From assembly GCF_014696435.1 (NCBI RefSeq), contig NZ_JACJQG010000008.1, positions 1 through 64,000 on the forward strand: 64,000 nt of DNA, read 5' to 3'. The translations under genes were made by a program, and so were the position numbers. Shown piece by piece: positions 1 to 64,000 of this stretch. Numbering within the stretch: the first letter of the stretch is position 1; each line of letters starts with the position of its first letter. The notes under the pieces are model-generated. The model was not told the DNA's origin. It saw only the letters and a list, made by a program, of their open reading frames with translations, and did no database searches. The DNA is from Calothrix anomala FACHB-343. GTDB lineage: Bacteria; Cyanobacteriota; Cyanobacteriia; Cyanobacteriales; Nostocaceae.

Positions 1-207
1 GTTATGTTCATTGGCTTGAGGAGATGATGTTATGTTGACTATTTTAGGCTTTTTAGAATTACTCTAACCAAATATGTAAAGTTTTGTATCGAGATTCAAC
101 ATTTCTGACCCATCATCATTAATTTTGATGGTTTTTCTGTAAATACTATATTGCTGCAAACTCTAGAGAGAAAATTGGGAATACAAATAATTTATCTACA
201 ATCAGAT

Positions 208-324
208 TTATTGATCTCTTTTAGGTGGAATTCCATTATCCATTGGTTTTTTTCTACCTGGTGTTTGACGATCTTGGTTTTTTTGATTGGCTGATTGCTG
301 GGATTTGTTTGATTTATTGGACAT
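208..324 (-). CDS. Possible small hydrophilic protein (38 aa)
   Basis: An ATG ORF of 38 codons ending in TAA. The product is very rich in Lys, Gln, Asn, Ser and Pro and has no hydrophobic segment, so it would be soluble and probably disordered. It starts MSNKSNKSQQ and ends PPKRDQ. Only a weak AGGG lies upstream of the ATG. I do not recognise a family. Low-complexity cationic proteins of this size are common in cyanobacteria, but chance is a real alternative at this length. Confidence 0.35.
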   Translation of the reverse strand: MSNKSNKSQQSANQKNQDRQTPGRKKPMDNGIPPKRDQ

Positions 325-471
325 GATTTTAACCCTGTGAAGAATGTGTAATTTGTCTACATTTTTAATCTACATGATATGTCAGGTTATTTCCGCAAAA
401 TATTTTAAGGGTTTATAATTTACTCAAATAAAAATAGCTAATTCTCAATCTGGCTAGTACCGCTACGCGGA

Positions 472-501
472 AGTCAAAAGTCAAAAGTCAAAAGTCAAAA
501 G
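472..501. repeat. Heptamer tandem repeat (GTCAAAA)
   Basis: Four head-to-tail copies of GTCAAAA, preceded by the small palindrome CCGCTACGCGG. This is the short tandemly repeated repetitive (STRR) type known from heterocystous cyanobacteria. The stretch 325-651 around it is AT-rich and holds no gene I can support. Confidence 0.8.
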
Positions 502-651
502 ACTTATATACTAGGCTTTTGCACCATTTGGAATTATATGTTTATGCCGTGGTCTACTAGTTTATATAAAAATTTTTTTAGTTAAGGCTTTGGCGAAATT
601 ATGAGCAAAGCACAAAATGAGGCAATAAAAGCAATTTTGTAAAATAAATTC

Positions 652-685
652 AAAAAAAAGAGACGCCTGATTATTGTACGTCTCT
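652..685 (-). terminator. Rho-independent terminator, minus strand
   Basis: The 7-bp stem AGAGACG/CGTCTCT has a 13-nt loop and is followed, reading on the minus strand, by a run of eight T. It lies 64 bp beyond the stop of the small ORF at 750-887 and could also end a longer transcript from hisA. Confidence 0.65.
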
Positions 686-749
686 AGAACAGAGGAAACC
701 CATTACTTATTAAAAATAAAATTGAAAATAAAATTAAAAAATTTAAAAA

Positions 750-887
750 TTAATGTTTAAAAACTCTCACAAATAGAAACTTAGTTTGTTGTATCAAGCT
801 TTTGAGGTTGCTGTTAAACCTGATAGCGCCAGGTTCAGTTTTGCTTGGCTTACCAATTTTGGGAGGTTTGGGACGAGGACGTTTCAT
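750..887 (-). CDS. Possible small Pro/Lys-rich peptide (45 aa)
   Basis: An ATG ORF of 45 codons. The N-terminus is strongly basic and proline-rich (MKRPRPKPPKIGKPSK), and the C-terminal half is more hydrophobic (LIQQTKFLFVRVFKH). There is no signal peptide and no obvious Shine-Dalgarno sequence. A good minus-strand terminator follows 64 bp downstream, which supports a transcript ending here. I recognise no family. It could be a small ribosome- or membrane-associated protein, or a non-coding transcript that happens to be open. Confidence 0.35.
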   Translation of the reverse strand: MKRPRPKPPKIGKPSKTEPGAIRFNSNLKSLIQQTKFLFVRVFKH

Positions 888-1046
888 TGGACACAATGAT
901 TAATGGTTAACTCGCTACACATTGGACTACAAGGGTATAAATTATGAATCCGGAAAATTTAAAGTCTAATTCACTCGTCAGTCCGGGTTTTACTGGCCTG
1001 ACAAATGCATTTACAGCATATTTCAGGTAAATGAGGTACGCGCGTC

Positions 1047-1070
1047 GGGGCATGGCAGTGCCAGTGCCCC
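1047..1070. repeat. Short GGGGCA...TGCCCC palindrome
   Basis: The imperfect inverted repeat GGGGCATGGCA/TGCCAGTGCCCC is followed by TAC, resembling one end of the GTAGGGGC elements at 28441 and 20052. It lies in the spacer downstream of hisA (888-1142), where I see no convincing gene. Confidence 0.55.
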
Positions 1071-1142
1071 TACAATCAACGACAATCTGTATCTCAGCAA
1101 CTGGCAATCTGCTGTATCTGTTTTGAGAGAGGAGAGGACATG

Positions 1143-1916
1143 TTAAGCAAATGAGGATAAATCCAGATTGGGGGGAATATCTTGAATTCTTCCCGGCCCG
1201 ATCGCGCGTAATGCTTCTTTAAGGTCAACATCGCCAGTATACAAGGCACGACCGACAATTACACCGTTTACACCTTGGGGTTCTAAGGCTAATAAGCTCA
1301 ACAAGTCGGTAACAGAACTGACGCCACCAGAAGCTATGACTGGAATTGAGATTGTGCTGGCTAGTTCTCGCAATGCTTCTATATTGGGGCCGGAGAGTGT
1401 ACCATCACGATGGATATCGGTGTAGATAATGGCTGCGGCTCCTAATTCTTGCATTTGGACGGCTAGTTGGGTGGCTAAAACTTCTGAGGTTTCTAACCAA
1501 CCGCGAGTGGCTACGAGTCCGTTACGGGCGTCAATGCCGATAATAATCTGTCCGGGGAATTCTTGGCAGAGTTGCTGGACTAACTGGGGTTGTTCTACAG
1601 CGACAGTTCCGAGAATCGCCCGTTGTACGCCTGTATTGAATAGCTGCTGAACGCTAGTGCGATCGCGCAATCCCCCACCAACTTGAATGGGTACGGATAC
1701 AGCTTGCGCGATCGCCTCAATTGCGGCTAAATTGACAATTTTACCGGCTTTGGCTCCATCAAGATCCACCACATGTAGCCTAGATGCACCATTATCTACC
1801 CATTGTTTAGCAACATCAGCAGGGTTCTCGCTAAAAACTTGCGAGCGATCGTAGTCTCCCTGATAAAGTCGTACACAACGCCCTGCTAATAAATCAATTG
1901 CTGGAATTACATCCAT
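1143..1916 (-). CDS. hisA: HisA, phosphoribosylformimino-AICAR isomerase
   Basis: The product (257 aa) catalyses the Amadori isomerisation of ProFAR to PRFAR, the fourth step of histidine biosynthesis, in the cytoplasm. It is a full-length (beta/alpha)8 barrel. The N-terminal catalytic Asp is in [12 protein letters not shown] (D8), and the second acid is in IGIDARNG near residue 128. The two phosphate-binding segments are visible as QVGGGLRD and ASGGVSS. The ATG is preceded by a GAGGACAAGG Shine-Dalgarno region. It stands alone; hisC lies 34 kb away, as is usual for the scattered his genes of cyanobacteria. The related HisF is excluded by the sequence around the first Asp and by the HisA-type loop. 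Confidence 0.97.
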
Positions 1917-1947
1917 TTACCTTGTCCTCAATCCAATCCAAAGCTAG

Positions 1948-2262
1948 CTATAGGTGGTTTTTCTCTGTGGCAATTTTCTGTTTTAATTGCTTTACAGCTT
2001 GCCAAAAACCTAACACGATCAGAATATTCGCCAGAGTCAAAAACACTTCTGCACCACCGTGCAACCAATCGACATTGGCTAAAGCTTTACCATAATGTAC
2101 TTTGGCATAAATTCCAGCTGGGATGGTAACACCGACAAACACTAAAGTGCCGTAAAATCCATACAAAGCCAAACGTGGCATTTGTTGACTGCGGCTGATA
2201 AACCACAAGAAACCCAAGTAAGGAAATAGTGACAGGGCAAAAAGGGCGTCTTTTGAGATCAT
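1948..2262 (-). CDS. DUF3593 membrane protein
   Basis: This 104-aa protein has three hydrophobic segments (about residues 7-24, 32-53 and 72-92) and is probably an integral membrane protein. It matches the DUF3593 family of cyanobacteria and plastids; function is not established. Its ATG overlaps the stop of the upstream DUF2499 gene by 4 nt (ATGA), so the two are translationally coupled. The two families are commonly neighbours in cyanobacteria, which suggests that they form a complex. Confidence 0.85.
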   Translation of the reverse strand: MISKDALFALSLFPYLGFLWFISRSQQMPRLALYGFYGTLVFVGVTIPAGIYAKVHYGKALANVDWLHGGAEVFLTLANILIVLGFWQAVKQLKQKIATEKNHL

Positions 2263-2606
2263 CGCTCTGATTTGATAGGTTGGGCTGCAACAGAATCTAT
2301 TCCCTTATGGGCAGATTTGGCAGAACGCCAAATCCATACCGCAGCTGCCCAAAGGGTAAAATTACCAACTAAGGTCATGGTAGCTTGAAGCGTTACCAGC
2401 CATTCTAAAGATTCTGGATTGTCGAAATAATGCCAAGTGCAAGCACACATAGCACTGACTAAAGCAGGTAACATGGCGAAGGATAATCCCCACCAAGTGC
2501 GGTTACCAGTGAGTTCGCCGTAAGTCCAGATTAACCAAATGGCGGCCATCCACTCAATGACGCTAGAAACATGAATTATCCAGGTGGGAATTGAAAGGGC
2601 GTGCAT
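2259..2606 (-). CDS. DUF2499 membrane protein
   Basis: This protein of about 115 aa has three hydrophobic segments and the DUF2499 hallmarks: SIPTWIIHVSSVIEW near the N-terminus, then CACTWHYFDN. The function is unknown; the family is conserved in oxygenic phototrophs. I start it at the ATG at 2606. A TTG six codons upstream belongs to a GTCAAAA-type tandem repeat and would only add repeat-encoded residues. It is the first gene of a two-gene operon with DUF3593, with a 4-nt overlap. Confidence 0.85.
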   Translation of the reverse strand: MHALSIPTWIIHVSSVIEWMAAIWLIWTYGELTGNRTWWGLSFAMLPALVSAMCACTWHYFDNPESLEWLVTLQATMTLVGNFTLWAAAVWIWRSAKSAHKGIDSVAAQPIKSER

Positions 2607-2658
2607 AAGTAAGTTAAAAGTCAAAAGTCAAGAGTTCGAGTAAGTTTCAGTGAGGACA

Positions 2659-2688
2659 GTCAACAGTCAACAGTCAACAGTCAACAGT
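2659..2688. repeat. Heptamer tandem repeat (GTCAACA)
   Basis: Four copies of GTCAACA stand in the 277-bp spacer between the divergent DUF2499 and csaB genes. Further down, short CTCCCTGCTCCC-type repeats occur around 2718-2745. The csaB promoter must lie in this spacer, but I cannot pick out convincing elements. Confidence 0.8.
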
Positions 2689-2883
2689 TAAGGGTCAAAA
2701 CTTATGAGTTATTTCTCCCCTGCTCCCTGCTCCCTGCTCCCCTGCTTCTTCCCATCTTCCCATAAGAAAAATCGGATTTTTTGGTAAGTATGCCAGCCGC
2801 CTCACCTAACTTCTGTATAAGTAATAGATAATCAGGTGCAAAGAAAGTCAATTAGCAAAAATTAGCAAAATCTCAAATCACAA

Positions 2884-3936
2884 ATGAAACCGATGCGGGC
2901 GTTATTATCTGGGTATTACGGAAAAGGTAATGGTGGTGACGAAGCTTTATTGGCAACGCTGTTGCAAATGTTACCGCCCCATGTGACACCTGTGGTGCTT
3001 TCTGGTAATCCGCAGGAAACGCGCGATCGCTATGGTGTAGAAACTGTTAATCGTATGGCTTTTTTACCTGTAATCCAAGCTATGCGTTCTTGCGATGCTT
3101 TTATTTGGGGCGGTGGCTCTTTAATCCAAGATGTTACTAGTGCCATTAATCCTTTTTATTATGGGGGATTGATGACTTTGGCGCAGCAGATGGGTTTAAA
3201 AACTGTAGCGTGGGGTCAAGGAATAGGGCCGCTAAAGCGTCCACAAACTCGTTGGTTAGCGCGACAGAATTTTGCAGGTTGTACCAAGGTTAGTGTACGC
3301 GATCGCGCTAGTGCGGCTTTGTTATCTGATTGGCAAATTTCCTGTATTCTGGCACCCGATCCGGTTTGGGCGTTAGAATCTCAGCCTGTACCCGGACTTA
3401 GCGATTTACCAACCCCTAGAGTGGCGGTGACGTTGCGATCGCATTCTCAACTGACAGAAACGCGCTTGGCAAATTTAACTAGCGCTGTGGTTGATTTCCA
3501 AAAAGCCACCCAAGCTTTTATCTTACTGTTGCCGTTTCAAAAAAGTGAAGATTTAGCCATTGCTGAAGCGATTCAACCCCATCTGCAAGATGTGAGCCAA
3601 ATTATCTGTCTAGAAGATCCCCAGCTTTTAAAAGGCGTATATCGCGGTGTAGAAATGACCATTGGAATGCGCCTGCACAGCTTAATTATGGCTGCTGCTG
3701 AAGGTTGTCGCTGTTTTGCTCTTAGCTACGATCCTAAGGTAAATCGACTGATGGAAGAATTAGAAATGCCAGGATGGGATTTAGCAAATTTACCAGACGA
3801 TCCCCATGTGATTAGTCAGGCTTGGATTGAGCATTACAATCATGGTTCTCGGTTGTCGTCTGAGAAACTTCAGTCTTTGGTAAACCAAGCTTTGATGCAC
3901 CGTCAGGTGTTAGCAGAGGCATTAACAATTGATTGA
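2884..3936 (+). CDS. csaB: CsaB, polysaccharide pyruvyl transferase
   Basis: A 350-aa member of the polysaccharide pyruvyl transferase family, CsaB type. CsaB proteins add pyruvate ketal from phosphoenolpyruvate to cell-wall polysaccharide, which in other bacteria creates the binding site for SLH-domain proteins. Visible features are the glycine-rich start LLSGYYGKGNGGDEALL, WGGGSLIQD, GWGQGIGP and the C-terminal GMRLHSLIMAA motif. Length is normal and the start at ATG 2884 fits the family. An SLH-domain protein is encoded at 20.2 kb, a plausible functional link though not an operon. Confidence 0.9.
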   Translation: MKPMRALLSGYYGKGNGGDEALLATLLQMLPPHVTPVVLSGNPQETRDRYGVETVNRMAFLPVIQAMRSCDAFIWGGGSLIQDVTSAINPFYYGGLMTLAQQMGLKTVAWGQGIGPLKRPQTRWLARQNFAGCTKVSVRDRASAALLSDWQISCILAPDPVWALESQPVPGLSDLPTPRVAVTLRSHSQLTETRLANLTSAVVDFQKATQAFILLLPFQKSEDLAIAEAIQPHLQDVSQIICLEDPQLLKGVYRGVEMTIGMRLHSLIMAAAEGCRCFALSYDPKVNRLMEELEMPGWDLANLPDDPHVISQAWIEHYNHGSRLSSEKLQSLVNQALMHRQVLAEALTID

Positions 3937-3991
3937 TTGTCCGCCCTAAAATTGAATAGTAATTGAATGTGTAGTTGCAAAAACAAAAATC

Positions 3992-4615
3992 ATGACTCGT
4001 CGTCATCTTTTGCAAGAGGGACAATCTTACACATTTCGCTCTTATTTTGAAATGCCTTATGAAGCAGACGAAATTTTAGCGGAATTGGGTTATGGTTTGT
4101 TAAAAAAACGAATGGAGTTACCCAGGAGCGATCGCAATTTAGAACGGTTAGCAGAATTACGCCAGCGAATTGATGAATCTTTACCTCTGGTGAGTTTAAG
4201 CAGCGAAACAGCAAGGCGTGAAACCCTGGTTGCACCTACATTGCTGGAAGTTGCTCGTTATTGTCAATGTCAACTGCGGATTGAGTACCCATTAATAGTA
4301 AATAACTGGTTAAAGGGTAATTTAGATTATTTTCTTAAACTCCATCCAGGTTTATTGGTAGTTGAAGCCAAAAATGATGACTTAACCAGAGGTTTTACAC
4401 AACTTGCAGTAGAGTTAATCGCTATTTCTCAAGTTGAAGCAGGCGAGATTTTTTATGGTGCAGTCACAATTGGTGATGCTTGGCGTTTTGGTTGTTTAGA
4501 AACAACAAAGCAGCAGATTTTGCAGGATATTTCGCTATATCGAATTCCCGATGATTTGGAGGATTTAATGAAAATTTTGGTAGGTATTTTAGAATTAGAT
4601 CGCAGTAATTCTTAA
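3992..4615 (+). CDS. PD-(D/E)XK-like cyanobacterial protein
   Basis: A 207-aa cytoplasmic protein. The C-terminal half looks like a restriction-endonuclease-like fold: an Asp in KGNLDYF near residue 110, then LLVVEAKNDD around 125-135 (the E-x-K of the active site), then an amphipathic helix GFTQLAVELIAI. This resembles stand-alone PD-(D/E)XK proteins that are numerous in cyanobacteria; substrate and role are unknown. It follows csaB by 55 bp on the same strand and is closed by a strong terminator. Nuclease activity is inferred from the motif only. Confidence 0.6.
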   Translation: MTRRHLLQEGQSYTFRSYFEMPYEADEILAELGYGLLKKRMELPRSDRNLERLAELRQRIDESLPLVSLSSETARRETLVAPTLLEVARYCQCQLRIEYPLIVNNWLKGNLDYFLKLHPGLLVVEAKNDDLTRGFTQLAVELIAISQVEAGEIFYGAVTIGDAWRFGCLETTKQQILQDISLYRIPDDLEDLMKILVGILELDRSNS

Positions 4616-4633
4616 TTGCTGTGGCGATAATTA

Positions 4634-4679
4634 AGCGATCGCACTATCTAAAACCCAGAGTGCGATCGCTTTTAATTTT
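4634..4679 (+). terminator. Terminator built on two HIP1 octamers
   Basis: A perfect 12-bp stem AGCGATCGCACT/AGTGCGATCGCT with a 13-nt loop is followed by TTTAATTTT. It sits 18 bp after the stop of the PD-(D/E)XK-like gene. Both arms contain the HIP1 octamer GCGATCGC. Confidence 0.8.
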
Positions 4680-4701
4680 GAAAAATATACTATTGTTTCA
4701 A

Positions 4702-4775
4702 TGGCTCAGGTCTGACTTGAACAGACGACCCCAGGCTTATGAGTCCCGTGCTCTAACCAACTGAGCTACTGAGCC
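4702..4775 (-). tRNA. tRNA-Met (CAT anticodon)
   Basis: A full cloverleaf can be drawn: acceptor GGCTCAG/CTGAGCC, D-arm GCTC/GAGC, anticodon loop CTCATAA, T-arm GTCTG/CAGAC with loop TTCAAGT, discriminator A. The anticodon CAT is at 4739-4741. Pair 31-39 in the anticodon stem reads A-G, a mismatch. The first acceptor pair G-C speaks against the initiator. An isoleucine tRNA with a modified CAT anticodon cannot be excluded by eye. No CCA is encoded. Confidence 0.92.
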
Positions 4776-4916
4776 GTGTTTTTTCACATTTCTAAATATA
4801 ACAGAAAAACTTCGTCGTTGCTAGTCTATCTGACAAATAATTTTTTTGAGTCAATGGTCAAAGGTCAACGGTCAATAGTCCAGGGTCAATAGTCCATAGT
4901 CCATAACATGACCAAT

Positions 4917-5028
4917 AGACCTCTTGCAAAAGTCCTAATTTTCTCATTCTTCTCTGCGTCTGGTGCGGCTCTGCGTGAGCTTTTCAAACTCCTAATCAAC
5001 ACAGCGACAATATTTATGCAAGAAGTCT
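4917..5028. repeat. MITE-like element, AGACTTCTTGCA ends (copy 1)
   Basis: The ends TAGACCTCTTGCAAAAGT and TTTATGCAAGAAGTCTA form an imperfect terminal inverted repeat around about 110 bp. A second copy of like size and interior (CTGCGTCT words) lies at 38566-38672. No ORF is inside. This fits a non-autonomous element; no matching transposase is in the window. Confidence 0.65.
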
Positions 5029-5030
5029 AA

Positions 5031-5060
5031 TGACCAATGACCAATGACCAATGACCAATG
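5031..5060. repeat. Heptamer tandem repeat (TGACCAA)
   Basis: Four copies of TGACCAA abut the MITE-like element just upstream of it. Related GTCAATAGTCC words occur at 4855-4905. This is STRR-type DNA without coding potential. Confidence 0.75.
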
Positions 5061-5074
5061 AGCAATAAGCAAGC

Positions 5075-5097
5075 AAAAGAGGGAGTTAAACTCCCTC
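5075..5097 (-). terminator. Terminator of the LysM/M23 gene
   Basis: Reading on the minus strand, GAGGGAG and CTCCCTC form a 7-bp stem around TTTAA and run into TTTT. It begins 40 bp after the stop codon of the gene at 5137. Confidence 0.7.
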
Positions 5098-5136
5098 CAA
5101 ACATCAAGCAATGGCTTAATTGTAGACAATCAGCAA

Positions 5137-7452
5137 TTAAATCCGACTTGCTAGTAAGGCAATAGGGTTAACGGCTCCCTTACCTGCACGATGGATTTCA
5201 AAATGGCTGTGTGGCCCAGTACTGAAACCGGTGCTACCCATTGCCGCAATTGTTTCGCCTTGTCTGACTTGCTGACCTACCTGCACAAATATCTTGCTGT
5301 TGTGACCATAGCGAGTCATGCTGCCATCAGGATGGCGGATGTCTACCAAATTACCGTAGCCGCCGTTGTTCCAGCCTGCTTTTTCGACTACACCATCTGC
5401 TGAGGCGTAAATCGGCGTGCCGGTGGAGTTAGCAACGTCAATCCCTTTGTGCATTCTTCCCCAGCGCCAACCATAACCAGAGGTCAGCACACCTTTTGCC
5501 GGCCAAATATAAGCTGCAGTTGAGGTGGATGGTGGGGGTGTAGCTTCGTCAATTGGCTTAGGTAGATAGCGGTCTACTGCTGATAAGGCTGGTAAGCCAC
5601 TGGGAGAAACTGTAGTTCCCCGCATTTTGCCTAAGGAATCAGAAGCATTAACACCTCTGGGAGGAGTAGCAACTCTTGTAGCTGGGATGTTACGTCCAGG
5701 ATTTTGGTTAGAGAAGAACTCTGGGTTTACTGGCTCAGTAGGCTGCGTCGCCCGATATGCAGGCTTGATGGGTTGGGTGGAATAGTTACCAGTTCCAATG
5801 GGCGCAGGTACAGGAATCTGTACAGAATTCCGTGGTGTAGTCGGGCTAGATACCGCGAAATTACTGGGATTGAGAACAGGAACTGATACAGCCGCAGGAT
5901 TTTTATTTTCGCTGACAGCTGGTGTGACTACGCCTGCTTGTTGGGCACGATATTTTTCCCGCAATCTTTGAATTTCCGCTTGTAAGCTTTGGAGACGCTC
6001 ATTACTTTTAGCGTTGGCTAGCTTCTGCGGTTTTTTGTTCGATTGCATTTCCACAATCACTTTGGGCACTGGAGAATCGCCACCCATACCATAAGAGTTA
6101 TCAGGCTGGGAGTCGGTTTCAGAAACTGCGGTGTTGGTGGAAATCTGATTTTCAGTAGTGACTGGTGTTGGTACGGTCACACTGTTGTTGTTGACGACTG
6201 GTAACTGTGGTGTAGCAGCTACGGTCGGGGTAACAACAGGAGTGTTGACAGGGGATGGTGCTACTGTGGCAGTAACATCAGGCTGTTCTACAATGGGGTT
6301 AGTAGCTTCAGTCGATTGGTTAGCTGTGCTGCTGTCAACCTTAGCGGCAGGAACTACCAATTTTTGACTGATTTGCAGTTGGTTGGGGTTGTTGAGATGA
6401 TTTGTTTGAGCTAATTCTGAAACCGAAGTACCGTACTTTTTAGCGATCGCTGCTAGGGTATCTCCTGGTTTGACTTCGTAGTCCACAGCAGCTGATGGTG
6501 CTGCTGTTTTGATTGTGGGTGCTACGGGTGTAACTACAGGTACATTAGTCGCAGTAGTGGCACTATTAGTGGTACTAGGTCTTGCCTGTTTTAATTTGGA
6601 TATCAGACTAGCTTGACTAGAATTGGTATTGGTTGCTTTTTGCTCTGTTGTAATCTTGCTTGCGTTGAGTTGTGGCGTTTTCTCAACTACAGATTGGTTT
6701 GGAGCTAACTCAGCGTTAGTTGGTGATGAATTTTGGGTCTCCTCAGACCGCAACTCCGCCAGACTTTGTTTTAAACGGTTCGATTTTTCTTGTAAGCGGT
6801 TGAGAGCAAACTCTTGCTGCGCTTTCAACTGTGCAGTTACTTCGCTGTCTGCAGCCTGATTTTCTGTTGCTAGTGGTGTCAGGGATGTAGTTGGCGAGTT
6901 AACTACACTGTTAGCAATAGAAACTTTCTGTAATTGTTTTACTTTGTTGGCTGCTTGCAAACTCTCTATTAGTTGAGGCTGCTGATAGAAAGAACTTGTA
7001 TAAGTTGTTGTGGCTTTAGCTGTTGCATCTGTTGTCGGAACTGGTACAGACACTCCACTGGCTGCAACTTGTAATTTAGCTTCAAGCCCAGGCAGTTGTG
7101 AAATTGCTGTAGGTTCCACGATAACGGGATTTTCCGGCACGCTCACGAATGAGGCGGTTTGGTTCTCCAGCTTTGTGGGGGCAAATTTCATTTCAGTGTC
7201 AGGAACAGCCGGAGTACTTGAGGCTGCCTTTTGACTGCCTACAGGAGCTGCTGCTTGGGCTTGATCGCTTTGTCGAGTCACCAAAAGACTGGTTGCTCCC
7301 ATCGATATTGCCAAGCCAATCATGGCGGCTCTTGTCCCTGCCCGGTGATTTACCCCAGAATTATTCGTGTTTGACTGCTCTACCGGGGCACTATCACTGT
7401 TAGGGGTATTGTTCAGCACAGCCTTCTCTCTCTTTTTCAATGCTCGTTTCAA
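5137..7452 (-). CDS. LysM and M23-peptidase envelope protein (NlpD/EnvC-like)
   Basis: A 771-aa protein with a basic cytoplasmic start, one membrane segment near residues 43-60 (AAMIGLAISMGATSLLV) and a long Thr/Ser/Pro/Gln-rich linker. A LysM domain at about 322-369 (VDYEVKPGDTLAAIAKKYGT) binds peptidoglycan. A short coiled coil is near 475-500. The C-terminal M23 domain (about 650-765) keeps the zinc ligands in HKGID and HSHFEIH, so it may be an active endopeptidase or an amidase activator of the EnvC/NlpD kind. The start is TTG, supported by AGGAGG six bases upstream. A terminator follows 40 bp downstream. Two CRP-like half-palindromes lie 70-105 bp upstream of the start. Confidence 0.88.
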   Translation of the reverse strand: MKRALKKREKAVLNNTPNSDSAPVEQSNTNNSGVNHRAGTRAAMIGLAISMGATSLLVTRQSDQAQAAAPVGSQKAASSTPAVPDTEMKFAPTKLENQTASFVSVPENPVIVEPTAISQLPGLEAKLQVAASGVSVPVPTTDATAKATTTYTSSFYQQPQLIESLQAANKVKQLQKVSIANSVVNSPTTSLTPLATENQAADSEVTAQLKAQQEFALNRLQEKSNRLKQSLAELRSEETQNSSPTNAELAPNQSVVEKTPQLNASKITTEQKATNTNSSQASLISKLKQARPSTTNSATTATNVPVVTPVAPTIKTAAPSAAVDYEVKPGDTLAAIAKKYGTSVSELAQTNHLNNPNQLQISQKLVVPAAKVDSSTANQSTEATNPIVEQPDVTATVAPSPVNTPVVTPTVAATPQLPVVNNNSVTVPTPVTTENQISTNTAVSETDSQPDNSYGMGGDSPVPKVIVEMQSNKKPQKLANAKSNERLQSLQAEIQRLREKYRAQQAGVVTPAVSENKNPAAVSVPVLNPSNFAVSSPTTPRNSVQIPVPAPIGTGNYSTQPIKPAYRATQPTEPVNPEFFSNQNPGRNIPATRVATPPRGVNASDSLGKMRGTTVSPSGLPALSAVDRYLPKPIDEATPPPSTSTAAYIWPAKGVLTSGYGWRWGRMHKGIDVANSTGTPIYASADGVVEKAGWNNGGYGNLVDIRHPDGSMTRYGHNSKIFVQVGQQVRQGETIAAMGSTGFSTGPHSHFEIHRAGKGAVNPIALLASRI

Positions 7453-7519
7453 AGACGACCTCCTATGATCACTAGCGCTTAACTGACCTCAATTGTTTTT
7501 TCAGTCTGATACTAGTCAA

Positions 7520-7556
7520 TGATTTAGATCACATCCGCAGATTGATCGAGATCACA
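7520..7556. promoter_or_regulatory. Two tandem CRP-like sites upstream of the M23 gene
   Basis: TGA-N6-TCACA occurs twice, at 7520-7533 and 7543-7556, with a 23-bp centre spacing (about two helical turns). The CRP-type consensus is TGTGA-N6-TCACA, so each site has one full half and a partial one. The pair lies upstream of the TTG start at 7452. A cyclase gene of CyaC type is in the same window. That these bind a cyanobacterial CRP is inference. Confidence 0.35.
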
Positions 7557-8263
7557 CCCACCAGAGATACTTACGCAAGATTAACCTGCTTCTCTGATTT
7601 AGACAAGTTCACACTCATTAGCAAAACTTAACTTGCTGTGCTGACTTGTCCGTTCCATTCCTCACACCTGAAGATTTTTTGCCGTTTACAGTTGTTTTTA
7701 ACGTTTTTGCTGTTGTAGCTGGGACTGAACCAAAGTATAAGCTTTGTTATGTCCACTTTTGCTGTCAGCAATCGATTCGCTATCACTTCTGAAAAAGCCA
7801 ATCTCCCTGCTGTAGATATCTTCAAGAGATATTTAACCAATCCGTCTACCCAACACGAGACTTTACGTTGATTATTCCCTAAAAGACAACCGTATTATCT
7901 CCCAGCTACTTTTTTCCTTTTGGTAAATCAAGCTTGAGTCAAAAATGACTAAATGCCCTATAAGACTAGGTTTTTGTCCTTTTGTTCCCAAGTTTAGAGA
8001 TAATTGAAATTCATCAAAATCTATCATTCAATTTGCGGATTGACCTGGATTTTAGATACAAATTTCTTATATAAGCTGGCCGAGGTTTGTAAGTATTGTT
8101 TACTCAACTTCGTAAAAGCTTACAGACTCAAGTATAACCATTCACTGGAATTTGGCTGTAACAATCGCTAATATTTGCCCAATTTAGTTAAATCTTTAAA
8201 TTGAGCCAGAGAATTATAGATTTTATTTAAGTATTTCTACTGAAATTTTTCTAGAGCAGAGGT
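7557..8263. other. Spacer without a supported gene
   Basis: About 700 bp of AT-rich DNA between the M23 gene start and the end of trmL. It contains a lone ACTTACGCAAGATTA word (7570) resembling one end of the elements at 39805 and 61583. A 70-codon minus-strand ORF at 7628-7840 has no family resemblance or ribosome site. I see no RNA gene. Confidence 0.5.
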
Positions 8264-8725
8264 TTATTGTAAATAACCCAGTTGGCGACGGGCTTCAAAT
8301 AAGCTGACGGCGACACTCACGGAAAGATTCAAGCTGCGCACGTGAGGTTCTGTCATGGGGATGTAAAGAGTGCGATCGCAAGCGGATATAACTGTTGGTG
8401 GTAAGCCTGTAGTTTCGCTACCATACAGCAGCCAATCATCTGCTTGAAACTGAAATTGGGCATAATTAGCAGTACCTCTGACGGAAAAACCCAATAATCT
8501 CCCACCACGTTGCTGATGCGCGTCTTTAAAGGCTTCTATAGATTCGTGATAGGTGAGTTTAACGTAAGGCCAATAATCTAAACCTGCCCTTTTAAGGTAG
8601 CGATCGCTAATTTCAAACCCTAAAGGACCTACCAAATGTAATTCCGTACCTGTAGCTGCACAAGTACGGGCGATATTGCCTGTATTTGGGGGAATTAGGG
8701 GATTAACTAAAACTACCTGGGGCAT
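8264..8725 (-). CDS. trmL: TrmL, tRNA (cytidine/uridine-34 2'-O)-methyltransferase
   Basis: A 153-aa SPOUT-class methyltransferase that would methylate the 2'-O of the wobble nucleotide in tRNA-Leu using S-adenosylmethionine. It is nearly the whole length of the minimal TrmL family. The trefoil-knot motifs are present: NPLIPPNTGNIARTCAATG at the N-terminus, GSETTGLP, IPM and RSLNLSVSVAV at the C-terminus. It is monocistronic in appearance, 288 bp downstream of gshA on the same strand. Confidence 0.93.
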   Translation of the reverse strand: MPQVVLVNPLIPPNTGNIARTCAATGTELHLVGPLGFEISDRYLKRAGLDYWPYVKLTYHESIEAFKDAHQQRGGRLLGFSVRGTANYAQFQFQADDWLLYGSETTGLPPTVISACDRTLYIPMTEPHVRSLNLSVSVAVSLFEARRQLGYLQ

Positions 8726-9012
8726 TATTCAGTGGTCAGAATGTATTCTCAAAAACAATGTATCACTATGTAACATTCTACCAAAGGAAGAGCAACTATC
8801 TATAGGTTTTGTTAATAATTATCAAGCTCTAGCAAATGATTAGATTTTTAAAACAAAGAAATGTAGCCCTCAAAACATTATTTTGAGAGTTTTATTAACT
8901 CAGCTGAAGGTAATAATAATTTTTTTCTATAACAGCTAGATGCTGCTTACTAGAGGGTTTGTTCCTACCTCCACAAAAATCTACCATTTGCTAGATGTTA
9001 TGGGGTGTAGTG

Positions 9013-10152
9013 CTACACCACTGAGGGGGAACACAATTTATCTTCTAATTCCAGTTCCCGTTCTTGGATAGCAACAATAGCTTGGGAAATCACGCGCTGA
9101 GAATCAAATCCCACGCCGTGTAGCTGTAACCATTGTTGAGCTTCATTTCCTGCGCGGAGAATTTTGTGCAAGGGAGACAGGAAACAACTAAATCCTTGTT
9201 GTTTGGCGATCGCCCAAACATCTTGATACATTTGTTCTATCCAATCTCTAGCGATGATGGTTCTGCCATCTTGCCAATGCTGAAGCGGTGCATCTAAACT
9301 ATTCGCTGCTGCTGCTGCTTCGTTGCTGGCAATTAAATCGAGCAATTCTTCATGAGAAAGTTGACTTTGGGTTAAGGGATCGATTTCTGGGTTTTCTAAG
9401 ATTTGTAACAACCGTGCTTCTAACAAGGCTGTAATGGCGAGTAGAGCCACGGGATCTGTAACTAAATCGCAAATTCTTAATTCTAGCCGATTTAAGTCAT
9501 GGGGACGGCGATCGCCATTTGGGCGTACTGATGCCCACAAATGGCGGACATTTTGCATTGTACCCGCCGCTAGCTGCTCTTCTACCCATTGGATATGATG
9601 GGCGTGGCTGGCAAATAAAGGTACGCGGGCTGGGGTATGGGGAAATAGCCCCCACCGGGTAGAGTGATAGCCAGTGGCTTTACCATCTAAAAAAGGCGAG
9701 GAAGCGCTGAGGGCGAGGAATAAGGGTGCTTCTGCCCGAATTACGCGACAAGCCCGCATTAATAGCTCAGGATCGCTAATACCGACGTTGATATGTACGC
9801 TAGCTGTGACTACTTTTGTGCCGTAGCTGCGCTCAATATAATCGTGATAAGGATTGGTGGGATCGGAACGGAAGAAGCGATCGCTCCTACCCAAAGATAG
9901 GGTACTGCCGGGAATTAAAGTATAATCACCTAATTGCTTGATATATTGGCGCAACTTTTGCCGAGGGCGCACCAAGGCACACAATAGCTGCTCATAACTA
10001 TGTAAAGGTTTAGTTATGTATTCTACGTTGCGGCTATCTGGCTCGCGCACAAATCCGTCTAAAGCCTCGACAATTTTGTCAGAGAGTCCGACAATTTCAC
10101 CTTGAGGTGTGCCAGTGTACATCTCAATTTCAAACCCTTTTGATAAGGTCAC
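9013..10152 (-). CDS. gshA: Glutamate-cysteine ligase, cyanobacterial type
   Basis: A 379-aa enzyme for the first, ATP-dependent step of glutathione synthesis: joining L-glutamate and L-cysteine through the gamma-carboxyl. It matches the cyanobacterial GshA family, which is distinct from the enterobacterial form. Conserved segments include FEIEMYTG, the metal-binding acidic region VEYITKPL, TASVHINVGI, YHSTRWG and RLELRICD. The protein begins right at the catalytic domain, with no extension. It has its own upstream spacer of about 580 bp. Glutathione reductase is encoded at 33.9 kb, so both synthesis and recycling genes are in the window. Confidence 0.93.
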   Translation of the reverse strand: MTLSKGFEIEMYTGTPQGEIVGLSDKIVEALDGFVREPDSRNVEYITKPLHSYEQLLCALVRPRQKLRQYIKQLGDYTLIPGSTLSLGRSDRFFRSDPTNPYHDYIERSYGTKVVTASVHINVGISDPELLMRACRVIRAEAPLFLALSASSPFLDGKATGYHSTRWGLFPHTPARVPLFASHAHHIQWVEEQLAAGTMQNVRHLWASVRPNGDRRPHDLNRLELRICDLVTDPVALLAITALLEARLLQILENPEIDPLTQSQLSHEELLDLIASNEAAAAANSLDAPLQHWQDGRTIIARDWIEQMYQDVWAIAKQQGFSCFLSPLHKILRAGNEAQQWLQLHGVGFDSQRVISQAIVAIQERELELEDKLCSPSVV

Positions 10153-10296
10153 TTTAATCTCCTCGGCTCTCCTAGCCTCTAAATTGTAGCCAATGACACG
10201 ATTTTCTGCATGGATGTAGACACTGAGTTTTCATAGGCGATTTTTCCCAAAAAACCAGTCACCATTAGTATTTCAATGATTTTTTTACCAATCAAG

Positions 10297-10333
10297 AATA
10301 CTAAAGGCATAAATAATTTATGCCCTTAGTATT
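10297..10333. other. Near-perfect 18-bp hairpin in the gshA upstream spacer
   Basis: AATACTAAAGGCATAAAT and its inverse complement are separated by a single base, with one A/C mismatch. It lies about 145 bp upstream of gshA and 400 bp beyond the helicase operon, in a 580-bp spacer (10153-10733) without a gene. No T-run follows on either strand, so it is not a classic terminator. It could be a protein-binding palindrome, an mRNA 5'-leader hairpin or a repeat remnant. Confidence 0.6.
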
Positions 10334-10656
10334 AGGAATTCATTACAAGTAGTACAAACTCCAATTCTTTGGGTAGAGGATGTTACCTGCTGCATGGTAG
10401 ATGAGACATCGGTAATTCCTTCCCTATTTCCCATAACTAGCAAGGATAATTAGAGTTTTTGAACATTAACTGTTGTTAATTAAATAACCTGCATTTTCCG
10501 ATAGAAAATAGCAGTATTAATTGCTGTTAATTTCCTTGAGTGATTGCTTACAAGGGGCTAAAGACCAATTTCGGATAAAGGTTAATAGTTCCCTCTCTTT
10601 TCATATTCTCATAAACTTATACCCATTCTCTATAAACTTTTACTTAACAATTTGTT

Positions 10657-10682
10657 GACGGTTGACTGTTGACGGTTGACAG
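10657..10682. repeat. Heptamer tandem repeat (GTTGACG/GTTGACT)
   Basis: A short run of GTTGACG and GTTGACT heptamers just downstream of the stop of the PLD-like gene. It is the same STRR family as at 2659 and 23269, seen on the other strand. Confidence 0.7.
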
Positions 10683-10733
10683 AGAAGAATTTTTTTGTGG
10701 TTCTTTCACTTTGTACCTTGGCGATTTGTTTGC

Positions 10734-12584
10734 TTAAGCCTTTGTCTTTTTGTTTCTGGTGGAAGGTGCTGCGGCTTTGCGCTTTGTTTTTGGCTGTGAA
10801 GTTTGTTGGGAAATAAATTCGGTAGGTGAATCAGTCTCAGCAGCTATATGAAGCCGGAGAAACTGCGCCCACACTTCATTGTTTAGTAAATTGAGAGCAG
10901 TATCGGGGTTTTGTTGCGCGATCGCACTGAGCAATTGACAGTATGCTAGGCGTAATTGCTCAATAAAAGCTGCTTCTGCTTCTACCTGACTCAGTAATAA
11001 TAGCGATGATTGTAAAATTGGCGAATCATCTGCTAAATTATGGGATTTTAAATTATGAATTACCACGTTTAGATATATTGGCAGTAATTCTAACCAATTA
11101 TTTTTCTGTATTTGGTTCAGTGAGGTTTCTAGCTTACCCAGCGTACCCCAAATACATAAACATTCTCTGGCTAATTGAATATCGCATTTTTCTACAGCTT
11201 GTTGCCATAGTTTTTGGGCATAATTTTGGCAGCGAGTAGATAAAATTTCGTAGGCTTCTTGGATTATCTGGGATTTTTTTACCTGATAAACTAATTCACC
11301 TAATGGTATGTGTGATTCGTGAGAATTGCGCCAGTGATAAAAACCACATTGGTAAATTTCTCGATCTATTATGATTTCTTGAAGATAAACATCTTCTTCT
11401 AAGCCCAAAAGCTGTACTGATGGTAAATCTTCGGGTGTTTTAATCGCTTGGAGTTTTTCTTTGATTTCTAATAAATTTTCTGGTTCCCATTCTAATCCAT
11501 AGCTAATAATTATCGAAACGCCACGCTTTGCTAATGCTTCCAAAGCAGCGATAAATTCGGGGTTTATATTTAAATGATTTAGCCAAGTTGCATAAATAAT
11601 AATTTGTTGCTTGGCTGTATTAATAATTTCTAAAAATTTTTGATTAATTTCGCGATCGCGTAATTGAATTACTTCTTTTTTCTGACTATTACCTAAAGCC
11701 TGTTGGTGAATCTTTTCTAATCTGGCTGCTGTTTCAGCATTTTGATATTTTTTGGCGGCTTCACGCTCAAAATTTAAGCTTTCATTGGGTAATTTACATA
11801 ATGTATCTAAGGATATTTTACCTTCAGATAGCAGTAAGTCTAGCCATTTTGAGCGGGAATCTAACATCTGCTTTCCTCTGCGCAGATGGATAGTTAATTT
11901 CTCCGTAGTTGAATCAAAAATGAGAAATAGAGAGATTTTTCGCCAAATAGTTTGTGTAGAACCTATACTTCTAAAAGCGGTAACAATCTTTCCTGTTTCT
12001 GGTACATGAAGCCCTAAACCTGAAGCTTGGAGATTTTTTTGGACTTGTTCTAAATTGAAAGTAGAAATTAGATTATTTGACTCATTAAGCTGTAAAATAC
12101 TTGTCAAACTGGGGAGATTAATTACTACTTCATTTAATGGTTCGGCTTGAAAGTTTACTGTTTCGCCTAAAGAATCTGCGATCGCATAAATTTGCACAGC
12201 ATAGGGAGGCTGGGGTACTGCGCCTTTATCGTAAAATAATCGCCCTTGTTCGGTAACTGTAATTGGTGATTTTGGGGCGAGTGTTTGTAATTTTTGTAAG
12301 TTTTTAATTGTACTTTGGACAAATACTGGATCTAAACCTAATAAAGATGCTAATTCTTGGGGTGTTGGTGCTGGTTCAAATTCAATTCCTGCACGAATAA
12401 TAAATTCTTCGAGTACGTTAAATGGACGAGGTTCGGTAATTGTTAGTTCTATATTTGTTTGCTGCAAACTATAGCGTAATTGACGGGCGGCGACAACTAA
12501 TAAATCAGGGTTTTGCGTTTCAATTTCTACTACTAGATTTTGCAGACTCTCATCAATTGGTTTAGCTGAAGATGCGAGAAACAT
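10734..12584 (-). CDS. PLD-fold protein with degenerate HKD motif, helicase partner
   Basis: A 616-aa protein I do not recognise by name. The N-terminal region (about 40-115) looks like a winged-helix segment ([23 protein letters not shown]). Around 315-430 it follows the phospholipase D pattern: a helix with [12 protein letters not shown], then [14 protein letters not shown], then [21 protein letters not shown]. In active PLD enzymes the last segment reads H-x-K-x4-D; here His is Tyr and Lys is Gln, so the catalytic motif is lost. The C-terminal third is alpha-helical with a Lys-rich tail ([17 protein letters not shown]). Its start overlaps the helicase gene by 23 nt, so translation is likely coupled. 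I infer a non-catalytic nucleic-acid-binding or regulatory partner. Confidence 0.65.
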
Positions 12585-15500
12585 CTATGAAACCTCCATG
12601 ATGACTGACAATATTAGCAACTTCGGAATACATACTGCCAACTTTACCTGATTGTTGGGTAAATAAATCGTGACAACCGACAATTACTAGTAATTCTTGG
12701 GCGCGAGAAAAGGCGACATTCACCCGTTCTGACTTTTTCGCAAATCCCACATCGCCTTTATTATTATTGCGTACCATACTCACAATTACTACTGGGCGTT
12801 CCATACCTTGAAATCTATCAACTGTACCAGTACGAATTTGTAAGGAAGGGAAAAGTTCTGATTGCAAACGTTCATCAATTTTTCGCAGTTGTGCGCCGTA
12901 AAATGTAATTACAGCTATTTCTTTTTTTGGTTCGCCACAAGCGACTTTTGCAGCCCAAGTATTTTCAAATTGCTGACAGATACGTTCAATTACATCAATT
13001 TCTTGGAGATTATATAAAGAAGTTCCTTCGCGCTGTTCTTGAAATTCAGTTTCTTTGGGCATTTTTACCCAGATTAAATGATGTTGTGGTTGAATAAGTT
13101 CTCCCACTAAATCATGAGCGCGTTTAATATCTGGTTGTAGAATTCCGCATTCTAGTTTACCTTGATAAAATTGATTGATTGCGCCCATAATATGAGGGTG
13201 CATTCGATATTGGGTAGTTAGCATTTGTTTAATGCTAGAATCTGCTTCTTCAAATTGGCTTTTAAATAGTGATTCTTCTAAAAATTGCAATTCTTCTCTG
13301 CTACTGCCAATTTCTTGCACGACTTCCTCTAAAGTATTAGTATCCATCATCGGTGGTAGTTGGCGATGATCGCCTACCATAACTAATTTTTTACCTTTTA
13401 AAGCGGGAATGAGTAATTCTGGTGGGGTACATTTACTAACTTCATCGATGATGACAACATCGAAGGATTGAAATTCTTCGGAAAAATCTCGTCCGGCTGC
13501 TTGCACACAAGTGATACCAACGACGTTACAATTGTCTAAATAGATTTGTCTTAAATCGTTGCGATCGCGTTCTGAAGGGTTACGGACTTTTGCAATCCAA
13601 TCTTGGATAAAGCCTTGATATTTTTGCAGATGGTTTTCATCTTGATTGAGTTGCTGTTCTCCTGACTCAAACTGATTTTTGATGCTGCGTAAAAATTCTA
13701 AATCGTATAAGTTAGGCTGGGGAGATTTAGGCTTAAATTTATCTTGTAAAATTTGCCATTCTCTTTCCCACCATTGGCGCTGGGATAATAAAGTATCTGG
13801 TGGTTGGGGTTGATTTCTTTCAGCTAATTCAGCTATTTTGATTTTTAAAGTTTCAAGCTGTTGCTGAAAAATTGTAATTTCTGCTGCTACGGTTGCTAGT
13901 TGTTCTTCTAAAGAAATTTGAATATTCGTTAATATAGCGAAAGGTTCGATAGATGAAATTAAATTTTCTAACTGGCTGAGATGATTTATCCAAGTATGTA
14001 CATGCTGGGAAAATTCTTGAGGATGTTCCCAAATTTTAGCTTGATTTGCTAGATATTTTTCTGCTAAAGTCCGCAATTGATTGGGTACGTTTGACTGTTG
14101 ATTTAGTTCTTGTAAGATATTAATTGCTCTTTCGAGTTTTAGATTAGCATCTTGTCTCGCTGTTTCTATCTGGGTTTGAGTATTTAATATTTGAGTTTGG
14201 GCGACTTCATTGTTATGCAGTTCGTTTAGCTGTGCTTGCAGATGTTGCAGTTGTTTTTCTGCTTCAGTTTTGACTTGGAAAACGCACTGACGCGCATTAG
14301 TTAAGATAATATCTATCAGTTCTTGAGTAATTTTATTCAGAGTAGATTGGCTATTATTAGCTTCCCAGACATTGCTATAAGTTTGTTGGATTCTCTGGAT
14401 AAAAATCCGCGTGGTTTCGACTAGAGTTTTACGCTGATTGATTTCGAGATATTGATAGTTATTAAATTGTGTATGGATTGCTTGCCATTGAATGATATCG
14501 CTATTTTCTAATACTAGCGGAATTTGGCTAAAATTTTGCTGTAAAAAGTAGCTAAAACTATGCTGTCTACCTTTTCTATCGGTAAAATTACCTTCTATTT
14601 CATAAGCTATAGCTTTTGTCAATAGCTCCCAATCTGGTAGATTAACTATATAGTTAGCTGGCATCAAAGATATTTTTTGCGAATTAGCCAGCGTCAGTAA
14701 TTCTGGTGGTAATTGTAGCAAATCTACTGTTAATAATTGGGAAGTTTGGCGAGAATTGGCTAAAATTTCCGCCACGCGATGATTGGCTGTAGATTTCCAT
14801 TCTTTAACAGCGTTGATGATTGCTTCGATTTCTTGCTTGCGAGTTTCCCAAGTTTGAATTGTTTGTTGTAGACTTTGCTGTTTACTAAAGAATTGTTGAT
14901 GATTTTTTTCTAATTGCTGTAAATTGTGCGAATGTTGTTTAAAAACTTCTACTGCGGCTGCTACTTCTAACATCGCTACAGTTGCACTTTGGGCGTAAAT
15001 TAAGGCGGTTCTAAAGTCTGGAATTCCTGAAACTACAGTTTCTCTTAACCATACAGCTAACCCAAAAGCACCGCATTGAGGGCGAAGTAAACCGAGTCCA
15101 TCGGTTAAGCTGATGGCTTTACTGACATTAAGTAAAAAGGTTTTAACTAAATGATTATTTTCTGTATAAGGTTTAAGATGGGGTAAAAAATTAGTAACTT
15201 CTGGTGCTTCCCAATTAACGATATTTGGGGCTTTGAGGAGATTTTCTAATCCAGATATGAGAGTTTCAATTTGATTTTTTTTCGCTACAGCTTCCTGATA
15301 AAGTGCTTCTTGCTTGTTAACGTTAGTCTCTAATTTTGGTAAACGTTGATTTACATCCTGTTGACTCTGTTGAAATTCTGCTTCTGCTTGAAAGTAAGCA
15401 TTAAATTTAGATACTGAGGCGAGTAATTGACGGTAAAATTCTACATTTTCACGGCGTTTACTGAGATTTGTTTCACAATCATTGGCGGTATTTTCTAACC

Positions 15501-17064
15501 AAGTACCGATTACTTGATCTTCTAAAAAAGGCTGTCCTTCTTCGCCTACTTTTTCAGCGCGTCCTTTACGTATCGCCCGAATTACGGGATTATGGACTAA
15601 ACGACTGAGGGCGTTATCTACTGCTAAATTTGCTTGAGAGGCGATGAGAGTCCGCCCACCTCGTAATGCAATTTGATAGCAAATTTCGGCAATGACAGTG
15701 GTTTTACCTGTGCCTGGCGGCCCTTGAATTAAAACTAAATCTTCGGCGGAAAGTACGGTTTCTACTGCTGCTTTTTGACCGGGATTTGCAGTAGATAATA
15801 ATAATTCTTCTGGTTCTAATTCTACAGTTTTTTGAATTGGTCTAGCTTGGGAAGCATCGAATAAAAAATTACCTAAATAAGGATTTTGGGTACGTCCATT
15901 ATTTAAATCGTCTAAGGCTTTTTTCTTACGTTGAATTTGTTTAATATCACCCAAAGCTTCAAAACATAAAAAGCCGGTGGTGGGAAGTTGATAACGTCCG
16001 CTAGTTAGATAATCAGCTAACTCTCGTTCTAGGTTGAGGCTAATTGTGCCGCGTTTTTGGTCAATTTCTTCAATGGAACCTATTAACCGCCCTTCTTGCC
16101 AATTTCTACCAGTAGGTGCAGTTTCAAATAGTTTTAAATCGTCGTTTTTCGCTTTTCTTACCCTTCCCCAAAAATTGTCTTCATCTAAAGGATTTTCGGG
16201 GGAACCGTCTAGAGTCGCTGAGGTAATATCAATTTCAAAACTGATGCGTCTTTTAAAGTTGTAGTGATATCTGGTATAAGAAATACAGAATTGGCGTGCT
16301 TGCGCAATTTTTTCTTCAATTTGTAGAAACGCTTTCCAAGCTTTGAGTTGTTCTTCTGTGGGTATATAGTCACCACAAACCGGGGCTTCGGCTATGCGGG
16401 GAAAGACTGAGGAAGGAATGCCGATATGATGCTCGTGATTGGGTAACAGGCGTAAGTTAAAGGGTACGGCGTAAGCATCAGATTGTCCCCGTGAGATGGG
16501 GAGTAAGTAGACGGAGAGTAGCTTTAAACCGGTGTCGCTATTTTGTTGAACTGCAGCTTTAAATGCTAGAGTTTTACCGAGTTTTTGCAGTCTGCTTGGT
16601 AATTTACTTTCTGGGGAGTCTGTGGCGATGATTAATTCCCAAATTTCTTCTTTTGCCGCTTTCCCCGCACCTTTACGCCGGATGTAAAATAAACAAGGTC
16701 TTTGTCCGACACATTCATACAATAATTCATGGGCGTATTCTCGGCGTTCCCCAAATTCGGGATATGCTTTGAGGGTGGATGCGTCTTCGAGATGGCGGAT
16801 TAAGTTATCAACTGTCGAACCTACGAATATGTAACCCCAATCTTCGGAGGCTTTTTTTAGCCGGGAGGAATTTGCAGGGAGGGAGGCAACTTTTGCTGCT
16901 GGTGGTTTGGCGGCTTTGCGAACTCTTTCCGCCTCGAATTCGGAGATGGTGCTGCTGGGGCTTTTGGCGGTAATGTTGAGTTGATCGCAAATTACTAGTA
17001 GCTTTTTGCTGTCTAGTTTTAGTTCGCTTGCTAGTTCGTAGATTCTGACTTTAGTTTTGTTCAT
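12562..17064 (-). CDS. UPF1-like SF1 helicase (COG1112 type) with IF2_N-like N-terminus
   Basis: A 1500-aa ATPase. Residues 5-55 match the IF-2 N-terminal fold ([20 protein letters not shown]), unusual for a helicase. Walker [10 protein letters not shown] is near 447, and Walker [10 protein letters not shown] near 1205. Later motifs are [23 protein letters not shown] and VNVAFSRA. About 750 residues, largely coiled coil, separate motifs I and II, far more than in typical UPF1-like enzymes. The fold predicts RNA or DNA unwinding or translocation. It is the first gene of an operon with a PLD-fold protein (23-nt overlap). Pairing of a COG1112 helicase with a PLD protein is the layout of the Mokosh anti-phage system, but the kinase domain of MkoA is absent. 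Defence is inference; a housekeeping RNA role is possible. Confidence 0.85.
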
Positions 17065-17149
17065 CCAGTAACTTGGGTTACTTGTGCGGAAGTTGTATTT
17101 ATAAAAATCTCACGCCAAGGCGCAAAGGCGCAAAGAGACTAAGAAAAAT

Positions 17150-18067
17150 TTAGAGTTTGTATTGTTGGTACACTTCGCTAGCGGCGCGATGTATTAGGGA
17201 GTGTCGCCAGACGAGGGAGTTTAAGTCATCGGCGTAACCGCCACCGATGACGCAGGCGACGGGGTAACCGGCGCTGACGCAGGTGGTTAAAACTTGCATT
17301 TCGCGACGGAAAATGCCAGTGTCGGTTAATGCTAATTTTCCCAGGCGATCGCCTATATGAGGATCTACACCAGCATCATAAAATACTATATCTGGTTGGA
17401 CTTGGGATAATAAATCTGGTAAGTAATTGGCTAAGGTTTGTAAATAAGCGTCATCTTCCATTCCCACTGGTAGGGGTACGTCTAAATCGCTTTGCTGTTT
17501 GGTACCGGGAAAGTTGACTTCGCAATGCATTGAAAAGGTAAATACGCTGTCGTCGTCTTGGAATATAAACGCTGTACCGTCGCCTTGATGGACATCTAAA
17601 TCTACTATTAAGATTTTTTGCGCTAGTCCAAGTTTTTGTAATACGCGAGATGCGATCGCTAAATCGTTGAAAATACAAAAACCAGATCCATAATCAGGAA
17701 AGGCGTGGTGTGTTCCACCGGCTGTATTGCAAGCTAAACCATGAGTCAGTGCTAATTGGGCAGTGAGTATTGTACCACCAACCGCTACACAGGTACGATT
17801 CGCTAATGCTGGACTCCAAGGTAAGCCAATCCGCCGTTGTGCTTTTGCATCTAAGGTTCCCTGACAGTAAGCTTGGACATAATCGCTACTGTGAACTAAC
17901 TCTATCAATTCTGCTGGTGGTGCTTGCGGTGTGTGAAATTGTTCGATTTGCGCTACTCCATCGGCTAGTAACAATTCGTATAGTTGGCGGAACTTTAACA
18001 TCGGGAAGCGATGTCCTGGAGGTAAGGGCGCAATATAATCTGGGTGATAAATAATTGGTAAGTACAT
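17150..18067 (-). CDS. Histone-deacetylase-family (acetoin utilisation AcuC-like) hydrolase
   Basis: A zinc-dependent deacetylase of about 305 aa in the arginase/deacetylase fold. Motifs: GGTHHAF (two active-site His), GFCIFNDLAIA, the zinc ligands in VDLDVHQGDGTA, then YDAGVDPH, and CVIGGGYA near the end. In bacteria such enzymes act on acetylated proteins or polyamines; the substrate here is not evident. I start at ATG 18067. A further nine codons upstream (MPNAPCPTT) are translated ATGCCCA-type intergenic repeat and are unlikely to be native. It follows the helicase gene with 85 bp between them but has its own upstream repeat-rich spacer. Confidence 0.88.
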   Translation of the reverse strand: MYLPIIYHPDYIAPLPPGHRFPMLKFRQLYELLLADGVAQIEQFHTPQAPPAELIELVHSSDYVQAYCQGTLDAKAQRRIGLPWSPALANRTCVAVGGTILTAQLALTHGLACNTAGGTHHAFPDYGSGFCIFNDLAIASRVLQKLGLAQKILIVDLDVHQGDGTAFIFQDDDSVFTFSMHCEVNFPGTKQQSDLDVPLPVGMEDDAYLQTLANYLPDLLSQVQPDIVFYDAGVDPHIGDRLGKLALTDTGIFRREMQVLTTCVSAGYPVACVIGGGYADDLNSLVWRHSLIHRAASEVYQQYKL

Positions 18068-18360
18068 TGTAGTGGGGCATGGGGCATTGGGCATTGGGCA
18101 TGATTTAGTTGTTATTCATTTACTTGTCCCATTTTCTGTCCCTCATCGCCGAGTCACTTAGAAAACTAGTCATCACGGTAGGGTTATGTAAATTGGTCGA
18201 AATCAACCTAAATATATTACGAAACGTAAATAAATTTAAAATCATTAACAATGACTAATGACTATATTCACAAAGGTTGAAAACCTAGCCCGCAAGTGGC
18301 ACGGAAAAATCGTTGTTTACCAAGTTAGGTTGTAACCCTATCCACAAGGGGTGGCTGTCT

Positions 18361-18401
18361 TTAATTTTGAATTTTGAATTTTGAATTTTGAATTTTGAAT
18401 T
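18361..18401. repeat. Heptamer tandem repeat (TTTTGAA)
   Basis: Five or so copies of TTTTGAA lie in the 397-bp spacer between the divergent deacetylase and MscS genes. A GGGCATTGGGCAT run sits at 18076-18100. I see no gene in the spacer. Confidence 0.8.
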
Positions 18402-18464
18402 GATTTATCCATTGTGAGTTACCCTAACTAAGTACCCTAATCTTAAATAGCTAATTTTCAATTG

Positions 18465-19496
18465 ATGATGATGATGCAATGGATTCTGCCGATTGTATTT
18501 CTTCTTGCTGGCTTACTAGCGGGAATAATTGGGGAAAAGTTTATCTTCAAGAAATTGAAAGTATTTGTCAGCAATACCAAGATTCCTGGAAGTGAAATTA
18601 TATTTTCCTCCCTGCATCGCATGACTTTTATTTGGTTTGCCCTTGCAGGATTTTCGGCAGCGATTCTGAGTGCGCCAATTAAGCCAGATATTGCTAATTT
18701 ACTGCAAAAATCTATTACTGTAATTGTACTTTACTCAGTCACGTTAGTTTTGGCAAGGTTGAGTGCTGGGTTTGTCAATGTATTTACCCACAGAACTGAA
18801 GGCGTATCCGCTTCACTACTTTCTAATATTGCTAAGGTTGCTGTGATTGTTCTCGGTTCATTGATTTTATTGCAAACTGTCGGTGTGGAAATTACACCGA
18901 TTGTCACTACATTAGGTATTAGCGGTTTGGCGGTTGGTTTAGCGCTTAAGGATACTTTAGAAAATTTATTTTCTGGGTTTTATTTAATCATTTCTAAGCA
19001 AGTGAGAACTGGAGATTACGTCAAGCTAGCAGATAATCATGAAGGATATGTGATAGATATTTCTTGGCGGAATACGACTATTAGAGAACTTTCTAATAAT
19101 GTGATAATTGTGCCTAATTCTAAATTAGGTTCGGCAATTTTTATTAATTATCATTTACCAGTCAAGGAAATTACTTTAACGCTGAATGTTGGGGTTGATT
19201 ACGAGAGCGATTTGGAGCATGTTGAAAAAGTGACTGTGCAAGTTGCTAAGGAAGTAATGCAAGAGATTGCACCACAATTAATTGCTAATGAACCTTATAT
19301 TAGGTTCCATAAATTTGGTGATTTTAGTATAGATTTTACTCTTTATATGCGCGTTAATGAATTTTTTGATCAGCGCATTGGCAGACATTTATTTATTAAG
19401 AAGTTACACAAACGCTATCAACAAGAAGGAATTAAAATACCTTTTCCAGCTAGGGAATTATATATGCAAGAGAATTCTGCCAGAATTGAAGGTTAA
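18465..19496 (+). CDS. MscS-family mechanosensitive channel
   Basis: A 343-aa inner-membrane channel that would open on osmotic down-shock. It has hydrophobic segments at about 5-22, 45-65, 80-100 and 120-140, then the pore-lining helix VTTLGISGLAVGLALKDTLENLFSGF and the beta domain (VRTGDYVKL, WRNTTIRE, VPNSKLG). The C-terminal alpha/beta domain is complete. Four ATG codons in a row follow a TTG; I use the first ATG, but any of the four could serve. No clear Shine-Dalgarno is visible. Confidence 0.9.
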   Translation: MMMMQWILPIVFLLAGLLAGIIGEKFIFKKLKVFVSNTKIPGSEIIFSSLHRMTFIWFALAGFSAAILSAPIKPDIANLLQKSITVIVLYSVTLVLARLSAGFVNVFTHRTEGVSASLLSNIAKVAVIVLGSLILLQTVGVEITPIVTTLGISGLAVGLALKDTLENLFSGFYLIISKQVRTGDYVKLADNHEGYVIDISWRNTTIRELSNNVIIVPNSKLGSAIFINYHLPVKEITLTLNVGVDYESDLEHVEKVTVQVAKEVMQEIAPQLIANEPYIRFHKFGDFSIDFTLYMRVNEFFDQRIGRHLFIKKLHKRYQQEGIKIPFPARELYMQENSARIEG

Positions 19497-19559
19497 TGAG
19501 GATTAAAGAAATATTTTCACCATTTTGTGGTATTGGTGCGGGGTTTTTGGGCTAACTGA

Positions 19560-19930
19560 TTGCTTTCTCAACCGCTTGACGATTTCTTTAAATTAGGGAC
19601 TCATTTTTAAATTTTGAGTAAACGAAAAGGCTGATTACTTGCTCATTTAGATGTTTTAAGTAGGCAAAAAGCCATTTCACTTACTTAAAAAGCCTTATCG
19701 CTTACTCAAAAAGCCTTATTGCTTTCTAATTTTGGTGTTTTCCGCAAGCAAAAAGCCATTTCACTTACTCAAAAAGCTTTATTGCTTTCTCATTTCGGTG
19801 AATCACGCACTCATTTTGGTGTTTTCCGCAGATAAAAAGCCTTATTGCTGACTCATTTCGGTAAATTACGCAATCATTTTGGTATTTTGCGCAAGTGTTT
19901 GGGTTGATTAGTTGCTCAAAAAGTGTAACG
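19560..19930. repeat. Word-like array of 19-23 nt units (copy 1)
   Basis: About 370 bp built from recurring short words: CTTACTCAAAAAGCCTTATTG, CTCATTTCGGTGAA, CTCATTTTGGTGTTTTCCGC, AAAAAGCCATTTCA. Two unit types alternate irregularly, with single-base changes between copies. The same words occur inverted at 58855-59165. It lies between the convergent ends of the MscS and SLH genes. It is not a CRISPR array: there is no constant repeat and no unique spacer. Confidence 0.75.
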
Positions 19931-19985
19931 TTGAAGAACAAGCTACATAGTAGCTACGCTTTCTAGTTTTTTGCGATCGCATTAT

Positions 19986-20195
19986 GTAAAAATAGCCTCT
20001 GTCTTAGCTTTGTTGTCCCTCTTGGAATTCATTCCAAGGCTAATAGTCCAAGTAGGGGCGGGTTAAGCGAGATAGTCGTGAATTATTGGAGCATATCTGT
20101 GAACCCGCCCCTACTGAAGTAGACTCAAGATTTTGAGGATATTTTAGTCATCTTGAGATGACTTTGGCTATAAGCAAGGAACTTCAGTTCCTTGC
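19986..20195. repeat. Mosaic palindrome-chain element (copy A, interrupted)
   Basis: The element starts TAAAAATAGCCTCTGTCTTAG and contains consecutive hairpins: CTTGGAATTCATTCCAAG, an interrupted GTCTAC/GTAGAC hairpin, AGTCATCTTGAGATGACT and GCAAGGAACTTCAGTTCCTT. Copies B, C and D lie at 24608, 58668 and 50681. Arms GGCTAATAGTCCAAGT and ACTTTGGCTATAAGC can pair to enclose the middle hairpins. No ORF is present. Confidence 0.75.
20052..20114. repeat. 63-bp GTAGGGGC element nested in copy A
   Basis: GTAGGGGCGGGTT and AACCCGCCCCTAC form perfect 13-bp ends around a 37-bp interior. It interrupts the GTCTAC/GTAGAC hairpin of the palindrome-chain element that is intact in copies B and C. A same-sized relative lies at 28441-28504. 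Confidence 0.7.
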
Positions 20196-20225
20196 GAGAC
20201 AAAGGCTTTCACGTGATTTTAATAA

Positions 20226-21917
20226 TTATTTCTTACCGGGGATGCGTCCATCTTCATCATTACTACCGCCGTGAGGACGAGAATTACCAGGGTCGCAACC
20301 TTCTGCACCATTTCCTATACCTTGGTTACAATTAGGGCGTGGTTTTTTATCGTCTCCCTCAATTGCGCCTTGGTTGAGAACTTGAGAACGTTGCACTCTT
20401 TCTACTGCATACTGAGAGGAGATATCGGCTACTTCACCAGTGCTGACTAATGATTTATATATCAAAGCAGTCACTTCCGCTCTGGTTGCTACTTTATCAG
20501 CATTCAGGGTTTGAACATCTGGATAGTTCACAACAATACCCCGTTGTGTAAGTGCTGCGATCGCATTTCGTACATCGCTACGAATTGCAGTAGCATCACT
20601 ATAGGCTGCCAAAATTGTTTCGCTAGAACCAGTAAATGTATAGTTGAGTCCTTTGGCTATGGCTAGCAGTACTTCTAAGCGAGAAAGACTTTGCGCCGGA
20701 TTGAATTGATTATCGGAAACGGAAATAAAACCTGTAGAATAAGCTTCGCGGATAGCACTATAAGCCCAGTGCTTGGTAGAAACATCGCGGAAACTAACGG
20801 GATTGCGCACTGTAACTTTCTCAAAAGCCTGACTCAACATCGCTGCAAATTGGGCGCGAGTCAACTGTTCATCAGGACGGAAATTACCATCGGGAAAGCC
20901 TTGGATAATTTGTAATGCGGCTAATTCAGCAATAAATTCTCTCGCCCAGTGGCTTTGTGGCACATCGTTAAACCTAACTTGAACGCTGTTGTCTAAGCCA
21001 ATTTCGCGATATTTCAACATCATCTGGCTGACATTATAAACAGAATTGTTATTATTGCCAACTTCAATGAGTTCTACCAGTTCCCCTGGTGTAGATTTCA
21101 ACGCAGAAGCCATAGAGGAACTGAAGATAGTACTTGATTGACGCAAAACGCTGTATTCACCTTGAGTAAAGGAGGTAGGATAAACACAGTTTGCGGGAAT
21201 TGTTGACCAACCTTGAACTTTAAATTGGCTAACGCTGATGTTTCGCGAACTTCTAAAGAAGGTAACGCGCTGATTGCTGACTTGGCTGAAATAGTCGTAA
21301 GTGGTGCTACCTGCATCAATTTTGCCATCGGAGTTGGCATCAGCACCATATATAGTACGCACAACTTTGTATTCGCTGGGGTTAGCAGCCAGAATTAAAT
21401 TCACTGTGGTTTTGGCTGCTAAACATTCAAATTCGCTATAGCCAATAAAGCGGTTTTGATTATCATACAACCGCACGACGACGCGATCGCCTGCTTTTAA
21501 ACCCTTCACAAATTTGGCTTTTTGCTGAATTTTGTACTTGTAATCGCCTAAAAATCTTTCTTTTAAATAGCCTTTGCCACGTTTACTCTTCACAGAAACG
21601 CGGGTGATGACTTCGGACATTTTACCCGCAGGTTGCCAAATTTTCAGGGTGACACCTTTATTTTTCTTGTGAATGCGGTTTTTGTCGTCGTCGTCATCGT
21701 CGTCATCGTCGTCGTCGTCATCATCGTCATCGTCGTCATCATCGCGAGAATTATCAGCTACCAATTGTTTCTCTGCGTAATTGCTGACATTTGACTCACC
21801 AGAATTAGATAAACCTGATGTCGCAAAAGTTGGCGATATCGGTAAAAATGTCACTACAACAGCAGCTATAACAAATTTACTCCAGTAAGCTAAATAACTC
21901 CGATTTGTGTGTTTCAT
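20226..21917 (-). CDS. Secreted SLH-domain protein with poly-aspartate tract
   Basis: A 563-aa exported protein: signal peptide at about 1-33 (FVIAAVVVTFLPISPTFATS), then an unbroken run of about 20 Asp near residue 60 encoded by a GTC/ATC trinucleotide repeat, then a Lys-rich stretch. Three SLH domains occupy about 315-500 (FNDVPQSHWA, FRDVSTKHWA, and a more diverged third ending ATRAEVTALIYK). The tail has the NQGIGNGAEGCDPGNS motif seen in various cyanobacterial surface proteins. SLH domains bind pyruvylated wall polymer, and csaB lies at 2.9 kb. The Asp run could bind calcium. Substrate or structural role is unknown. Confidence 0.85.
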   Translation of the reverse strand: MKHTNRSYLAYWSKFVIAAVVVTFLPISPTFATSGLSNSGESNVSNYAEKQLVADNSRDDDDDDDDDDDDDDDDDDDDKNRIHKKNKGVTLKIWQPAGKMSEVITRVSVKSKRGKGYLKERFLGDYKYKIQQKAKFVKGLKAGDRVVVRLYDNQNRFIGYSEFECLAAKTTVNLILAANPSEYKVVRTIYGADANSDGKIDAGSTTYDYFSQVSNQRVTFFRSSRNISVSQFKVQGWSTIPANCVYPTSFTQGEYSVLRQSSTIFSSSMASALKSTPGELVELIEVGNNNNSVYNVSQMMLKYREIGLDNSVQVRFNDVPQSHWAREFIAELAALQIIQGFPDGNFRPDEQLTRAQFAAMLSQAFEKVTVRNPVSFRDVSTKHWAYSAIREAYSTGFISVSDNQFNPAQSLSRLEVLLAIAKGLNYTFTGSSETILAAYSDATAIRSDVRNAIAALTQRGIVVNYPDVQTLNADKVATRAEVTALIYKSLVSTGEVADISSQYAVERVQRSQVLNQGAIEGDDKKPRPNCNQGIGNGAEGCDPGNSRPHGGSNDEDGRIPGKK

Positions 21918-22287
21918 CTCAGTTCATACCAATGGCTACTAGGTTACAAAAGCCTAAATTAGGCTGTTAATGCTTATCCCTTGTTGAGGACACCATTAAG
22001 ATAGCCTAAAAAAGACACACTTTATGCACAGGATTTATACTTACTACTTAGAAGCAAAATGCATAACATTGTTCCAGTTATAGCTACAAATATTGCCAGA
22101 TAATTTGATTTAAACTTAAGTGCCAATTATCACCAGAATTTTATCTGCTCATATGGGTTAATACATAAATCGGCAGATGATAACAGCAGTCTTAATTTCA
22201 GCGATCGCAATGAAGACTAGAATGTTGTTTAAAATTCTCGCAGGCGGGAGATATTACTATAAAGACAATACTTTAGGAATCTTAATA

Positions 22288-23178
22288 ATGAATTTAACGA
22301 CCCAGCAGTCGCCTTCTGTGACTTTGGAAAAATACTTTTGGACTTGGCGCGGCTATAAAATTCAGTACACTGTCATGGGTTCAGGACAACCTTTGGTGTT
22401 GGTTCATGGGTTTGGCGCTTCTATTGGACACTGGCGCAAGAATATTCCCGTTTTAGCAAACGCAGGTTATCAAGTCTTTGCGGTGGATTTGTTGGGTTTT
22501 GGCGGTTCTGAGAAAGCACCGATTAATTACACCCTGGAAGTTTGGGTAGAACTTCTCAAAGATTTTTGGATAGCACACATCAAACAACCTGCCGTATTTA
22601 TCGGTAATTCCATTGGTGCATTAATTAGCTTAATGGTACTGGCAGAACATCCAGAAATTGCTGCGGGTGGTGTTTTAATTAACTCGGCTGGGGGTTTGAG
22701 TCATCGTCCCCATGAATTGAACCCACCTTTACGGGTGGTGATGGCAGCTTTTAATAGAGTAGTGCGATCGCCAATTACAGGCAAATTTGTCTTTAACCGC
22801 ATCCGTCAAAAATCCCAAATTCGCCGCACTCTTTATCAGGTGTACCGCAACCGCGAAGCTGTTACCGATGAATTGGTCGATTTACTTTATACCCCAGCTT
22901 GTGATCCAGGTGCGCAACAAGTCTTTGCATCAATTCTCACAGCGCCTCCTGGGCCTACTCCTGGGGAACTTTTGCCCAAAGTCGAACGTCCTTTATTAGT
23001 AATTTGGGGTGCTGACGATCCTTGGACACCAATTACGGGAGCAAAGATTTACGAAGAAGCGCGGGAGAATGGTAAAACCATCACAATTATCCCCATTCCC
23101 AACGCTGGTCATTGTCCCCATGATGAAGTTCCTGATATTGTCAATTCCCAAATTGTGGATTGGCTAGCGCAAAGGTGA
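22288..23178 (+). CDS. Alpha/beta-fold hydrolase
   Basis: A protein of about 296 aa with the alpha/beta-hydrolase core. The oxyanion segment is LVHGFGASIGHW, the nucleophile elbow is GNSIGA (Ser), the acid is in WGADDPWTP and the His is in NAGHCPHDE. The triad is therefore complete. Relatives include haloperoxidase-like and chlorophyll-related esterases; the substrate cannot be told. I start at ATG 22288 (MNLTTQQS), since the family begins shortly before YFWTWRGYKIQY. An upstream in-frame ATG at 22177 would add 37 residues of unlike composition. Confidence 0.85.
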   Translation: MNLTTQQSPSVTLEKYFWTWRGYKIQYTVMGSGQPLVLVHGFGASIGHWRKNIPVLANAGYQVFAVDLLGFGGSEKAPINYTLEVWVELLKDFWIAHIKQPAVFIGNSIGALISLMVLAEHPEIAAGGVLINSAGGLSHRPHELNPPLRVVMAAFNRVVRSPITGKFVFNRIRQKSQIRRTLYQVYRNREAVTDELVDLLYTPACDPGAQQVFASILTAPPGPTPGELLPKVERPLLVIWGADDPWTPITGAKIYEEARENGKTITIIPIPNAGHCPHDEVPDIVNSQIVDWLAQR

Positions 23179-23268
23179 TGATTTCCGCGCATAGATATCT
23201 TTAAGATGTCTATGCGTCTTTGTGATATTAAGTCTGAGGTAACTCCAAAAAATGAATTATTCTGTTTT

Positions 23269-23333
23269 GTTGACGGTTGACTGTTGACTGTTGACGGTTG
23301 ACTGTTGACGGTTGACTGTTGACTGTTGACTGT
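23269..23333. repeat. Heptamer tandem repeat (GTTGACG/GTTGACT)
   Basis: Nine heptamers, a mix of GTTGACG, GTTGACT and TGTTGAC phases, in the 296-bp spacer between the hydrolase and kinase genes. STRR-type, no coding potential. Confidence 0.8.
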
Positions 23334-23474
23334 GAACAATAACAATGGAATATTTTTTAATTGGAATTTTCTTAACTTTTGTCAATCCACATTCACCAAA
23401 AAAGTCTGAAGTCTCTCCAATAAATAATAACTTCAGTCTTTATTCGCTAAATTAAATGAGTGTGGTAGTTATCT

Positions 23475-24536
23475 ATGGAACTTGATGTGCGCAATGGATA
23501 TCAAGGGGATATACCCTTTAATAAATATCCAGACTTTTCTCAGCATGGCTATCAAGTTCTCCAAGAATTAGGACGCAATCGGGAAGCAGGACGTACTACT
23601 TATTTAGCGCAGACAATCAAGACTAATCAAAAAGTAGTAATTAAAGAGTTTCGGCTTACCCATGCGATTGCTGATTTGTCTGGTGTAAAAGCTTATGAAC
23701 GAGAAATTCAGATTCTGCAACAACTAAATCATCCCCAGATTCCCCGCTATCTCGATTGTTTTGCAACAGCAGGGAATTTTTATATGTTGCAAGAATATAA
23801 AAACGCTTTATCTTTAGGATTACAACGGAAATTTGAACCGGAAGAAGTAAAGCAAATAGCGATTTCTCTATTAGAGATTTTAATGTATCTGCAACAGCGA
23901 GTTAACCCAATTATTCATCGGGATATTAAACCAGAAAATATTTTAGTTGATGAGAAGCTTAATGCTTATTTAGTAGATTTTGGTTTGGCACAGAACCAAG
24001 GTGAAAAAATGACTCTCAGCAGTTTAACAGAAGGAACACCAGGTTTCATATCACCGGAAGAATATTTTGGTTATTCTCTCACCGCCGCATCAGATTTATA
24101 TAGTTTAGGAGTAACTTTGATTTGTTTAATCACTCATACTCGCGCAGGAGATATTCATAAGTTAATTAATCCCGAATATCGCGGGAATTTTCAGCATAAA
24201 TTATCGCCCAAAATCAGCCCATACTTTAAAGCTTGGTTGTTAAAGATGGTGGCACATAAACGCCAGCATCGCTATGCAAATGCAGCCGCAGCCTTAACAG
24301 CTTTGAAACCGATTGCAGCAATTGGTAATGGTACTGCTTTAGAAACTTTAACGGCTGCTGTTAAAAGTAGAAAAAAAAGTTTTGTCTTCGGACTCGCTAC
24401 TTTAGGTACTTTAGCATTAGCTGGGAAAAATTTAGCGATCGCACAATCAGCAGTTATCAATACACAAGTACTAGAAGCAAGCGATCGCGCCAGTTTAAAC
24501 TCCCACTTAAATCGTTTACAGAAAACTAGACATTAA
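23475..24536 (+). CDS. Serine/threonine protein kinase (Hanks type)
   Basis: A 353-aa kinase. The kinase domain (about 20-285) has a modified glycine loop (LGRNREAGRTTYLA), the ATP-binding Lys in VVIKEF, the catalytic loop HRDIKPEN, the metal-binding DFG in LVDFGLA, and an APE-like SPEE. All catalytic residues are present, so it should be active. The C-terminus has a short hydrophobic stretch (FVFGLATLGTLALAG), possibly a membrane anchor, and then a short tail. Such kinases often sit near WD40 proteins in filamentous cyanobacteria, as here (25.3 kb), but the two are separated by a 720-bp repeat-filled spacer. Confidence 0.92.
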   Translation: MELDVRNGYQGDIPFNKYPDFSQHGYQVLQELGRNREAGRTTYLAQTIKTNQKVVIKEFRLTHAIADLSGVKAYEREIQILQQLNHPQIPRYLDCFATAGNFYMLQEYKNALSLGLQRKFEPEEVKQIAISLLEILMYLQQRVNPIIHRDIKPENILVDEKLNAYLVDFGLAQNQGEKMTLSSLTEGTPGFISPEEYFGYSLTAASDLYSLGVTLICLITHTRAGDIHKLINPEYRGNFQHKLSPKISPYFKAWLLKMVAHKRQHRYANAAAALTALKPIAAIGNGTALETLTAAVKSRKKSFVFGLATLGTLALAGKNLAIAQSAVINTQVLEASDRASLNSHLNRLQKTRH

Positions 24537-24607
24537 ATCAACGAGTTTGCTGTAATTATAACTATAAATTCTCATAAATCACTGTAGAGACACAATATTA
24601 TTTACTT

Positions 24608-24755
24608 GTGTCAAATTAACGTAAAACTCAATTACCGCAAGGAACTGAAGTTCCTTGCTCATAGCCAAAGTCATCTCAAGATGACGAGATATCCTCAACA
24701 TCTTTAGTCTACTTTAGTAGACTTGAGCTATGAGCCTGAGAATTCATTCTCAGGC
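24608..24755. repeat. Mosaic palindrome-chain element (copy B)
   Basis: It starts GTGTCAAATTAACGTAAAAC, then hairpins AAGGAACTGAAGTTCCTT, AGTCATCTCAAGATGAC, GTCTACTTTAGTAGAC and CCTGAGAATTCATTCTCAGG. Arms GCTCATAGCCAAAGT and ACTTGAGCTATGAGC enclose the middle hairpins. Its hairpin order is the reverse of copy A, though the GTGTCAA end is shared with copies C and D. Confidence 0.75.
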
Positions 24756-24871
24756 GGTTAGGAAATTTAGAGCAAAGTTATTTCTAGCTTCGGTTAAGAC
24801 CAATCAATTTACTGTTCAAATCCTGTATTTTAGGACAATGAACAGCATTATCACAACAAAATCTTAGTTTA

Positions 24872-25095
24872 GAACTCGGCGTTTCGCGTTCCGAACTCGA
24901 AGTTTTATATTTTGAACTTGGCGTTTCGCGTTCCAAACTCGAAGTTTCATGTTCCGAACTCGGAGTTTCGTGTTCCGAACTCGAAGTTTCATGTTCCAAA
25001 CTCGGAGTTTCGTGTTTTGAACTTGAAGTTTCATGCTTTGAACTCGGAGTTTCCTATTCCGAACTCGAAGTTTCCTGTTCTGAACTTGTAGTTCC
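24872..25095. repeat. 21-bp repeat array upstream of the WD40 gene
   Basis: About eleven 21-bp units of the form GAACTCGAAGTTTCATGTTCC, with variants GAACTCGGAGTTTCGTGTTCC. All three minus frames stay open, giving false ORFs with heptads such as SSEHETP. A second array of the same family lies on the far side of the WD40 gene (28582-28782). STRR-like CCTTCTGCC words close it. Confidence 0.8.
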
Positions 25096-25258
25096 TTCTG
25101 CCCTCTGCCTCCTGCCTTCTGCCTTCTAAAAAATACGGAGATTTTTTCAGAAATTAACTCGGATTTCTCTGTAGAAAATATTTTTGCGATCGCGTGGGAA
25201 TTAAAATAAGTCCTAATTCCTAATTGATATATCTCATCTGCCATCCCGCCTAGAACTT

Positions 25259-28200
25259 ATGACAAAGTACCAGTATCAAGTCGGGGGAAGTTTGCCCCAA
25301 GATGCACCAACTTATGTCAGACGACAAGCTGACGATGACATCTATGCAGGCTTGACGCAGGGTGAGTTTTGTTATGTCCTCAATTCGCGGCAGATGGGCA
25401 AGTCTAGTTTGCGGGTGCAGGTGATGCGGCGCTTACAAGATGAGGGGTTTGCCTGTGCTGCTATTGATATTACCGCGATCGGGACAGCAGATATTACCCC
25501 AGAACAGTGGTATGCGGGGGTAATTGATAGCTTGGTGGGAAGTTTGAATCTTTATACCAGCTTTGATTTAGAAACTTGGTGGACTGAGAACGGTTTGCTG
25601 TCGCCTGTGCAGCGTTTGAGTAAGTTTCTGGAAACGGTATTACTCAAAATAATTACTGAGAAGATAGTAATTTTTATTGACGAAATCGACAGTATTCTCA
25701 GTCTTGCGTTCAACCTTGATGATTTTTTTGCCGTAATTCGCGACTGCTATAACCGCAGAGCCACCCATGCTGATTATAATCGCCTGACTTTTGCTTTGAT
25801 TGGGGTGTCTACCCCCTCAGATTTAATTCAAGATAAACAACGCACTCCTTTTAATATTGGGCGGGCAATTGATTTAACTGGTTTTCAATTGCATGAAGCG
25901 GAACCTTTAGCGCGGGGTTTGGCGGCGGTGGGCGATTCTGGGGAATTGATGCAGGCGGTGTTGGCTTGGACAGGGGGACAGCCGTTTTTGACGCAGAAGG
26001 TTTGTAAGTTAGTAGTGGGGGAAGGAGGCAGGGGGCAGGGGGCAGGGAGCAGGGGGCAGGGGGCAGGGAGCAGGGGGCAGGGAGCAGGGGGACAAGGAGA
26101 AGAAGAATCTAAAATCCAAAATCCAAAATCCAAAATTGAATTGTGGGTTGAGGATTTGGTGAGGCGGCGGATTATTGAGAATTGGGAGGCGCAGGATGAG
26201 CCGGAGCATTTGAAGACGATTCGCGACAGGATTATGGCGAGGGGGGAAGAGAGGACTGGCAGGTTGTTGGCGTTGTGTCAGCAGATTGCGCAGCAGGGGG
26301 AAATTGCGGCTGATGATAGTGCTGAACAAACGGAGTTGCGGTTAACCGGATTGGTGGTGAAGCGGGATGGGAAGCTGCGAATTTATAACCGGATTTATGC
26401 TGAGGTATTTAAGCAAGAATGGAGTGAAAAGCTTTTGGCAAAGCTGCGCCCCTATTCTGATGCTTTTAATGCTTGGGTGGAGTCGCAACAACAAGATGAG
26501 TCGCGGTTATTGCGGGGAAAGACTTTGCAGGATGCTCAAGAATGGGCGACGGGTAAAAGTTTAAGCGATTTGGATTATCGGTTTTTGGCTGCTAGTCAGG
26601 AATTAGAAAAGCGCGATGTGCAAAGGCGTTTGGAAACTGAAGAACAGGCGAAGCAAGTTTTGGCAGAGGCGAACCGCAAAGCTAATCGGCGGATTCAAGT
26701 TGGTTCTGTGGTGCTGGGTTTGGCGGTGGTGGGGGCGGTAGCATCGTTAATGTTGGCTCAATATCAATTAGGGCAAGCACGAGTAGCTGATGAAGAGCGA
26801 AAAATTGCTTTAAAGGCTACCAAATTAGAACAAGATGGCACAAATGCGTTGCGAGTGTTTGATACTTCAGGGGAAATAAAGGGTTTGCTGTTAGCAATGC
26901 AGGCAGTAAAAACCTTAAAAACTTTGGTCAAGGATAAACAACCTTTAGCAGAATATCCGGCATACAGCCCTTTGTTTAATTTACAGAAAATTGTATTTGA
27001 TATTCGCGAACAAAATAGTTTAGAAAAGCATACCGATTCGGTCAACAGCGTCGTCTTCAGCCCCGATGGCAAAACTTTAGCTTCCGCCAGTGGTGACAAC
27101 ACCATCAAATTGTGGAATCGGGACACGGGCAAAGAAATTTCCACCATGACTGGGCATAGCGATTGGGTCAACAGCGTCGTCTTCAGCCCCGATGGCAAAA
27201 CTTTAGCTTCCGCCAGTGGTGACAACACCATCAAATTGTGGAATCGGGAGACGGGCAAAGAAATTTCCACCATGACTGGGCATAGCGATTGGGTCAACAG
27301 CGTCGTCTTCAGCCCCGATGGCAAAACTTTAGCTTCCGCCAGTGTTGACAACACCATCAAATTGTGGAATCGGGAGACGGGCAAAGAAATTTCCACCATG
27401 ACTGGGCATAGCGATTCGGTCATCAGCGTCGTCTTCAGCCCCGATGGCAAAACTTTAGCTTCCGCCAGTGGTGACAACACCATCAAATTGTGGAATCGGG
27501 ACACAGGCAAAGAAATTTCCACCATGACTGGGCATAGCGATTCGGTCATCAGCGTCGTCTTCAGCCCCGATGGCAAAACTTTAGCTTCCGCCAGTGGTGA
27601 CAAGACCATCAAATTGTGGAATCGGGAGACGGGCAAAGAAATTTCCACCATGACTGGGCATAGCGATTCGGTCAGAAGCGTCGTCTTCAGCCCCGATGGC
27701 AAAACTTTAGCTTCCGCCAGTGGTGACAAGACCATCAAATTGTGGAATCGGGAGACGGGCAAAGAAATTTCCACCATGACTGGGCATAGCGATTCGGTCA
27801 GAAGCGTCGTCTTCAGCCCCGATGGCAAAACTTTAGCTTCCGCCAGTGGTGACAAGACCATCAAATTGTGGAATCGGGAGACGGGCAAAGAAATTTCCAC
27901 CATGACTGGGCATAGCGATTCGGTCAACAGCGTCGTCTTCAGCCCCGATGGCAAAACTTTAGCTTCCGCCAGTGGTGACAACACCATCAAATTGTGGAAT
28001 CGGGAGACGGGCAAAGAAATTTCCACCATGACTGGGCATAGCGATTGGGTCAACAGCGTCGTCTTCAGCCCCGATGGCAAAACTTTAGCTTCCGCCAGTG
28101 TTGACAACACCATCAAATTGTGGAATCGGGAGACGGGCAAAGAAATTTCCACCATGACTGGGCATAGCGCACCTGTCAACAGCGTCGTCTTCAGCCCCGA

Positions 28201-28348
28201 TGGCAAAACTTTAGCTTCCGCCAGTCTTGACAACACCATCAAATTGTGGAATCTGAGTCTTGATGATTTATTAGCGCAGGGTTGCAGTTGGCTGAAGGTT
28301 TATTTTATTACCCATCCTGATGAGGCGAAGGTGTGTCAGGGGAGGTAG
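25259..28348 (+). CDS. AAA-like ATPase with C-terminal WD40 propeller(s)
   Basis: A 1029-aa protein. Residues 1-255 are an AAA-like P-loop domain: Walker A NSRQMGKSS, Walker B IVIFIDEIDS, and the family's VGGSLPQDAPTYVRRQADD start. A Gly/Gln/Ser-rich insert (about 257-293) is encoded by intergenic-type repeats. Then come a helical region, a membrane segment near 483-503 (VGSVVLGLAVVGAVASLML), and ten WD40 repeats of exactly 42 aa (about 595-1000). The repeats are nearly identical and differ at a few positions (DS/DW/AP; N/I/R; G/V/L; N/K). The layout, nucleotide switch plus propeller, resembles STAND-type signalling proteins. The ligand is unknown. Confidence 0.88.
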   Translation: MTKYQYQVGGSLPQDAPTYVRRQADDDIYAGLTQGEFCYVLNSRQMGKSSLRVQVMRRLQDEGFACAAIDITAIGTADITPEQWYAGVIDSLVGSLNLYTSFDLETWWTENGLLSPVQRLSKFLETVLLKIITEKIVIFIDEIDSILSLAFNLDDFFAVIRDCYNRRATHADYNRLTFALIGVSTPSDLIQDKQRTPFNIGRAIDLTGFQLHEAEPLARGLAAVGDSGELMQAVLAWTGGQPFLTQKVCKLVVGEGGRGQGAGSRGQGAGSRGQGAGGQGEEESKIQNPKSKIELWVEDLVRRRIIENWEAQDEPEHLKTIRDRIMARGEERTGRLLALCQQIAQQGEIAADDSAEQTELRLTGLVVKRDGKLRIYNRIYAEVFKQEWSEKLLAKLRPYSDAFNAWVESQQQDESRLLRGKTLQDAQEWATGKSLSDLDYRFLAASQELEKRDVQRRLETEEQAKQVLAEANRKANRRIQVGSVVLGLAVVGAVASLMLAQYQLGQARVADEERKIALKATKLEQDGTNALRVFDTSGEIKGLLLAMQAVKTLKTLVKDKQPLAEYPAYSPLFNLQKIVFDIREQNSLEKHTDSVNSVVFSPDGKTLASASGDNTIKLWNRDTGKEISTMTGHSDWVNSVVFSPDGKTLASASGDNTIKLWNRETGKEISTMTGHSDWVNSVVFSPDGKTLASASVDNTIKLWNRETGKEISTMTGHSDSVISVVFSPDGKTLASASGDNTIKLWNRDTGKEISTMTGHSDSVISVVFSPDGKTLASASGDKTIKLWNRETGKEISTMTGHSDSVRSVVFSPDGKTLASASGDKTIKLWNRETGKEISTMTGHSDSVRSVVFSPDGKTLASASGDKTIKLWNRETGKEISTMTGHSDSVNSVVFSPDGKTLASASGDNTIKLWNRETGKEISTMTGHSDWVNSVVFSPDGKTLASASVDNTIKLWNRETGKEISTMTGHSAPVNSVVFSPDGKTLASASLDNTIKLWNLSLDDLLAQGCSWLKVYFITHPDEAKVCQGR
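26027..26137. repeat. Intergenic-type repeats inside the AAA-WD40 gene
   Basis: Tandem GGGGGCAGGGAGCA words are followed by AAAATCC heptamers (three copies). Both word types are otherwise found only in spacers (for example 29888-29918 and 39720-39755). Here they are in frame and encode a GRGQGAGS-type linker plus a short KIQNPKSKI tail between the AAA domain and the helical region. Confidence 0.85.
27041..28256 (+). repeat. Ten 126-bp WD40-coding repeats
   Basis: The phrase GTCAACAGCGTCGTCTTCAG and its GTCATC/GTCAGA variants recur every 126 bp from 27041, ten times. Most units differ by only a few bases, silent sites included, so the array expanded or was homogenised recently. The minus strand is also open across it. 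Confidence 0.92.
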
Positions 28349-28440
28349 GGGGAAGAGGGAGACAAGGAGGACACACTTCGGCTGCGCTCAGTGACTGGGG
28401 ACAAGGAGGACAGGGGAGCAAAGCACGAATGCAATAGGTC

Positions 28441-28504
28441 GTAGGGGCACGGCACCGATAAAATTATGTAATGCACCGAAAGATTATGGATGCCGTGCCC
28501 CTAC
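28441..28504. repeat. 64-bp GTAGGGGC element
   Basis: Perfect 14-bp inverted ends GTAGGGGCACGGCA/TGCCGTGCCCCTAC enclose 36 bp. It is the same type and size as the nested element at 20052. It lies 90 bp after the WD40 gene in a repeat-filled spacer (28349-28984). Confidence 0.75.
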
Positions 28505-28581
28505 AATTGGTCTGAACGCCAAGGGTATTTGAAGATAAATGTAGAGTAAAAAGCGATCGATTAGTAATTTAACAAGGCAAT

Positions 28582-28782
28582 TTCTGTTCTGAACTCGAAG
28601 TTTCTTGTTTGCAACGAGAATGTTCCTGTTCTGAACTCGAAGTTTCTTATTTAGAACGAGAATGTTCCTGTTTGGAAGGAGAATGTTTCTGTTCTAAACA
28701 AGAATGTTCATGTTCCGAACTCGAAGTTTCGTGTTCGGAACTCGGAGTTTCGTGTTCCGAACTCGGAGTTTCATGTTCCGAA
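28582..28782. repeat. 21-bp repeat array downstream of the WD40 gene
   Basis: About nine units related to GAACTCGAAGTTTCATGTTCC in the same orientation as the array at 24872. Here some are more diverged (AACGAGAATGTTCCTGTT). The last four are almost identical to the upstream array. A 61-codon plus-strand ORF across it is repeat-encoded and not a real gene. Confidence 0.8.
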
Positions 28783-28868
28783 GCTATTCGATGAGACTTT
28801 TTATCTGAGAGGAAGCGTAGACTTGTCTTGTCGTAGGGGACTTACAAAAAATAAATTACCCATATTTC

Positions 28869-28924
28869 GTAGTGCGAGCATCTTGCTCGCTTTTGAACAC
28901 CAGCGAGCGAGACGCTCGCACTAC
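28869..28924. repeat. GTAGTGCGAGC hairpin element
   Basis: GTAGTGCGAGC-x2-CTTGCTCGC and GCGAGCGAG-x2-GCTCGCACTAC pair over about 22 bp around a 12-nt loop. The flanks AAATAAATTACCCATA and AAATTTATTGGGTATTT extend the pairing with mismatches. It lies 60 bp downstream of the Uma2 gene's stop. Confidence 0.7.
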
Positions 28925-28984
28925 AAATTTATTGGGTATTTAAAAAAATGCATGTCCCTAGACATCGCGCTTCTTTCCCACAAC

Positions 28985-29755
28985 TTAAATATCCGGTTCA
29001 ACTCCTAAAGCTTTTAATTGGGCGGCTAATTTTTCTAAACGTTGTTGAGCTAATTCTTTCTCTTGGCGTTCCTGTTCAGCTTGCTGTTGAGCTAATTCCT
29101 TCTCTTGACGTTCCTTAGCTGCTAACTCCGAACCCCAAAGCAATAATTCCCCTGCTTCATCCCACCAACGCAACCAGAAACCCGTGCGATTTTCCCGAAC
29201 TCCTTCCCAGATACCCAAAAACAGACTCATCTCAGGAATCCAATAACGCTGATTCGCATCTGCTGGTTGCAGTTGATAATGTCCAGAATTATCAAGGCGA
29301 TAAAATTCTAACACTCCGCCATCTGGTTCAAAAATGGCATAATTTGGTATTTTTAATACTTGTTCATAATAAAACCATTTACCAGGCGGATAGGTTGGTT
29401 TGCTGGAATACTCGCTACCTTCCGTATCCGAGATAAATTCCATGACAATTACTGGTATATCGCCCTGGAGTTGTGGCGTATAACTCCGCTTAACTTCTTC
29501 TCTTGACACCCTAATTGCTGGTACATACCCCCAATCTGGCGCTTTAACGACGATTCGCCCATTAACAGTGGCGCAAATACCGTAATTAGTCGTAGTTAAA
29601 GCATTAGCCGATAATTTTCCAGCTAATTCTAAGCTTTCTGTAAGCGCTGCGGCTAAAAGCGGCTGATTAATATTGTCCACAGGTTCATCGTCTAATACAA
29701 AATCATCCGGTAACTTTTCCCAGGTAACTTGGTAAGCGGCTGCGTTAGCTAGCAT
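28985..29755 (-). CDS. Uma2-family (DUF820) protein with coiled-coil tail
   Basis: A 256-aa protein of the Uma2/DUF820 family, a PD-(D/E)XK-like fold that is greatly expanded in cyanobacteria; no member in this organism type has a firm role that I know. Family segments are APDWGYVPAI, IPVIVMEFISD and the Tyr-rich GKWFYYEQVLKIPNYAIFEP. The C-terminus (about 205-250) is a heptad-like ERQEKELAQQQAEQ coiled coil, common in this family. It is alone on its strand, and its spacer toward the next gene is all repeat. Confidence 0.85.
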   Translation of the reverse strand: MLANAAAYQVTWEKLPDDFVLDDEPVDNINQPLLAAALTESLELAGKLSANALTTTNYGICATVNGRIVVKAPDWGYVPAIRVSREEVKRSYTPQLQGDIPVIVMEFISDTEGSEYSSKPTYPPGKWFYYEQVLKIPNYAIFEPDGGVLEFYRLDNSGHYQLQPADANQRYWIPEMSLFLGIWEGVRENRTGFWLRWWDEAGELLLWGSELAAKERQEKELAQQQAEQERQEKELAQQRLEKLAAQLKALGVEPDI

Positions 29756-29759
29756 AATT

Positions 29760-29982
29760 CGGTTAGGGGCTAGGGGCTAGGGGCTAGGGAAGGGGGACAA
29801 GGAGGACAAGGGGGACAAGGGGGACAAGGGGGACAAGGAGGACAAAGAATTTTAGATTTTAGATTTGCGATTTTGGATTCTAATATAAATCTAAAATCCA
29901 AAATCCAAAATCCAAAATTGTTTCAATGCCCAATGCCCAATGCCCCATGCCCAATGCCCCATGCCCAATGCCCCATGCCCAT
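29760..29982. repeat. Stacked tandem repeats
   Basis: Successive runs of GGGGCTA, GACAAGGGG, TCTAAAATCC/AAAATCC and ATGCCCA(T/A) words fill the whole 229-bp spacer between the Uma2 and barrel genes. No gene or regulatory site can be seen. Confidence 0.8.
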
Positions 29983-29984
29983 CT

Positions 29985-31589
29985 TCAAAACTGACCTAAT
30001 TGCAATCTATAATTCAAACTGAAGAACCAAGCATCAAAGTTAATATTTTGTGACGTAGAATCCCCAAAACTCACGCCGCCCTGGAGATTCAAACTACTAT
30101 CCTTCGACACGCGATAATTTAAATGCCCAAATAACCGATGAAATTGGTCTTCTCGCGCATCTGGGCGATTGGTAAAATCGGAAAAGTTGAACTGGTAGTT
30201 AACTCCGACTTGTAGCGGTTGTTGCAAGTAGTAGCTTAAAGATAACCATAAGGAGTTAACGATCCGACTGCGGTTATCGGGATCGGAGAAGTTGAAACTC
30301 AATTCATAGAAGCTATCCACGAATAATTTAGAACTGAGGGGATCTCGTCGTCCTAAAGACAGCCTGACTGTATTTTCATTCAAAAAGCGATCGCCTGCTT
30401 TAAAGTTATTCCCATTGTTGGCATAAAACAAATATTGATTACTCCAACTGAGTTCGCCATACATCCGCCGCGATAGCTGGCGATACAAACTCACGTTAAA
30501 TCGCAATTGATTGTAATCATAAACTGATTGGTCAAAGTAATGAATCTGATTAGCATCAATCGATCCACTTATAAAAGTCTTAGGATTTAAAGGTAAATAA
30601 CTAGAAGCTAAAGTTAGCCCATAAAAAATTAAGCTATCTTGTATCGGGTCAACACTAGCAGAAAAAATATTACTGGAATAAAAGTAACCCAGGCGGGCTT
30701 GTAGAGAACCTATCGGTTTAAACCGAACTACAGGCTTTTCTTGTGGTATGGGTGGCTGTTGTTCTAAAGGCGGTGGAGTGGGTATTTGTCTGGGTTTTAC
30801 CCGCAATCCCAATTCTAAATTCCCTAGATCTGGTAAAGACTGTGTTTGTTGTTGCAATACCTGGATTAAATTCTGGAGTCTTTGATTGTAATCACTCTGG
30901 GGAGTATCTAAAAGTTGCTCTATTTGTCCTGGAGAAGGAATAGGAACATTATTACCCGGTAAGGATTCTAACGGTGGCGGATCGCTTTGCTTTTGCAAAT
31001 CGCCAGTATTATCATCGTTGGGTGTATCGGGTTGAGGGTTATCGGGTTGTGGGTTATTGGGTTGTGGATTGTTTGGATTTGGTGATGCTGGTGCTGGTGT
31101 TCCATCACTCACCCTTTGTGACAGTAAACTTTTTAAACCAATCGATTGTTGACATATATCAACTGGACAGTTGCTAGCAGTCGCTGACTGTAAAGACTGA
31201 TTTGACTCAGAAAATTTCTCACTCTCTATATCTTCTGGCTGAAAACAGCTTTCCCCCTGACTAAACTCAGCCATATCTATCTGCTCAGGAGGAGAAATAT
31301 TTGGTTCTAGCTTGATAGATGAGTAAATGCGATTTGTCTGTGCTAACTTCCGCAGTTCCGAATCCGATCCCAGAACATTAGTTACCTCTTGTCCCTGTTG
31401 CTGACATTGCCGTTCAGCCTTCTTTGGGCTTTCTCCCAATGCTACCTGCTGCGGAGGTTCCCCTACAGTTGGCGACTCTACATGAGTATTTTCAGCCCAT
31501 GCTGTATCTAATTTGGTGCCTAGTTGTACTACACCATTAGTAGTGAAGAAAATCGCAAATAAAAAACTTTTCCAGCCCTGGGGTTGCAT
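29985..31589 (-). CDS. Putative outer-membrane beta-barrel protein
   Basis: A 534-aa protein with a probable signal peptide (about 1-30, SFLFAIFFTTNGVV) and a long Pro/Gln/Asn-rich middle (SPNPNNPQPNNPQPDNPQ). The C-terminal domain of about 250 residues has alternating hydrophobic strands (LQARLGYFYSSNIF, LRFNVSLYRQL, GELSWSNQYLFY, LSLSYYLQQPLQVGVNYQF). The last residue is Phe, the signature that the BAM machinery recognises. I recognise no named family. It is transcribed divergently from a FecR-domain gene with a 538-bp spacer, so the two may share regulation. Confidence 0.7.
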   Translation of the reverse strand: MQPQGWKSFLFAIFFTTNGVVQLGTKLDTAWAENTHVESPTVGEPPQQVALGESPKKAERQCQQQGQEVTNVLGSDSELRKLAQTNRIYSSIKLEPNISPPEQIDMAEFSQGESCFQPEDIESEKFSESNQSLQSATASNCPVDICQQSIGLKSLLSQRVSDGTPAPASPNPNNPQPNNPQPDNPQPDTPNDDNTGDLQKQSDPPPLESLPGNNVPIPSPGQIEQLLDTPQSDYNQRLQNLIQVLQQQTQSLPDLGNLELGLRVKPRQIPTPPPLEQQPPIPQEKPVVRFKPIGSLQARLGYFYSSNIFSASVDPIQDSLIFYGLTLASSYLPLNPKTFISGSIDANQIHYFDQSVYDYNQLRFNVSLYRQLSRRMYGELSWSNQYLFYANNGNNFKAGDRFLNENTVRLSLGRRDPLSSKLFVDSFYELSFNFSDPDNRSRIVNSLWLSLSYYLQQPLQVGVNYQFNFSDFTNRPDAREDQFHRLFGHLNYRVSKDSSLNLQGGVSFGDSTSQNINFDAWFFSLNYRLQLGQF

Positions 31590-32127
31590 CTTTGATGGCG
31601 TTGATCGCGTTTGGCAAACGTAGATTCACAAGCAGACTCGGAAATTCCCAATAGTAATTTTAAATTCCCGACCAACTCATCCCTGATAATCAATTGCTTT
31701 TAGTACAGCAAAATGTAAGTACACCGAGCGTTTAACATTTAACAAAATCCGCCGCTCAAAGTCTTTCCAGTTTTTGATTTGGGACTTTAAACTGCCGCAG
31801 TTGCCCATAAGGCTTGACCACAAGCTAGCGGTAATAGTTTTCAAAACTTAATTGCAACATTCAAGAATACTATATATTATCTTTATACTTATTTAACTCA
31901 AAATTTAAAGATATTAATTTTTTATATATTTCTAGATATTTATATACTAAGCTTAAAACTATCATGATAATATATCCGCTCGTTTCATTAAAATCCGCTA
32001 ATCGAAGTTAGCATTGCAACTGACTTAAAGTTTAAGTAAAGTATAAAAAATAACTAAATTATCGATTGCAGCGGAAAATGAGTCTTTAACTAAGTTGATA
32101 GCGAAAAATTTTTTGAGTTCCTAAATT
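31590..32127. other. AT-rich divergent promoter region
   Basis: 538 bp between the barrel gene and the FecR gene. The middle (31860-31960) is very AT-rich with TATATA-like words (ATACTATATATTATC, TTTTTTATATATTTC), suitable for promoters of both genes. I see no ORF, hairpin or clear operator. Confidence 0.4.
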
Positions 32128-33708
32128 ATGTTGCCTAAATTTTTCCCACTTTTAGCAATCAGTTTATGGGGAGTTGTAGTGTTACCTTGGTCACAACCAG
32201 TAAATGCAGCTACACCCTTGACAAGAGCAGAAATTAGAGATCTGCGAAACTTAGTCCAGCTAATTCCTAAAAATAGTCCTAAGAGGCGTCCAGCACGCAA
32301 ATTAGATCCCATGACTCCTGGTGATGGATTATCTACAGGACGCGCATCCTTAGCAGATTTACGCTTTAACGATGGTTCTTTAGCGAGAGTTGGGGAACAG
32401 GCGATATTTCGGTTTTTACCGAAAACTCGTAATTTTCGCTTATCTAATGGCACAGTTTTACTGCTGATTCCCCCAGGAAGGGGACAAACACGGATTCACA
32501 CACCAAATGCAGCTGCTGCAATTCGCGGTTCAGCATTATTTGTCCGCTACGACGAAGCTACGGATACCACAATCGTGGGTGCATTGACAAATAGTGGTAT
32601 AGAAGTATCTAACAAGCATTCTCAAGGTAGGGTACTAGAAGCTGGACAACTGATGGTAATTGTCAAAGACAAAATCCAAGGGTTGTACGATTTTGATTTA
32701 AGAACTTTTTATGAAACTAGCGATTTAGTCAGAGGGCTGGATTTAACTAGACAAAATCTTGCACCAACTCCCGATCCTGCGATCGCTAGCGTTCAAGCTG
32801 AAACATCAGCCGCCCTAGCTACACAAACCCCAATAGCTAAGGGTGACGGAGTCCTAGAAAATCCATCATTCTTACAGCTAACAGCCACGTCTTCATCAGA
32901 AGCTGAATCTTCAGCCAGCAACGATGACGAAAATACCAGCACTAGCAGTAGCAATCAAGAGGAAGCTAGCGTCAACCCAAGTCAAGAGAATCTGAATGTA
33001 GACTCTCTTGTGGACACAGGGGAAGTCCAAGTAACTGGGCAGTTAGGTAACAATACTAACAATACTAATAACAATAGTATAAATATTCCTCAACAACCTC
33101 AGCCCAATAACAACCCAGGCAATAACACCGGGAACAACCCAGGTAATAACACCGGGAACGACCCAGGCAATAACACCAATAACAACCCAGGTAATAACAC
33201 CGGGAACAACCCAGGTAATAACACCGGGAACGACCCAGGCAATAACACCGGGAACGACCCAGGTAATAACACCGGGAACAACCCAGGTAATAACACCGGG
33301 AACGACCCAGGCAATAACACCGGGAACAACCCAGGTAATAACACCGGGAACGACCCAGGTAATAACACCGGGAACGACCCAGGTAATAACACCGGGAACA
33401 ACCCAGGCAATAACACCGGGAACGACCCAGGTAATAACACCGGGAACAACCCAGGTAATAACACCGGGAACGACCCAGGTAATAACACCGGGAACAACCC
33501 AGGCAATAACACCGGGAACGACCCAGGCAATAACACCGGGAACAACCCAGGTAATAACACCGGGAACGACCCAGGCAATAACACCGGGAACGACCCAGGC
33601 AATAACACCGGGAACGACCCAGGCAATAACACCGGGAACGACCCAGGCAATAACACCGGGAACGGCGGACAACCTGATTTACCTGAAGACGACAGACCAA
33701 GCACATAA
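32128..33708 (+). CDS. Exported FecR-domain protein with Asn/Gly/Pro minisatellite tail
   Basis: A 526-aa protein. It has a signal peptide (about 1-27, ending QPVNAA), then a FecR domain at about 60-190 (DGLSTGRASLADLRFNDGSLARV, IHTPNAAAAIRGSALFVRYD, GQLMVIVKD). In FecR itself this domain senses and transmits a signal in the periplasm, but here there is no sigma factor nearby and no transmembrane segment beyond the signal, so a structural or polysaccharide-linked role is as likely. The C-terminal 190 residues are about 23 copies of an 8-residue unit P-G-N-N-T-G-N-(N/D). It is divergent from the outer-membrane barrel gene. Confidence 0.8.
   Translation: MLPKFFPLLAISLWGVVVLPWSQPVNAATPLTRAEIRDLRNLVQLIPKNSPKRRPARKLDPMTPGDGLSTGRASLADLRFNDGSLARVGEQAIFRFLPKTRNFRLSNGTVLLLIPPGRGQTRIHTPNAAAAIRGSALFVRYDEATDTTIVGALTNSGIEVSNKHSQGRVLEAGQLMVIVKDKIQGLYDFDLRTFYETSDLVRGLDLTRQNLAPTPDPAIASVQAETSAALATQTPIAKGDGVLENPSFLQLTATSSSEAESSASNDDENTSTSSSNQEEASVNPSQENLNVDSLVDTGEVQVTGQLGNNTNNTNNNSINIPQQPQPNNNPGNNTGNNPGNNTGNDPGNNTNNNPGNNTGNNPGNNTGNDPGNNTGNDPGNNTGNNPGNNTGNDPGNNTGNNPGNNTGNDPGNNTGNDPGNNTGNNPGNNTGNDPGNNTGNNPGNNTGNDPGNNTGNNPGNNTGNDPGNNTGNNPGNNTGNDPGNNTGNDPGNNTGNDPGNNTGNDPGNNTGNGGQPDLPEDDRPST
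33112..33663 (+). repeat. 24-bp minisatellite in the FecR gene
   Basis: About 23 units of CCAGG(C/T)AATAACACCGGGAAC plus AAC or GAC. Units differ almost only at two sites: AAC versus GAC (Asn/Asp) and GGC versus GGT (silent). No frame on either strand contains a stop, which gives long false minus-strand ORFs. Confidence 0.92.
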
Positions 33709-33919
33709 ACATGAAATCAAAGGTGTAACCAGCGAGGAAAGCAGTCTAATACTGCTTTTCAAAGCAAAGTCCCCTTAGTCCCCATAAAAGCATCTGCTAA
33801 GGCTAGATTAAATCAAGAAAGGAAATTACTGAGGTTGCTAAATTATCTTTTGTACTCCAATCTAATCTGCCTTGTAAGTCTTCAGAAGCTTAATTGTTGC
33901 GACAGAAATAGAGAAATTT

Positions 33920-35299
33920 ATGACATTTGATTACGACTTGTTCGTTATTGGTGCGGGTTCAGGGGGTTTAGCAGCTTCTAAGCGCGCTGCTAGCTATGGG
34001 GCGAAAGTGGCGATCGCAGAAAATGATCTAGTTGGCGGGACTTGTGTAATTCGCGGTTGCGTTCCCAAAAAACTCATGGTGTACGCTTCCCATTTCCCGG
34101 CGCTGTTCAATCATGCAGCAGGTTATGGTTGGCAAGTCGGGGAGACAAAATTAAATTGGGAGCATTTCATTACATCCATAGATAAGGAAGTACGGCGATT
34201 ATCCCAATTACACATTAGCTTTTTAGAAAAAGCCGGAGTCACTCTGATACCCGATCGCGCTACTTTATTAGACACCCATACTGTAGAAGTTGGCGATCGC
34301 AAAATTACAGCCGATAAAATCTTAATTGCTGTCGGTGGGCGACCTGTAAAACCAGATTTACCGGGGATGGAATATGCTATTACCTCTAACGAAATCTTTC
34401 ATCTCAAGGAACAACCAAAGCACATAGCCATTATTGGTGCTGGTTATATCGGTACAGAATTTGCTTGTATCATGCGCGGTTTAGGTTCCCAAGTCACGCA
34501 GATTATTCGCAAAGACATAATTTTGAAAGGTTTTGATGAAGATATCCGCACGGGAATTCAAGAGGGAATGGTAAATCATGGTATTCGCATCATCCAAAAT
34601 AACGTGGTGACTGCAGTAGAAAAAGTGCCGGAAGGTATCAAGTTAACATTGTCAGACGAAAATACAGAACCAATAATTGCTGATGTATTTCTCGTTGCTA
34701 CCGGTCGCATTCCCAATGTAGAAGGCTTAGGTTTAGAAAATGCTGGGGTAGAAGTTGTTACCAGTAAAATGGATGGCCCCGGATACAGCACCGCACAAGC
34801 GATCGCAGTTAACGAATACAGTCAAACTAATCAACCCAATATTTTTGCTGTGGGTGATGTCACCGATCGCTTAAATTTAACACCAGTCGCCATTGGTGAA
34901 GGACGCGCCTTTGCAGATAGCGAATTTGGCAATAATCGCCGCGAATTTAGTCACGAAAATGTCGCCACAGCCATCTTTGCTAATCCCGAAGCCGCTACAG
35001 TTGGTTTAACAGAAGCCGAAGCCAAAACCAAGCTAGGTGATGAAGGTGTGAAAATTTTCCGTACCCGCTTCCGGCCGATGTACTACAGTTTAACTGGTGC
35101 CCAAGAAAGAACCATGATGAAGTTAGTAGTGGATGCGAATACCGACAGAGTTTTGGGCGCACACATGGTAGGAGATAGCGCCGCCGAAATTATTCAAGGT
35201 ATCGCCATCGCCGTAAAAATGGGCGCAACCAAAAAAGACTTTGATGCTACTGTGGGTATCCATCCCTCAGCCGCCGAAGAATTTGTCACAATGCGGTAA
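33920..35299 (+). CDS. gor: Glutathione-disulfide reductase
   Basis: A 459-aa flavoenzyme reducing glutathione disulfide with NAD(P)H. The FAD-binding GAGSGG is at residues 11-16. The redox-active disulfide is C42/C47 in GGTCVIRGCVPKK. The second Rossmann motif is GAGYIGTEFA, then ATGRIPN and FAVGDVTD. The dimer-interface active-site His is in GIHPSAAEE at the C-terminus. This matches Gor rather than dihydrolipoamide or mercuric reductase (C-x4-C with IRGCVPKK). It is followed by a 22-bp palindrome and the YqiA-like gene, and fits with gshA in this window. Confidence 0.94.
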   Translation: MTFDYDLFVIGAGSGGLAASKRAASYGAKVAIAENDLVGGTCVIRGCVPKKLMVYASHFPALFNHAAGYGWQVGETKLNWEHFITSIDKEVRRLSQLHISFLEKAGVTLIPDRATLLDTHTVEVGDRKITADKILIAVGGRPVKPDLPGMEYAITSNEIFHLKEQPKHIAIIGAGYIGTEFACIMRGLGSQVTQIIRKDIILKGFDEDIRTGIQEGMVNHGIRIIQNNVVTAVEKVPEGIKLTLSDENTEPIIADVFLVATGRIPNVEGLGLENAGVEVVTSKMDGPGYSTAQAIAVNEYSQTNQPNIFAVGDVTDRLNLTPVAIGEGRAFADSEFGNNRREFSHENVATAIFANPEAATVGLTEAEAKTKLGDEGVKIFRTRFRPMYYSLTGAQERTMMKLVVDANTDRVLGAHMVGDSAAEIIQGIAIAVKMGATKKDFDATVGIHPSAAEEFVTMR

Positions 35300-35305
35300 A
35301 TTTTG

Positions 35306-35327
35306 TACAGACGCGATCGCGTCTGTA
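35306..35327. repeat. Perfect 22-bp palindrome around HIP1
   Basis: TACAGACGCGATCGCGTCTGTA is its own complement and contains HIP1. It lies 7 bp after the gor stop and 26 bp before the next gene. It could act as a terminator hairpin, but it belongs to the ACAGACGCGAT family also found at 39926, 51435, 53542 and 62204. Confidence 0.75.
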
Positions 35328-35352
35328 TATAAAATACTCGCCAATCAAAATT

Positions 35353-36003
35353 TTGCATTACATCTACTTACACGGCTTTGCTTCTAGCCCAAATTCTGCC
35401 AAAGCACGAGATATGCGCGATCGCTTTGCCAGAATTAACACTACAATCAAAATTCCCGATCTCAACGCTGGTGATTTTTCTCACCTCACAATCACTCGTC
35501 AAATCGCTCAAGTTCTGGCAGAATTTCCCCGTGATTCTCAGCCACTAACCTTAATTGGTTCCAGTTTAGGTGGTTTAACTGCAGCCCATATTGGGCAAAA
35601 ATCCTTACAAGTACAGCGTTTAGTCTTATTAGCACCAGCCTTTGGGTTTTTATCCCATTGGTTAGCAAAACTCGGAGAAGAAAAAATCCAACGTTGGCAA
35701 CAAGAGAAATATCTCCCGGTGTATCACTATAAAGAAGGACGAGAACTGCCATTACACTACGATTTTTTAATAGATGCTGCCCAATATCAAGAAAATGGAT
35801 TAAAACGCCCAATTCCTACCTTAATTTTGCATGGAACCGAAGATGAAGTCATTCCCATATCAGCTAGTCGTGAATATGCGCGATTGCGTCCTTGGGTAGA
35901 GTTAATCGAACTCGACAGCGATCACAGTTTGGGAAATGTCACAGAAGAAATATGGCAAGCAATTCACCGCTTTTGCCAATTACCCGAAAGCTGTAAAATT
36001 TGA
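35353..36003 (+). CDS. YqiA/YcfP-type alpha/beta hydrolase
   Basis: A 216-aa small esterase-like protein. It begins at once with the family's YIYLHGFASSPNSAKA, and the nucleophile elbow is GSSLGGL. The acid is in GTEDEVIP and the His is in DSDHSLGN, so the triad is complete. The start is TTG at 35353: there is no upstream ATG, and the TTG precedes the conserved first strand directly. It follows gor by 53 bp on the same strand and may be co-transcribed. Substrate unknown. Confidence 0.82.
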   Translation: MHYIYLHGFASSPNSAKARDMRDRFARINTTIKIPDLNAGDFSHLTITRQIAQVLAEFPRDSQPLTLIGSSLGGLTAAHIGQKSLQVQRLVLLAPAFGFLSHWLAKLGEEKIQRWQQEKYLPVYHYKEGRELPLHYDFLIDAAQYQENGLKRPIPTLILHGTEDEVIPISASREYARLRPWVELIELDSDHSLGNVTEEIWQAIHRFCQLPESCKI

Positions 36004-36148
36004 AAAATTAGTCATTTGTTAGAGACGCGATAACCCTTGTCTTTACAATTGTCAGTTGTTAATTGTTTTACTCATCAGCAATAACTATTGACCATTGACC
36101 ATTGACTTTTGACTCTTACTCAATGCCCCATGCCCATAAACTAAACTT

Positions 36149-37279
36149 ATGCTTCCCTTCATTCGGTCAGATTTAGCTCAGTTTACAGCTTATAAACCAC
36201 ACCCCAGCAGCGATACAGCCGATGCAGTCGCTACACAATTCGATCGGCTAGATACTAATGAAAGTCCTTACGATTTACCGCCAGAGTTAAAAGAGAAACT
36301 AGCTTGGACTTATCAGCAAGTAATTGAAACAAATCGTTACCCCGATGGCGGACATGAAACACTCAAAGCTGCGATCGCTGATTATGTGAATGAGTCAGCA
36401 AATCTTTCATCATCTGCTGTCACTGCTTTGAATATTTCTGTGGGTAATGGTTCGGATGAACTGATTCGTTCTTTGTTAATAGCTACCTGTTTAAAAGGAG
36501 AAGGTAGTATTTTAGTTGCTAATCCCACCTTTTCTATGTATGGGATTTTAGCCAAAACCTTGGGTATTTCTGTAGTAGAAGTTGGCAGAAATACAACCAA
36601 TTTTGAAATTGATTTAGCCGCCGCAAAATCTGCAATCGCTCAAACCCAAAACCCTCCGATTCGGGTAGTTTTTGTCGTCCATCCTAATTCTCCCACCGCC
36701 AATTGTTTAACAGCAGCAGAGTTAGATTGGTTAAGAAGTTTGAGTCCAGAAATTTTAGTAGTAATTGATGAAGCGTACTTTGAATTTAGCCAAACTACCT
36801 TAGTTGCAGAATTATTACAACGTCCTAATTGGATTATATTACGCACCTTTTCTAAAGCTTTTCGGTTAGCAGCTTTGCGTGTCGGCTATTGTGTCGCCCA
36901 TCCAGATGCGATCGCCATTTTAGAAAAAGTCCGTTTACCTTATAATCTCCCTAGCTTCTCTATCGCTGCTGCCTTAGTAGCTTTACAAAACCGCCAAATA
37001 TTACTCGCATCAATTTCTCAAACCCTAACTGAACGGGAGAAATTAATCCAGGCGTTGTCACAATACCCAGCTTTCCAAATCACACCTAGCGCCGCTAACT
37101 TTATCTACCTGCAGATTGCTCAGAACACAGCTTTACAAAATCTTCATCAAAAGTTGAGACAATCTGGTACTCTGGTTCGCTTACTTCCCCAAGGATTACG
37201 AATTACAATCGGTACTCCAGATGAAAACGCCCGTACCCTCAATCGGATACAGGCTGCTGTGACAAATCTTGCATTTTAA
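36149..37279 (+). CDS. hisC: HisC, histidinol-phosphate aminotransferase
   Basis: A 376-aa PLP enzyme of fold type I that converts imidazole acetol phosphate to histidinol phosphate with glutamate. The PLP Lys is in [15 protein letters not shown] at K236; other landmarks are [29 protein letters not shown] and [10 protein letters not shown]. Length is normal. Cyanobacteria often carry two HisC-like genes, and this could also act on aromatic amino acids. It follows the YqiA-like gene by 145 bp with STRR-type DNA between them. Confidence 0.9.
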
Positions 37280-37291
37280 TTATCAACTTAC

Positions 37292-37846
37292 TTAGTAATT
37301 AAATCTACTCTCTATACCACCGCCCAAACGGCGTACCACACTCACCGTTTGTGGCAACACACCTACTAACATAGCAAAAGTAATATCTGGTAAACTAGCT
37401 ACAGTTTCCAGAGGAAAGTATTGTTCAAATTGATCGAGAATCTTTTGCACTCTTTGATGAGGTACGGGATTTTCTGTAATTTGCTTAATTAAGCGAATCC
37501 ATTGCCGCCTAATTAAATAAGCTTTCTGGCGCTCATCATAGGATTCGGGAGTTAATAAAGACAAATTACCAATAGCTAAAACCCCTTGGCAATCACAATC
37601 ATATTCTCCGCCAACAGCAGCCCCAGGGCCAGCAAACTCAGCGTGATAGCGTTTAAAAAGAATTAAACCATTCCGTTTGCGACTATTGACGATAAACACT
37701 TTTCCACTATGCAGTAGTGTGAGGATATCCGAGCCTTGCGATTGCTCAGTTCCATCTGGCATGACAAGATAGTCAATGAAAGTGGTTTCAGGATAATAAG
37801 TTGATACCATAGGAATCTGATAGCGTTGGCATTGTTCGCTATCCAT
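37292..37846 (-). CDS. Cyanobacterial protein with possible C-terminal HTH
   Basis: A 184-aa cytoplasmic protein I cannot assign to a named family. The N-terminal two-thirds is rich in short beta strands (TFIDYLVMPDG, GKVFIVNSRKRNGLILFKRY). The last 30 residues (LPDITFAMLVGVLPQTVSVVRRLGG) resemble the helix-turn-helix of CRP-like regulators, where the pattern is LA-x2-LG-x2-(P/R)-(Q/E)-TVSR. If so, it is a transcription factor. It is convergent with hisC, 12 bp apart. Confidence 0.5.
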   Translation of the reverse strand: MDSEQCQRYQIPMVSTYYPETTFIDYLVMPDGTEQSQGSDILTLLHSGKVFIVNSRKRNGLILFKRYHAEFAGPGAAVGGEYDCDCQGVLAIGNLSLLTPESYDERQKAYLIRRQWIRLIKQITENPVPHQRVQKILDQFEQYFPLETVASLPDITFAMLVGVLPQTVSVVRRLGGGIESRFNY

Positions 37847-38565
37847 GTTTTTTTAGATTGGCAAATAATTGACTAGTAGTATGCACTAAAAAACGTAACT
37901 TGTTGTTCAATCAAATGAAATTTTGATTTTTCTTATTATTAGGAAGCCTTGCGTAAATTATGAATTAAATAAATTAGATTGAACAATTGAGTTATTACAT
38001 TCTATGAAATTTAACTTGATTTGTCTCCTGTTTATAATGAACTTTTTTTAAAGTTTTTATAAAGATGAATCTCGTAAATACAAAGTTATGATGAGGAAAT
38101 AATATTTTAGCCAAATTAATTTACTGTATTATATTCTTTATTTATCTTAATGTATCCATTATGTAGTATAACAACCCAGAAATAAATTAGCCATGAGGAA
38201 GAGATGAAAATCTGCCTCTTAGCTAGTTGTCTATTCTACCTATTCTAGTAGATATTTGCCCAAATTAGCTGTTAGAGCTTGAATAACGATAATTTAAAAT
38301 TATTAGTAAATAAATCGAACCTATCAAGAAATTCTATTTTAGAATTTTACTGACAACCTCTTTATTACCGAGGATTTATCATAAAATTTCTGGTTATAGA
38401 GTTTCTAATTGTGAATGCAAACACCTTTATTTGCAGGTTAAATCTTCAGAATTATCAGCTTCCATCCTAGTTTCAACTAGATGAAATCTATAGTAATCCT
38501 ATTTGATAGATGAACAAAAAGGACAAAGAAGATAAGGAAGACAAGGAGGATAGGCATTTGTCAAT
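37847..38565. other. AT-rich spacer without a supported gene
   Basis: About 720 bp with scattered stops in all frames and no RNA gene that I can fold by eye. The right end has purine-rich GGACAAAGAAGATAAGG words (38517-38555), related to the GACAAGG tandem repeats at 29790. Confidence 0.5.
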
Positions 38566-38672
38566 TAGACTTCTGGCAAAAGTCTTGGTTTTCTTTTTCT
38601 GTTTTGCGTCTACCCTGCCTTAAGCTGCTCTGCGTCTATGGGTGATACAAAAAAATATTTATGCAAGAGACT
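38566..38672. repeat. MITE-like element, AGACTTCTTGCA ends (copy 2)
   Basis: Ends TAGACTTCTGGCAAAAGTC and TTTATGCAAGAGACT, interior with GCGTCTACCC and CTGCGTCT words as in the copy at 4917. It is followed by GCCCCTA tandem repeats (38745-38778) up to the acetyltransferase gene. Confidence 0.6.
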
Positions 38673-38789
38673 CCATGAGCTACGCTCACAAAGAACAATA
38701 AAAATCGATCTTCTCTAATCTAAGCGCCCCTATTTCTCAAGCTAGCCCTTAGCCCCTAGCCCCTAGCCCCTAGCCCCTAATTATCCATC

Positions 38790-39362
38790 TCAGGCGCTAA
38801 CATCATTGCTCAGATGTTTGTGCAATAAAATCTGATTTACAGATTTTGGCCAAAATAAATTCCAATTAGATTCTACCTTATGAACTCTGTACCCTAACTT
38901 GCAATAAAGTTGCCTTGCTTGATGATTATTTTCTAAAACATGTAAATATAAATCTTGAAATCCCCATTCTTGAGAAACCTTTTCGCAATTTTTTAGTAAC
39001 CCTGACGCCAAGCCATGCCGACGATATTGTGGTCGAACAGCTAAATTAGACAGATAGGGAAAACTTCTGCCAGTATGTGCCCAGGAATGACTAAACCGTA
39101 CACCTAATTCTACAGTTCCCACCAGGTTATTAACTGTATCTTTAGTAGTATCAGCAGCAACTAGGCAAATATGATGAGGCGCAGGTGATGCCAAGCGGTG
39201 CTTCAAATCTTCATAAATACCCAAACGTAGTAATGGAAAAGCCCATCCCCAGATACCCTGTTGCGAGTGGAAACTTTCAGTAATGATTTGGGCAACTCCA
39301 TATAAATCGGCAGGTGTTGCTGCACGGATCTGAAATTGGCACTCAGACAGATCCGCAGGCAT
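38790..39362 (-). CDS. GNAT-family N-acetyltransferase
   Basis: About 190 aa with the GNAT fold: FQIRAATPADLYGVAQII at the start, then LSNLAVRPQYRRHGLASGLL, which contains the acetyl-CoA-binding R/Q-x2-G-x-G/A motif, and ENNHQARQLYCKLGYRV. It transfers an acetyl group to an unknown amine. I choose ATG 39362 because the domain begins ten residues later. An in-frame TTG at 39449 would add 29 residues with no family match. It is flanked by repeat-rich spacers on both sides. Confidence 0.85.
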   Translation of the reverse strand: MPADLSECQFQIRAATPADLYGVAQIITESFHSQQGIWGWAFPLLRLGIYEDLKHRLASPAPHHICLVAADTTKDTVNNLVGTVELGVRFSHSWAHTGRSFPYLSNLAVRPQYRRHGLASGLLKNCEKVSQEWGFQDLYLHVLENNHQARQLYCKLGYRVHKVESNWNLFWPKSVNQILLHKHLSNDVSA

Positions 39363-39804
39363 TATTACTGGCTCTTGGCGGTATGTGTTAAAAAACCAGG
39401 ATGTCAAGGCTAGTTTACTATTAATTACATTTAGGGGAATTTTTCTCAAATATCCTCAAATACTTTACTACTTTCTGAAAACTCTCAGCAAACGATCGCT
39501 TTGATGCACAAGACAGGACAAATTCTGCTGTAAGCGCGCCACTAATCAATTGTAGTGGTCAACTGGAGAACATATTCCTTACTCAATATAATGTATCCTA
39601 ACCAAAATAGAATATTTCAACTACAGCGATCGCCATCATATAGAAATTTAAGTAAGTGTAGCTAGGGGCTAGGGACGAGGAAGACAAGAAATTTTAGATT
39701 TTGGATTTTAGATTTTAGATTGAAATCCAAAATCGCAAATCTAAAATCCAAAATTGTTTCATGCCCTCGTTGTGTGATTGATCGAATGAGGGGCTAGCTT
39801 GAAT

Positions 39805-39896
39805 AGGACTTACGCACAAACTACGGAAGAATCAAACCGCGAAGACACGAAGGACACGAAGAAATAAGAGTTTCAAAGGTATTTTGCGTAAGTCCT
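39805..39896. repeat. MITE-like element, AGGACTTACGCA ends (copy 1)
   Basis: AGGACTTACGCACAAA and TTTTGCGTAAGTCCT are inverted ends around about 60 bp with CGAAGACACGAAGGACACG words. A second copy lies at 61583. The wider spacer (39363-40474) also has TCTAAAATCC repeats and an ACAGACGCGAT palindrome; I see no gene in it. Confidence 0.7.
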
Positions 39897-39925
39897 GTTG
39901 AAAATAGCGTTGACTATTGACTATT

Positions 39926-39953
39926 GTACAGACGCGATTAATCGCGTCTCTAC
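39926..39953. repeat. ACAGACGCGATTAATCGCGTCTCT palindrome
   Basis: Arms GTACAGACGCGAT and ATCGCGTCTCTAC pair almost perfectly. Relatives are at 35306, 51435, 53542 and 62204. Confidence 0.75.
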
Positions 39954-40474
39954 TGACTATTGACTCTTCAGCGATATTTTCTCGTTAGGGACTAACTTGA
40001 GGAATTATGCTAAATATAGGTATAAATTAATATCAGAGTATCAGCATTGTCTGATTCTGAGAATATTGCTGACTTTCTCCTGCCGATCATAAATAAAATT
40101 TACCTAAAAGTGTTAGTGCAACTGCTGTAACGGGAAAACTTAATATGCAGCTACAGATGGATTTTTCAGCCAGCCTTGAGTGCTGTATGTGTATAGTGTT
40201 TTGACGCTTCTCGCTGGAGGTGAGGAAAGATTTGGTAAGCATCGACTCTGTAAAACTAAAACTAAATCACAAAGCAATTGCCTTGCTTCAGAGTGAATGG
40301 CAATCATTACCAGTCATTGAGGCGAATTATTGTGAGTAAATGCTTTAACACTCAGCACTCAAGTAGCCATACAGCCTTATTCGTCAAAATGCTCTGCTCT
40401 TACCTGACTCAGAAACATCCCTGTCTGATCAGATTATTCTTTATCCAACTGCCGTTGCAGCAGGAAAGCGGTGC

Positions 40475-43400
40475 ATGAAATCCCAACAAGCAAACAGTAA
40501 GCCGAAAATATTGGTTGTTGATGATGAACCCGACAACCTTGACTTGCTTTACCGCACCTTTTATCGCGATTACAAGGTGCTAAGGGCAACTTCTGGCCCG
40601 GCCGCATTGGATCTGCTGGCACAAGAGGGAGAGGTCTCTGTGATCATCTCCGATCAGCGAATGCCAATCATGAGCGGTACAGAATTTTTGAGCCTGACAG
40701 CGACTCAATATCCAGATATTATCCGGATTATTTTAACGGGCTACACCGATGTCGAAGACTTAGTGGAAGCCATCAACGCTGGTAAGGTCTTCAAATATGT
40801 TACTAAACCCTGGGAAGCAGAAGAACTTAAAGCCGTAGTCCGCCAAGCTTTGGATACTCATAATGTCCTCAAAGCTCGTACTCGCGAACTCACACGTACA
40901 CTGCGTCAGGAATCACTACTAAATACTGTTACGAATACAATTCGTAGTGCTTTAGACTATCGGCAAATTTTGCAAGCGATTGTCGATACAGTAGGTCATA
41001 TGTTGGAAGTGGATGTATGTTTGTTGCGTCCCTTTCAAGATGGACAATTGGTAGATGAAGGATTTATTTATCAGAAAACTGCTTCTGGAGAAGTGAAGCA
41101 GGAAGCAGATAATTCTTCTGCTTTATCTGGTGATGCTTTGCTGTCGCCATCTTTATTAGCTGAGACTGTCTGGGAAACTCGCGAAGTCCAAGTAATTCAT
41201 CATGTAGCCGATGATGAACGCATCCAAGGCGATCGCGCTGAACTAGAACAACGCAGAACCGCTTTTACGGCGGCGAAGATTGACTCTAGTTTGATTGTGC
41301 CGCTAATTTGCCAACAAGAACTGATGGCAGTATTGGCATTACACCAATGCTCCGAATCCCGAATTTGGAAGGAAGAGGAAGTACAGTTGGTGTTGATGGT
41401 AGCAGATCAGGCGGCGCTAGCTTTATCTCAAGCTTATACTTACGAGCAAGTACGTGCTTTAGCTAAACGAGAAGCACTAATTAATACGGTTACTACGGCG
41501 ATTCGCTCTAGCCTCGATCCGCAAGATATCTTTGCTGCGATTACCGAACAACTTGGACAAGCCTTACAGGTGAATGGCTGTGTTTTATCTTTATGGACAG
41601 AGGAAGATGAATTTGTTCAATGTGTAGGATTGTATGACAGTTCTCAAGATTTAGACAGTAGCATTCAGTCTGTCCAGGAGCAAATTTTAAGTAAGAATCA
41701 TCACTATGTAGCAGAAGAATTACCTAATTCCCAAACGCCAATTAAGGAAAATCCGATTCTGCAGGAAATTTTGCGCACACAAGAACCTGTGGTAATTGCT
41801 GATATGAGCAATTGCCCTGTAGAAATTAGAGGATTTGATTTACCTTTGAAAAAGCCGGCGCGATCGCTCATGGTTGTGCCATTATTGGCTGATGGTAAAT
41901 GTATCGGTAGTATTACCCTCAGAGAAGGTAACAAATCACGCCGATGGTTGGCTTCGGAGATTGAACTGGCTAAAGCAGTAGCAGCACAAGCAGCGATCGC
42001 TGTACAACAATCACGTTTATATCAAAAAACTCGCGACCAAGCCGAACGCTTGTTGCAATTAGATAAACAAAAAACCGAATTTTTCCAAAATATATCTCAC
42101 GAGTTTCGGACACCAATTACCTTAATTCAAGGGCCTTTAGAATCAGCAGTTAGTAATGGTGATGGATTATCTTACGCTCAAAGTGCGATCGCTTTGCGTA
42201 ACTCCCGGCGATTGCTCAGATTAGTAAATCAACTACTAGATCTACAACGCCTAGATGCGGGGAGAATGCAGCCTAGTTTCCGTCCCTACGATTTAGACGA
42301 ATTTGTCAGTCAAATTGTTGAATCTTTTCGTCCCTACTGTGAGAAAAAAGGACTGCATCTCATTACTGATTTAGATAAATGTCCTCAAGTTTATTTGGAC
42401 ATGGAAAAATTTGACAAGGTTGTTTATAACCTGCTGTCAAATGCGATGAAGTTTACTCCCGAAGGGGGGACAATCGCCGTTAGGTTAATATCTCAAGGTA
42501 ATAGTTGCATTTTACAGGTACAAGACACGGGAATTGGTATTGTTAAAGAGCAAATTCCCTACCTATTTGAGCGGTTCCGCCAAGCTGAAGGTTCGGAAAA
42601 TCGCTCTTATGAAGGTAGTGGTTTGGGTTTGGCTTTAGTCAAGGAATTAGTAGAACTGCACGGCGGTAAAGTCACTGTAGAATCAGTTTACGGTGAAGGT
42701 ACAACCTTTACACTGCGGTTGTTGGTTGGTAGCATTCACTTACCAGCAGACCAAGTGCAGGATACACCTTGTGAAGTCAATACCAGTCGCGCCAGTGTAG
42801 AATTGGCAGATTTAGAACTAGTAGAGCCAATTGGAGACAATATCGGCAATTTACCATTAGAAATATCAGCAAGTGCTGATTCTCAGGAGCCATCAGTAAA
42901 TAATAATGGTCATCATCCTAAATCTGCACATGCGATTCTGGTAGTAGATGATAACCCAGACTTGCGCACCTATGTATCTGAGATTATTCGCAACAATGGC
43001 TATCAAGTCCATACAGCGCGTAACGGTGCAGAAGGATTACAGATAGCGCAAAAAGTGTTACCAAGTTTGATTATTACTGATTTAATGATGCCTTTGGTGA
43101 CCGGATTAGAAATGATTCGGATGATTCGTCAGGAAGAAAAACTCAAAGGAACGCCAATCATTTTGCTGACAGCTAAAGTTGATGAAGAAACCCGGATTGA
43201 AAGTACAGAACATGGTGCGGATGCTTATTTAGCTAAACCATTTAATGACAGGGAATTACTAGCAGAAGTTAGAAATCTCTTGGCTTTAAAGGAAAATGAA
43301 CGTCGGGTATTAGAGTTAAATACTTATCTCACAGAATCTGTATTAAAACGCTTTTTACCGCCTGTATTGGTGAAAAAAGCAGCAACCGGAGATTTAACCT

Positions 43401-44008
43401 TAGATTTGCGACCAGAACCGCGCTTAATCACAGTTTTATTTAGTGATATAGTTGGTTTTACTCAATTAGCAAATACTCTGAGATCTCGCAGAGTAGCCGA
43501 GTTGCTCAATGAGTATTTAGAAGGTATGACCAAGGCTGTGTTTGACAATGGTGGCACTGTGGATAAATTTATGGGAGATGCTATCTTGGCATTATACGGA
43601 GCGCCAGAAGAATTAACACCCAACGAGCAGGTGCGCCGTGCGATTAATACAGCTAGAGCAATGCATCGTTCTTTAGATCAGTTGAATCAACGCTGGCGCG
43701 ATCGCGGTATCTTTGAGTCTAATGGACATTCTGGTGTCAAATTCCGTTGTGGTATCCACCAAGGTACAGCCGTGGTAGGTATGTTTGGGAGTGCTGAACG
43801 TGCTGATTACACTGCTATTGGGCCGAGTGTCAATATTGCAGCGCGGTTACAAGCTGCAGCTATTCCCGGTACAATCTTAGTCTCTGCGGCTGTAGCCGAT
43901 TATTTACAGGATGAAGAAATTACCAAAGTCAGTCCCTTAGAACTTAAAGGAGTAGATGAAACAGTTCTTACCTTCTCTGTCTCTGCGGATGTTATGGCTA
44001 ATCGCTAA
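40475..44008 (+). CDS. cyaC: CyaC-type hybrid histidine kinase / adenylate cyclase
   Basis: A 1177-aa protein with the domain order REC (about 10-125; phospho-Asp in ISDQRMP), GAF (150-320), GAF (340-510), HisKA (525-590; His in ISHEFRTP), HATPase (640-750; DTGIGI, GSGLGLALV), REC (815-935; TDLMMP) and class III cyclase (975-1165; VLFSDIVGFT, FMGDAILALYG, SVNIAARLQ). This is the architecture of CyaC, the main cyclase of Anabaena and Spirulina, in which phosphotransfer to the receiver next to the catalytic domain controls cAMP synthesis. Both metal-binding Asp residues of the cyclase (in FSDIVGF and FMGDAI) are present. AGGAAA precedes the ATG by 7 nt. Confidence 0.92.
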   Translation: MKSQQANSKPKILVVDDEPDNLDLLYRTFYRDYKVLRATSGPAALDLLAQEGEVSVIISDQRMPIMSGTEFLSLTATQYPDIIRIILTGYTDVEDLVEAINAGKVFKYVTKPWEAEELKAVVRQALDTHNVLKARTRELTRTLRQESLLNTVTNTIRSALDYRQILQAIVDTVGHMLEVDVCLLRPFQDGQLVDEGFIYQKTASGEVKQEADNSSALSGDALLSPSLLAETVWETREVQVIHHVADDERIQGDRAELEQRRTAFTAAKIDSSLIVPLICQQELMAVLALHQCSESRIWKEEEVQLVLMVADQAALALSQAYTYEQVRALAKREALINTVTTAIRSSLDPQDIFAAITEQLGQALQVNGCVLSLWTEEDEFVQCVGLYDSSQDLDSSIQSVQEQILSKNHHYVAEELPNSQTPIKENPILQEILRTQEPVVIADMSNCPVEIRGFDLPLKKPARSLMVVPLLADGKCIGSITLREGNKSRRWLASEIELAKAVAAQAAIAVQQSRLYQKTRDQAERLLQLDKQKTEFFQNISHEFRTPITLIQGPLESAVSNGDGLSYAQSAIALRNSRRLLRLVNQLLDLQRLDAGRMQPSFRPYDLDEFVSQIVESFRPYCEKKGLHLITDLDKCPQVYLDMEKFDKVVYNLLSNAMKFTPEGGTIAVRLISQGNSCILQVQDTGIGIVKEQIPYLFERFRQAEGSENRSYEGSGLGLALVKELVELHGGKVTVESVYGEGTTFTLRLLVGSIHLPADQVQDTPCEVNTSRASVELADLELVEPIGDNIGNLPLEISASADSQEPSVNNNGHHPKSAHAILVVDDNPDLRTYVSEIIRNNGYQVHTARNGAEGLQIAQKVLPSLIITDLMMPLVTGLEMIRMIRQEEKLKGTPIILLTAKVDEETRIESTEHGADAYLAKPFNDRELLAEVRNLLALKENERRVLELNTYLTESVLKRFLPPVLVKKAATGDLTLDLRPEPRLITVLFSDIVGFTQLANTLRSRRVAELLNEYLEGMTKAVFDNGGTVDKFMGDAILALYGAPEELTPNEQVRRAINTARAMHRSLDQLNQRWRDRGIFESNGHSGVKFRCGIHQGTAVVGMFGSAERADYTAIGPSVNIAARLQAAAIPGTILVSAAVADYLQDEEITKVSPLELKGVDETVLTFSVSADVMANR

Positions 44009-44082
44009 AATTAAACTGGATTTGGAAGCGTTACTCTGGTAAAGGATAATAGCGCCCAATCAGATCCAGTTTGAAATTTAAT

Positions 44083-45174
44083 ATGACACCATCAGTTGCA
44101 GATCAAACTTCAACTCTAGCAAAGGACTGGAGACGACATACAGACCCACCTGGTTTGTGGGTAGCTGTAGTCATAGGTTCATTGAGCCTGCACTTAATAG
44201 CGTTCTGGTTGATTCTCTCTTATCAATCCAGTTTATTGCGGCGACAGCAAAGTCAAGCCGCGATTCCGATTGAAATTGTCGAAATTGCGCCGCAACCGAA
44301 ATCAACAATTAAACCAAGAGTAAAAGTACAACCTGCTACCTCTCCACCAAAATCAGTACCATCAAAGCCTTTATCTAGCAATCAAAAATTACCAGTTACA
44401 ACAAAACCCACCGCTACTAATACTGAAGAGAAAAATGCTGTAGCGATCGCACAGCAACGCCAACAAGAATTAGCTGTACAAAAACAGCGCGAATTAGCCG
44501 CACAACAGCGCCAACAGGAATTAGCCGCACAAAAACAGCGCGAATTAGCTGCACAACAGCGCCAACAGCAATTAGCTGCACAAAAACAGCGCGAATTAGC
44601 CGCACAACAACGCCAACAGGAATTAGCTGCACAAAAACAGCGCGAATTAGCCGCACAACAGCGTCAACAGCAACTAGCCGAACAGCAACGCCAAAGAGAA
44701 TTAGCTGAACAGCAACGCCAACCAGAATTAGCCTCACAAAGTCCACAAGGGGGTCAAGAAAAGCTACCACCTCCACCTACACCTCATTCTAGTGGAGGGT
44801 TGTTTGCGCGTTGGGTTCCTTTGAGTGAAGCAGAACAGAGAGGAATACCATCGCGATCGCCTATACCAGAGGATTTGAAACTAGCTGAACATATTGGTAC
44901 GAACGAAAAAAAAGTTGAATCAATTTATATCAACAGCAACCTAGATTTGCCTGTAGTGGAGTTTTTAGTATCGTTAGTCATTGATAACACTGGTAAGTTT
45001 ATCGAAGCTGACGTGATAGATCCAGCAATCCCCAAAGCACAAAGAAGTGATTATGAGCAATATGCTAATGATGTGTTCCAAGGGGAGAAATTTCAGCCAG
45101 CCTACTACCCTGACGGCAGGACACCACCAGAATTAACCAATCGATTTGTGCGTTTGCGAATAGAACGCCAATAG
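44083..45174 (+). CDS. TonB-like protein with Gln-rich coiled-coil repeats
   Basis: About 363 aa: a short cytoplasmic N-terminus, one membrane helix at about 27-48 (GLWVAVVIGSLSLHLIAFWLIL, shared style with TonB), a Pro/Lys linker, then eight or so repeats of AAQKQRELAAQQRQQEL (about 120-220). The C-terminal domain (about 250-360) resembles TonB_C (VVEFLVSLVIDNTGKFIEAD). It may transmit energy to an outer-membrane receptor or span the periplasm as a scaffold. I use ATG 44083; an in-frame TTG four codons upstream is the alternative. It follows cyaC by 74 bp and may be co-transcribed. A DNA repeat unit underlies the Gln-rich part. Confidence 0.75.
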   Translation: MTPSVADQTSTLAKDWRRHTDPPGLWVAVVIGSLSLHLIAFWLILSYQSSLLRRQQSQAAIPIEIVEIAPQPKSTIKPRVKVQPATSPPKSVPSKPLSSNQKLPVTTKPTATNTEEKNAVAIAQQRQQELAVQKQRELAAQQRQQELAAQKQRELAAQQRQQQLAAQKQRELAAQQRQQELAAQKQRELAAQQRQQQLAEQQRQRELAEQQRQPELASQSPQGGQEKLPPPPTPHSSGGLFARWVPLSEAEQRGIPSRSPIPEDLKLAEHIGTNEKKVESIYINSNLDLPVVEFLVSLVIDNTGKFIEADVIDPAIPKAQRSDYEQYANDVFQGEKFQPAYYPDGRTPPELTNRFVRLRIERQ

Positions 45175-45234
45175 CTGAGATTGAGTACTTGAATTATCGC
45201 GATCGCTGTGCTATTATTATAAAGTTGGAAATCT

Positions 45235-45305
45235 GCGGGCGTAGTTTAGTGGTAAAACTATAGCCTTCCAAGCTATTAATGCGGGTTCGATTCCCGCCGC
45301 CCGCT
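45235..45305 (+). tRNA. tRNA-Gly (TCC anticodon)
   Basis: Complete cloverleaf: acceptor GCGGGCG/CGCCCGC, short D-arm, anticodon stem ATAGC/GCTAT with loop CTTCCAA (anticodon TCC at 45267-45269), T-arm GCGGG/CCCGC with loop TTCGATT, discriminator T. No CCA is encoded. A strong terminator follows. Confidence 0.96.
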
Positions 45306-45313
45306 TATTCAGT

Positions 45314-45349
45314 AAAACCCCTGAGAGTAAAGACTTTCAGGGGTTTTTT
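45314..45349 (+). terminator. Rho-independent terminator after tRNA-Gly
   Basis: An 11-bp stem AAAACCCCTGA/TCAGGGGTTTT with a 12-nt loop, followed by TT. It lies 9 bp after the tRNA and ends its transcript. Confidence 0.9.
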
Positions 45350-45742
45350 AGTTGTTCTAGATAGTAGAAGCAATGGTACATATATACTATTAAAAGTGTA
45401 AAAATTGGGGTAGTTTGGGTGTAAATTGGGTGTAAAACAATTAGAACAAATATACTAATAACCTATGTAATCCTAGACCTAAACCCTGAACTGTTCACGC
45501 TAGAAATTTGCGTTTTGCAGATCCTTTTAATTGGGATGCTGTTTATTTCAATAGTTGTTGCAGTGAAGAAGTTAATACTATAGACACCCCTACTGCACCC
45601 AAAATTTCAATCATTATTACTGAATTTACTCCAAAAAGGGAGAGAGCGGCAATCGATGGCTGTAGTTTTCTCCCTTTCCTACAATTATTATTATCTTTTG
45701 CTGGGATGTTTTATTTTTTGTAAGTCCCTAAATTTGCGTAAT
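45350..45742. other. Spacer downstream of tRNA-Gly
   Basis: A direct duplication of TTGGGTGTAAA stands at 45413-45436. A second hairpin, AAAGGGAGA/TCTCCCTTT with a 25-nt loop (45635-45677), could end transcription from the right. A 71-codon TTG ORF (45508-45723) overlaps this hairpin and has no family match, so I do not call it. I see no integrase or attachment-site duplication of the tRNA end. Confidence 0.5.
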
Positions 45743-47071
45743 TTACAAACTAAATTCTGCTGCATTATCCTCATGTAAAGTTGCATCTTTACCTACAGCA
45801 GTAGGCTTAAATGTAGAGCCATGAATTAATTCTGTAAATGCTATTTGTGGATTGTGATGCAAAATATTTAATACGCTGATAAAATCCCTAACAATCTCTC
45901 CCGGTGTGAGTAATGCATCTGCACCTAAACGATTGACAATTTCTTTGACAAATGCATTTAAATCTCGATTCGTTAAAGTTTTTTCATAACCAAAATTTAC
46001 AGCATGAATTTCGCTTATCCGTTGCAGTAATGCCAGTATTTCATCTTGGCTTAGAGGGTTGAGTCTAATTACCGGGCCTGAATATTCTTGAACGCCTGCT
46101 TGAGTAACAAAGCGGCTTTCTTTGGTGCGTCTGCGCCAAGCTTGATCTGCAAATAAGCCTCGATTTGGGTCTTCTAAAAACTTTGTAGTTCCACCAATCA
46201 AAATACCTAAATGTTCGGCTTTACACTGCATGGTATCGTTAAACATTGCCAGCAGTCTATTATAATTTTTCTCTCTGGTAACTGTTGTGGATATTTGATA
46301 TAAATGTACGGATTCATCCAATAAAATTAACAGACCTTTATAGCCAATTTCGGCAACAAATTTCGCCCATAATTTGATGTAATCATACCAACTATCATCA
46401 TCAATGATGACACGCACCCCTAAAGCAGCTTTAGCTTCAATTTTGGTGGTAAATTCGCCGCGTAACCAACGCATAGCGGCGTTTTTTAAGGCATCATCAT
46501 CTAAGCGGTAACCACGCCAATAGGCAATAATGACGCTACCAAAATCAAAACCGTGAACTAAATCTTCAATATACTGAACTACTTCTCTAATTTTGGCTTC
46601 TACTTGGTCATCAAAACCTTCATCATTAGGGCGTAATCCACTTTCTTTGGCTACTTCTTGTTGGATTTTATTAATCCATCCTTCCAAAATGGAAACTAAT
46701 GCACCACCATCAGGACGAGTTTTGGTAGCAAGACGACTCATCAATTCACGATAGCTTGCTAAACCTTCGTTATTGCTTCCTGCTAGACGACGTTCTGAGG
46801 ATAAATCAGCATCAGCGACAACAAAACCTTGCTCCATTGCGCGGTTGCGAATTAGTTGGAGGATGAAGCTTTTACCGGAACCATAATTACCAATGATGAA
46901 CCGAAATGCTGATACCCCTTCTGCAATATCATCGAGATTCTGTAATAGGCTTTTTAGTTCTAGTTCCCGACCCACTGCTATGTGTTCAACTCCTAGTCTG
47001 GGTACTACTCCGGCACTAAGGGAATTAATTAAAGCAGTGGATATTTTTTTCGAGATTTTGAGCTTTGCCAT
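45743..47071 (-). CDS. BREX-type P-loop ATPase (BrxD/DUF2791 family)
   Basis: A 442-aa ATPase. Walker A is FIIGNYGSGKSFIL near residue 60, followed by the family's VVADADLSSERRL segment. Walker B is LLILLDESVHLY near 255, and ILIGGTTKFLEDPNRGLF holds a sensor-like region. This fits the DUF2791 ATP-binding family that includes BrxC/BrxD. In BREX loci such ATPases work with PglX, PglZ and helicases; none of these is here. The same family also occurs next to TerB-domain proteins in predicted stress and defence islands, and the gene just upstream has a TerB_C-like tail. ATP-driven remodelling of an unknown target is inferred. Confidence 0.75.
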   Translation of the reverse strand: MAKLKISKKISTALINSLSAGVVPRLGVEHIAVGRELELKSLLQNLDDIAEGVSAFRFIIGNYGSGKSFILQLIRNRAMEQGFVVADADLSSERRLAGSNNEGLASYRELMSRLATKTRPDGGALVSILEGWINKIQQEVAKESGLRPNDEGFDDQVEAKIREVVQYIEDLVHGFDFGSVIIAYWRGYRLDDDALKNAAMRWLRGEFTTKIEAKAALGVRVIIDDDSWYDYIKLWAKFVAEIGYKGLLILLDESVHLYQISTTVTREKNYNRLLAMFNDTMQCKAEHLGILIGGTTKFLEDPNRGLFADQAWRRRTKESRFVTQAGVQEYSGPVIRLNPLSQDEILALLQRISEIHAVNFGYEKTLTNRDLNAFVKEIVNRLGADALLTPGEIVRDFISVLNILHHNPQIAFTELIHGSTFKPTAVGKDATLHEDNAAEFSL

Positions 47072-47276
47072 GTAGTTGATCTCACCTGATTTTGAACGCA
47101 GAGGCTAACAGCTTGCAAGTTAATTCAGGTATATTCTATACCTATTAAGTAATTTTACAACGGTATGAATGATTTGATTAATTATAGCAATTGGCTATGA
47201 GTTAAGATAATTAACTTGTTCGCAACTGTCAAGAATGCAGAAGACTCAAAGAAAATAATAAATTTTGCGGCTTGAT

Positions 47277-48617
47277 TTATGGTTGTGAAGGATAATTTTG
47301 ATAAAGAGCGAGCATTTTCTTGACGTTAATTATATGTTCGTGATAAATTTCTGGATTTTCTGCTCTTGGATCGATGATTAATTCGCCTAAAGTATCATCG
47401 GCTTTATCATTAATTGCATCAATTAACAGATTAGGCATGGTAATATTTGCTTCGGCTATCTGTTTAATGGTATCGCGAGAATTTTCTTGTTCTAAAATAG
47501 CTTTTAATACGGCAATTTCATAATCTGGTAGTATCTGGAAAAAATGCATCCATTCTTCTGGTAATTCCTCAGATGTATTTGATGCAATATCTACAAATGT
47601 TATGGGTTCAATTAGTTCTTCAAAAGGAAATACTTCAGGAAGATTTTCTTGGGTATCTTCATGTATTTTATCTGGTAATATTTCTGGGTTAAGGGTTTCA
47701 ATTTGTTGGAGTAAATCCCAAACATGGCTTTGTAATAGGTCGCGTTCTTGTTGTAAGAGTAAAATTTGCCCTTGTAGGCGATTTAGTTCTGCTTGCTGTT
47801 CAATTATTTGAGTTTGGAAATCACTTAAGTTAGATTCTATATCTTCTCTGTTATTTGTTGTACTTAGGAGTAGTTGATTTTTCTGGCTAATCTCAAGCTC
47901 TAAATTTTGCACTTGCATTCGGAGTTCGTAAATTTTTTCTTCTATTTGTGGTTTTAGTCTACCTAATAAGGTGACATTATTTTCAATTTCGGCTTTTTCT
48001 TCTTGGAGTTCGAGAATTTGAGTTTGTAATTGATTTATTTCTGAGCGATATACATTACAATTCAACTCTAAACGTCGTTTCTCAGAAGTCAGTGTCGAAA
48101 ATGATGTATTTACCTCGGCTTTATTTTTATCTAAGTTATGAATTTCTGTTTTTAGGGCATTAATTTCATTTTCTAACTGTTTTTTCTGCCCAGCAAAGGT
48201 ACTAAGTTCTCTATGGATACTATCTCTTTGATTGCGGCATTCTGTAACTTGAGTTTGCAGTTTTTGAAAGTCGTTATATAATGCTAGGCGATGCTCTTCA
48301 ATTTGGCTAATTTCTCTGGCAATGCGTGATTTTAATCCTTCTAGTTCTTTAATCCGTTTGCGCAGGGAACTTAAGACAAACATTTCATAACTTTTGCGCC
48401 GTCTATCTACACAAAAGGCGGCTGAATATGTAGCAATTAAAGTAATGATGCCTGTAACGAAAGCTTTAGTATAATCCCAGTTAGGGACAAGACTAAGACC
48501 AAAACTTACACTAAAGGCAACTATTCCTAGAAACAAGCGATTACTTACTATTGCTGATTGCATATTGCTTACTTTTAGCCTAGTTAAGTTGTCTAAATCA
48601 GTATTTCTTACGGTCAT
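47277..48617 (-). CDS. Membrane coiled-coil protein with TerB_C-like C-terminus
   Basis: A 446-aa protein. Two membrane helices lie at about 20-60 (LFLGIVAFSVSFGLSLV, AFVTGIITLIATYSAAF). A long coiled coil follows at about 80-300 (repeats of leucine/glutamine heptads), then an acidic linker. The last 95 residues match the TerB_C pattern: a helix with YEIAVLKAILEQ, then IKQIAEANITMPNLLIDAINDKADDTLGELII. TerB_C domains go with tellurite-resistance-type and BREX-like ATPase genes. It precedes the BrxD-type gene by 205 bp on the same strand. The TerB_C assignment is by eye and needs a profile search. Confidence 0.55.
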   Translation of the reverse strand: MTVRNTDLDNLTRLKVSNMQSAIVSNRLFLGIVAFSVSFGLSLVPNWDYTKAFVTGIITLIATYSAAFCVDRRRKSYEMFVLSSLRKRIKELEGLKSRIAREISQIEEHRLALYNDFQKLQTQVTECRNQRDSIHRELSTFAGQKKQLENEINALKTEIHNLDKNKAEVNTSFSTLTSEKRRLELNCNVYRSEINQLQTQILELQEEKAEIENNVTLLGRLKPQIEEKIYELRMQVQNLELEISQKNQLLLSTTNNREDIESNLSDFQTQIIEQQAELNRLQGQILLLQQERDLLQSHVWDLLQQIETLNPEILPDKIHEDTQENLPEVFPFEELIEPITFVDIASNTSEELPEEWMHFFQILPDYEIAVLKAILEQENSRDTIKQIAEANITMPNLLIDAINDKADDTLGELIIDPRAENPEIYHEHIINVKKMLALYQNYPSQP

Positions 48618-48733
48618 TAACTCTCACTTTGTTTGTTTAAAGTCTGAGGTTGTGATTTGTCATTTGTCATTTGTCAGGGGTTTAAGTGTATTTGGGTTGC
48701 ATAATTTAGTTTGGTTTATTGATACGTAATTAT

Positions 48734-50098
48734 TTATTCTGGTATAGATGTATGTTTTTTATTGCCGAATACTGATAAATCGGCTTGGAGAAAATCTACA
48801 AATTGCCTTGCTGTACGCCCTGAGCGACCATTATGACGAGTTGCCCATTGTAATGCTTGATACTCTAAATCTGCTTGACTAATATCAATTTCTGCTTGTG
48901 CTGCTAAATGCCGGACAATTTGTAAATAAGTTTTTTGATCTGCTCCTTCAAAGGTTAAGGTTAAACCAAAGCGATCGCTAAAAGATAGCTTTTCTTGCAT
49001 GGTATCCCAAACATGAATTTCTTCTTTGTCTTTAGGATTCGGCCTGTCTGCGTAAAACTCGCGGATTAAGTGGCGGCGATTAGAAGTAGCATAAACAACC
49101 ACATTTTGGGGTTTTGCGGTTAAATTCCCTTCTAAAACTACTTTGAGGGCTTTAAAGGCATCGTCATCTTCTTCAAAGGAAAGGTCATCTACAAAAATAA
49201 TAAATTTCTGGGGGACTCCGCGCAATTGTTCAACAATTTTGGGTAAGTCTTGTAATTCTGATTTTGTCACTTCTACTAAGCGCAGGTTGCGGTGACTATA
49301 CTCATTCAGCAAAGCTTTGACTAAAGAAGATTTACCAGAACCGCGACTACCGTAAAGTAAGACATGAAGGGCAGTCTTACCTGATAATAAAAACTCTGTA
49401 TTTTTTAATAAGCTGTCTCGCTGCATTTCATACCCCGCCAATATATCAAGCTTAATTGGATCGGAATGTTGAATGCCGATAAATTGCCCATTTTGCCAGC
49501 GTAAAGCGTGGTACTGTGCAAATATACCCGTGCCAAATTGTTGATAATAAGCGGCTAAATCTTCTACAGTATCAGCCCAATTCTCTGTATGTTGTAGGGA
49601 GTTCATCACTTGAGATTTCAGGCTTGTTTCTGATTCTAGTTTATCTTGCTCTCTGTACCAGACAATTGGTGAAACTGGTAAATGGGCTGCGTTTTGTACT
49701 AACTCACTTAAGGCTGCGGTACTACATTCATACAAACTCTGCAACACTTGTAAATCATGTTGGACGGCGGCGATTAAAGCCTTGGGGATGTTTGCAAATT
49801 CTTCTGTTTGCGCCAGCTTGGTAAAGGGATTTTCTGTGATGAGAATTTGATGAATTAGGTAGTCTTCCCAATTTTGATTTTTTGTAGCTAAGGCGTGAAA
49901 GTAATTGCCGTAGGCTTGCAGGCATCCTCTGCCATCAGCATCAGTGTATCGTATAGCTTGCAACAAATCTAGAAAGGCTATCCCCACTTCGCTTTGCAGA
50001 ACTGACTGGTAAAGTAAAAGTGATGCAGCTTGGCGCTGGAGGAACTGGATTTTGGCATAGGATGAGGTGCTAACCGTAGACATCGCTTGATTATCCAT
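48734..50098 (-). CDS. DUF815 AAA-type ATPase
   Basis: A protein of about 454 aa whose C-terminal half is DUF815. Walker A is LLYGSRGSGKSSLVKALL near 250, Walker B is FIIFVDDLSFEEDD near 305, and VVYATSNRRHLIREF, SDRFGLTLTF and a helical lid follow. The N-terminal 200 residues are helical and unassigned. The family's task is not known. I start at ATG 50098; a TTG precedes it directly. Gap to the TerB_C-like gene is 116 bp, with GTCATTTGTCATTT repeat words in it, so a three-gene operon is possible but not proven. Confidence 0.85.
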   Translation of the reverse strand: MDNQAMSTVSTSSYAKIQFLQRQAASLLLYQSVLQSEVGIAFLDLLQAIRYTDADGRGCLQAYGNYFHALATKNQNWEDYLIHQILITENPFTKLAQTEEFANIPKALIAAVQHDLQVLQSLYECSTAALSELVQNAAHLPVSPIVWYREQDKLESETSLKSQVMNSLQHTENWADTVEDLAAYYQQFGTGIFAQYHALRWQNGQFIGIQHSDPIKLDILAGYEMQRDSLLKNTEFLLSGKTALHVLLYGSRGSGKSSLVKALLNEYSHRNLRLVEVTKSELQDLPKIVEQLRGVPQKFIIFVDDLSFEEDDDAFKALKVVLEGNLTAKPQNVVVYATSNRRHLIREFYADRPNPKDKEEIHVWDTMQEKLSFSDRFGLTLTFEGADQKTYLQIVRHLAAQAEIDISQADLEYQALQWATRHNGRSGRTARQFVDFLQADLSVFGNKKHTSIPE

Positions 50099-50185
50099 CA
50101 ATCAATTAGGTGATGAGCTTCCAAAGCTATGGTAAATTGTCCGGTGACCTTTGCTGCAAAGTCAAAATCTACATAGGTTTTAACA

Positions 50186-50488
50186 ATGACATTAGGTATA
50201 TTTGCCGCTTTTGTCTATGGTACTTTGGCGTTGATTGGTGGCATTATGGGCTATGTTCAAGCTCAGAGTAAGGTTTCACTGATTAGCGGTAGTATTAGCG
50301 GTTTATTGATAGTTATTGCGGCTGTTATGCAATTAAATGGTCAGTTTTGGGGTTTATTGCTGGCTACTGTGGTAACGGCTGCTTTAGTGGTTTTCTTTTG
50401 CTTGCGGCTGGCTAAAACACGCAAATTCATGCCATCAGGATTAATGGCTAGTTTGGGTATGGTGGCGTTGGTATTGATGATTAAATAG
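50186..50488 (+). CDS. TMEM14-family small membrane protein
   Basis: A 100-aa protein made of four hydrophobic helices (ITAFVYGTLALIGG-like start, SGSISGLLIVIAAV, LLATVVTAALVVFF, GLMASLGMVALVLMI). It matches the TMEM14 family, whose plant relatives are plastid envelope fatty-acid transporters; the bacterial role is unproved. It is divergent from the DUF815 gene with an 87-bp spacer. The spacer 50489-50680 downstream starts with GGGCATTGGGCAT repeats. Confidence 0.88.
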   Translation: MTLGIFAAFVYGTLALIGGIMGYVQAQSKVSLISGSISGLLIVIAAVMQLNGQFWGLLLATVVTAALVVFFCLRLAKTRKFMPSGLMASLGMVALVLMIK

Positions 50489-50680
50489 GGCATGGGGCAT
50501 TGGGCATGGGGCATTGGGCATTGTTTTTAGGGTGTGTACATGAGGTGAGGTAATTTTATAGTACATATATATTACCGTAAAGATGCGCAAATTTTTGGTG
50601 ATGTCTTTGGCAAACTGAAGGGGGGTGCGGAAATTTACGCTTTTTTATGGGTTATGGAAGTTATGAGGATGGGGAAACTT

Positions 50681-50899
50681 TAAGGGCGGGGAAACCCACC
50701 TGTGTCAACTTAACGTAAAACCCTTATCCTAACTGGCTCCCATGCTCTGCGTGGGAGCGATGATCTGTGGGCTGCCGCCTCAATTTATCAGCTTCCGAGG
50801 CGGAGCCTCGCAATACGCATTTCCAGCCGGAGGCTGGAAACGAGATAGAGAAAGGTTTTGAGCTTAAGTTTACACCAATGGGGGAAACCCCGCCCCTAC
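50681..50899. repeat. Mosaic palindrome-chain element (copy D)
   Basis: Long imperfect inverted ends: GGGCGGGGAAACCC with GTGTCAACTTAACGT on the left; GCTTAAGTTTACACCA with GGGGAAACCCCGCCCC on the right. Inside are hairpins GCTCCCATGCTCTGCGTGGGAGC in two arms, CGAGGCGGAGCCTCG and TCCAGCCGGAGGCTGGA. The GTGTCAAnTTAA end is shared with copies B and C, although the inner hairpins differ. Confidence 0.75.
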
Positions 50900-50972
50900 G
50901 GTGGGGGATTTAAGGTGATATAAAATACTTGATGGAAAATATCGAATTGGTAAAAGTTGGGATGTTATTTTG

Positions 50973-51347
50973 TTAATTCCAACCGAGGACTTGACTGATT
51001 TGATTGGCTAGTTGTAGGGGGCGGAAGGGTTTAGCAAAGATGGCGGCGACTTCTAAGTTGGCAAAAATTTCGGGTTCGGATTCCTGAAATTTGGCGGTCA
51101 CTAAAATTACTGGTATATGACTGGTGGCTGGATTTGTCTTGAGTTGTTGTAGGGTTGTGCGTCCATCCATATCGGGCATCATCATATCCAGCAAAATGAC
51201 TTCTGGTTGATGTATTAGGGCTTGAGTTAAAGCTTCTTTACCAGATGCGGCGGTGAATATGTTCCATTCGGCACTTAATTCTATCCCTAATGTAGCGATC
51301 GCTCTTACATCTTCTTCATCATCCACAATCAAAATTTTTCGACTCAT
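50973..51347 (-). CDS. Single-domain response regulator
   Basis: A 124-aa CheY-like receiver with no output domain. The acidic pair is in VDDEEDV (D9/D10), the phospho-Asp is in LLDMMMPDMDG, and the Lys is in FAKPFRP. It would accept phosphate from a kinase and act by protein contact. It lies 111 bp downstream of a REC-PAS-kinase gene on the same strand, which is its probable partner. Confidence 0.93.
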   Translation of the reverse strand: MSRKILIVDDEEDVRAIATLGIELSAEWNIFTAASGKEALTQALIHQPEVILLDMMMPDMDGRTTLQQLKTNPATSHIPVILVTAKFQESEPEIFANLEVAAIFAKPFRPLQLANQISQVLGWN

Positions 51348-51434
51348 GTTAAAAACCTGGCATTTATGTCAAATTCAAGCGATTGTAGCAATCAATCGGG
51401 GAAAAGTCGGGGAGATGGGGGACAAATGACAATT

Positions 51435-51462
51435 GTACAGACGCGATGAATCGCGTCTCTAC
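51435..51462. repeat. ACAGACGCGATGAATCGCGTCTCT palindrome
   Basis: Arms GTACAGACGCGAT and ATCGCGTCTCTAC surround GA. It overlaps the last codon of the kinase gene at 51459, so the element supplies part of the gene's 3' end (the minus-strand stop TAG). Confidence 0.75.
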
Positions 51463-52994
51463 TGACTCATAACTATTGGTAGACGAATGTAAAAGGTGCT
51501 ACCTTCTCCTAGAATGCTTTCTGCCCAAATTTTGCCGTCATGTTGCTGTATGATGTTGCGACAAATGGCTAGTCCTAAACCTGTACCGCCTTTTTTACGC
51601 GAGTCTGAGGCGTCTACTTGCTGGAAGCGTTCAAAGATTGTTTGTAATTGGCTTTCGGGAATTCCTCTACCTCGATCCTGAACGCTTATTAGCAGAGATG
51701 GGAATTTCTGATTTAGGCTTTTAACATAAATTAAATTATCTTTTTGCAGTTCTGCATTTAGCCAAATAGTATCGCCAGGTTCGGAAAATTTAATCGCATT
51801 ACTTAGTAAATTGGTGAGGGTTTGTAGCAATCTATCAGGGTCGGCATTAAGTTCTATATTTAACGGATTAACAATTATTTGAATTTGCGATTTTTCTGCC
51901 ATTGCTTGCATGGCTTCTGTCGCTTGTACCATTAATTCGGCGGCGTTACAATTAACTTTGTTCATAAAGACTTTACCCGATTTCATCCGTTCTAAATCGA
52001 GAATGTCGTTAACTAAACGAATGAGTCTTTCTGTGTTATTACTGGCAATAGTTAAAACTTTCTTTCCTTGATTGTTTAAAGTTCCTAGTTGATCCGCTCC
52101 TAAGATATCTAATGCACCCATAATTGAGGTGAGGGGTGTACGTAATTCGTGACTGACTAAAGAAATAAATTCGTTTTCTAAACGTTTACGTTCGGTAATA
52201 TCATTGGCAATGATTAAGGCACATTCTACACCTGCTAAATCAATTAATTCTATGGATAATAAAATAATTTTTGTTTCTGAGTATTTGGTAAAAAATTCAA
52301 ATTCTTGATTGTATAAAGAACCTGTTTGCGGCAACATTTGGATTGTTTGTGTCAGCGATTCGGCTGCGTTTCCTAAATGCAGTTCATCGGCGGTATGTCC
52401 AATTACTTCCTCTAAACTGTAACCGCTCATTGTCAAGAAGCAGGGATTAACATCGATAAAACGCCCTTCTTGAATTGTAGCGATCGCAATTGGATTGGGG
52501 CTAGAACGAAATGCTTTGCTAAATTTCTCTTCTGCTTGTTGGCGTTCTTTGATTTCCTGCTGTAATTTGGCGTTTTGCTGTTGTAGCTGGGTTTGCAGTT
52601 GGCGAATGGTGAGATGATTTTGAATTCTCGCTAATACTTCTTCTACCTGAAACGGTTTGGTTATATAGTCTACTCCGCCAACCGCAAAGGCTTTGACTTT
52701 ATCGAGTACATCCCCTAAAGCGCTAATAAAAATTACGGGAATTTCACGGGTGAGGGGATTTGTCTTGAGTTGTTGACATACTTCATAACCGTTCATTTCT
52801 GGCATATTCACATCCAGCAAAATTAAGTCTGGGGGTGCGGCAGCGGCTCCTCGTAATCCAGTTGTGCCTTTAGTTACACTGCGAACTTTGTAACCCTGGG
52901 CAGTCAGCATACTGGATAGGAGATTGAGATTTTCTGGCGTGTCATCGATTACCAGGATATCTGCTTTGGGAGATTTGGCTGGCTGGTTAGTCAT
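51459..52994 (-). CDS. REC-PAS-histidine kinase
   Basis: About 511 aa in the order REC (10-125; LLDVNMPEMNG), short coiled coil (125-165), PAS (165-280; FIDVNPCFLTMSGYSLEEVIG), HisKA (His in LVSHELRTP near 300) and HATPase (395-510; NAIKFSEPG, DRGRGI, GTGLGLAIC). All catalytic boxes are intact. An N-terminal receiver in front of a kinase suggests control by another kinase. I start at ATG 52994 (MTNQPAKSP). The 17 codons before it (MPNAQCPMPHAPCPY) are translated intergenic repeat. The next gene downstream is a single-domain receiver. Confidence 0.92.
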   Translation of the reverse strand: MTNQPAKSPKADILVIDDTPENLNLLSSMLTAQGYKVRSVTKGTTGLRGAAAAPPDLILLDVNMPEMNGYEVCQQLKTNPLTREIPVIFISALGDVLDKVKAFAVGGVDYITKPFQVEEVLARIQNHLTIRQLQTQLQQQNAKLQQEIKERQQAEEKFSKAFRSSPNPIAIATIQEGRFIDVNPCFLTMSGYSLEEVIGHTADELHLGNAAESLTQTIQMLPQTGSLYNQEFEFFTKYSETKIILLSIELIDLAGVECALIIANDITERKRLENEFISLVSHELRTPLTSIMGALDILGADQLGTLNNQGKKVLTIASNNTERLIRLVNDILDLERMKSGKVFMNKVNCNAAELMVQATEAMQAMAEKSQIQIIVNPLNIELNADPDRLLQTLTNLLSNAIKFSEPGDTIWLNAELQKDNLIYVKSLNQKFPSLLISVQDRGRGIPESQLQTIFERFQQVDASDSRKKGGTGLGLAICRNIIQQHDGKIWAESILGEGSTFYIRLPIVMSQ

Positions 52995-53228
52995 GGGGGA
53001 ATAGGGGCATGGGGCATGGGGCATTGGGCATTGGGCATTGGGCATGGGATTATACTATTTTTCTCAATCTCGGCTACAGATAATTATCCTCCTGCCCCCT
53101 GCTATCTATATATATGCTCCTGAATCTCCCCTAGTTTTACCCGATTGTTCTTTACTCTACAAAGTAACCTGACAAAAGTGTGTTTTAGAAAACAGCGTAT
53201 TACTAGAGTTTGTAGGAAGGATAATCAG

Positions 53229-53498
53229 ATGCTACCCACAAAAACTCACCTTCTGCCGGCTATTATTACTCTCAGCGTTATTGGGTATTTTGTGTGGCCG
53301 ATGTCTGCTTTCCAATTGAGAGTTAGCCGTGATACCAATCACATGTTTAATCAGCAGATTGATGCTGTAGATGTGAGAAATCGGGTAGAAGTGGAAAATG
53401 TGGATTGTCAAGTACCAATTAATCGGGCGAGTAAAAGGGCTATGAGCCAGGTTTTTACGATAGACAAGTCCCAAATTCTGCGACTTCTCAGAAAGTGA
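53229..53498 (+). CDS. Small secreted or membrane-anchored protein, unknown
   Basis: An 89-aa protein with one hydrophobic segment near the N-terminus (LLPAIITLSVIGYFVW), which could be a signal peptide or anchor, then a mostly polar C-terminal domain of about 60 residues with one Cys. I recognise no family. The start is ATG 53229, backed by AGGAAGG about 8 nt upstream. A longer in-frame ORF from 53145 has no ribosome site. It sits alone on the plus strand between two kinase genes of the other strand. Confidence 0.55.
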   Translation: MLPTKTHLLPAIITLSVIGYFVWPMSAFQLRVSRDTNHMFNQQIDAVDVRNRVEVENVDCQVPINRASKRAMSQVFTIDKSQILRLLRK

Positions 53499-53541
53499 GG
53501 AGTTTTCCCTGTGTGGGAGTTCCCCTAAAGCGAGATCCAGG

Positions 53542-53586
53542 GTAGAGACGCGATGAATCTTTAGACGCGATGAATCGCGTCTCTAC
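53542..53586. repeat. GTAGAGACGCGAT palindrome overlapping a gene end
   Basis: Arms GTAGAGACGCGAT and ATCGCGTCTCTAC enclose 19 bp, which include a partial further copy of the arm. The right end overlaps the TAG stop of the large kinase gene at 53583. Confidence 0.75.
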
Positions 53587-56500
53587 AATTGTGGGTTGTT
53601 TGCCCCATGCCCAATGCCCATGATTTCGATAATTTCATCAAAGCAGAAGCGACGGTTTAAGTTTGTGAGTTCTCTGGCTAAGATGGCTTGAGATTCGGGG
53701 ATTTGTTCTATGAGTTGGAAAATGCGATCGCCATCTACTTCATTAGCTGCTTGATACAGTTGTGCAATCCAGGTATCTGGCATCATGTTTAAAGATGTGC
53801 GTAGGGTAGAAGCAGCAGGGGTTGGGTAATTTTGCGCTGCATCTGGATCTGGGGAATTGCTGTTTTCGGCGTATAGGTAATTTACTCCTAAATGTTCGGC
53901 GAGTTTATCAAAAATTAGCTGTTCTCGAAAGGGTTTGCGGATTAAGTCGTTACAACCGGCGGCGAGGATGGTTGATTTTTCTTCTTCAAAGGCGCTGGCT
54001 GTGAGGGCAATAATAATAGTTTGATTTTCTTGAGCTTGCGCCTGATTTCTAATTTCTTTGGTAGCTGTATAGCCATCCATCACGGGCATTCGCATATCCA
54101 TAAATATGACATGGGGTTGCCAAGTTTGCCAAAGTGCGATCGCTTCTTGCCCGTTGTTGGCGCAGGAGACTTGAAAACCAACTTGGCTTAATAATTGAAC
54201 GATAATCTCTTGGTTATTTGGGGCATCATCTACTACTAAAATTCTATAAGTGGGTTGTGCCGCGACTAAGCCAATTACTTTACCTGTAGTGAATTGTGGT
54301 GGTTGTTGCCCAGCTTCGGCTAAAGTTACTAGCAGGTGAAAGCGAAAAGTTGAACCCTGTCCTAAGTTGCTGCTACAGTTCATATCGCCTCCCATTAAGC
54401 GGATAAATTGACGGCTGATAGCTAGCCCTAAACCTGTGCCTTCAATGGCTTGGTTACTGCTACTTTGGACAAAGGGCTGAAATAATTTATCCATGTCTTC
54501 TGGGGCAATACCCTTACCAGTATCTTCAATTTCAAAATAAAGAATACAGCTTTGCTGTTGCTGATTATCTAGTCTGCGCATGTCCGCAGTAGTACGCAAA
54601 CTTACTGTGCCTTTTTGTGTAAATTTAACGGCGTTACCTAATAAATTAATTAGTACTTGACGTAATTTACCTTCATCAGCCTTGATATAACGGGGTATAT
54701 TATCGGCAATTTCAAATCTCAAAGACAGTTGCTTTGCCCTGGCTCGGATTTGGAACATGTCTTGAATAGTTTGTAATAATTGATGCATGTCGAAAGGTTC
54801 GGAATGTAAAACGATGCGTCCAGCTTCGATTTTCGACATATCCAAGACATCGTTGATTAAATTCAGTAGGTGTTCGCCACTGCGATTAATTGTTGCTAGG
54901 GATTGGCGCTGTTTATCGTTGAGGCTGGTGTCTCGTTCCATTAACTGAGCAAAACCCAGGATGGCATTTAATGGGGTACGTAGTTCGTGACTCATATTTG
55001 CCAAAAATGTACTTTTGGCACGGTTGGCGGCTTCGGCGGCTTCTTTGGCACATAACAGTGCTTGTTCTGCTTGCTGTCTGGCTCTACCCATGGCGATGAT
55101 TTCCCCTACCAATTTCAGCAGGTTGACATCTTCTTGGCTCCAGGTTTTGCTGGAGTGAACCACATTCGCCAATAGTATCCCCATGACTTTGTCACAATGA
55201 ATCATGGGTACAGCAACAGCAGATTTGACTGAGGTAGCGGTAACAATTGCTCTTTCTATGGGATTGAGGTTTTCTGGTGCAAAGGTAGATTGAATGACTT
55301 TACCTTGTAATAAATGCTGATGATATTCCGGGAATTCACTGATAGATAAATGACTGGCTTGATTTGCCATCGGCTCTATTCCTGGTTGATACCATTCATA
55401 GAGAAGATAGCATTGGGCTTGATTTTCGGCGTATGCATAAATACAACAGCGTTCGGAACCAATAAATTGGGCGATCGCTTGCAGGGTAAAATTAATTGCT
55501 GTATCCAAATCGCGATCGAGAAATTGGCGGGAAATGCTGCTGAGTAAACTTTGAGCTTGAGCGCGGCGTTTTCGAGCTTGTTCGGCTTGTTTGCGATCGC
55601 TAATATCCACAATCATAAACTCTAAGCAGGATTCTTCTAAGTTGGGGCGAGCTGACATCAATCCCCATCTCAGTTCCCCATCTTGGCGACGTAATTGAAT
55701 TTCATAATTACGCACTTCTCCATGCTGTTCAATTTCGGCGAATAAAGCAGCGCGAGCATTGGGATTTACCTGAAATTCTGGTGCGTAGCGTTTACCAACT
55801 AAATCAGCAATGTTACTATAACCAATAATTTCTGCACATGGTTGGTTAATTTCTAAAAATAATCCATCTTCTAGGCGACTGCGTCCGATACCGACTAGGG
55901 AATTTTCAAAGATATTGCGGTATTTTTGTTCGCTGCGTCGCAGCGCTTCTTCTGCTTGTTTGCGGGAGGTGATATCTGTAGAAATAATCGTGACTATCCA
56001 AGAATTTGTCGCTTCATCCCGTACAGAGGTATGGCTAGAATATATCCAATGAACAGTGCCATCTGGATGATTATAACGATATTCTCCCTGATGCGGGCGT
56101 CCCGCAAAAATCGCGCCAAAGCATTCTTCTTTGGAGTTTTCCCAATCTTCTGGGAAGATGCGCGAAACTGCTAAGTATTGGTTCGCCATCATTTCCTCGA
56201 TAGTAAAGCCGCGAATCTTCTCGCATCCGGGAGAACAGTATTCAATTACCCACTCAGAATCAGTGAAGATGCGGTAACGCTCAATGGAAGCAAAGGTACT
56301 ATTGAGAATGGTATTCAACCTGGCTTCGGAAGCTTGTAATGCAGCTTGGGCTAGTTTTTGCTCGTTAATATCGTGAACTGTGCTGATAATCTGCAAGTTA
56401 CCTTGAGCATCTTGCATTAGGGCTAAGTTAGCTGTTTGCCATTGCCAGCTACCATCTTTATAGAGCGATCGATGTTCTAGATCGGAAAATCTCTCGCCTG

Positions 56501-57992
56501 TAGCCATTACCTGTTGCATTGCGGCTACACACTTGGGTAAGTCTTCCGGATGGATAAATGCTGCATAAGGTTTTCCTTCGATCTCCGCCGGATAGTATCC
56601 AGTAATATTTAATACATTAGGAGAAGCATAGGAAATAATACGATCTGAGTTAACTAGGCAAATAATTTCATTAGCATTTTCGACAATATTGCGGAACTTA
56701 GCCTCACTTTCTCGCAAAGCGGCGGCAGTGCGTTTCTGATTGCTAATATCTGTAGCAATCACCGTTACTACCCAAGAATTTGTCTGTGTATCTCTGACAG
56801 AAGTGGAACTACAAGAAATCCAACGCCAGCAGCCATCGGGGTGGAGGTAGCGATATTCACTTTCATAGGGAAGTTCAGCAAAAATGGCGTTAAAGCCTGC
56901 TGTTATCTCAACTTCTAAGTCTTCCGGAGCAATTCGCGACAGTAAAAGATTTTTATCGGCGATTAATTCTTCTGGGGAATATCCCCAAAGCTGGATACTA
57001 CCAACAGAACAGTATTCAAAATGCCAATTGTTATTAGTATAAACTCGGATACGATAGATAGCGGCTAGGGCACTGCTAAGAATGGCGTTTAGTCTAGCTT
57101 CTGAGGCTTTCAGGGCTTCTTGGGCGAGTTTCTCGGCTGTAATATCGCGAAACGTCCAAACTCTACCGAGAATATTGTCACCTAATTTTTGCGGGCAAGA
57201 ATAACGCTCAAATATTCTCCCATCTTTAAATTCTAACAAATCGTAACTATTAGCTTCCGGGGTAGCGTATAGTTGTTTAACTTGCTCTAAAAATTCCGTC
57301 GGATTTTTTAATTGATGGGCAAGATAGGCGATACGTTTACTTTGTTCTGGTTCTGCTAAAATTTCTGGAGGAATTGACCACATCTCCAAAAATACAGAGT
57401 TATAACTGACAATATTACCTTGGCGATCGACGGCTAATATGCCATCATGAATTGATTCAAAAGTCGCCTGTAATAGTGATAGAGAAGATTCTAATTCTGC
57501 TTGAGCTTGTTTACAGCTAAGGGAATCATTAGCAGTTTCTACCATCAAGGATAATTTTGCTGCGCTTGATTCTAAAGCTGAGGCTGTAAGGTGACTTTGG
57601 GTAATATCTCTAATAATGATTATGGCGGTAGCATCGCCTTTTGCTGTGGTACAAATACCAGAAATTTGCCAGATAAAACTTTGTGCTTTTAGCTTCACTT
57701 CATAGTTTGTCGTTTCATACTTTCCCTGATGTAACAAAATATGGGGATATGCTTCTAAGGCTATGGGTTGTTGAGATTGTTGCAAAACTATGAGTTCATC
57801 AAATCTCCAGCCAATGATGTCTCTATCCTGGCCATTGAGCAAATGAGCAAAAGCGGCATTACACCATTGTACTGCTTGGTCTGCGCCTACCCAAACTACA
57901 GCATCCGCGATCGCTCCCAGGGTAAGTTGCATTTTGCTGAGTATCGCCTGTAATTGATGGATTTCCTCGATAGTTTCCCCAGTCATAGCCAT
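53583..57992 (-). CDS. Multi-PAS hybrid sensor histidine kinase
   Basis: A 1469-aa protein. It has six PAS domains in a row over about 15-805 (PAC-type ends such as ITSRKQAEEALRRSE), a GAF domain (about 830-980; FIGSERCCIYAY), HisKA (His in NMSHELRTPLNAIL near 1010), HATPase (about 1110-1225; DTGKGI, GTGLGLAIS) and a C-terminal REC (about 1255-1370; FMDMRMPVMDG), then a helical tail (about 1395-1465). There is no transmembrane segment, so it is a soluble sensor of unknown signals; the PAS/GAF set could bind haem, flavin or a bilin, but the chromophore Cys is not evident. The last dozen residues (GIGHGANNPQL) and the stop are encoded by intergenic-type repeat. Confidence 0.93.
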   Translation of the reverse strand: MAMTGETIEEIHQLQAILSKMQLTLGAIADAVVWVGADQAVQWCNAAFAHLLNGQDRDIIGWRFDELIVLQQSQQPIALEAYPHILLHQGKYETTNYEVKLKAQSFIWQISGICTTAKGDATAIIIIRDITQSHLTASALESSAAKLSLMVETANDSLSCKQAQAELESSLSLLQATFESIHDGILAVDRQGNIVSYNSVFLEMWSIPPEILAEPEQSKRIAYLAHQLKNPTEFLEQVKQLYATPEANSYDLLEFKDGRIFERYSCPQKLGDNILGRVWTFRDITAEKLAQEALKASEARLNAILSSALAAIYRIRVYTNNNWHFEYCSVGSIQLWGYSPEELIADKNLLLSRIAPEDLEVEITAGFNAIFAELPYESEYRYLHPDGCWRWISCSSTSVRDTQTNSWVVTVIATDISNQKRTAAALRESEAKFRNIVENANEIICLVNSDRIISYASPNVLNITGYYPAEIEGKPYAAFIHPEDLPKCVAAMQQVMATGERFSDLEHRSLYKDGSWQWQTANLALMQDAQGNLQIISTVHDINEQKLAQAALQASEARLNTILNSTFASIERYRIFTDSEWVIEYCSPGCEKIRGFTIEEMMANQYLAVSRIFPEDWENSKEECFGAIFAGRPHQGEYRYNHPDGTVHWIYSSHTSVRDEATNSWIVTIISTDITSRKQAEEALRRSEQKYRNIFENSLVGIGRSRLEDGLFLEINQPCAEIIGYSNIADLVGKRYAPEFQVNPNARAALFAEIEQHGEVRNYEIQLRRQDGELRWGLMSARPNLEESCLEFMIVDISDRKQAEQARKRRAQAQSLLSSISRQFLDRDLDTAINFTLQAIAQFIGSERCCIYAYAENQAQCYLLYEWYQPGIEPMANQASHLSISEFPEYHQHLLQGKVIQSTFAPENLNPIERAIVTATSVKSAVAVPMIHCDKVMGILLANVVHSSKTWSQEDVNLLKLVGEIIAMGRARQQAEQALLCAKEAAEAANRAKSTFLANMSHELRTPLNAILGFAQLMERDTSLNDKQRQSLATINRSGEHLLNLINDVLDMSKIEAGRIVLHSEPFDMHQLLQTIQDMFQIRARAKQLSLRFEIADNIPRYIKADEGKLRQVLINLLGNAVKFTQKGTVSLRTTADMRRLDNQQQQSCILYFEIEDTGKGIAPEDMDKLFQPFVQSSSNQAIEGTGLGLAISRQFIRLMGGDMNCSSNLGQGSTFRFHLLVTLAEAGQQPPQFTTGKVIGLVAAQPTYRILVVDDAPNNQEIIVQLLSQVGFQVSCANNGQEAIALWQTWQPHVIFMDMRMPVMDGYTATKEIRNQAQAQENQTIIIALTASAFEEEKSTILAAGCNDLIRKPFREQLIFDKLAEHLGVNYLYAENSNSPDPDAAQNYPTPAASTLRTSLNMMPDTWIAQLYQAANEVDGDRIFQLIEQIPESQAILARELTNLNRRFCFDEIIEIMGIGHGANNPQL

Positions 57993-58091
57993 TTCTTAAT
58001 AAAGGTTTTTGGAAATCTCCCCTACTTTTCCCCGATTAATCCCTAAGTTATCAGGTAGTTAAGTAAATATGTTACAAGCTCAACAAATCCT

Positions 58092-58589
58092 ATGAGTAAA
58101 GCTCTTAAGTTGATTGGTTCGGTTATGGCTGGTATGGGCAGTATATGTAGTGTTATAGGTGTTGTCGATGCATTAGATACCCGCTCTTTTATGGCTTCAT
58201 CAATCCAAACACAAGGAACAGTAGTTGATGTAGTCAGACGTTCATCAAGAGATAATAAGGGACGTATATCATACTTTTACTATCCAGTTGTCAAATTTAC
58301 ACCAGCCTCTGGTGAAGAGACAATATTTGAATCAGATACAGGTAGCAATCCACCAAGTTATTCTCAGGGTCAGTCAATAAACATATTATACAATCCGCAA
58401 CAACCTAATGCTGCTAGAGAAAACTCTTGGTTTACTCTGTGGGGATTTCCAGCTATATTTACCGGCATCGGGTCAATTTTTGTAGTAATTGGCGGAGCTT
58501 TACTATTAGTTAAAATACCCGAACCACAGCAAGTAGATTTTGATTTTGACGCTCATTTTAATGATGATAGTTTTGGCAAGGACTTCTAA
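58092..58589 (+). CDS. DUF3592 membrane protein
   Basis: A 165-aa protein with two membrane helices (about 5-28 and 115-138) flanking an extracytoplasmic beta domain: QTQGTVVDVVRR, YYPVVKFTPASGE, then the typical GQSINILYNPQQPNAA. This is the DUF3592 pattern; function is unknown. It is divergent from the multi-PAS kinase (99-bp spacer). Its 3' side is the palindrome-chain and word-array region. Confidence 0.88.
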   Translation: MSKALKLIGSVMAGMGSICSVIGVVDALDTRSFMASSIQTQGTVVDVVRRSSRDNKGRISYFYYPVVKFTPASGEETIFESDTGSNPPSYSQGQSINILYNPQQPNAARENSWFTLWGFPAIFTGIGSIFVVIGGALLLVKIPEPQQVDFDFDAHFNDDSFGKDF

Positions 58590-58667
58590 AAAGCCGGAAA
58601 AATCTCGGTATTAACTTACATTTATTAGTAATTAAACAGATAGATTATTAGGGGTTTAGCAATGCTC

Positions 58668-58834
58668 ATTGGTGTCAAATTAAGCTAAAAATAGCTTCTG
58701 TCTTAGCTTTGTCAAACGCCTTGGAATGAATTCCAAGGCTAATAGCCAAAGTCATCTAAAGATGACTAAATATCCTCAAAATCTTGAGTCTACTTTAGTA
58801 GACTTTGGCTATTAGCAAGGAACTAAAGTTCCTT
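58668..58834. repeat. Mosaic palindrome-chain element (copy C, intact)
   Basis: It starts ATTGGTGTCAAATTAAGCT, then CTTGGAATGAATTCCAAG, AGTCATCTAAAGATGACT, GTCTACTTTAGTAGAC and AAGGAACTAAAGTTCCTT. Arms GGCTAATAGCCAAAGT and ACTTTGGCTATTAGC are fully complementary and enclose the two middle hairpins, giving a multi-branched fold. Linker TATCCTCAAAATCTTGA is shared with copies A and B. Confidence 0.8.
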
Positions 58835-58854
58835 TTATTGTCAAACATGGCGAT

Positions 58855-59165
58855 TTTTGAGCAAGCAATATACTTTTTTATCTGCGGAAAACACTAAAAC
58901 AAGTAAGCGATATACCTTTTCACTTGCGGAAAACACTAAAATGAGTGCGCGATATACTTAAACGAGTAAGTGATAAGGCTTTTTGAGTAGGTAAAATAGT
59001 ATTTTACTTGCGGAAAACACAATAATGAGAACTCGTTAAGGCTTAATGAGTAGGTGAAATGGCTTTTTGCCTACTAAAAACAGGAAAATGAGTACTTGAT
59101 TTAGATAAACGAGAAAGCGATCGCAATTTCTCTTTACCAAAAATTTAAAAATGAGTCCTGAATAT
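58855..59165. repeat. Word-like array of 19-23 nt units (copy 2, inverted)
   Basis: The words GCGGAAAACACTAAAA, GAGTAAGTGATAAGGCTTTTT and GAGTAGGTAAAAT recur; GCGGAAAACAC stands at 58884, 58926 and 59010. They are the inverse complement of words in 19560-19930. It lies between the convergent ends of the DUF3592 and response-regulator genes and contains no ORF. Confidence 0.75.
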
Positions 59166-59191
59166 GTGTAAATGATAAAGCTGGCGCACAG

Positions 59192-61468
59192 TCAACAGTC
59201 AACAATCTTTGCTACAGCATTTTGATACAAAGCCTGGATACTCAACCCATCTTGAGGATACTCAACTACAGCATAATTGCACAGACTTTGAAAGCGATCG
59301 CCATTAACATCTGTAAAGATTTGTTGCCGTAGCGTTGTCAAAATTTCCGTTAAGCGATCGCATACTTCCAATTTTGTTAAGCTAGATATCCCAATTGCAA
59401 ATTCCCCATTACCCCAATAACCCAATATTTCCCCACTACGAAAGGCTGATTGTAAAATCTTGCTCCATCTTTGTAATACTTGATGACCAGCTTCATGACT
59501 ATACTTAATATTAATTTGCCCTAGATCGCTCACACAAAGCAACGCCATACAAACTAACTCGCGATTTAGCTGCGCTTTATCCAGCATTTGTTGTAATTCT
59601 CTGCTAGACTGAGGCTGATTTTTCAATCCTGTTAATGCATCTTTAAAAGATAATGTTTGCCATAAGCGATTACGTTCTAAACGCTGTAAAATCCGGGTAA
59701 TTAATTCTGCACCAACTACAGGTTTTACCACATAATCATCGCCACCGGCGGCAAAAACTTGCTGTACAGTTTCAATATCCCGGCGTGCAGTTAAAAATAA
59801 AATTGGTAAATTCTGCCATTGTGGATCTGTACGTACCGCCTGACAAAGTTCAATACCATTTATTTGCGGCATTTCTACATCTAAAATTACTAAATCGGGC
59901 GTTACTGATTGCATAACATCCCAAAATTGTAATGGATCGCTTAACCCTGTCATCCGCATTCCCCAAGGCTCAAGTATTGAGCGTAAAGCATCAAGAATTA
60001 CAGGATCGTCATCTATAACTAAAATATTGACTGCTGTTTTAATAGTTTGCTGTAAAACTTTCCCAGCGATATTCCAGATTTTTGCGGCTGTAGTCGGCTT
60101 AACTAAAAACCCTCTTCCCCCAGCACGCGCAACTGTGACTCTATCTAATATAGCGTCAGCATTGGCTAAGACAATCACGGGTATTGATGGCGTGCGGTTA
60201 GCTAATTCTGCTAATAATGTGAGACTTTCTTCTCGCGTGCCTACATCATCTACATTTAAAATCACTAAATCTGGTGATGCCGTTTTTAAATGATTTTTCG
60301 CATCATGAATTGTCGCTATTTGCTGCCACTCACCTGTAGATGTTAATTGTTGTAATTGGGTAAAAAGTTGTAAATCTGTGTCAATTAATAATAAGCGGTT
60401 AGTTGGAGAAGCATTAGCAATATATTTATTAGTATGTAAATTTAATAAGTTTTCTAACTGTTGAATTAAAGATAATAATTCCTGGGTTTTTAATATAGAT
60501 AAATCGCCCTCTCCGTTGAGAATCTTTTCAATTTCTCGTGAGATTTGCGTGCCACTTTCCAATTCAAACATCCCCAACACACCCGCTAATTTATGTGCAG
60601 CTTGTGCCGCAGATTGGCGTAATTCTGAAGTTAAATTAGCGGTTTTAATTGCAGTTGCAGCTTGTTGAATTATCTCCAGCCGTTGCATCATTAATCCTTG
60701 ATACTTGTTCCATAAACCAGTCATTGCTGTTTGGAATTGCTGGTTGACAGCTTTTGCAGTATCAGTTGTTGCAATTGGCGTTTTTGGCGTTCCTTCTGGG
60801 GGAGGATTGAGACGATAACCCACCCCGTAAACATTTTCAATCCAATTACCTGCACCAACAGCTTTGAGTTTCTGGCGCAACCATTTAATATGAGACTTGA
60901 CGGTTTCTTCTTGGGGTGGATCGTCAAAACTCCAAAGATGCTCGATGATATTCCCCCGACTAAATACCCGTGTTGGGTTGCGCATTAACAGTTCTAAGAG
61001 GCTGTATTCTTTTGGTGTTAAATCTAAAAGTTTGCCATTGTAACTCACCTCATGAACACTCGGATCTAAGCGCAGAGAAGCAATTTCTAGCACTGGGTTG
61101 CGACTAACTTCACCGCGACGCAGTAACGCCCTAACTCGCGCTTGCAACTCTTCTAAATCGAAGGGTTTAATGAGATAATCATCTGCACCTGCATCTAAAC
61201 CACGGATGCGATCGCTTGTAGCTTCCCTTGCTGTCATCAACAAAATTGGCGCTGCACAGCCACTAGAACGCAGCCTTTGACAGAGAGTGATACCATCTAA
61301 TTTCGGTAACCCTACATCTATCATAATTAGGTCATAACTGGCGCTTTGGGAATATTCCCAACCTATTTGTCCATCTTTGGCAATTTCCACAACATAATGT
61401 TGTTTATTTAAAGATTGCGACACAATACTTGTTAATACTTCATCATCCTCAATGAGCAAGATTCTCAC
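59192..61468 (-). CDS. Composite response regulator: REC-wHTH-HPt-REC-REC-GGDEF(degenerate)
   Basis: About 758 aa. Order: OmpR-type REC (1-115), Trans_reg_C winged helix (130-225; LTPKEYSLLELLMRNP, YGVGYRL), HPt (255-345; His in AHKLAGVLGMFE), a degenerate REC (360-470; phosphorylation site reads LVILNVDDV), a normal REC (480-600; LVILDVEMPQING) and a GGDEF-like domain (610-750) whose signature is GNGEF rather than GGDEF, lacking the metal-binding acid. So it probably binds DNA, relays phosphate and does not make c-di-GMP. I start at GTG 61468 (VRILLIEDDEV) since the domain begins there with AAAGGA upstream; an ATG ten codons earlier is possible. Confidence 0.88.
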   Translation of the reverse strand: MRILLIEDDEVLTSIVSQSLNKQHYVVEIAKDGQIGWEYSQSASYDLIMIDVGLPKLDGITLCQRLRSSGCAAPILLMTAREATSDRIRGLDAGADDYLIKPFDLEELQARVRALLRRGEVSRNPVLEIASLRLDPSVHEVSYNGKLLDLTPKEYSLLELLMRNPTRVFSRGNIIEHLWSFDDPPQEETVKSHIKWLRQKLKAVGAGNWIENVYGVGYRLNPPPEGTPKTPIATTDTAKAVNQQFQTAMTGLWNKYQGLMMQRLEIIQQAATAIKTANLTSELRQSAAQAAHKLAGVLGMFELESGTQISREIEKILNGEGDLSILKTQELLSLIQQLENLLNLHTNKYIANASPTNRLLLIDTDLQLFTQLQQLTSTGEWQQIATIHDAKNHLKTASPDLVILNVDDVGTREESLTLLAELANRTPSIPVIVLANADAILDRVTVARAGGRGFLVKPTTAAKIWNIAGKVLQQTIKTAVNILVIDDDPVILDALRSILEPWGMRMTGLSDPLQFWDVMQSVTPDLVILDVEMPQINGIELCQAVRTDPQWQNLPILFLTARRDIETVQQVFAAGGDDYVVKPVVGAELITRILQRLERNRLWQTLSFKDALTGLKNQPQSSRELQQMLDKAQLNRELVCMALLCVSDLGQINIKYSHEAGHQVLQRWSKILQSAFRSGEILGYWGNGEFAIGISSLTKLEVCDRLTEILTTLRQQIFTDVNGDRFQSLCNYAVVEYPQDGLSIQALYQNAVAKIVDC

Positions 61469-61582
61469 TACCCAATCCTTTGTTCTACAGAGGGTCATAC
61501 CCCTTAATGCTCTTGAGATAATTGTGTAGTATTTTTACTGTTATGTGTAATTAATTTTGATTAGTCTTAACTAAGCAATAAT

Positions 61583-61698
61583 AGGACTTACGCACACTCT
61601 ACAAATTCTTCTCCCAAGGGGAGACGCTTCGCGAAGGCGTTCTTGGCGTCTTGGCGGTTCAATAAATTAAGCTTTTTGGCAATTTTTGCGTAAGTCCT
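61583..61698. repeat. MITE-like element, AGGACTTACGCA ends (copy 2)
   Basis: AGGACTTACGCACACT and TTTTTGCGTAAGTCCT are inverted ends around about 85 bp, which hold the hairpin CGCTTCGCGAAGGCG and CTTGGCGTCTTGGCG words. The interior differs from copy 1 at 39805. Confidence 0.7.
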
Positions 61699-62649
61699 GA
61701 ATAATTTACCTGAGTAATCAAAGACAGAAATAAAACTCAAGTAACAGGCTACTTGCGGGTTGAATATTTGCTTATTACTTATACTCTGTTAAAACCATGA
61801 GTTGCAAAAGTCACAGCTTACCGTACATTCCAGTAAGAATGATTTAAATTTAACCAAAAAAAAATCATAACTACCCATTTAAAACATCCGGTTTGCTTGG
61901 CTTTTTGCTGTTAAATGAAAATATGAATGCTGAAATTAATGTTTTGTGCGTTGAGGAGTCTGAGTGATTGTGAACGATGCTAAACCGGGAATAAATGTCA
62001 TACGAGATACATTTTTTCTAACATTTAGATACACAAATTTTTAGCATCGAATAACTTTAAGAACTAATAGACTTTTCTTAGTTACTTATTGCACAGTTAA
62101 TAGTTTTTCATTGCTAACAACATGGTAGCAGGCAGAAACGACAAGATTTCATGTAAATTTATTGTGCGCTTTTAGCCTTGCTACTGAATTAGATTCCCAA
62201 ACAACAGACGCGATTAATCGTGTCTCTAACAAACTACTGACATAGTTAGCAATTACACCAGGGTTTAACACCACGAACTGAGCTAGTACGAACTCGGTAA
62301 GCAAAAAATTGCGGTATGAATAAAATCATAAATTTGATTGACAGATTTTGAGCCGCTAAAAATAGCGCTGGCACAAAATACACAACCGCAATTATTTATA
62401 TATACCTAAGTAAATAGACCAAAAAATGTAAAGATTGGTCGATTTTTGCCGTGAGTTTGTAAAGGAACAGTAAAGGATATATCGGCATTTTGGCAGGTTT
62501 TGCTAGGAGATATCGGATATTAATAGATTGTACGAATAGTTATTGATATTCATACACATAGTTGCTATCTACCGAAAACTCCTAGAGCTAGGTTCATCCT
62601 AAAATAGGTGAATTTGTCAGCAATTTTACTTAGCAGGAAATCATCATAC
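61699..62649. other. Long upstream spacer of the APH-fold kinase gene
   Basis: About 950 bp with no supported ORF or RNA gene. It contains an ACAGACGCGATTAATCG palindrome (62204-62229). The last 200 bp are AT-rich and are the likely promoter region; AGGAAA stands about 10 nt before the chosen ATG. A leader of this length could hold regulatory RNA, but I see no known riboswitch. Confidence 0.45.
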
Positions 62650-63885
62650 ATGGTATTAACACTGTCTTCTCAAAACGTTATCCAGTATCTGCAAGATGCA
62701 GGGCTGTGTAGCTCAGAAGATGGAACAGCAAATGAATCTGAGTTACCAGATGGTAGTAAAAATTTCAATTTATTAGTTAATCGGGTAGGTAATAGCAAAC
62801 TACTAGTTAAACAAGAACGTCAGCAAAATCCAGCAGAAACACCTCATGAGTTTTTCAATGAGTGGTTGTTTCACCAATTGCTACAACAGTTTCCGGTGAT
62901 TGGTAATATTTCTGCGATCGCATCTTTAGTAGTACATTTTGATGAGGATAATTCCATCCTTGTCCGCAACTACTTAAGCGATTATCAAGAACTAGGGGAT
63001 TTTTATCATAAAAGCGATATTTTTCCCCAAGAAATTGCTCAAGCTATTGGTACGACATTAGCAGCGCTACATCGTGCGACTTTCAACCGCCGAGAGTATC
63101 GCGATTTTATGGCGACTGCACCCCAAGGACAATTTCGCTATCATTTCTATAATCCCGCCCAAGGTATCGAATCGATTACACCGGAGATTTTTGGCAGAAT
63201 TCCCAGCGCCGCCTTAAAGTTTTATACTCTATGTCAGCGTTACGAAAGCTTAGAATCGGCAATTGCAGACTTAGCCTATGAATGGAATCCTTGCTGTCTC
63301 ACTCATAACGATTTGAACTTAACCAATATTTTGGTGCATTCGCGCTGGCAGCAGCTTGATAATTGCTTGGTAAGATTAATTGATTGGGAAGCTTGCTCAT
63401 GGGGAGATCCCGCCTTTGATTTAGGTAGTATCATCGCCAGCTATTTACAAATTTGGCTTTCAAGTTTGGTAGTAGATTCCTCTTTAACATTAGAAGAATC
63501 GCTGCATCTGGCGGTAATACCGTTGGAGATATTGCAACCTTCAATTCTGGCTTTAATCAGGAGTTATCTTGATGCTTTCCCGATGATTTTAGAATACCGT
63601 CGCGATTTTATTTTGCGCGTAGTCCAATTTGCTGGATTAGCCTTAATTCATCAAATTCAAGATAAAATTAAATGTCGTAAAGACTTTGATGATAGCGACA
63701 TTTATGTGTTGCAAGTTGCCAAAAATTTATTGACTATGCCAGAAAAAGGCGTGCTAACTGTTTTCGGAATTTCCGCAGCAGAAATATTGCCACCTGTGGT
63801 GAAAGTCGAGAAAGTTACGCAGCCAGAACGCGAGAAGCAATTAGTTCGCCTTTATTACGAAAAAACCCGCCTACGTGGTTGTTAA
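62650..63885 (+). CDS. APH-fold phosphotransferase
   Basis: About 411 aa with the aminoglycoside-phosphotransferase (kinase-like) fold: a Lys in KLLVKQER, Glu in FFNEWLFHQLL, the catalytic loop CLTHNDLNLTN (Asp as base, Asn for metal), and the DFG-equivalent RLIDWEACSWGDPAFDLGSI. All key residues are present. In cyanobacteria, relatives of this type sit beside HopA1-like genes, and the LxmK kinase of class V lanthipeptide synthesis is of this kind; the window ends before a neighbour could be read. I start at ATG 62650 (MVLTLSSQ) with AGGAAA upstream, not the GTG at 62608. The last 115 bp of the window hold no gene start that I can support. Confidence 0.8.
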   Translation: MVLTLSSQNVIQYLQDAGLCSSEDGTANESELPDGSKNFNLLVNRVGNSKLLVKQERQQNPAETPHEFFNEWLFHQLLQQFPVIGNISAIASLVVHFDEDNSILVRNYLSDYQELGDFYHKSDIFPQEIAQAIGTTLAALHRATFNRREYRDFMATAPQGQFRYHFYNPAQGIESITPEIFGRIPSAALKFYTLCQRYESLESAIADLAYEWNPCCLTHNDLNLTNILVHSRWQQLDNCLVRLIDWEACSWGDPAFDLGSIIASYLQIWLSSLVVDSSLTLEESLHLAVIPLEILQPSILALIRSYLDAFPMILEYRRDFILRVVQFAGLALIHQIQDKIKCRKDFDDSDIYVLQVAKNLLTMPEKGVLTVFGISAAEILPPVVKVEKVTQPEREKQLVRLYYEKTRLRGC

Positions 63886-64000
63886 GCTATATTAGCCGAA
63901 CTATATAACATGCAAAATATTAACTTTTGCATTTGAAGTTTTTATTCTATTTCCTCACACAGAATATTCTATTACTTGACGTTGGTATCAGGGAAGTCCG

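Follow-up and report, generated by a model that had tools for sequence, protein, structure and literature searches.

A probable kinase-less Mokosh relative with exchangeable partner effectors, its Calothrix anomala window copy likely disarmed

In the window, by which we mean the whole 64,000-nt stretch of Calothrix anomala FACHB-343 DNA analysed here, the gene of a 1500-aa UPF1-like helicase and a second ORF lie on one strand and overlap by 23 nt (12562-12584), with coordinates and strand as an earlier note on the letters alone had given them. That note took the second protein for a PLD-fold protein and the pair for a divergent type of the anti-phage system Mokosh, with a housekeeping role as the main alternative. 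The locus raises the question of whether the pair is related to Mokosh and whether it still serves defence. Both frames are open, and the closest neighbours are housekeeping-type genes (Table 1). We regard it as reasonably probable that the pair belongs to a kinase-less, effector-swapping Mokosh relative that has been disarmed in the window.

Table 1 Features of the helicase-partner locus, numbered from the first letter of the window
Feature	Position	Strand	Remark
Helicase gene	12562-17064	-	1500 aa, UPF1-like SF1, MkoA-related, no kinase found
IF2_N domain, helicase aa 5-50	16915-17052	-	Pfam 5.8e-8, exceeds Pfam cut-off
Helicase N-terminal region, about aa 66-235	16360-16869	-	no named domain
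Helicase core, first half with Walker A, about aa 426-530	15475-15789	-	
RecG N-terminal-like stretch, helicase aa 807-914	14323-14646	-	within long insert between motifs I and II
Helicase motifs II-VI, about aa 1190-1477	12634-13497	-	
Partner gene	10734-12584	-	616 aa, MkoB-like
Partner N-terminal half, conserved	11691-12584	-	winged-helix-like (weak HTH matches) plus further sequence
Partner PLD domain	11115-11693	-	catalytic motif degenerate in window copy
Degenerate HKD motif	11340-11387	-	Y400 for H, Q402 for K
Partner C-terminal region past PLD, aa 451-616	10737-11234	-	no named domain
HDAC-family (histone-deacetylase) gene	17150-18094	-	marks fixed site on one side
gshA	9013-10152	-	marks fixed site on the side opposite the HDAC-family gene
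trmL	8264-8725	-	conserved neighbour after gshA

Helicase, partner and the Mokosh models

The window helicase matched Pfam AAA_12 (PF13087, 7.1e-50) and AAA_11 (PF13086, 1.5e-39), and among PDB entries it is closest in sequence to SMUBP-2, UPF1 and DNA2. Six strings that we take to be the SF1 motifs are intact, namely GPPGTGKT at residue 448, DEVS at 1207, GDHRQLPP at 1231, QYRMHP at 1285, TVDRFQGME at 1414 and RVNVAFSRA at 1447. A profile of residues 66-476 matched the Walker A region of known helicases only, so the N-terminal region, which occurs with or without IF2_N and is shortened in some members, stays without a name. The RecG-like stretch (NF008170, 1.5e-13; 38% over 89 aa against an 851-aa frame of the same genome) is present in 56 of the 81 helicase-bearing loci. 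For IF2_N, the C. anomala genome holds only two other matches, both in a single 1054-aa frame which is taken to be InfB and to which helicase residues 1-61 are 62% identical. This domain occurs in 20 of the 81 loci and changes state twice on the helicase tree, which is a quick tree with a long-branch warning. IF2_N is a lineage add-on, and the earlier proposal that it replaces the kinase as the marker of a separate type was rejected.

A protein kinase domain on MkoA is typical of Mokosh type I and taken as defining for it, although we are unsure of the kinase as the defining feature. The MkoA of a kinase-type control pair from a Pseudanabaena plasmid (L129) carries such a domain (PF00069, 2.6e-39). 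For the window helicase, the best 25 of 32 Pfam families, down to E 0.11, include no kinase, in agreement with the earlier note. For Mokosh type I, a review table (PMC10952713) gives a NERD domain, and MkoA has been placed in the Upf1 subfamily of SF1 in a further text (PMC10925250).

When both window proteins were searched against defence-system profiles, as the earlier note had suggested, their top PADLOC matches were MkoA (4.8e-116 and 1.1e-103) and MkoB (1.1e-19), respectively. The scores were 387 bits for MkoA and 69 bits for MkoB (profile positions 16-380 of 610). As yardsticks, the same models gave 719 and 223 bits for the Pseudanabaena control pair, and the MkoA model gave 190 bits for a lone UPF1-like helicase beside the paralog in the window's own genome. 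In its best stretch, the second MkoA model matches the control no earlier than model position 660, which adds to the doubt over the kinase as the defining feature. Moreover, hhalign of the partner family against one kinase-type MkoB, that of Pseudanabaena, returned a probability of 97.7 (E 2e-12), and the alignment spans residues 26-425 of the window partner, that is, the winged-helix and PLD parts through the HKD motif. The homology to Mokosh that had been claimed from the letters alone is borne out by these matches.

It should be kept in mind that the MkoA models also match other UPF1-like helicases, a point against our reading. Together with a window PLD that falls under the Pfam cut-off, it would suit an unrelated UPF1-like helicase beside a PLD-like gene placed there by chance. 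However, in a phylum sample of 386 genomes the helicase (E<=1e-80) was found in 40, and the partner N-terminal half (E<=1e-6) in the very same 40. Of 86 family loci, 76 have the two genes on the same strand, and in 63 the profile matches overlap or lie at most 60 nt apart; the MkoB match covers two thirds of the partner. Chance neighbourhood was rejected on the identical genome sets, and an unrelated pair is very improbable indeed. The 86 loci come from a class table of 87 rows that includes the control L129; counting was done without the duplicates L128 and L205, and L061, L065 and L194, broken or cut, stand outside the table. We consider it very probable that the family is Mokosh-like and defence-derived.

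Effector domains on the partner and armed relatives

Taken alone, the window copy makes a weak case for a PLD, because PLDc_2 gives it 13 bits at a Pfam cut-off of 27. Of two intact homologues scanned with the same model, L038 scored 28.6 bits and L153 26.7 bits, slightly below the cut-off, and a PDB profile search with the partner alignment returned two matches at chance level. The MkoB match and the hhalign alignment through the HKD motif nevertheless suggest, on sequence grounds, that the second protein has the PLD fold attributed to it in the earlier note, even though its own PLDc_2 score does not carry that assignment.

An intact HKD catalytic motif is a trait of the PLD superfamily, and H-K-D is retained in 29 of 31 aligned PLD-bearing copies. 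Only the window copy and its sister L040, whose helicases are 97% identical, carry Y instead of H and Q instead of K; in the window copy D407 is retained and GF replaces GS. The degenerate motif reported from the letters alone is therefore real, whereas its use as a type feature was rejected, being seen in just 2 of the 31 copies. It is highly likely that the window PLD is catalytically inactive. Since the catalytic H and K are gone, the pair most likely has no nuclease activity itself and acts by means of the helicase and the N-terminal half of the partner.

The partner N-terminal half accompanies every effector class. Among 42 copies in the 40 helicase-bearing genomes of the phylum sample, 22 are without PLD and 16 have one, the dead copy of the window included; the others are one DarT form, one partial and two broken copies. 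The class proportions were taken solely from this sample, because 20 later-fetched regions (of 114 partner genomes) had been chosen partly for odd partner length. The first batch of loci included 24 short partners, and the stretches fetched around these contained no PLD frame. The class table lists as short both the broken L064, though its PLD lies in another frame, and L189, which is an internal deletion. The helicase tree, quick and with its long-branch warning, shows at least 8 changes of effector state.

A DarT variant was found at five loci, namely L063 in an Oscillatoriaceae MAG (PF14487, 2.3e-18), L126 on plasmid pC052_C of Nostoc sp. C052 (PF14487, 9.2e-16), L186 in genome G686 (PF14487, 6.9e-21), L207 in Nostoc mirabile, where the frame is split, and L208 on the Anabaenopsis elenkinii chromosome, the last two by match to the DarT domain of L063. 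The NCBIfam DarT model gave 0.0034 for L126, far under its cut-off. An ADP-ribosylglycohydrolase gene is next in four of the five, the exception being L186, and in three of the five the DarT module is part of a BREX locus, with pglX on one side and pglZ on the other. A third C-terminus occurs in L185, L188 and L206 and, shortened, in L187; Pfam gives it no name, and NCBIfam, as well as PADLOC (L206 only), names nothing in its C-terminal part.

The helicases of the DarT and third-domain loci form one clade (100/100), within which L063, a DarT row, falls among third-domain rows, on a tree that is likewise quick and carries a long-branch warning. Forcing the DarT rows together was rejected (p-AU 0.0019, for a group named after the tree was seen), and the same test does not reject forcing the third-domain rows together (p 0.197). 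These comparisons show, at the level of sequence, a predicted effector that is interchangeable on the partner, being PLD, DarT, the unnamed domain or absent. In open-licence PMC literature, the portions covered bring Mokosh and DarT together only as separate systems in a table.

The same C. anomala genome also holds a second pair (G000 C2, L038), 48% and 41% identical to the window pair, with H-K-D retained and defence-model matches beside it. One of its neighbouring genes matches the DruE and ZorE models, and another, of UvrD type, matches GajB. Since GajB models match UvrD helicases broadly, the paralog island rests mainly on the DruE/ZorE-like matches. The paralog helicase occurs in two of nine genus genomes. 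A close relative of the paralog lies on an Aulosira laxa plasmid typed as conjugative, also beside a second UPF1-like helicase, and a pair on a Cyanobacterium sp. plasmid adjoins hsdR and toxin-antitoxin genes. Plasmid-borne and defence-adjacent relatives are armed.

Such relatives, in or next to defence genes, bear on the reading that the window pair is an active anti-phage system, in which the PLD would serve as a scaffold and the damage would be done by the helicase or by a host nuclease. The intact helicase motifs and dN/dS values below 1 in every part agree with it. However, of the 37 further window ORFs that reach 120 aa, 14 were scanned, and neither Pfam nor NCBIfam assigned any of these to a defence family. 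We hold this reading to be rather unlikely. That the window copy is anti-phage today, by whatever means, seems slightly more doubtful than credible. The earlier note had proposed to check whether homologous pairs occur patchily in defence islands. The pairs are patchy, and defence genes adjoin the paralog and several relatives, but none was seen beside the window copy.

Descent and constraint of the chromosomal lineage

At E<=1e-50 the helicase was found in 9/9 genus genomes, 14/26 others in the family and 3/24 from the other families of the order; the partner was found in 114 of 388 genomes of the order. Among the family genomes of the phylum sample, 30/43 have the helicase, two of them as broken copies, and 13/43 are without it. 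In many family members the pair sits between the HDAC-family gene and gshA-trmL, and it is mostly elsewhere in one clade (genus code g27 and kin) and in members outside the family. In 29 loci that carry helicase and gshA together, the distances of the two genes are correlated (r 0.76; 0/2000 permutations as high), and the two trees have 13 of 26 splits in common (chance mean 0.15, maximum 2). The other 13 splits disagree, so some transfer or tree error is possible. The window copy belongs to a chromosomal HDAC-gshA lineage that is largely vertical and patchily absent. The earlier note had held that universal, syntenic presence with a core-gene phylogeny would speak against a defence system; the synteny and the gshA-like tree largely hold, but universal presence, as of a core housekeeping gene, does not, even within the family. 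A core gene would not be expected to show this pattern, nor would a typical island gene.

All of 20 family genomes chosen as being without the helicase keep gshA, and no piece of either gene of the pair was found around it; in 8 of them an HDAC match, partial in one case, is at most 500 bp away from gshA. The copy in G021 is a multi-frame pseudogene and that in G013 a remnant. In G170 both genes are open but 1.3 Mb apart, each adjoining one usual neighbour. Two loci weigh against our reading, namely L060, which has a helicase with no partner within 20 kb, and L193, whose partner frame has only 150 aa.

When the window is compared with L040, the helicase has a dN/dS of 0.09, the partner N-terminal half 0.17, the C-terminus 0.24 and the PLD 0.35, the PLD value being based on 14 and 10 changes. 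Intact PLDs gave 0.26 to 0.75 in five other chromosomal pairs and 0.19 in one paralog pair, so fast PLD evolution is not special to the dead pair. PLD-less partners are constrained, with 0.18-0.34 in nine pairs; several of the pairs compared have members in common, and they rest on few changes. The value of 0.35 shows some constraint on the degenerate PLD, and a role other than hydrolysis may therefore exist. The PLD has gone several times in the window lineage, whereas helicase and partner remain under constraint.

These values also bear on whether the window copy is simply decaying and heading for loss like G021 and G013. The lost catalytic residues, a PLD dN/dS above that of the helicase and the broken copies in relatives would fit decay, but both frames are open, and the helicase and the partner N-terminal half stay at 0.09 and 0.17 against a sister with the same motif loss. 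We regard decay as improbable.

The pair may instead have left defence as a domesticated housekeeping factor that serves RNA or DNA metabolism, which would account for the repeated loss or inactivation of the nuclease beside a strongly constrained helicase. This is a possible though less favoured account, to which the HDAC-gshA site, the gshA-like tree, the helicase dN/dS, the presence in every genus genome and the PLD missing from 22 of the 42 phylum-sample copies all lend weight. Our own reading gains nothing over it from the window neighbours and the core-like tree, which suit a house role equally. Against domestication stand the family genomes without the helicase, the 20 chosen absentees in which gshA is present and the pair gone, the HDAC match near gshA in 8 of them, and the pseudogene and remnant. 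Absentees and broken copies together indicate that the pair is dispensable. Our preferred reading is still a Mokosh relative disarmed in the window.

Proposed mode of action and comparison with known systems

How Mokosh itself works is described differently in the sources covered, one text stating that it degrades viral transcripts (PMC11291487) and a 2026 review listing its mechanism as unknown (PMC12926258). In the family described here, the UPF1-like helicase would act as a nucleic-acid sensor or motor, recognizing foreign nucleic acid or opening it up. The partner probably docks on the helicase by its N-terminal half, as their pairing and overlap suggest, and the C-terminal effector would attack the nucleic acid that the helicase exposes. 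DarT members would need the glycohydrolase for self-protection. The window copy most likely lacks the effector step and would be left as a helicase-partner surveillance unit. An evenly balanced proposition is that helicase and MkoB N-terminal half form a general sensing platform taking varied nucleic-acid-directed effectors, of which Nostocaceae chromosomes have long kept a disarmed, domesticated form, its effector lost or inactivated on several occasions, alongside armed copies on plasmids and next to defence genes; as part of the same proposition, the uncharacterised third domain would be a toxic effector and the glycohydrolase the immunity gene of DarT.

Should PLD and DarT be interchangeable on a single partner, sensing would fall to the helicase-partner core and execution to the C-terminus, with nucleic acid exposed by the helicase as the probable target. 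This would narrow the mechanism of Mokosh. DarT modifies single-stranded DNA, which points to a helicase action that makes single-stranded DNA. The natural PLD-less, dead-PLD and DarT forms offer ready-made separations of sensing from killing, and on the chromosomal lineage one could test how an immune system turns into a house gene.

With Mokosh type I, the window family shares a UPF1-like helicase and a winged-helix/PLD partner organized as a two-gene unit, the partner being collinear with kinase-type MkoB. In contrast, it has no detected kinase, an optional IF2_N, a long helicase insert with an optional RecG-like stretch, and a partner effector that is interchangeable or absent; the window copy is moreover chromosomal and largely vertical and, like L040, lacks the intact HKD motif expected of type I. 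In Mokosh type II, helicase and PLD are fused in one protein, MkoC. MkoC matches the window helicase (1.7e-30) and the paralog partner (3.1e-11), but the window has two ORFs. The helicase core is that of UPF1, SMUBP-2 and DNA2, from which the family differs by its N-terminal region, insert and partner. DrmC of DISARM shows weak PLD similarity to the paralog partner (1.9e-4), whereas the partner N-terminal half is MkoB-like. DarTG consists of a stand-alone toxin and a macrodomain antitoxin, DarG. The DarT variant resembles it in having a DarT domain and a neighbour from an ADP-ribose-removing family, but this neighbour belongs to the ADP-ribosylglycohydrolase family (PF03747 at L063 and L126), and here DarT forms a fusion with the N-terminal half of MkoB and is linked to a helicase.

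Arrangement of helicase and partner genes

At L197, a locus of a genome from another family than that of the window, two tandem helicase-partner pairs (2515-19998) are flanked by gshA and an HDAC match, the latter truncated by the end of the stretch. Because these pairs come from another family, the gshA-HDAC site may be older than the window's family. At four loci the helicase and partner genes lie roughly 1-7 kb apart (Table), and in genome G170 the two genes, both with open frames, lie 1.3 Mb apart, each adjoining one usual neighbour (L161 and L162).

Helicases of other loci, and further frames of the window

Divergent to the paralog pair of the window's own genome (L038) is a second, shorter UPF1-like helicase of 877 aa (4835-7468); L039 has it as well, and so does plasmid AP018308.1 (L127). 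In the helicases of L058, L060 and L062, IF2_N is replaced by long N-terminal extensions that can be aligned with one another. In the window itself, a 1177-aa sensor kinase (40475-44008) unites GAF, receiver and guanylate-cyclase domains. Opposite a WD40 gene and a FecR-domain gene of the window, the antisense strand holds long open frames (26764-28242 and 33043-33712, respectively) that are probably composition effects.

Partner C-termini

Three partners carry a C-terminal domain of about 200 aa (Table), for which Pfam gave no name and which is a candidate third effector. Directly downstream of a partner without PLD lies xisH (PF08814, 8e-55; L059, 13425-13847). At three loci (Table), a module with an MkoB-DarT partner is situated inside BREX.

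Table. Positions, within each locus, of helicase-partner gaps, partners and BREX-embedded modules
Feature	Locus	Position
Helicase-partner gap	L050	10168-12109
Helicase-partner gap	L140	7643-10283
Helicase-partner gap	L150	5596-12726
Helicase-partner gap	L151	10797-11802
Partner with ~200-aa C-terminal domain	L185	9866-11335
Partner with ~200-aa C-terminal domain	L188	7968-9386
Partner with ~200-aa C-terminal domain	L206	10001-11425
Helicase, MkoB-DarT and ADP-ribosylglycohydrolase genes between BREX pglX and pglZ	L126 (Nostoc sp. C052 plasmid pC052_C)	8001-14749
Helicase, MkoB-DarT and ADP-ribosylglycohydrolase genes between BREX pglX and pglZ	L207 (Nostoc mirabile)	6247-13160
Helicase, MkoB-DarT and ADP-ribosylglycohydrolase genes between BREX pglX and pglZ	L208 (Anabaenopsis elenkinii chromosome)	5903-13043
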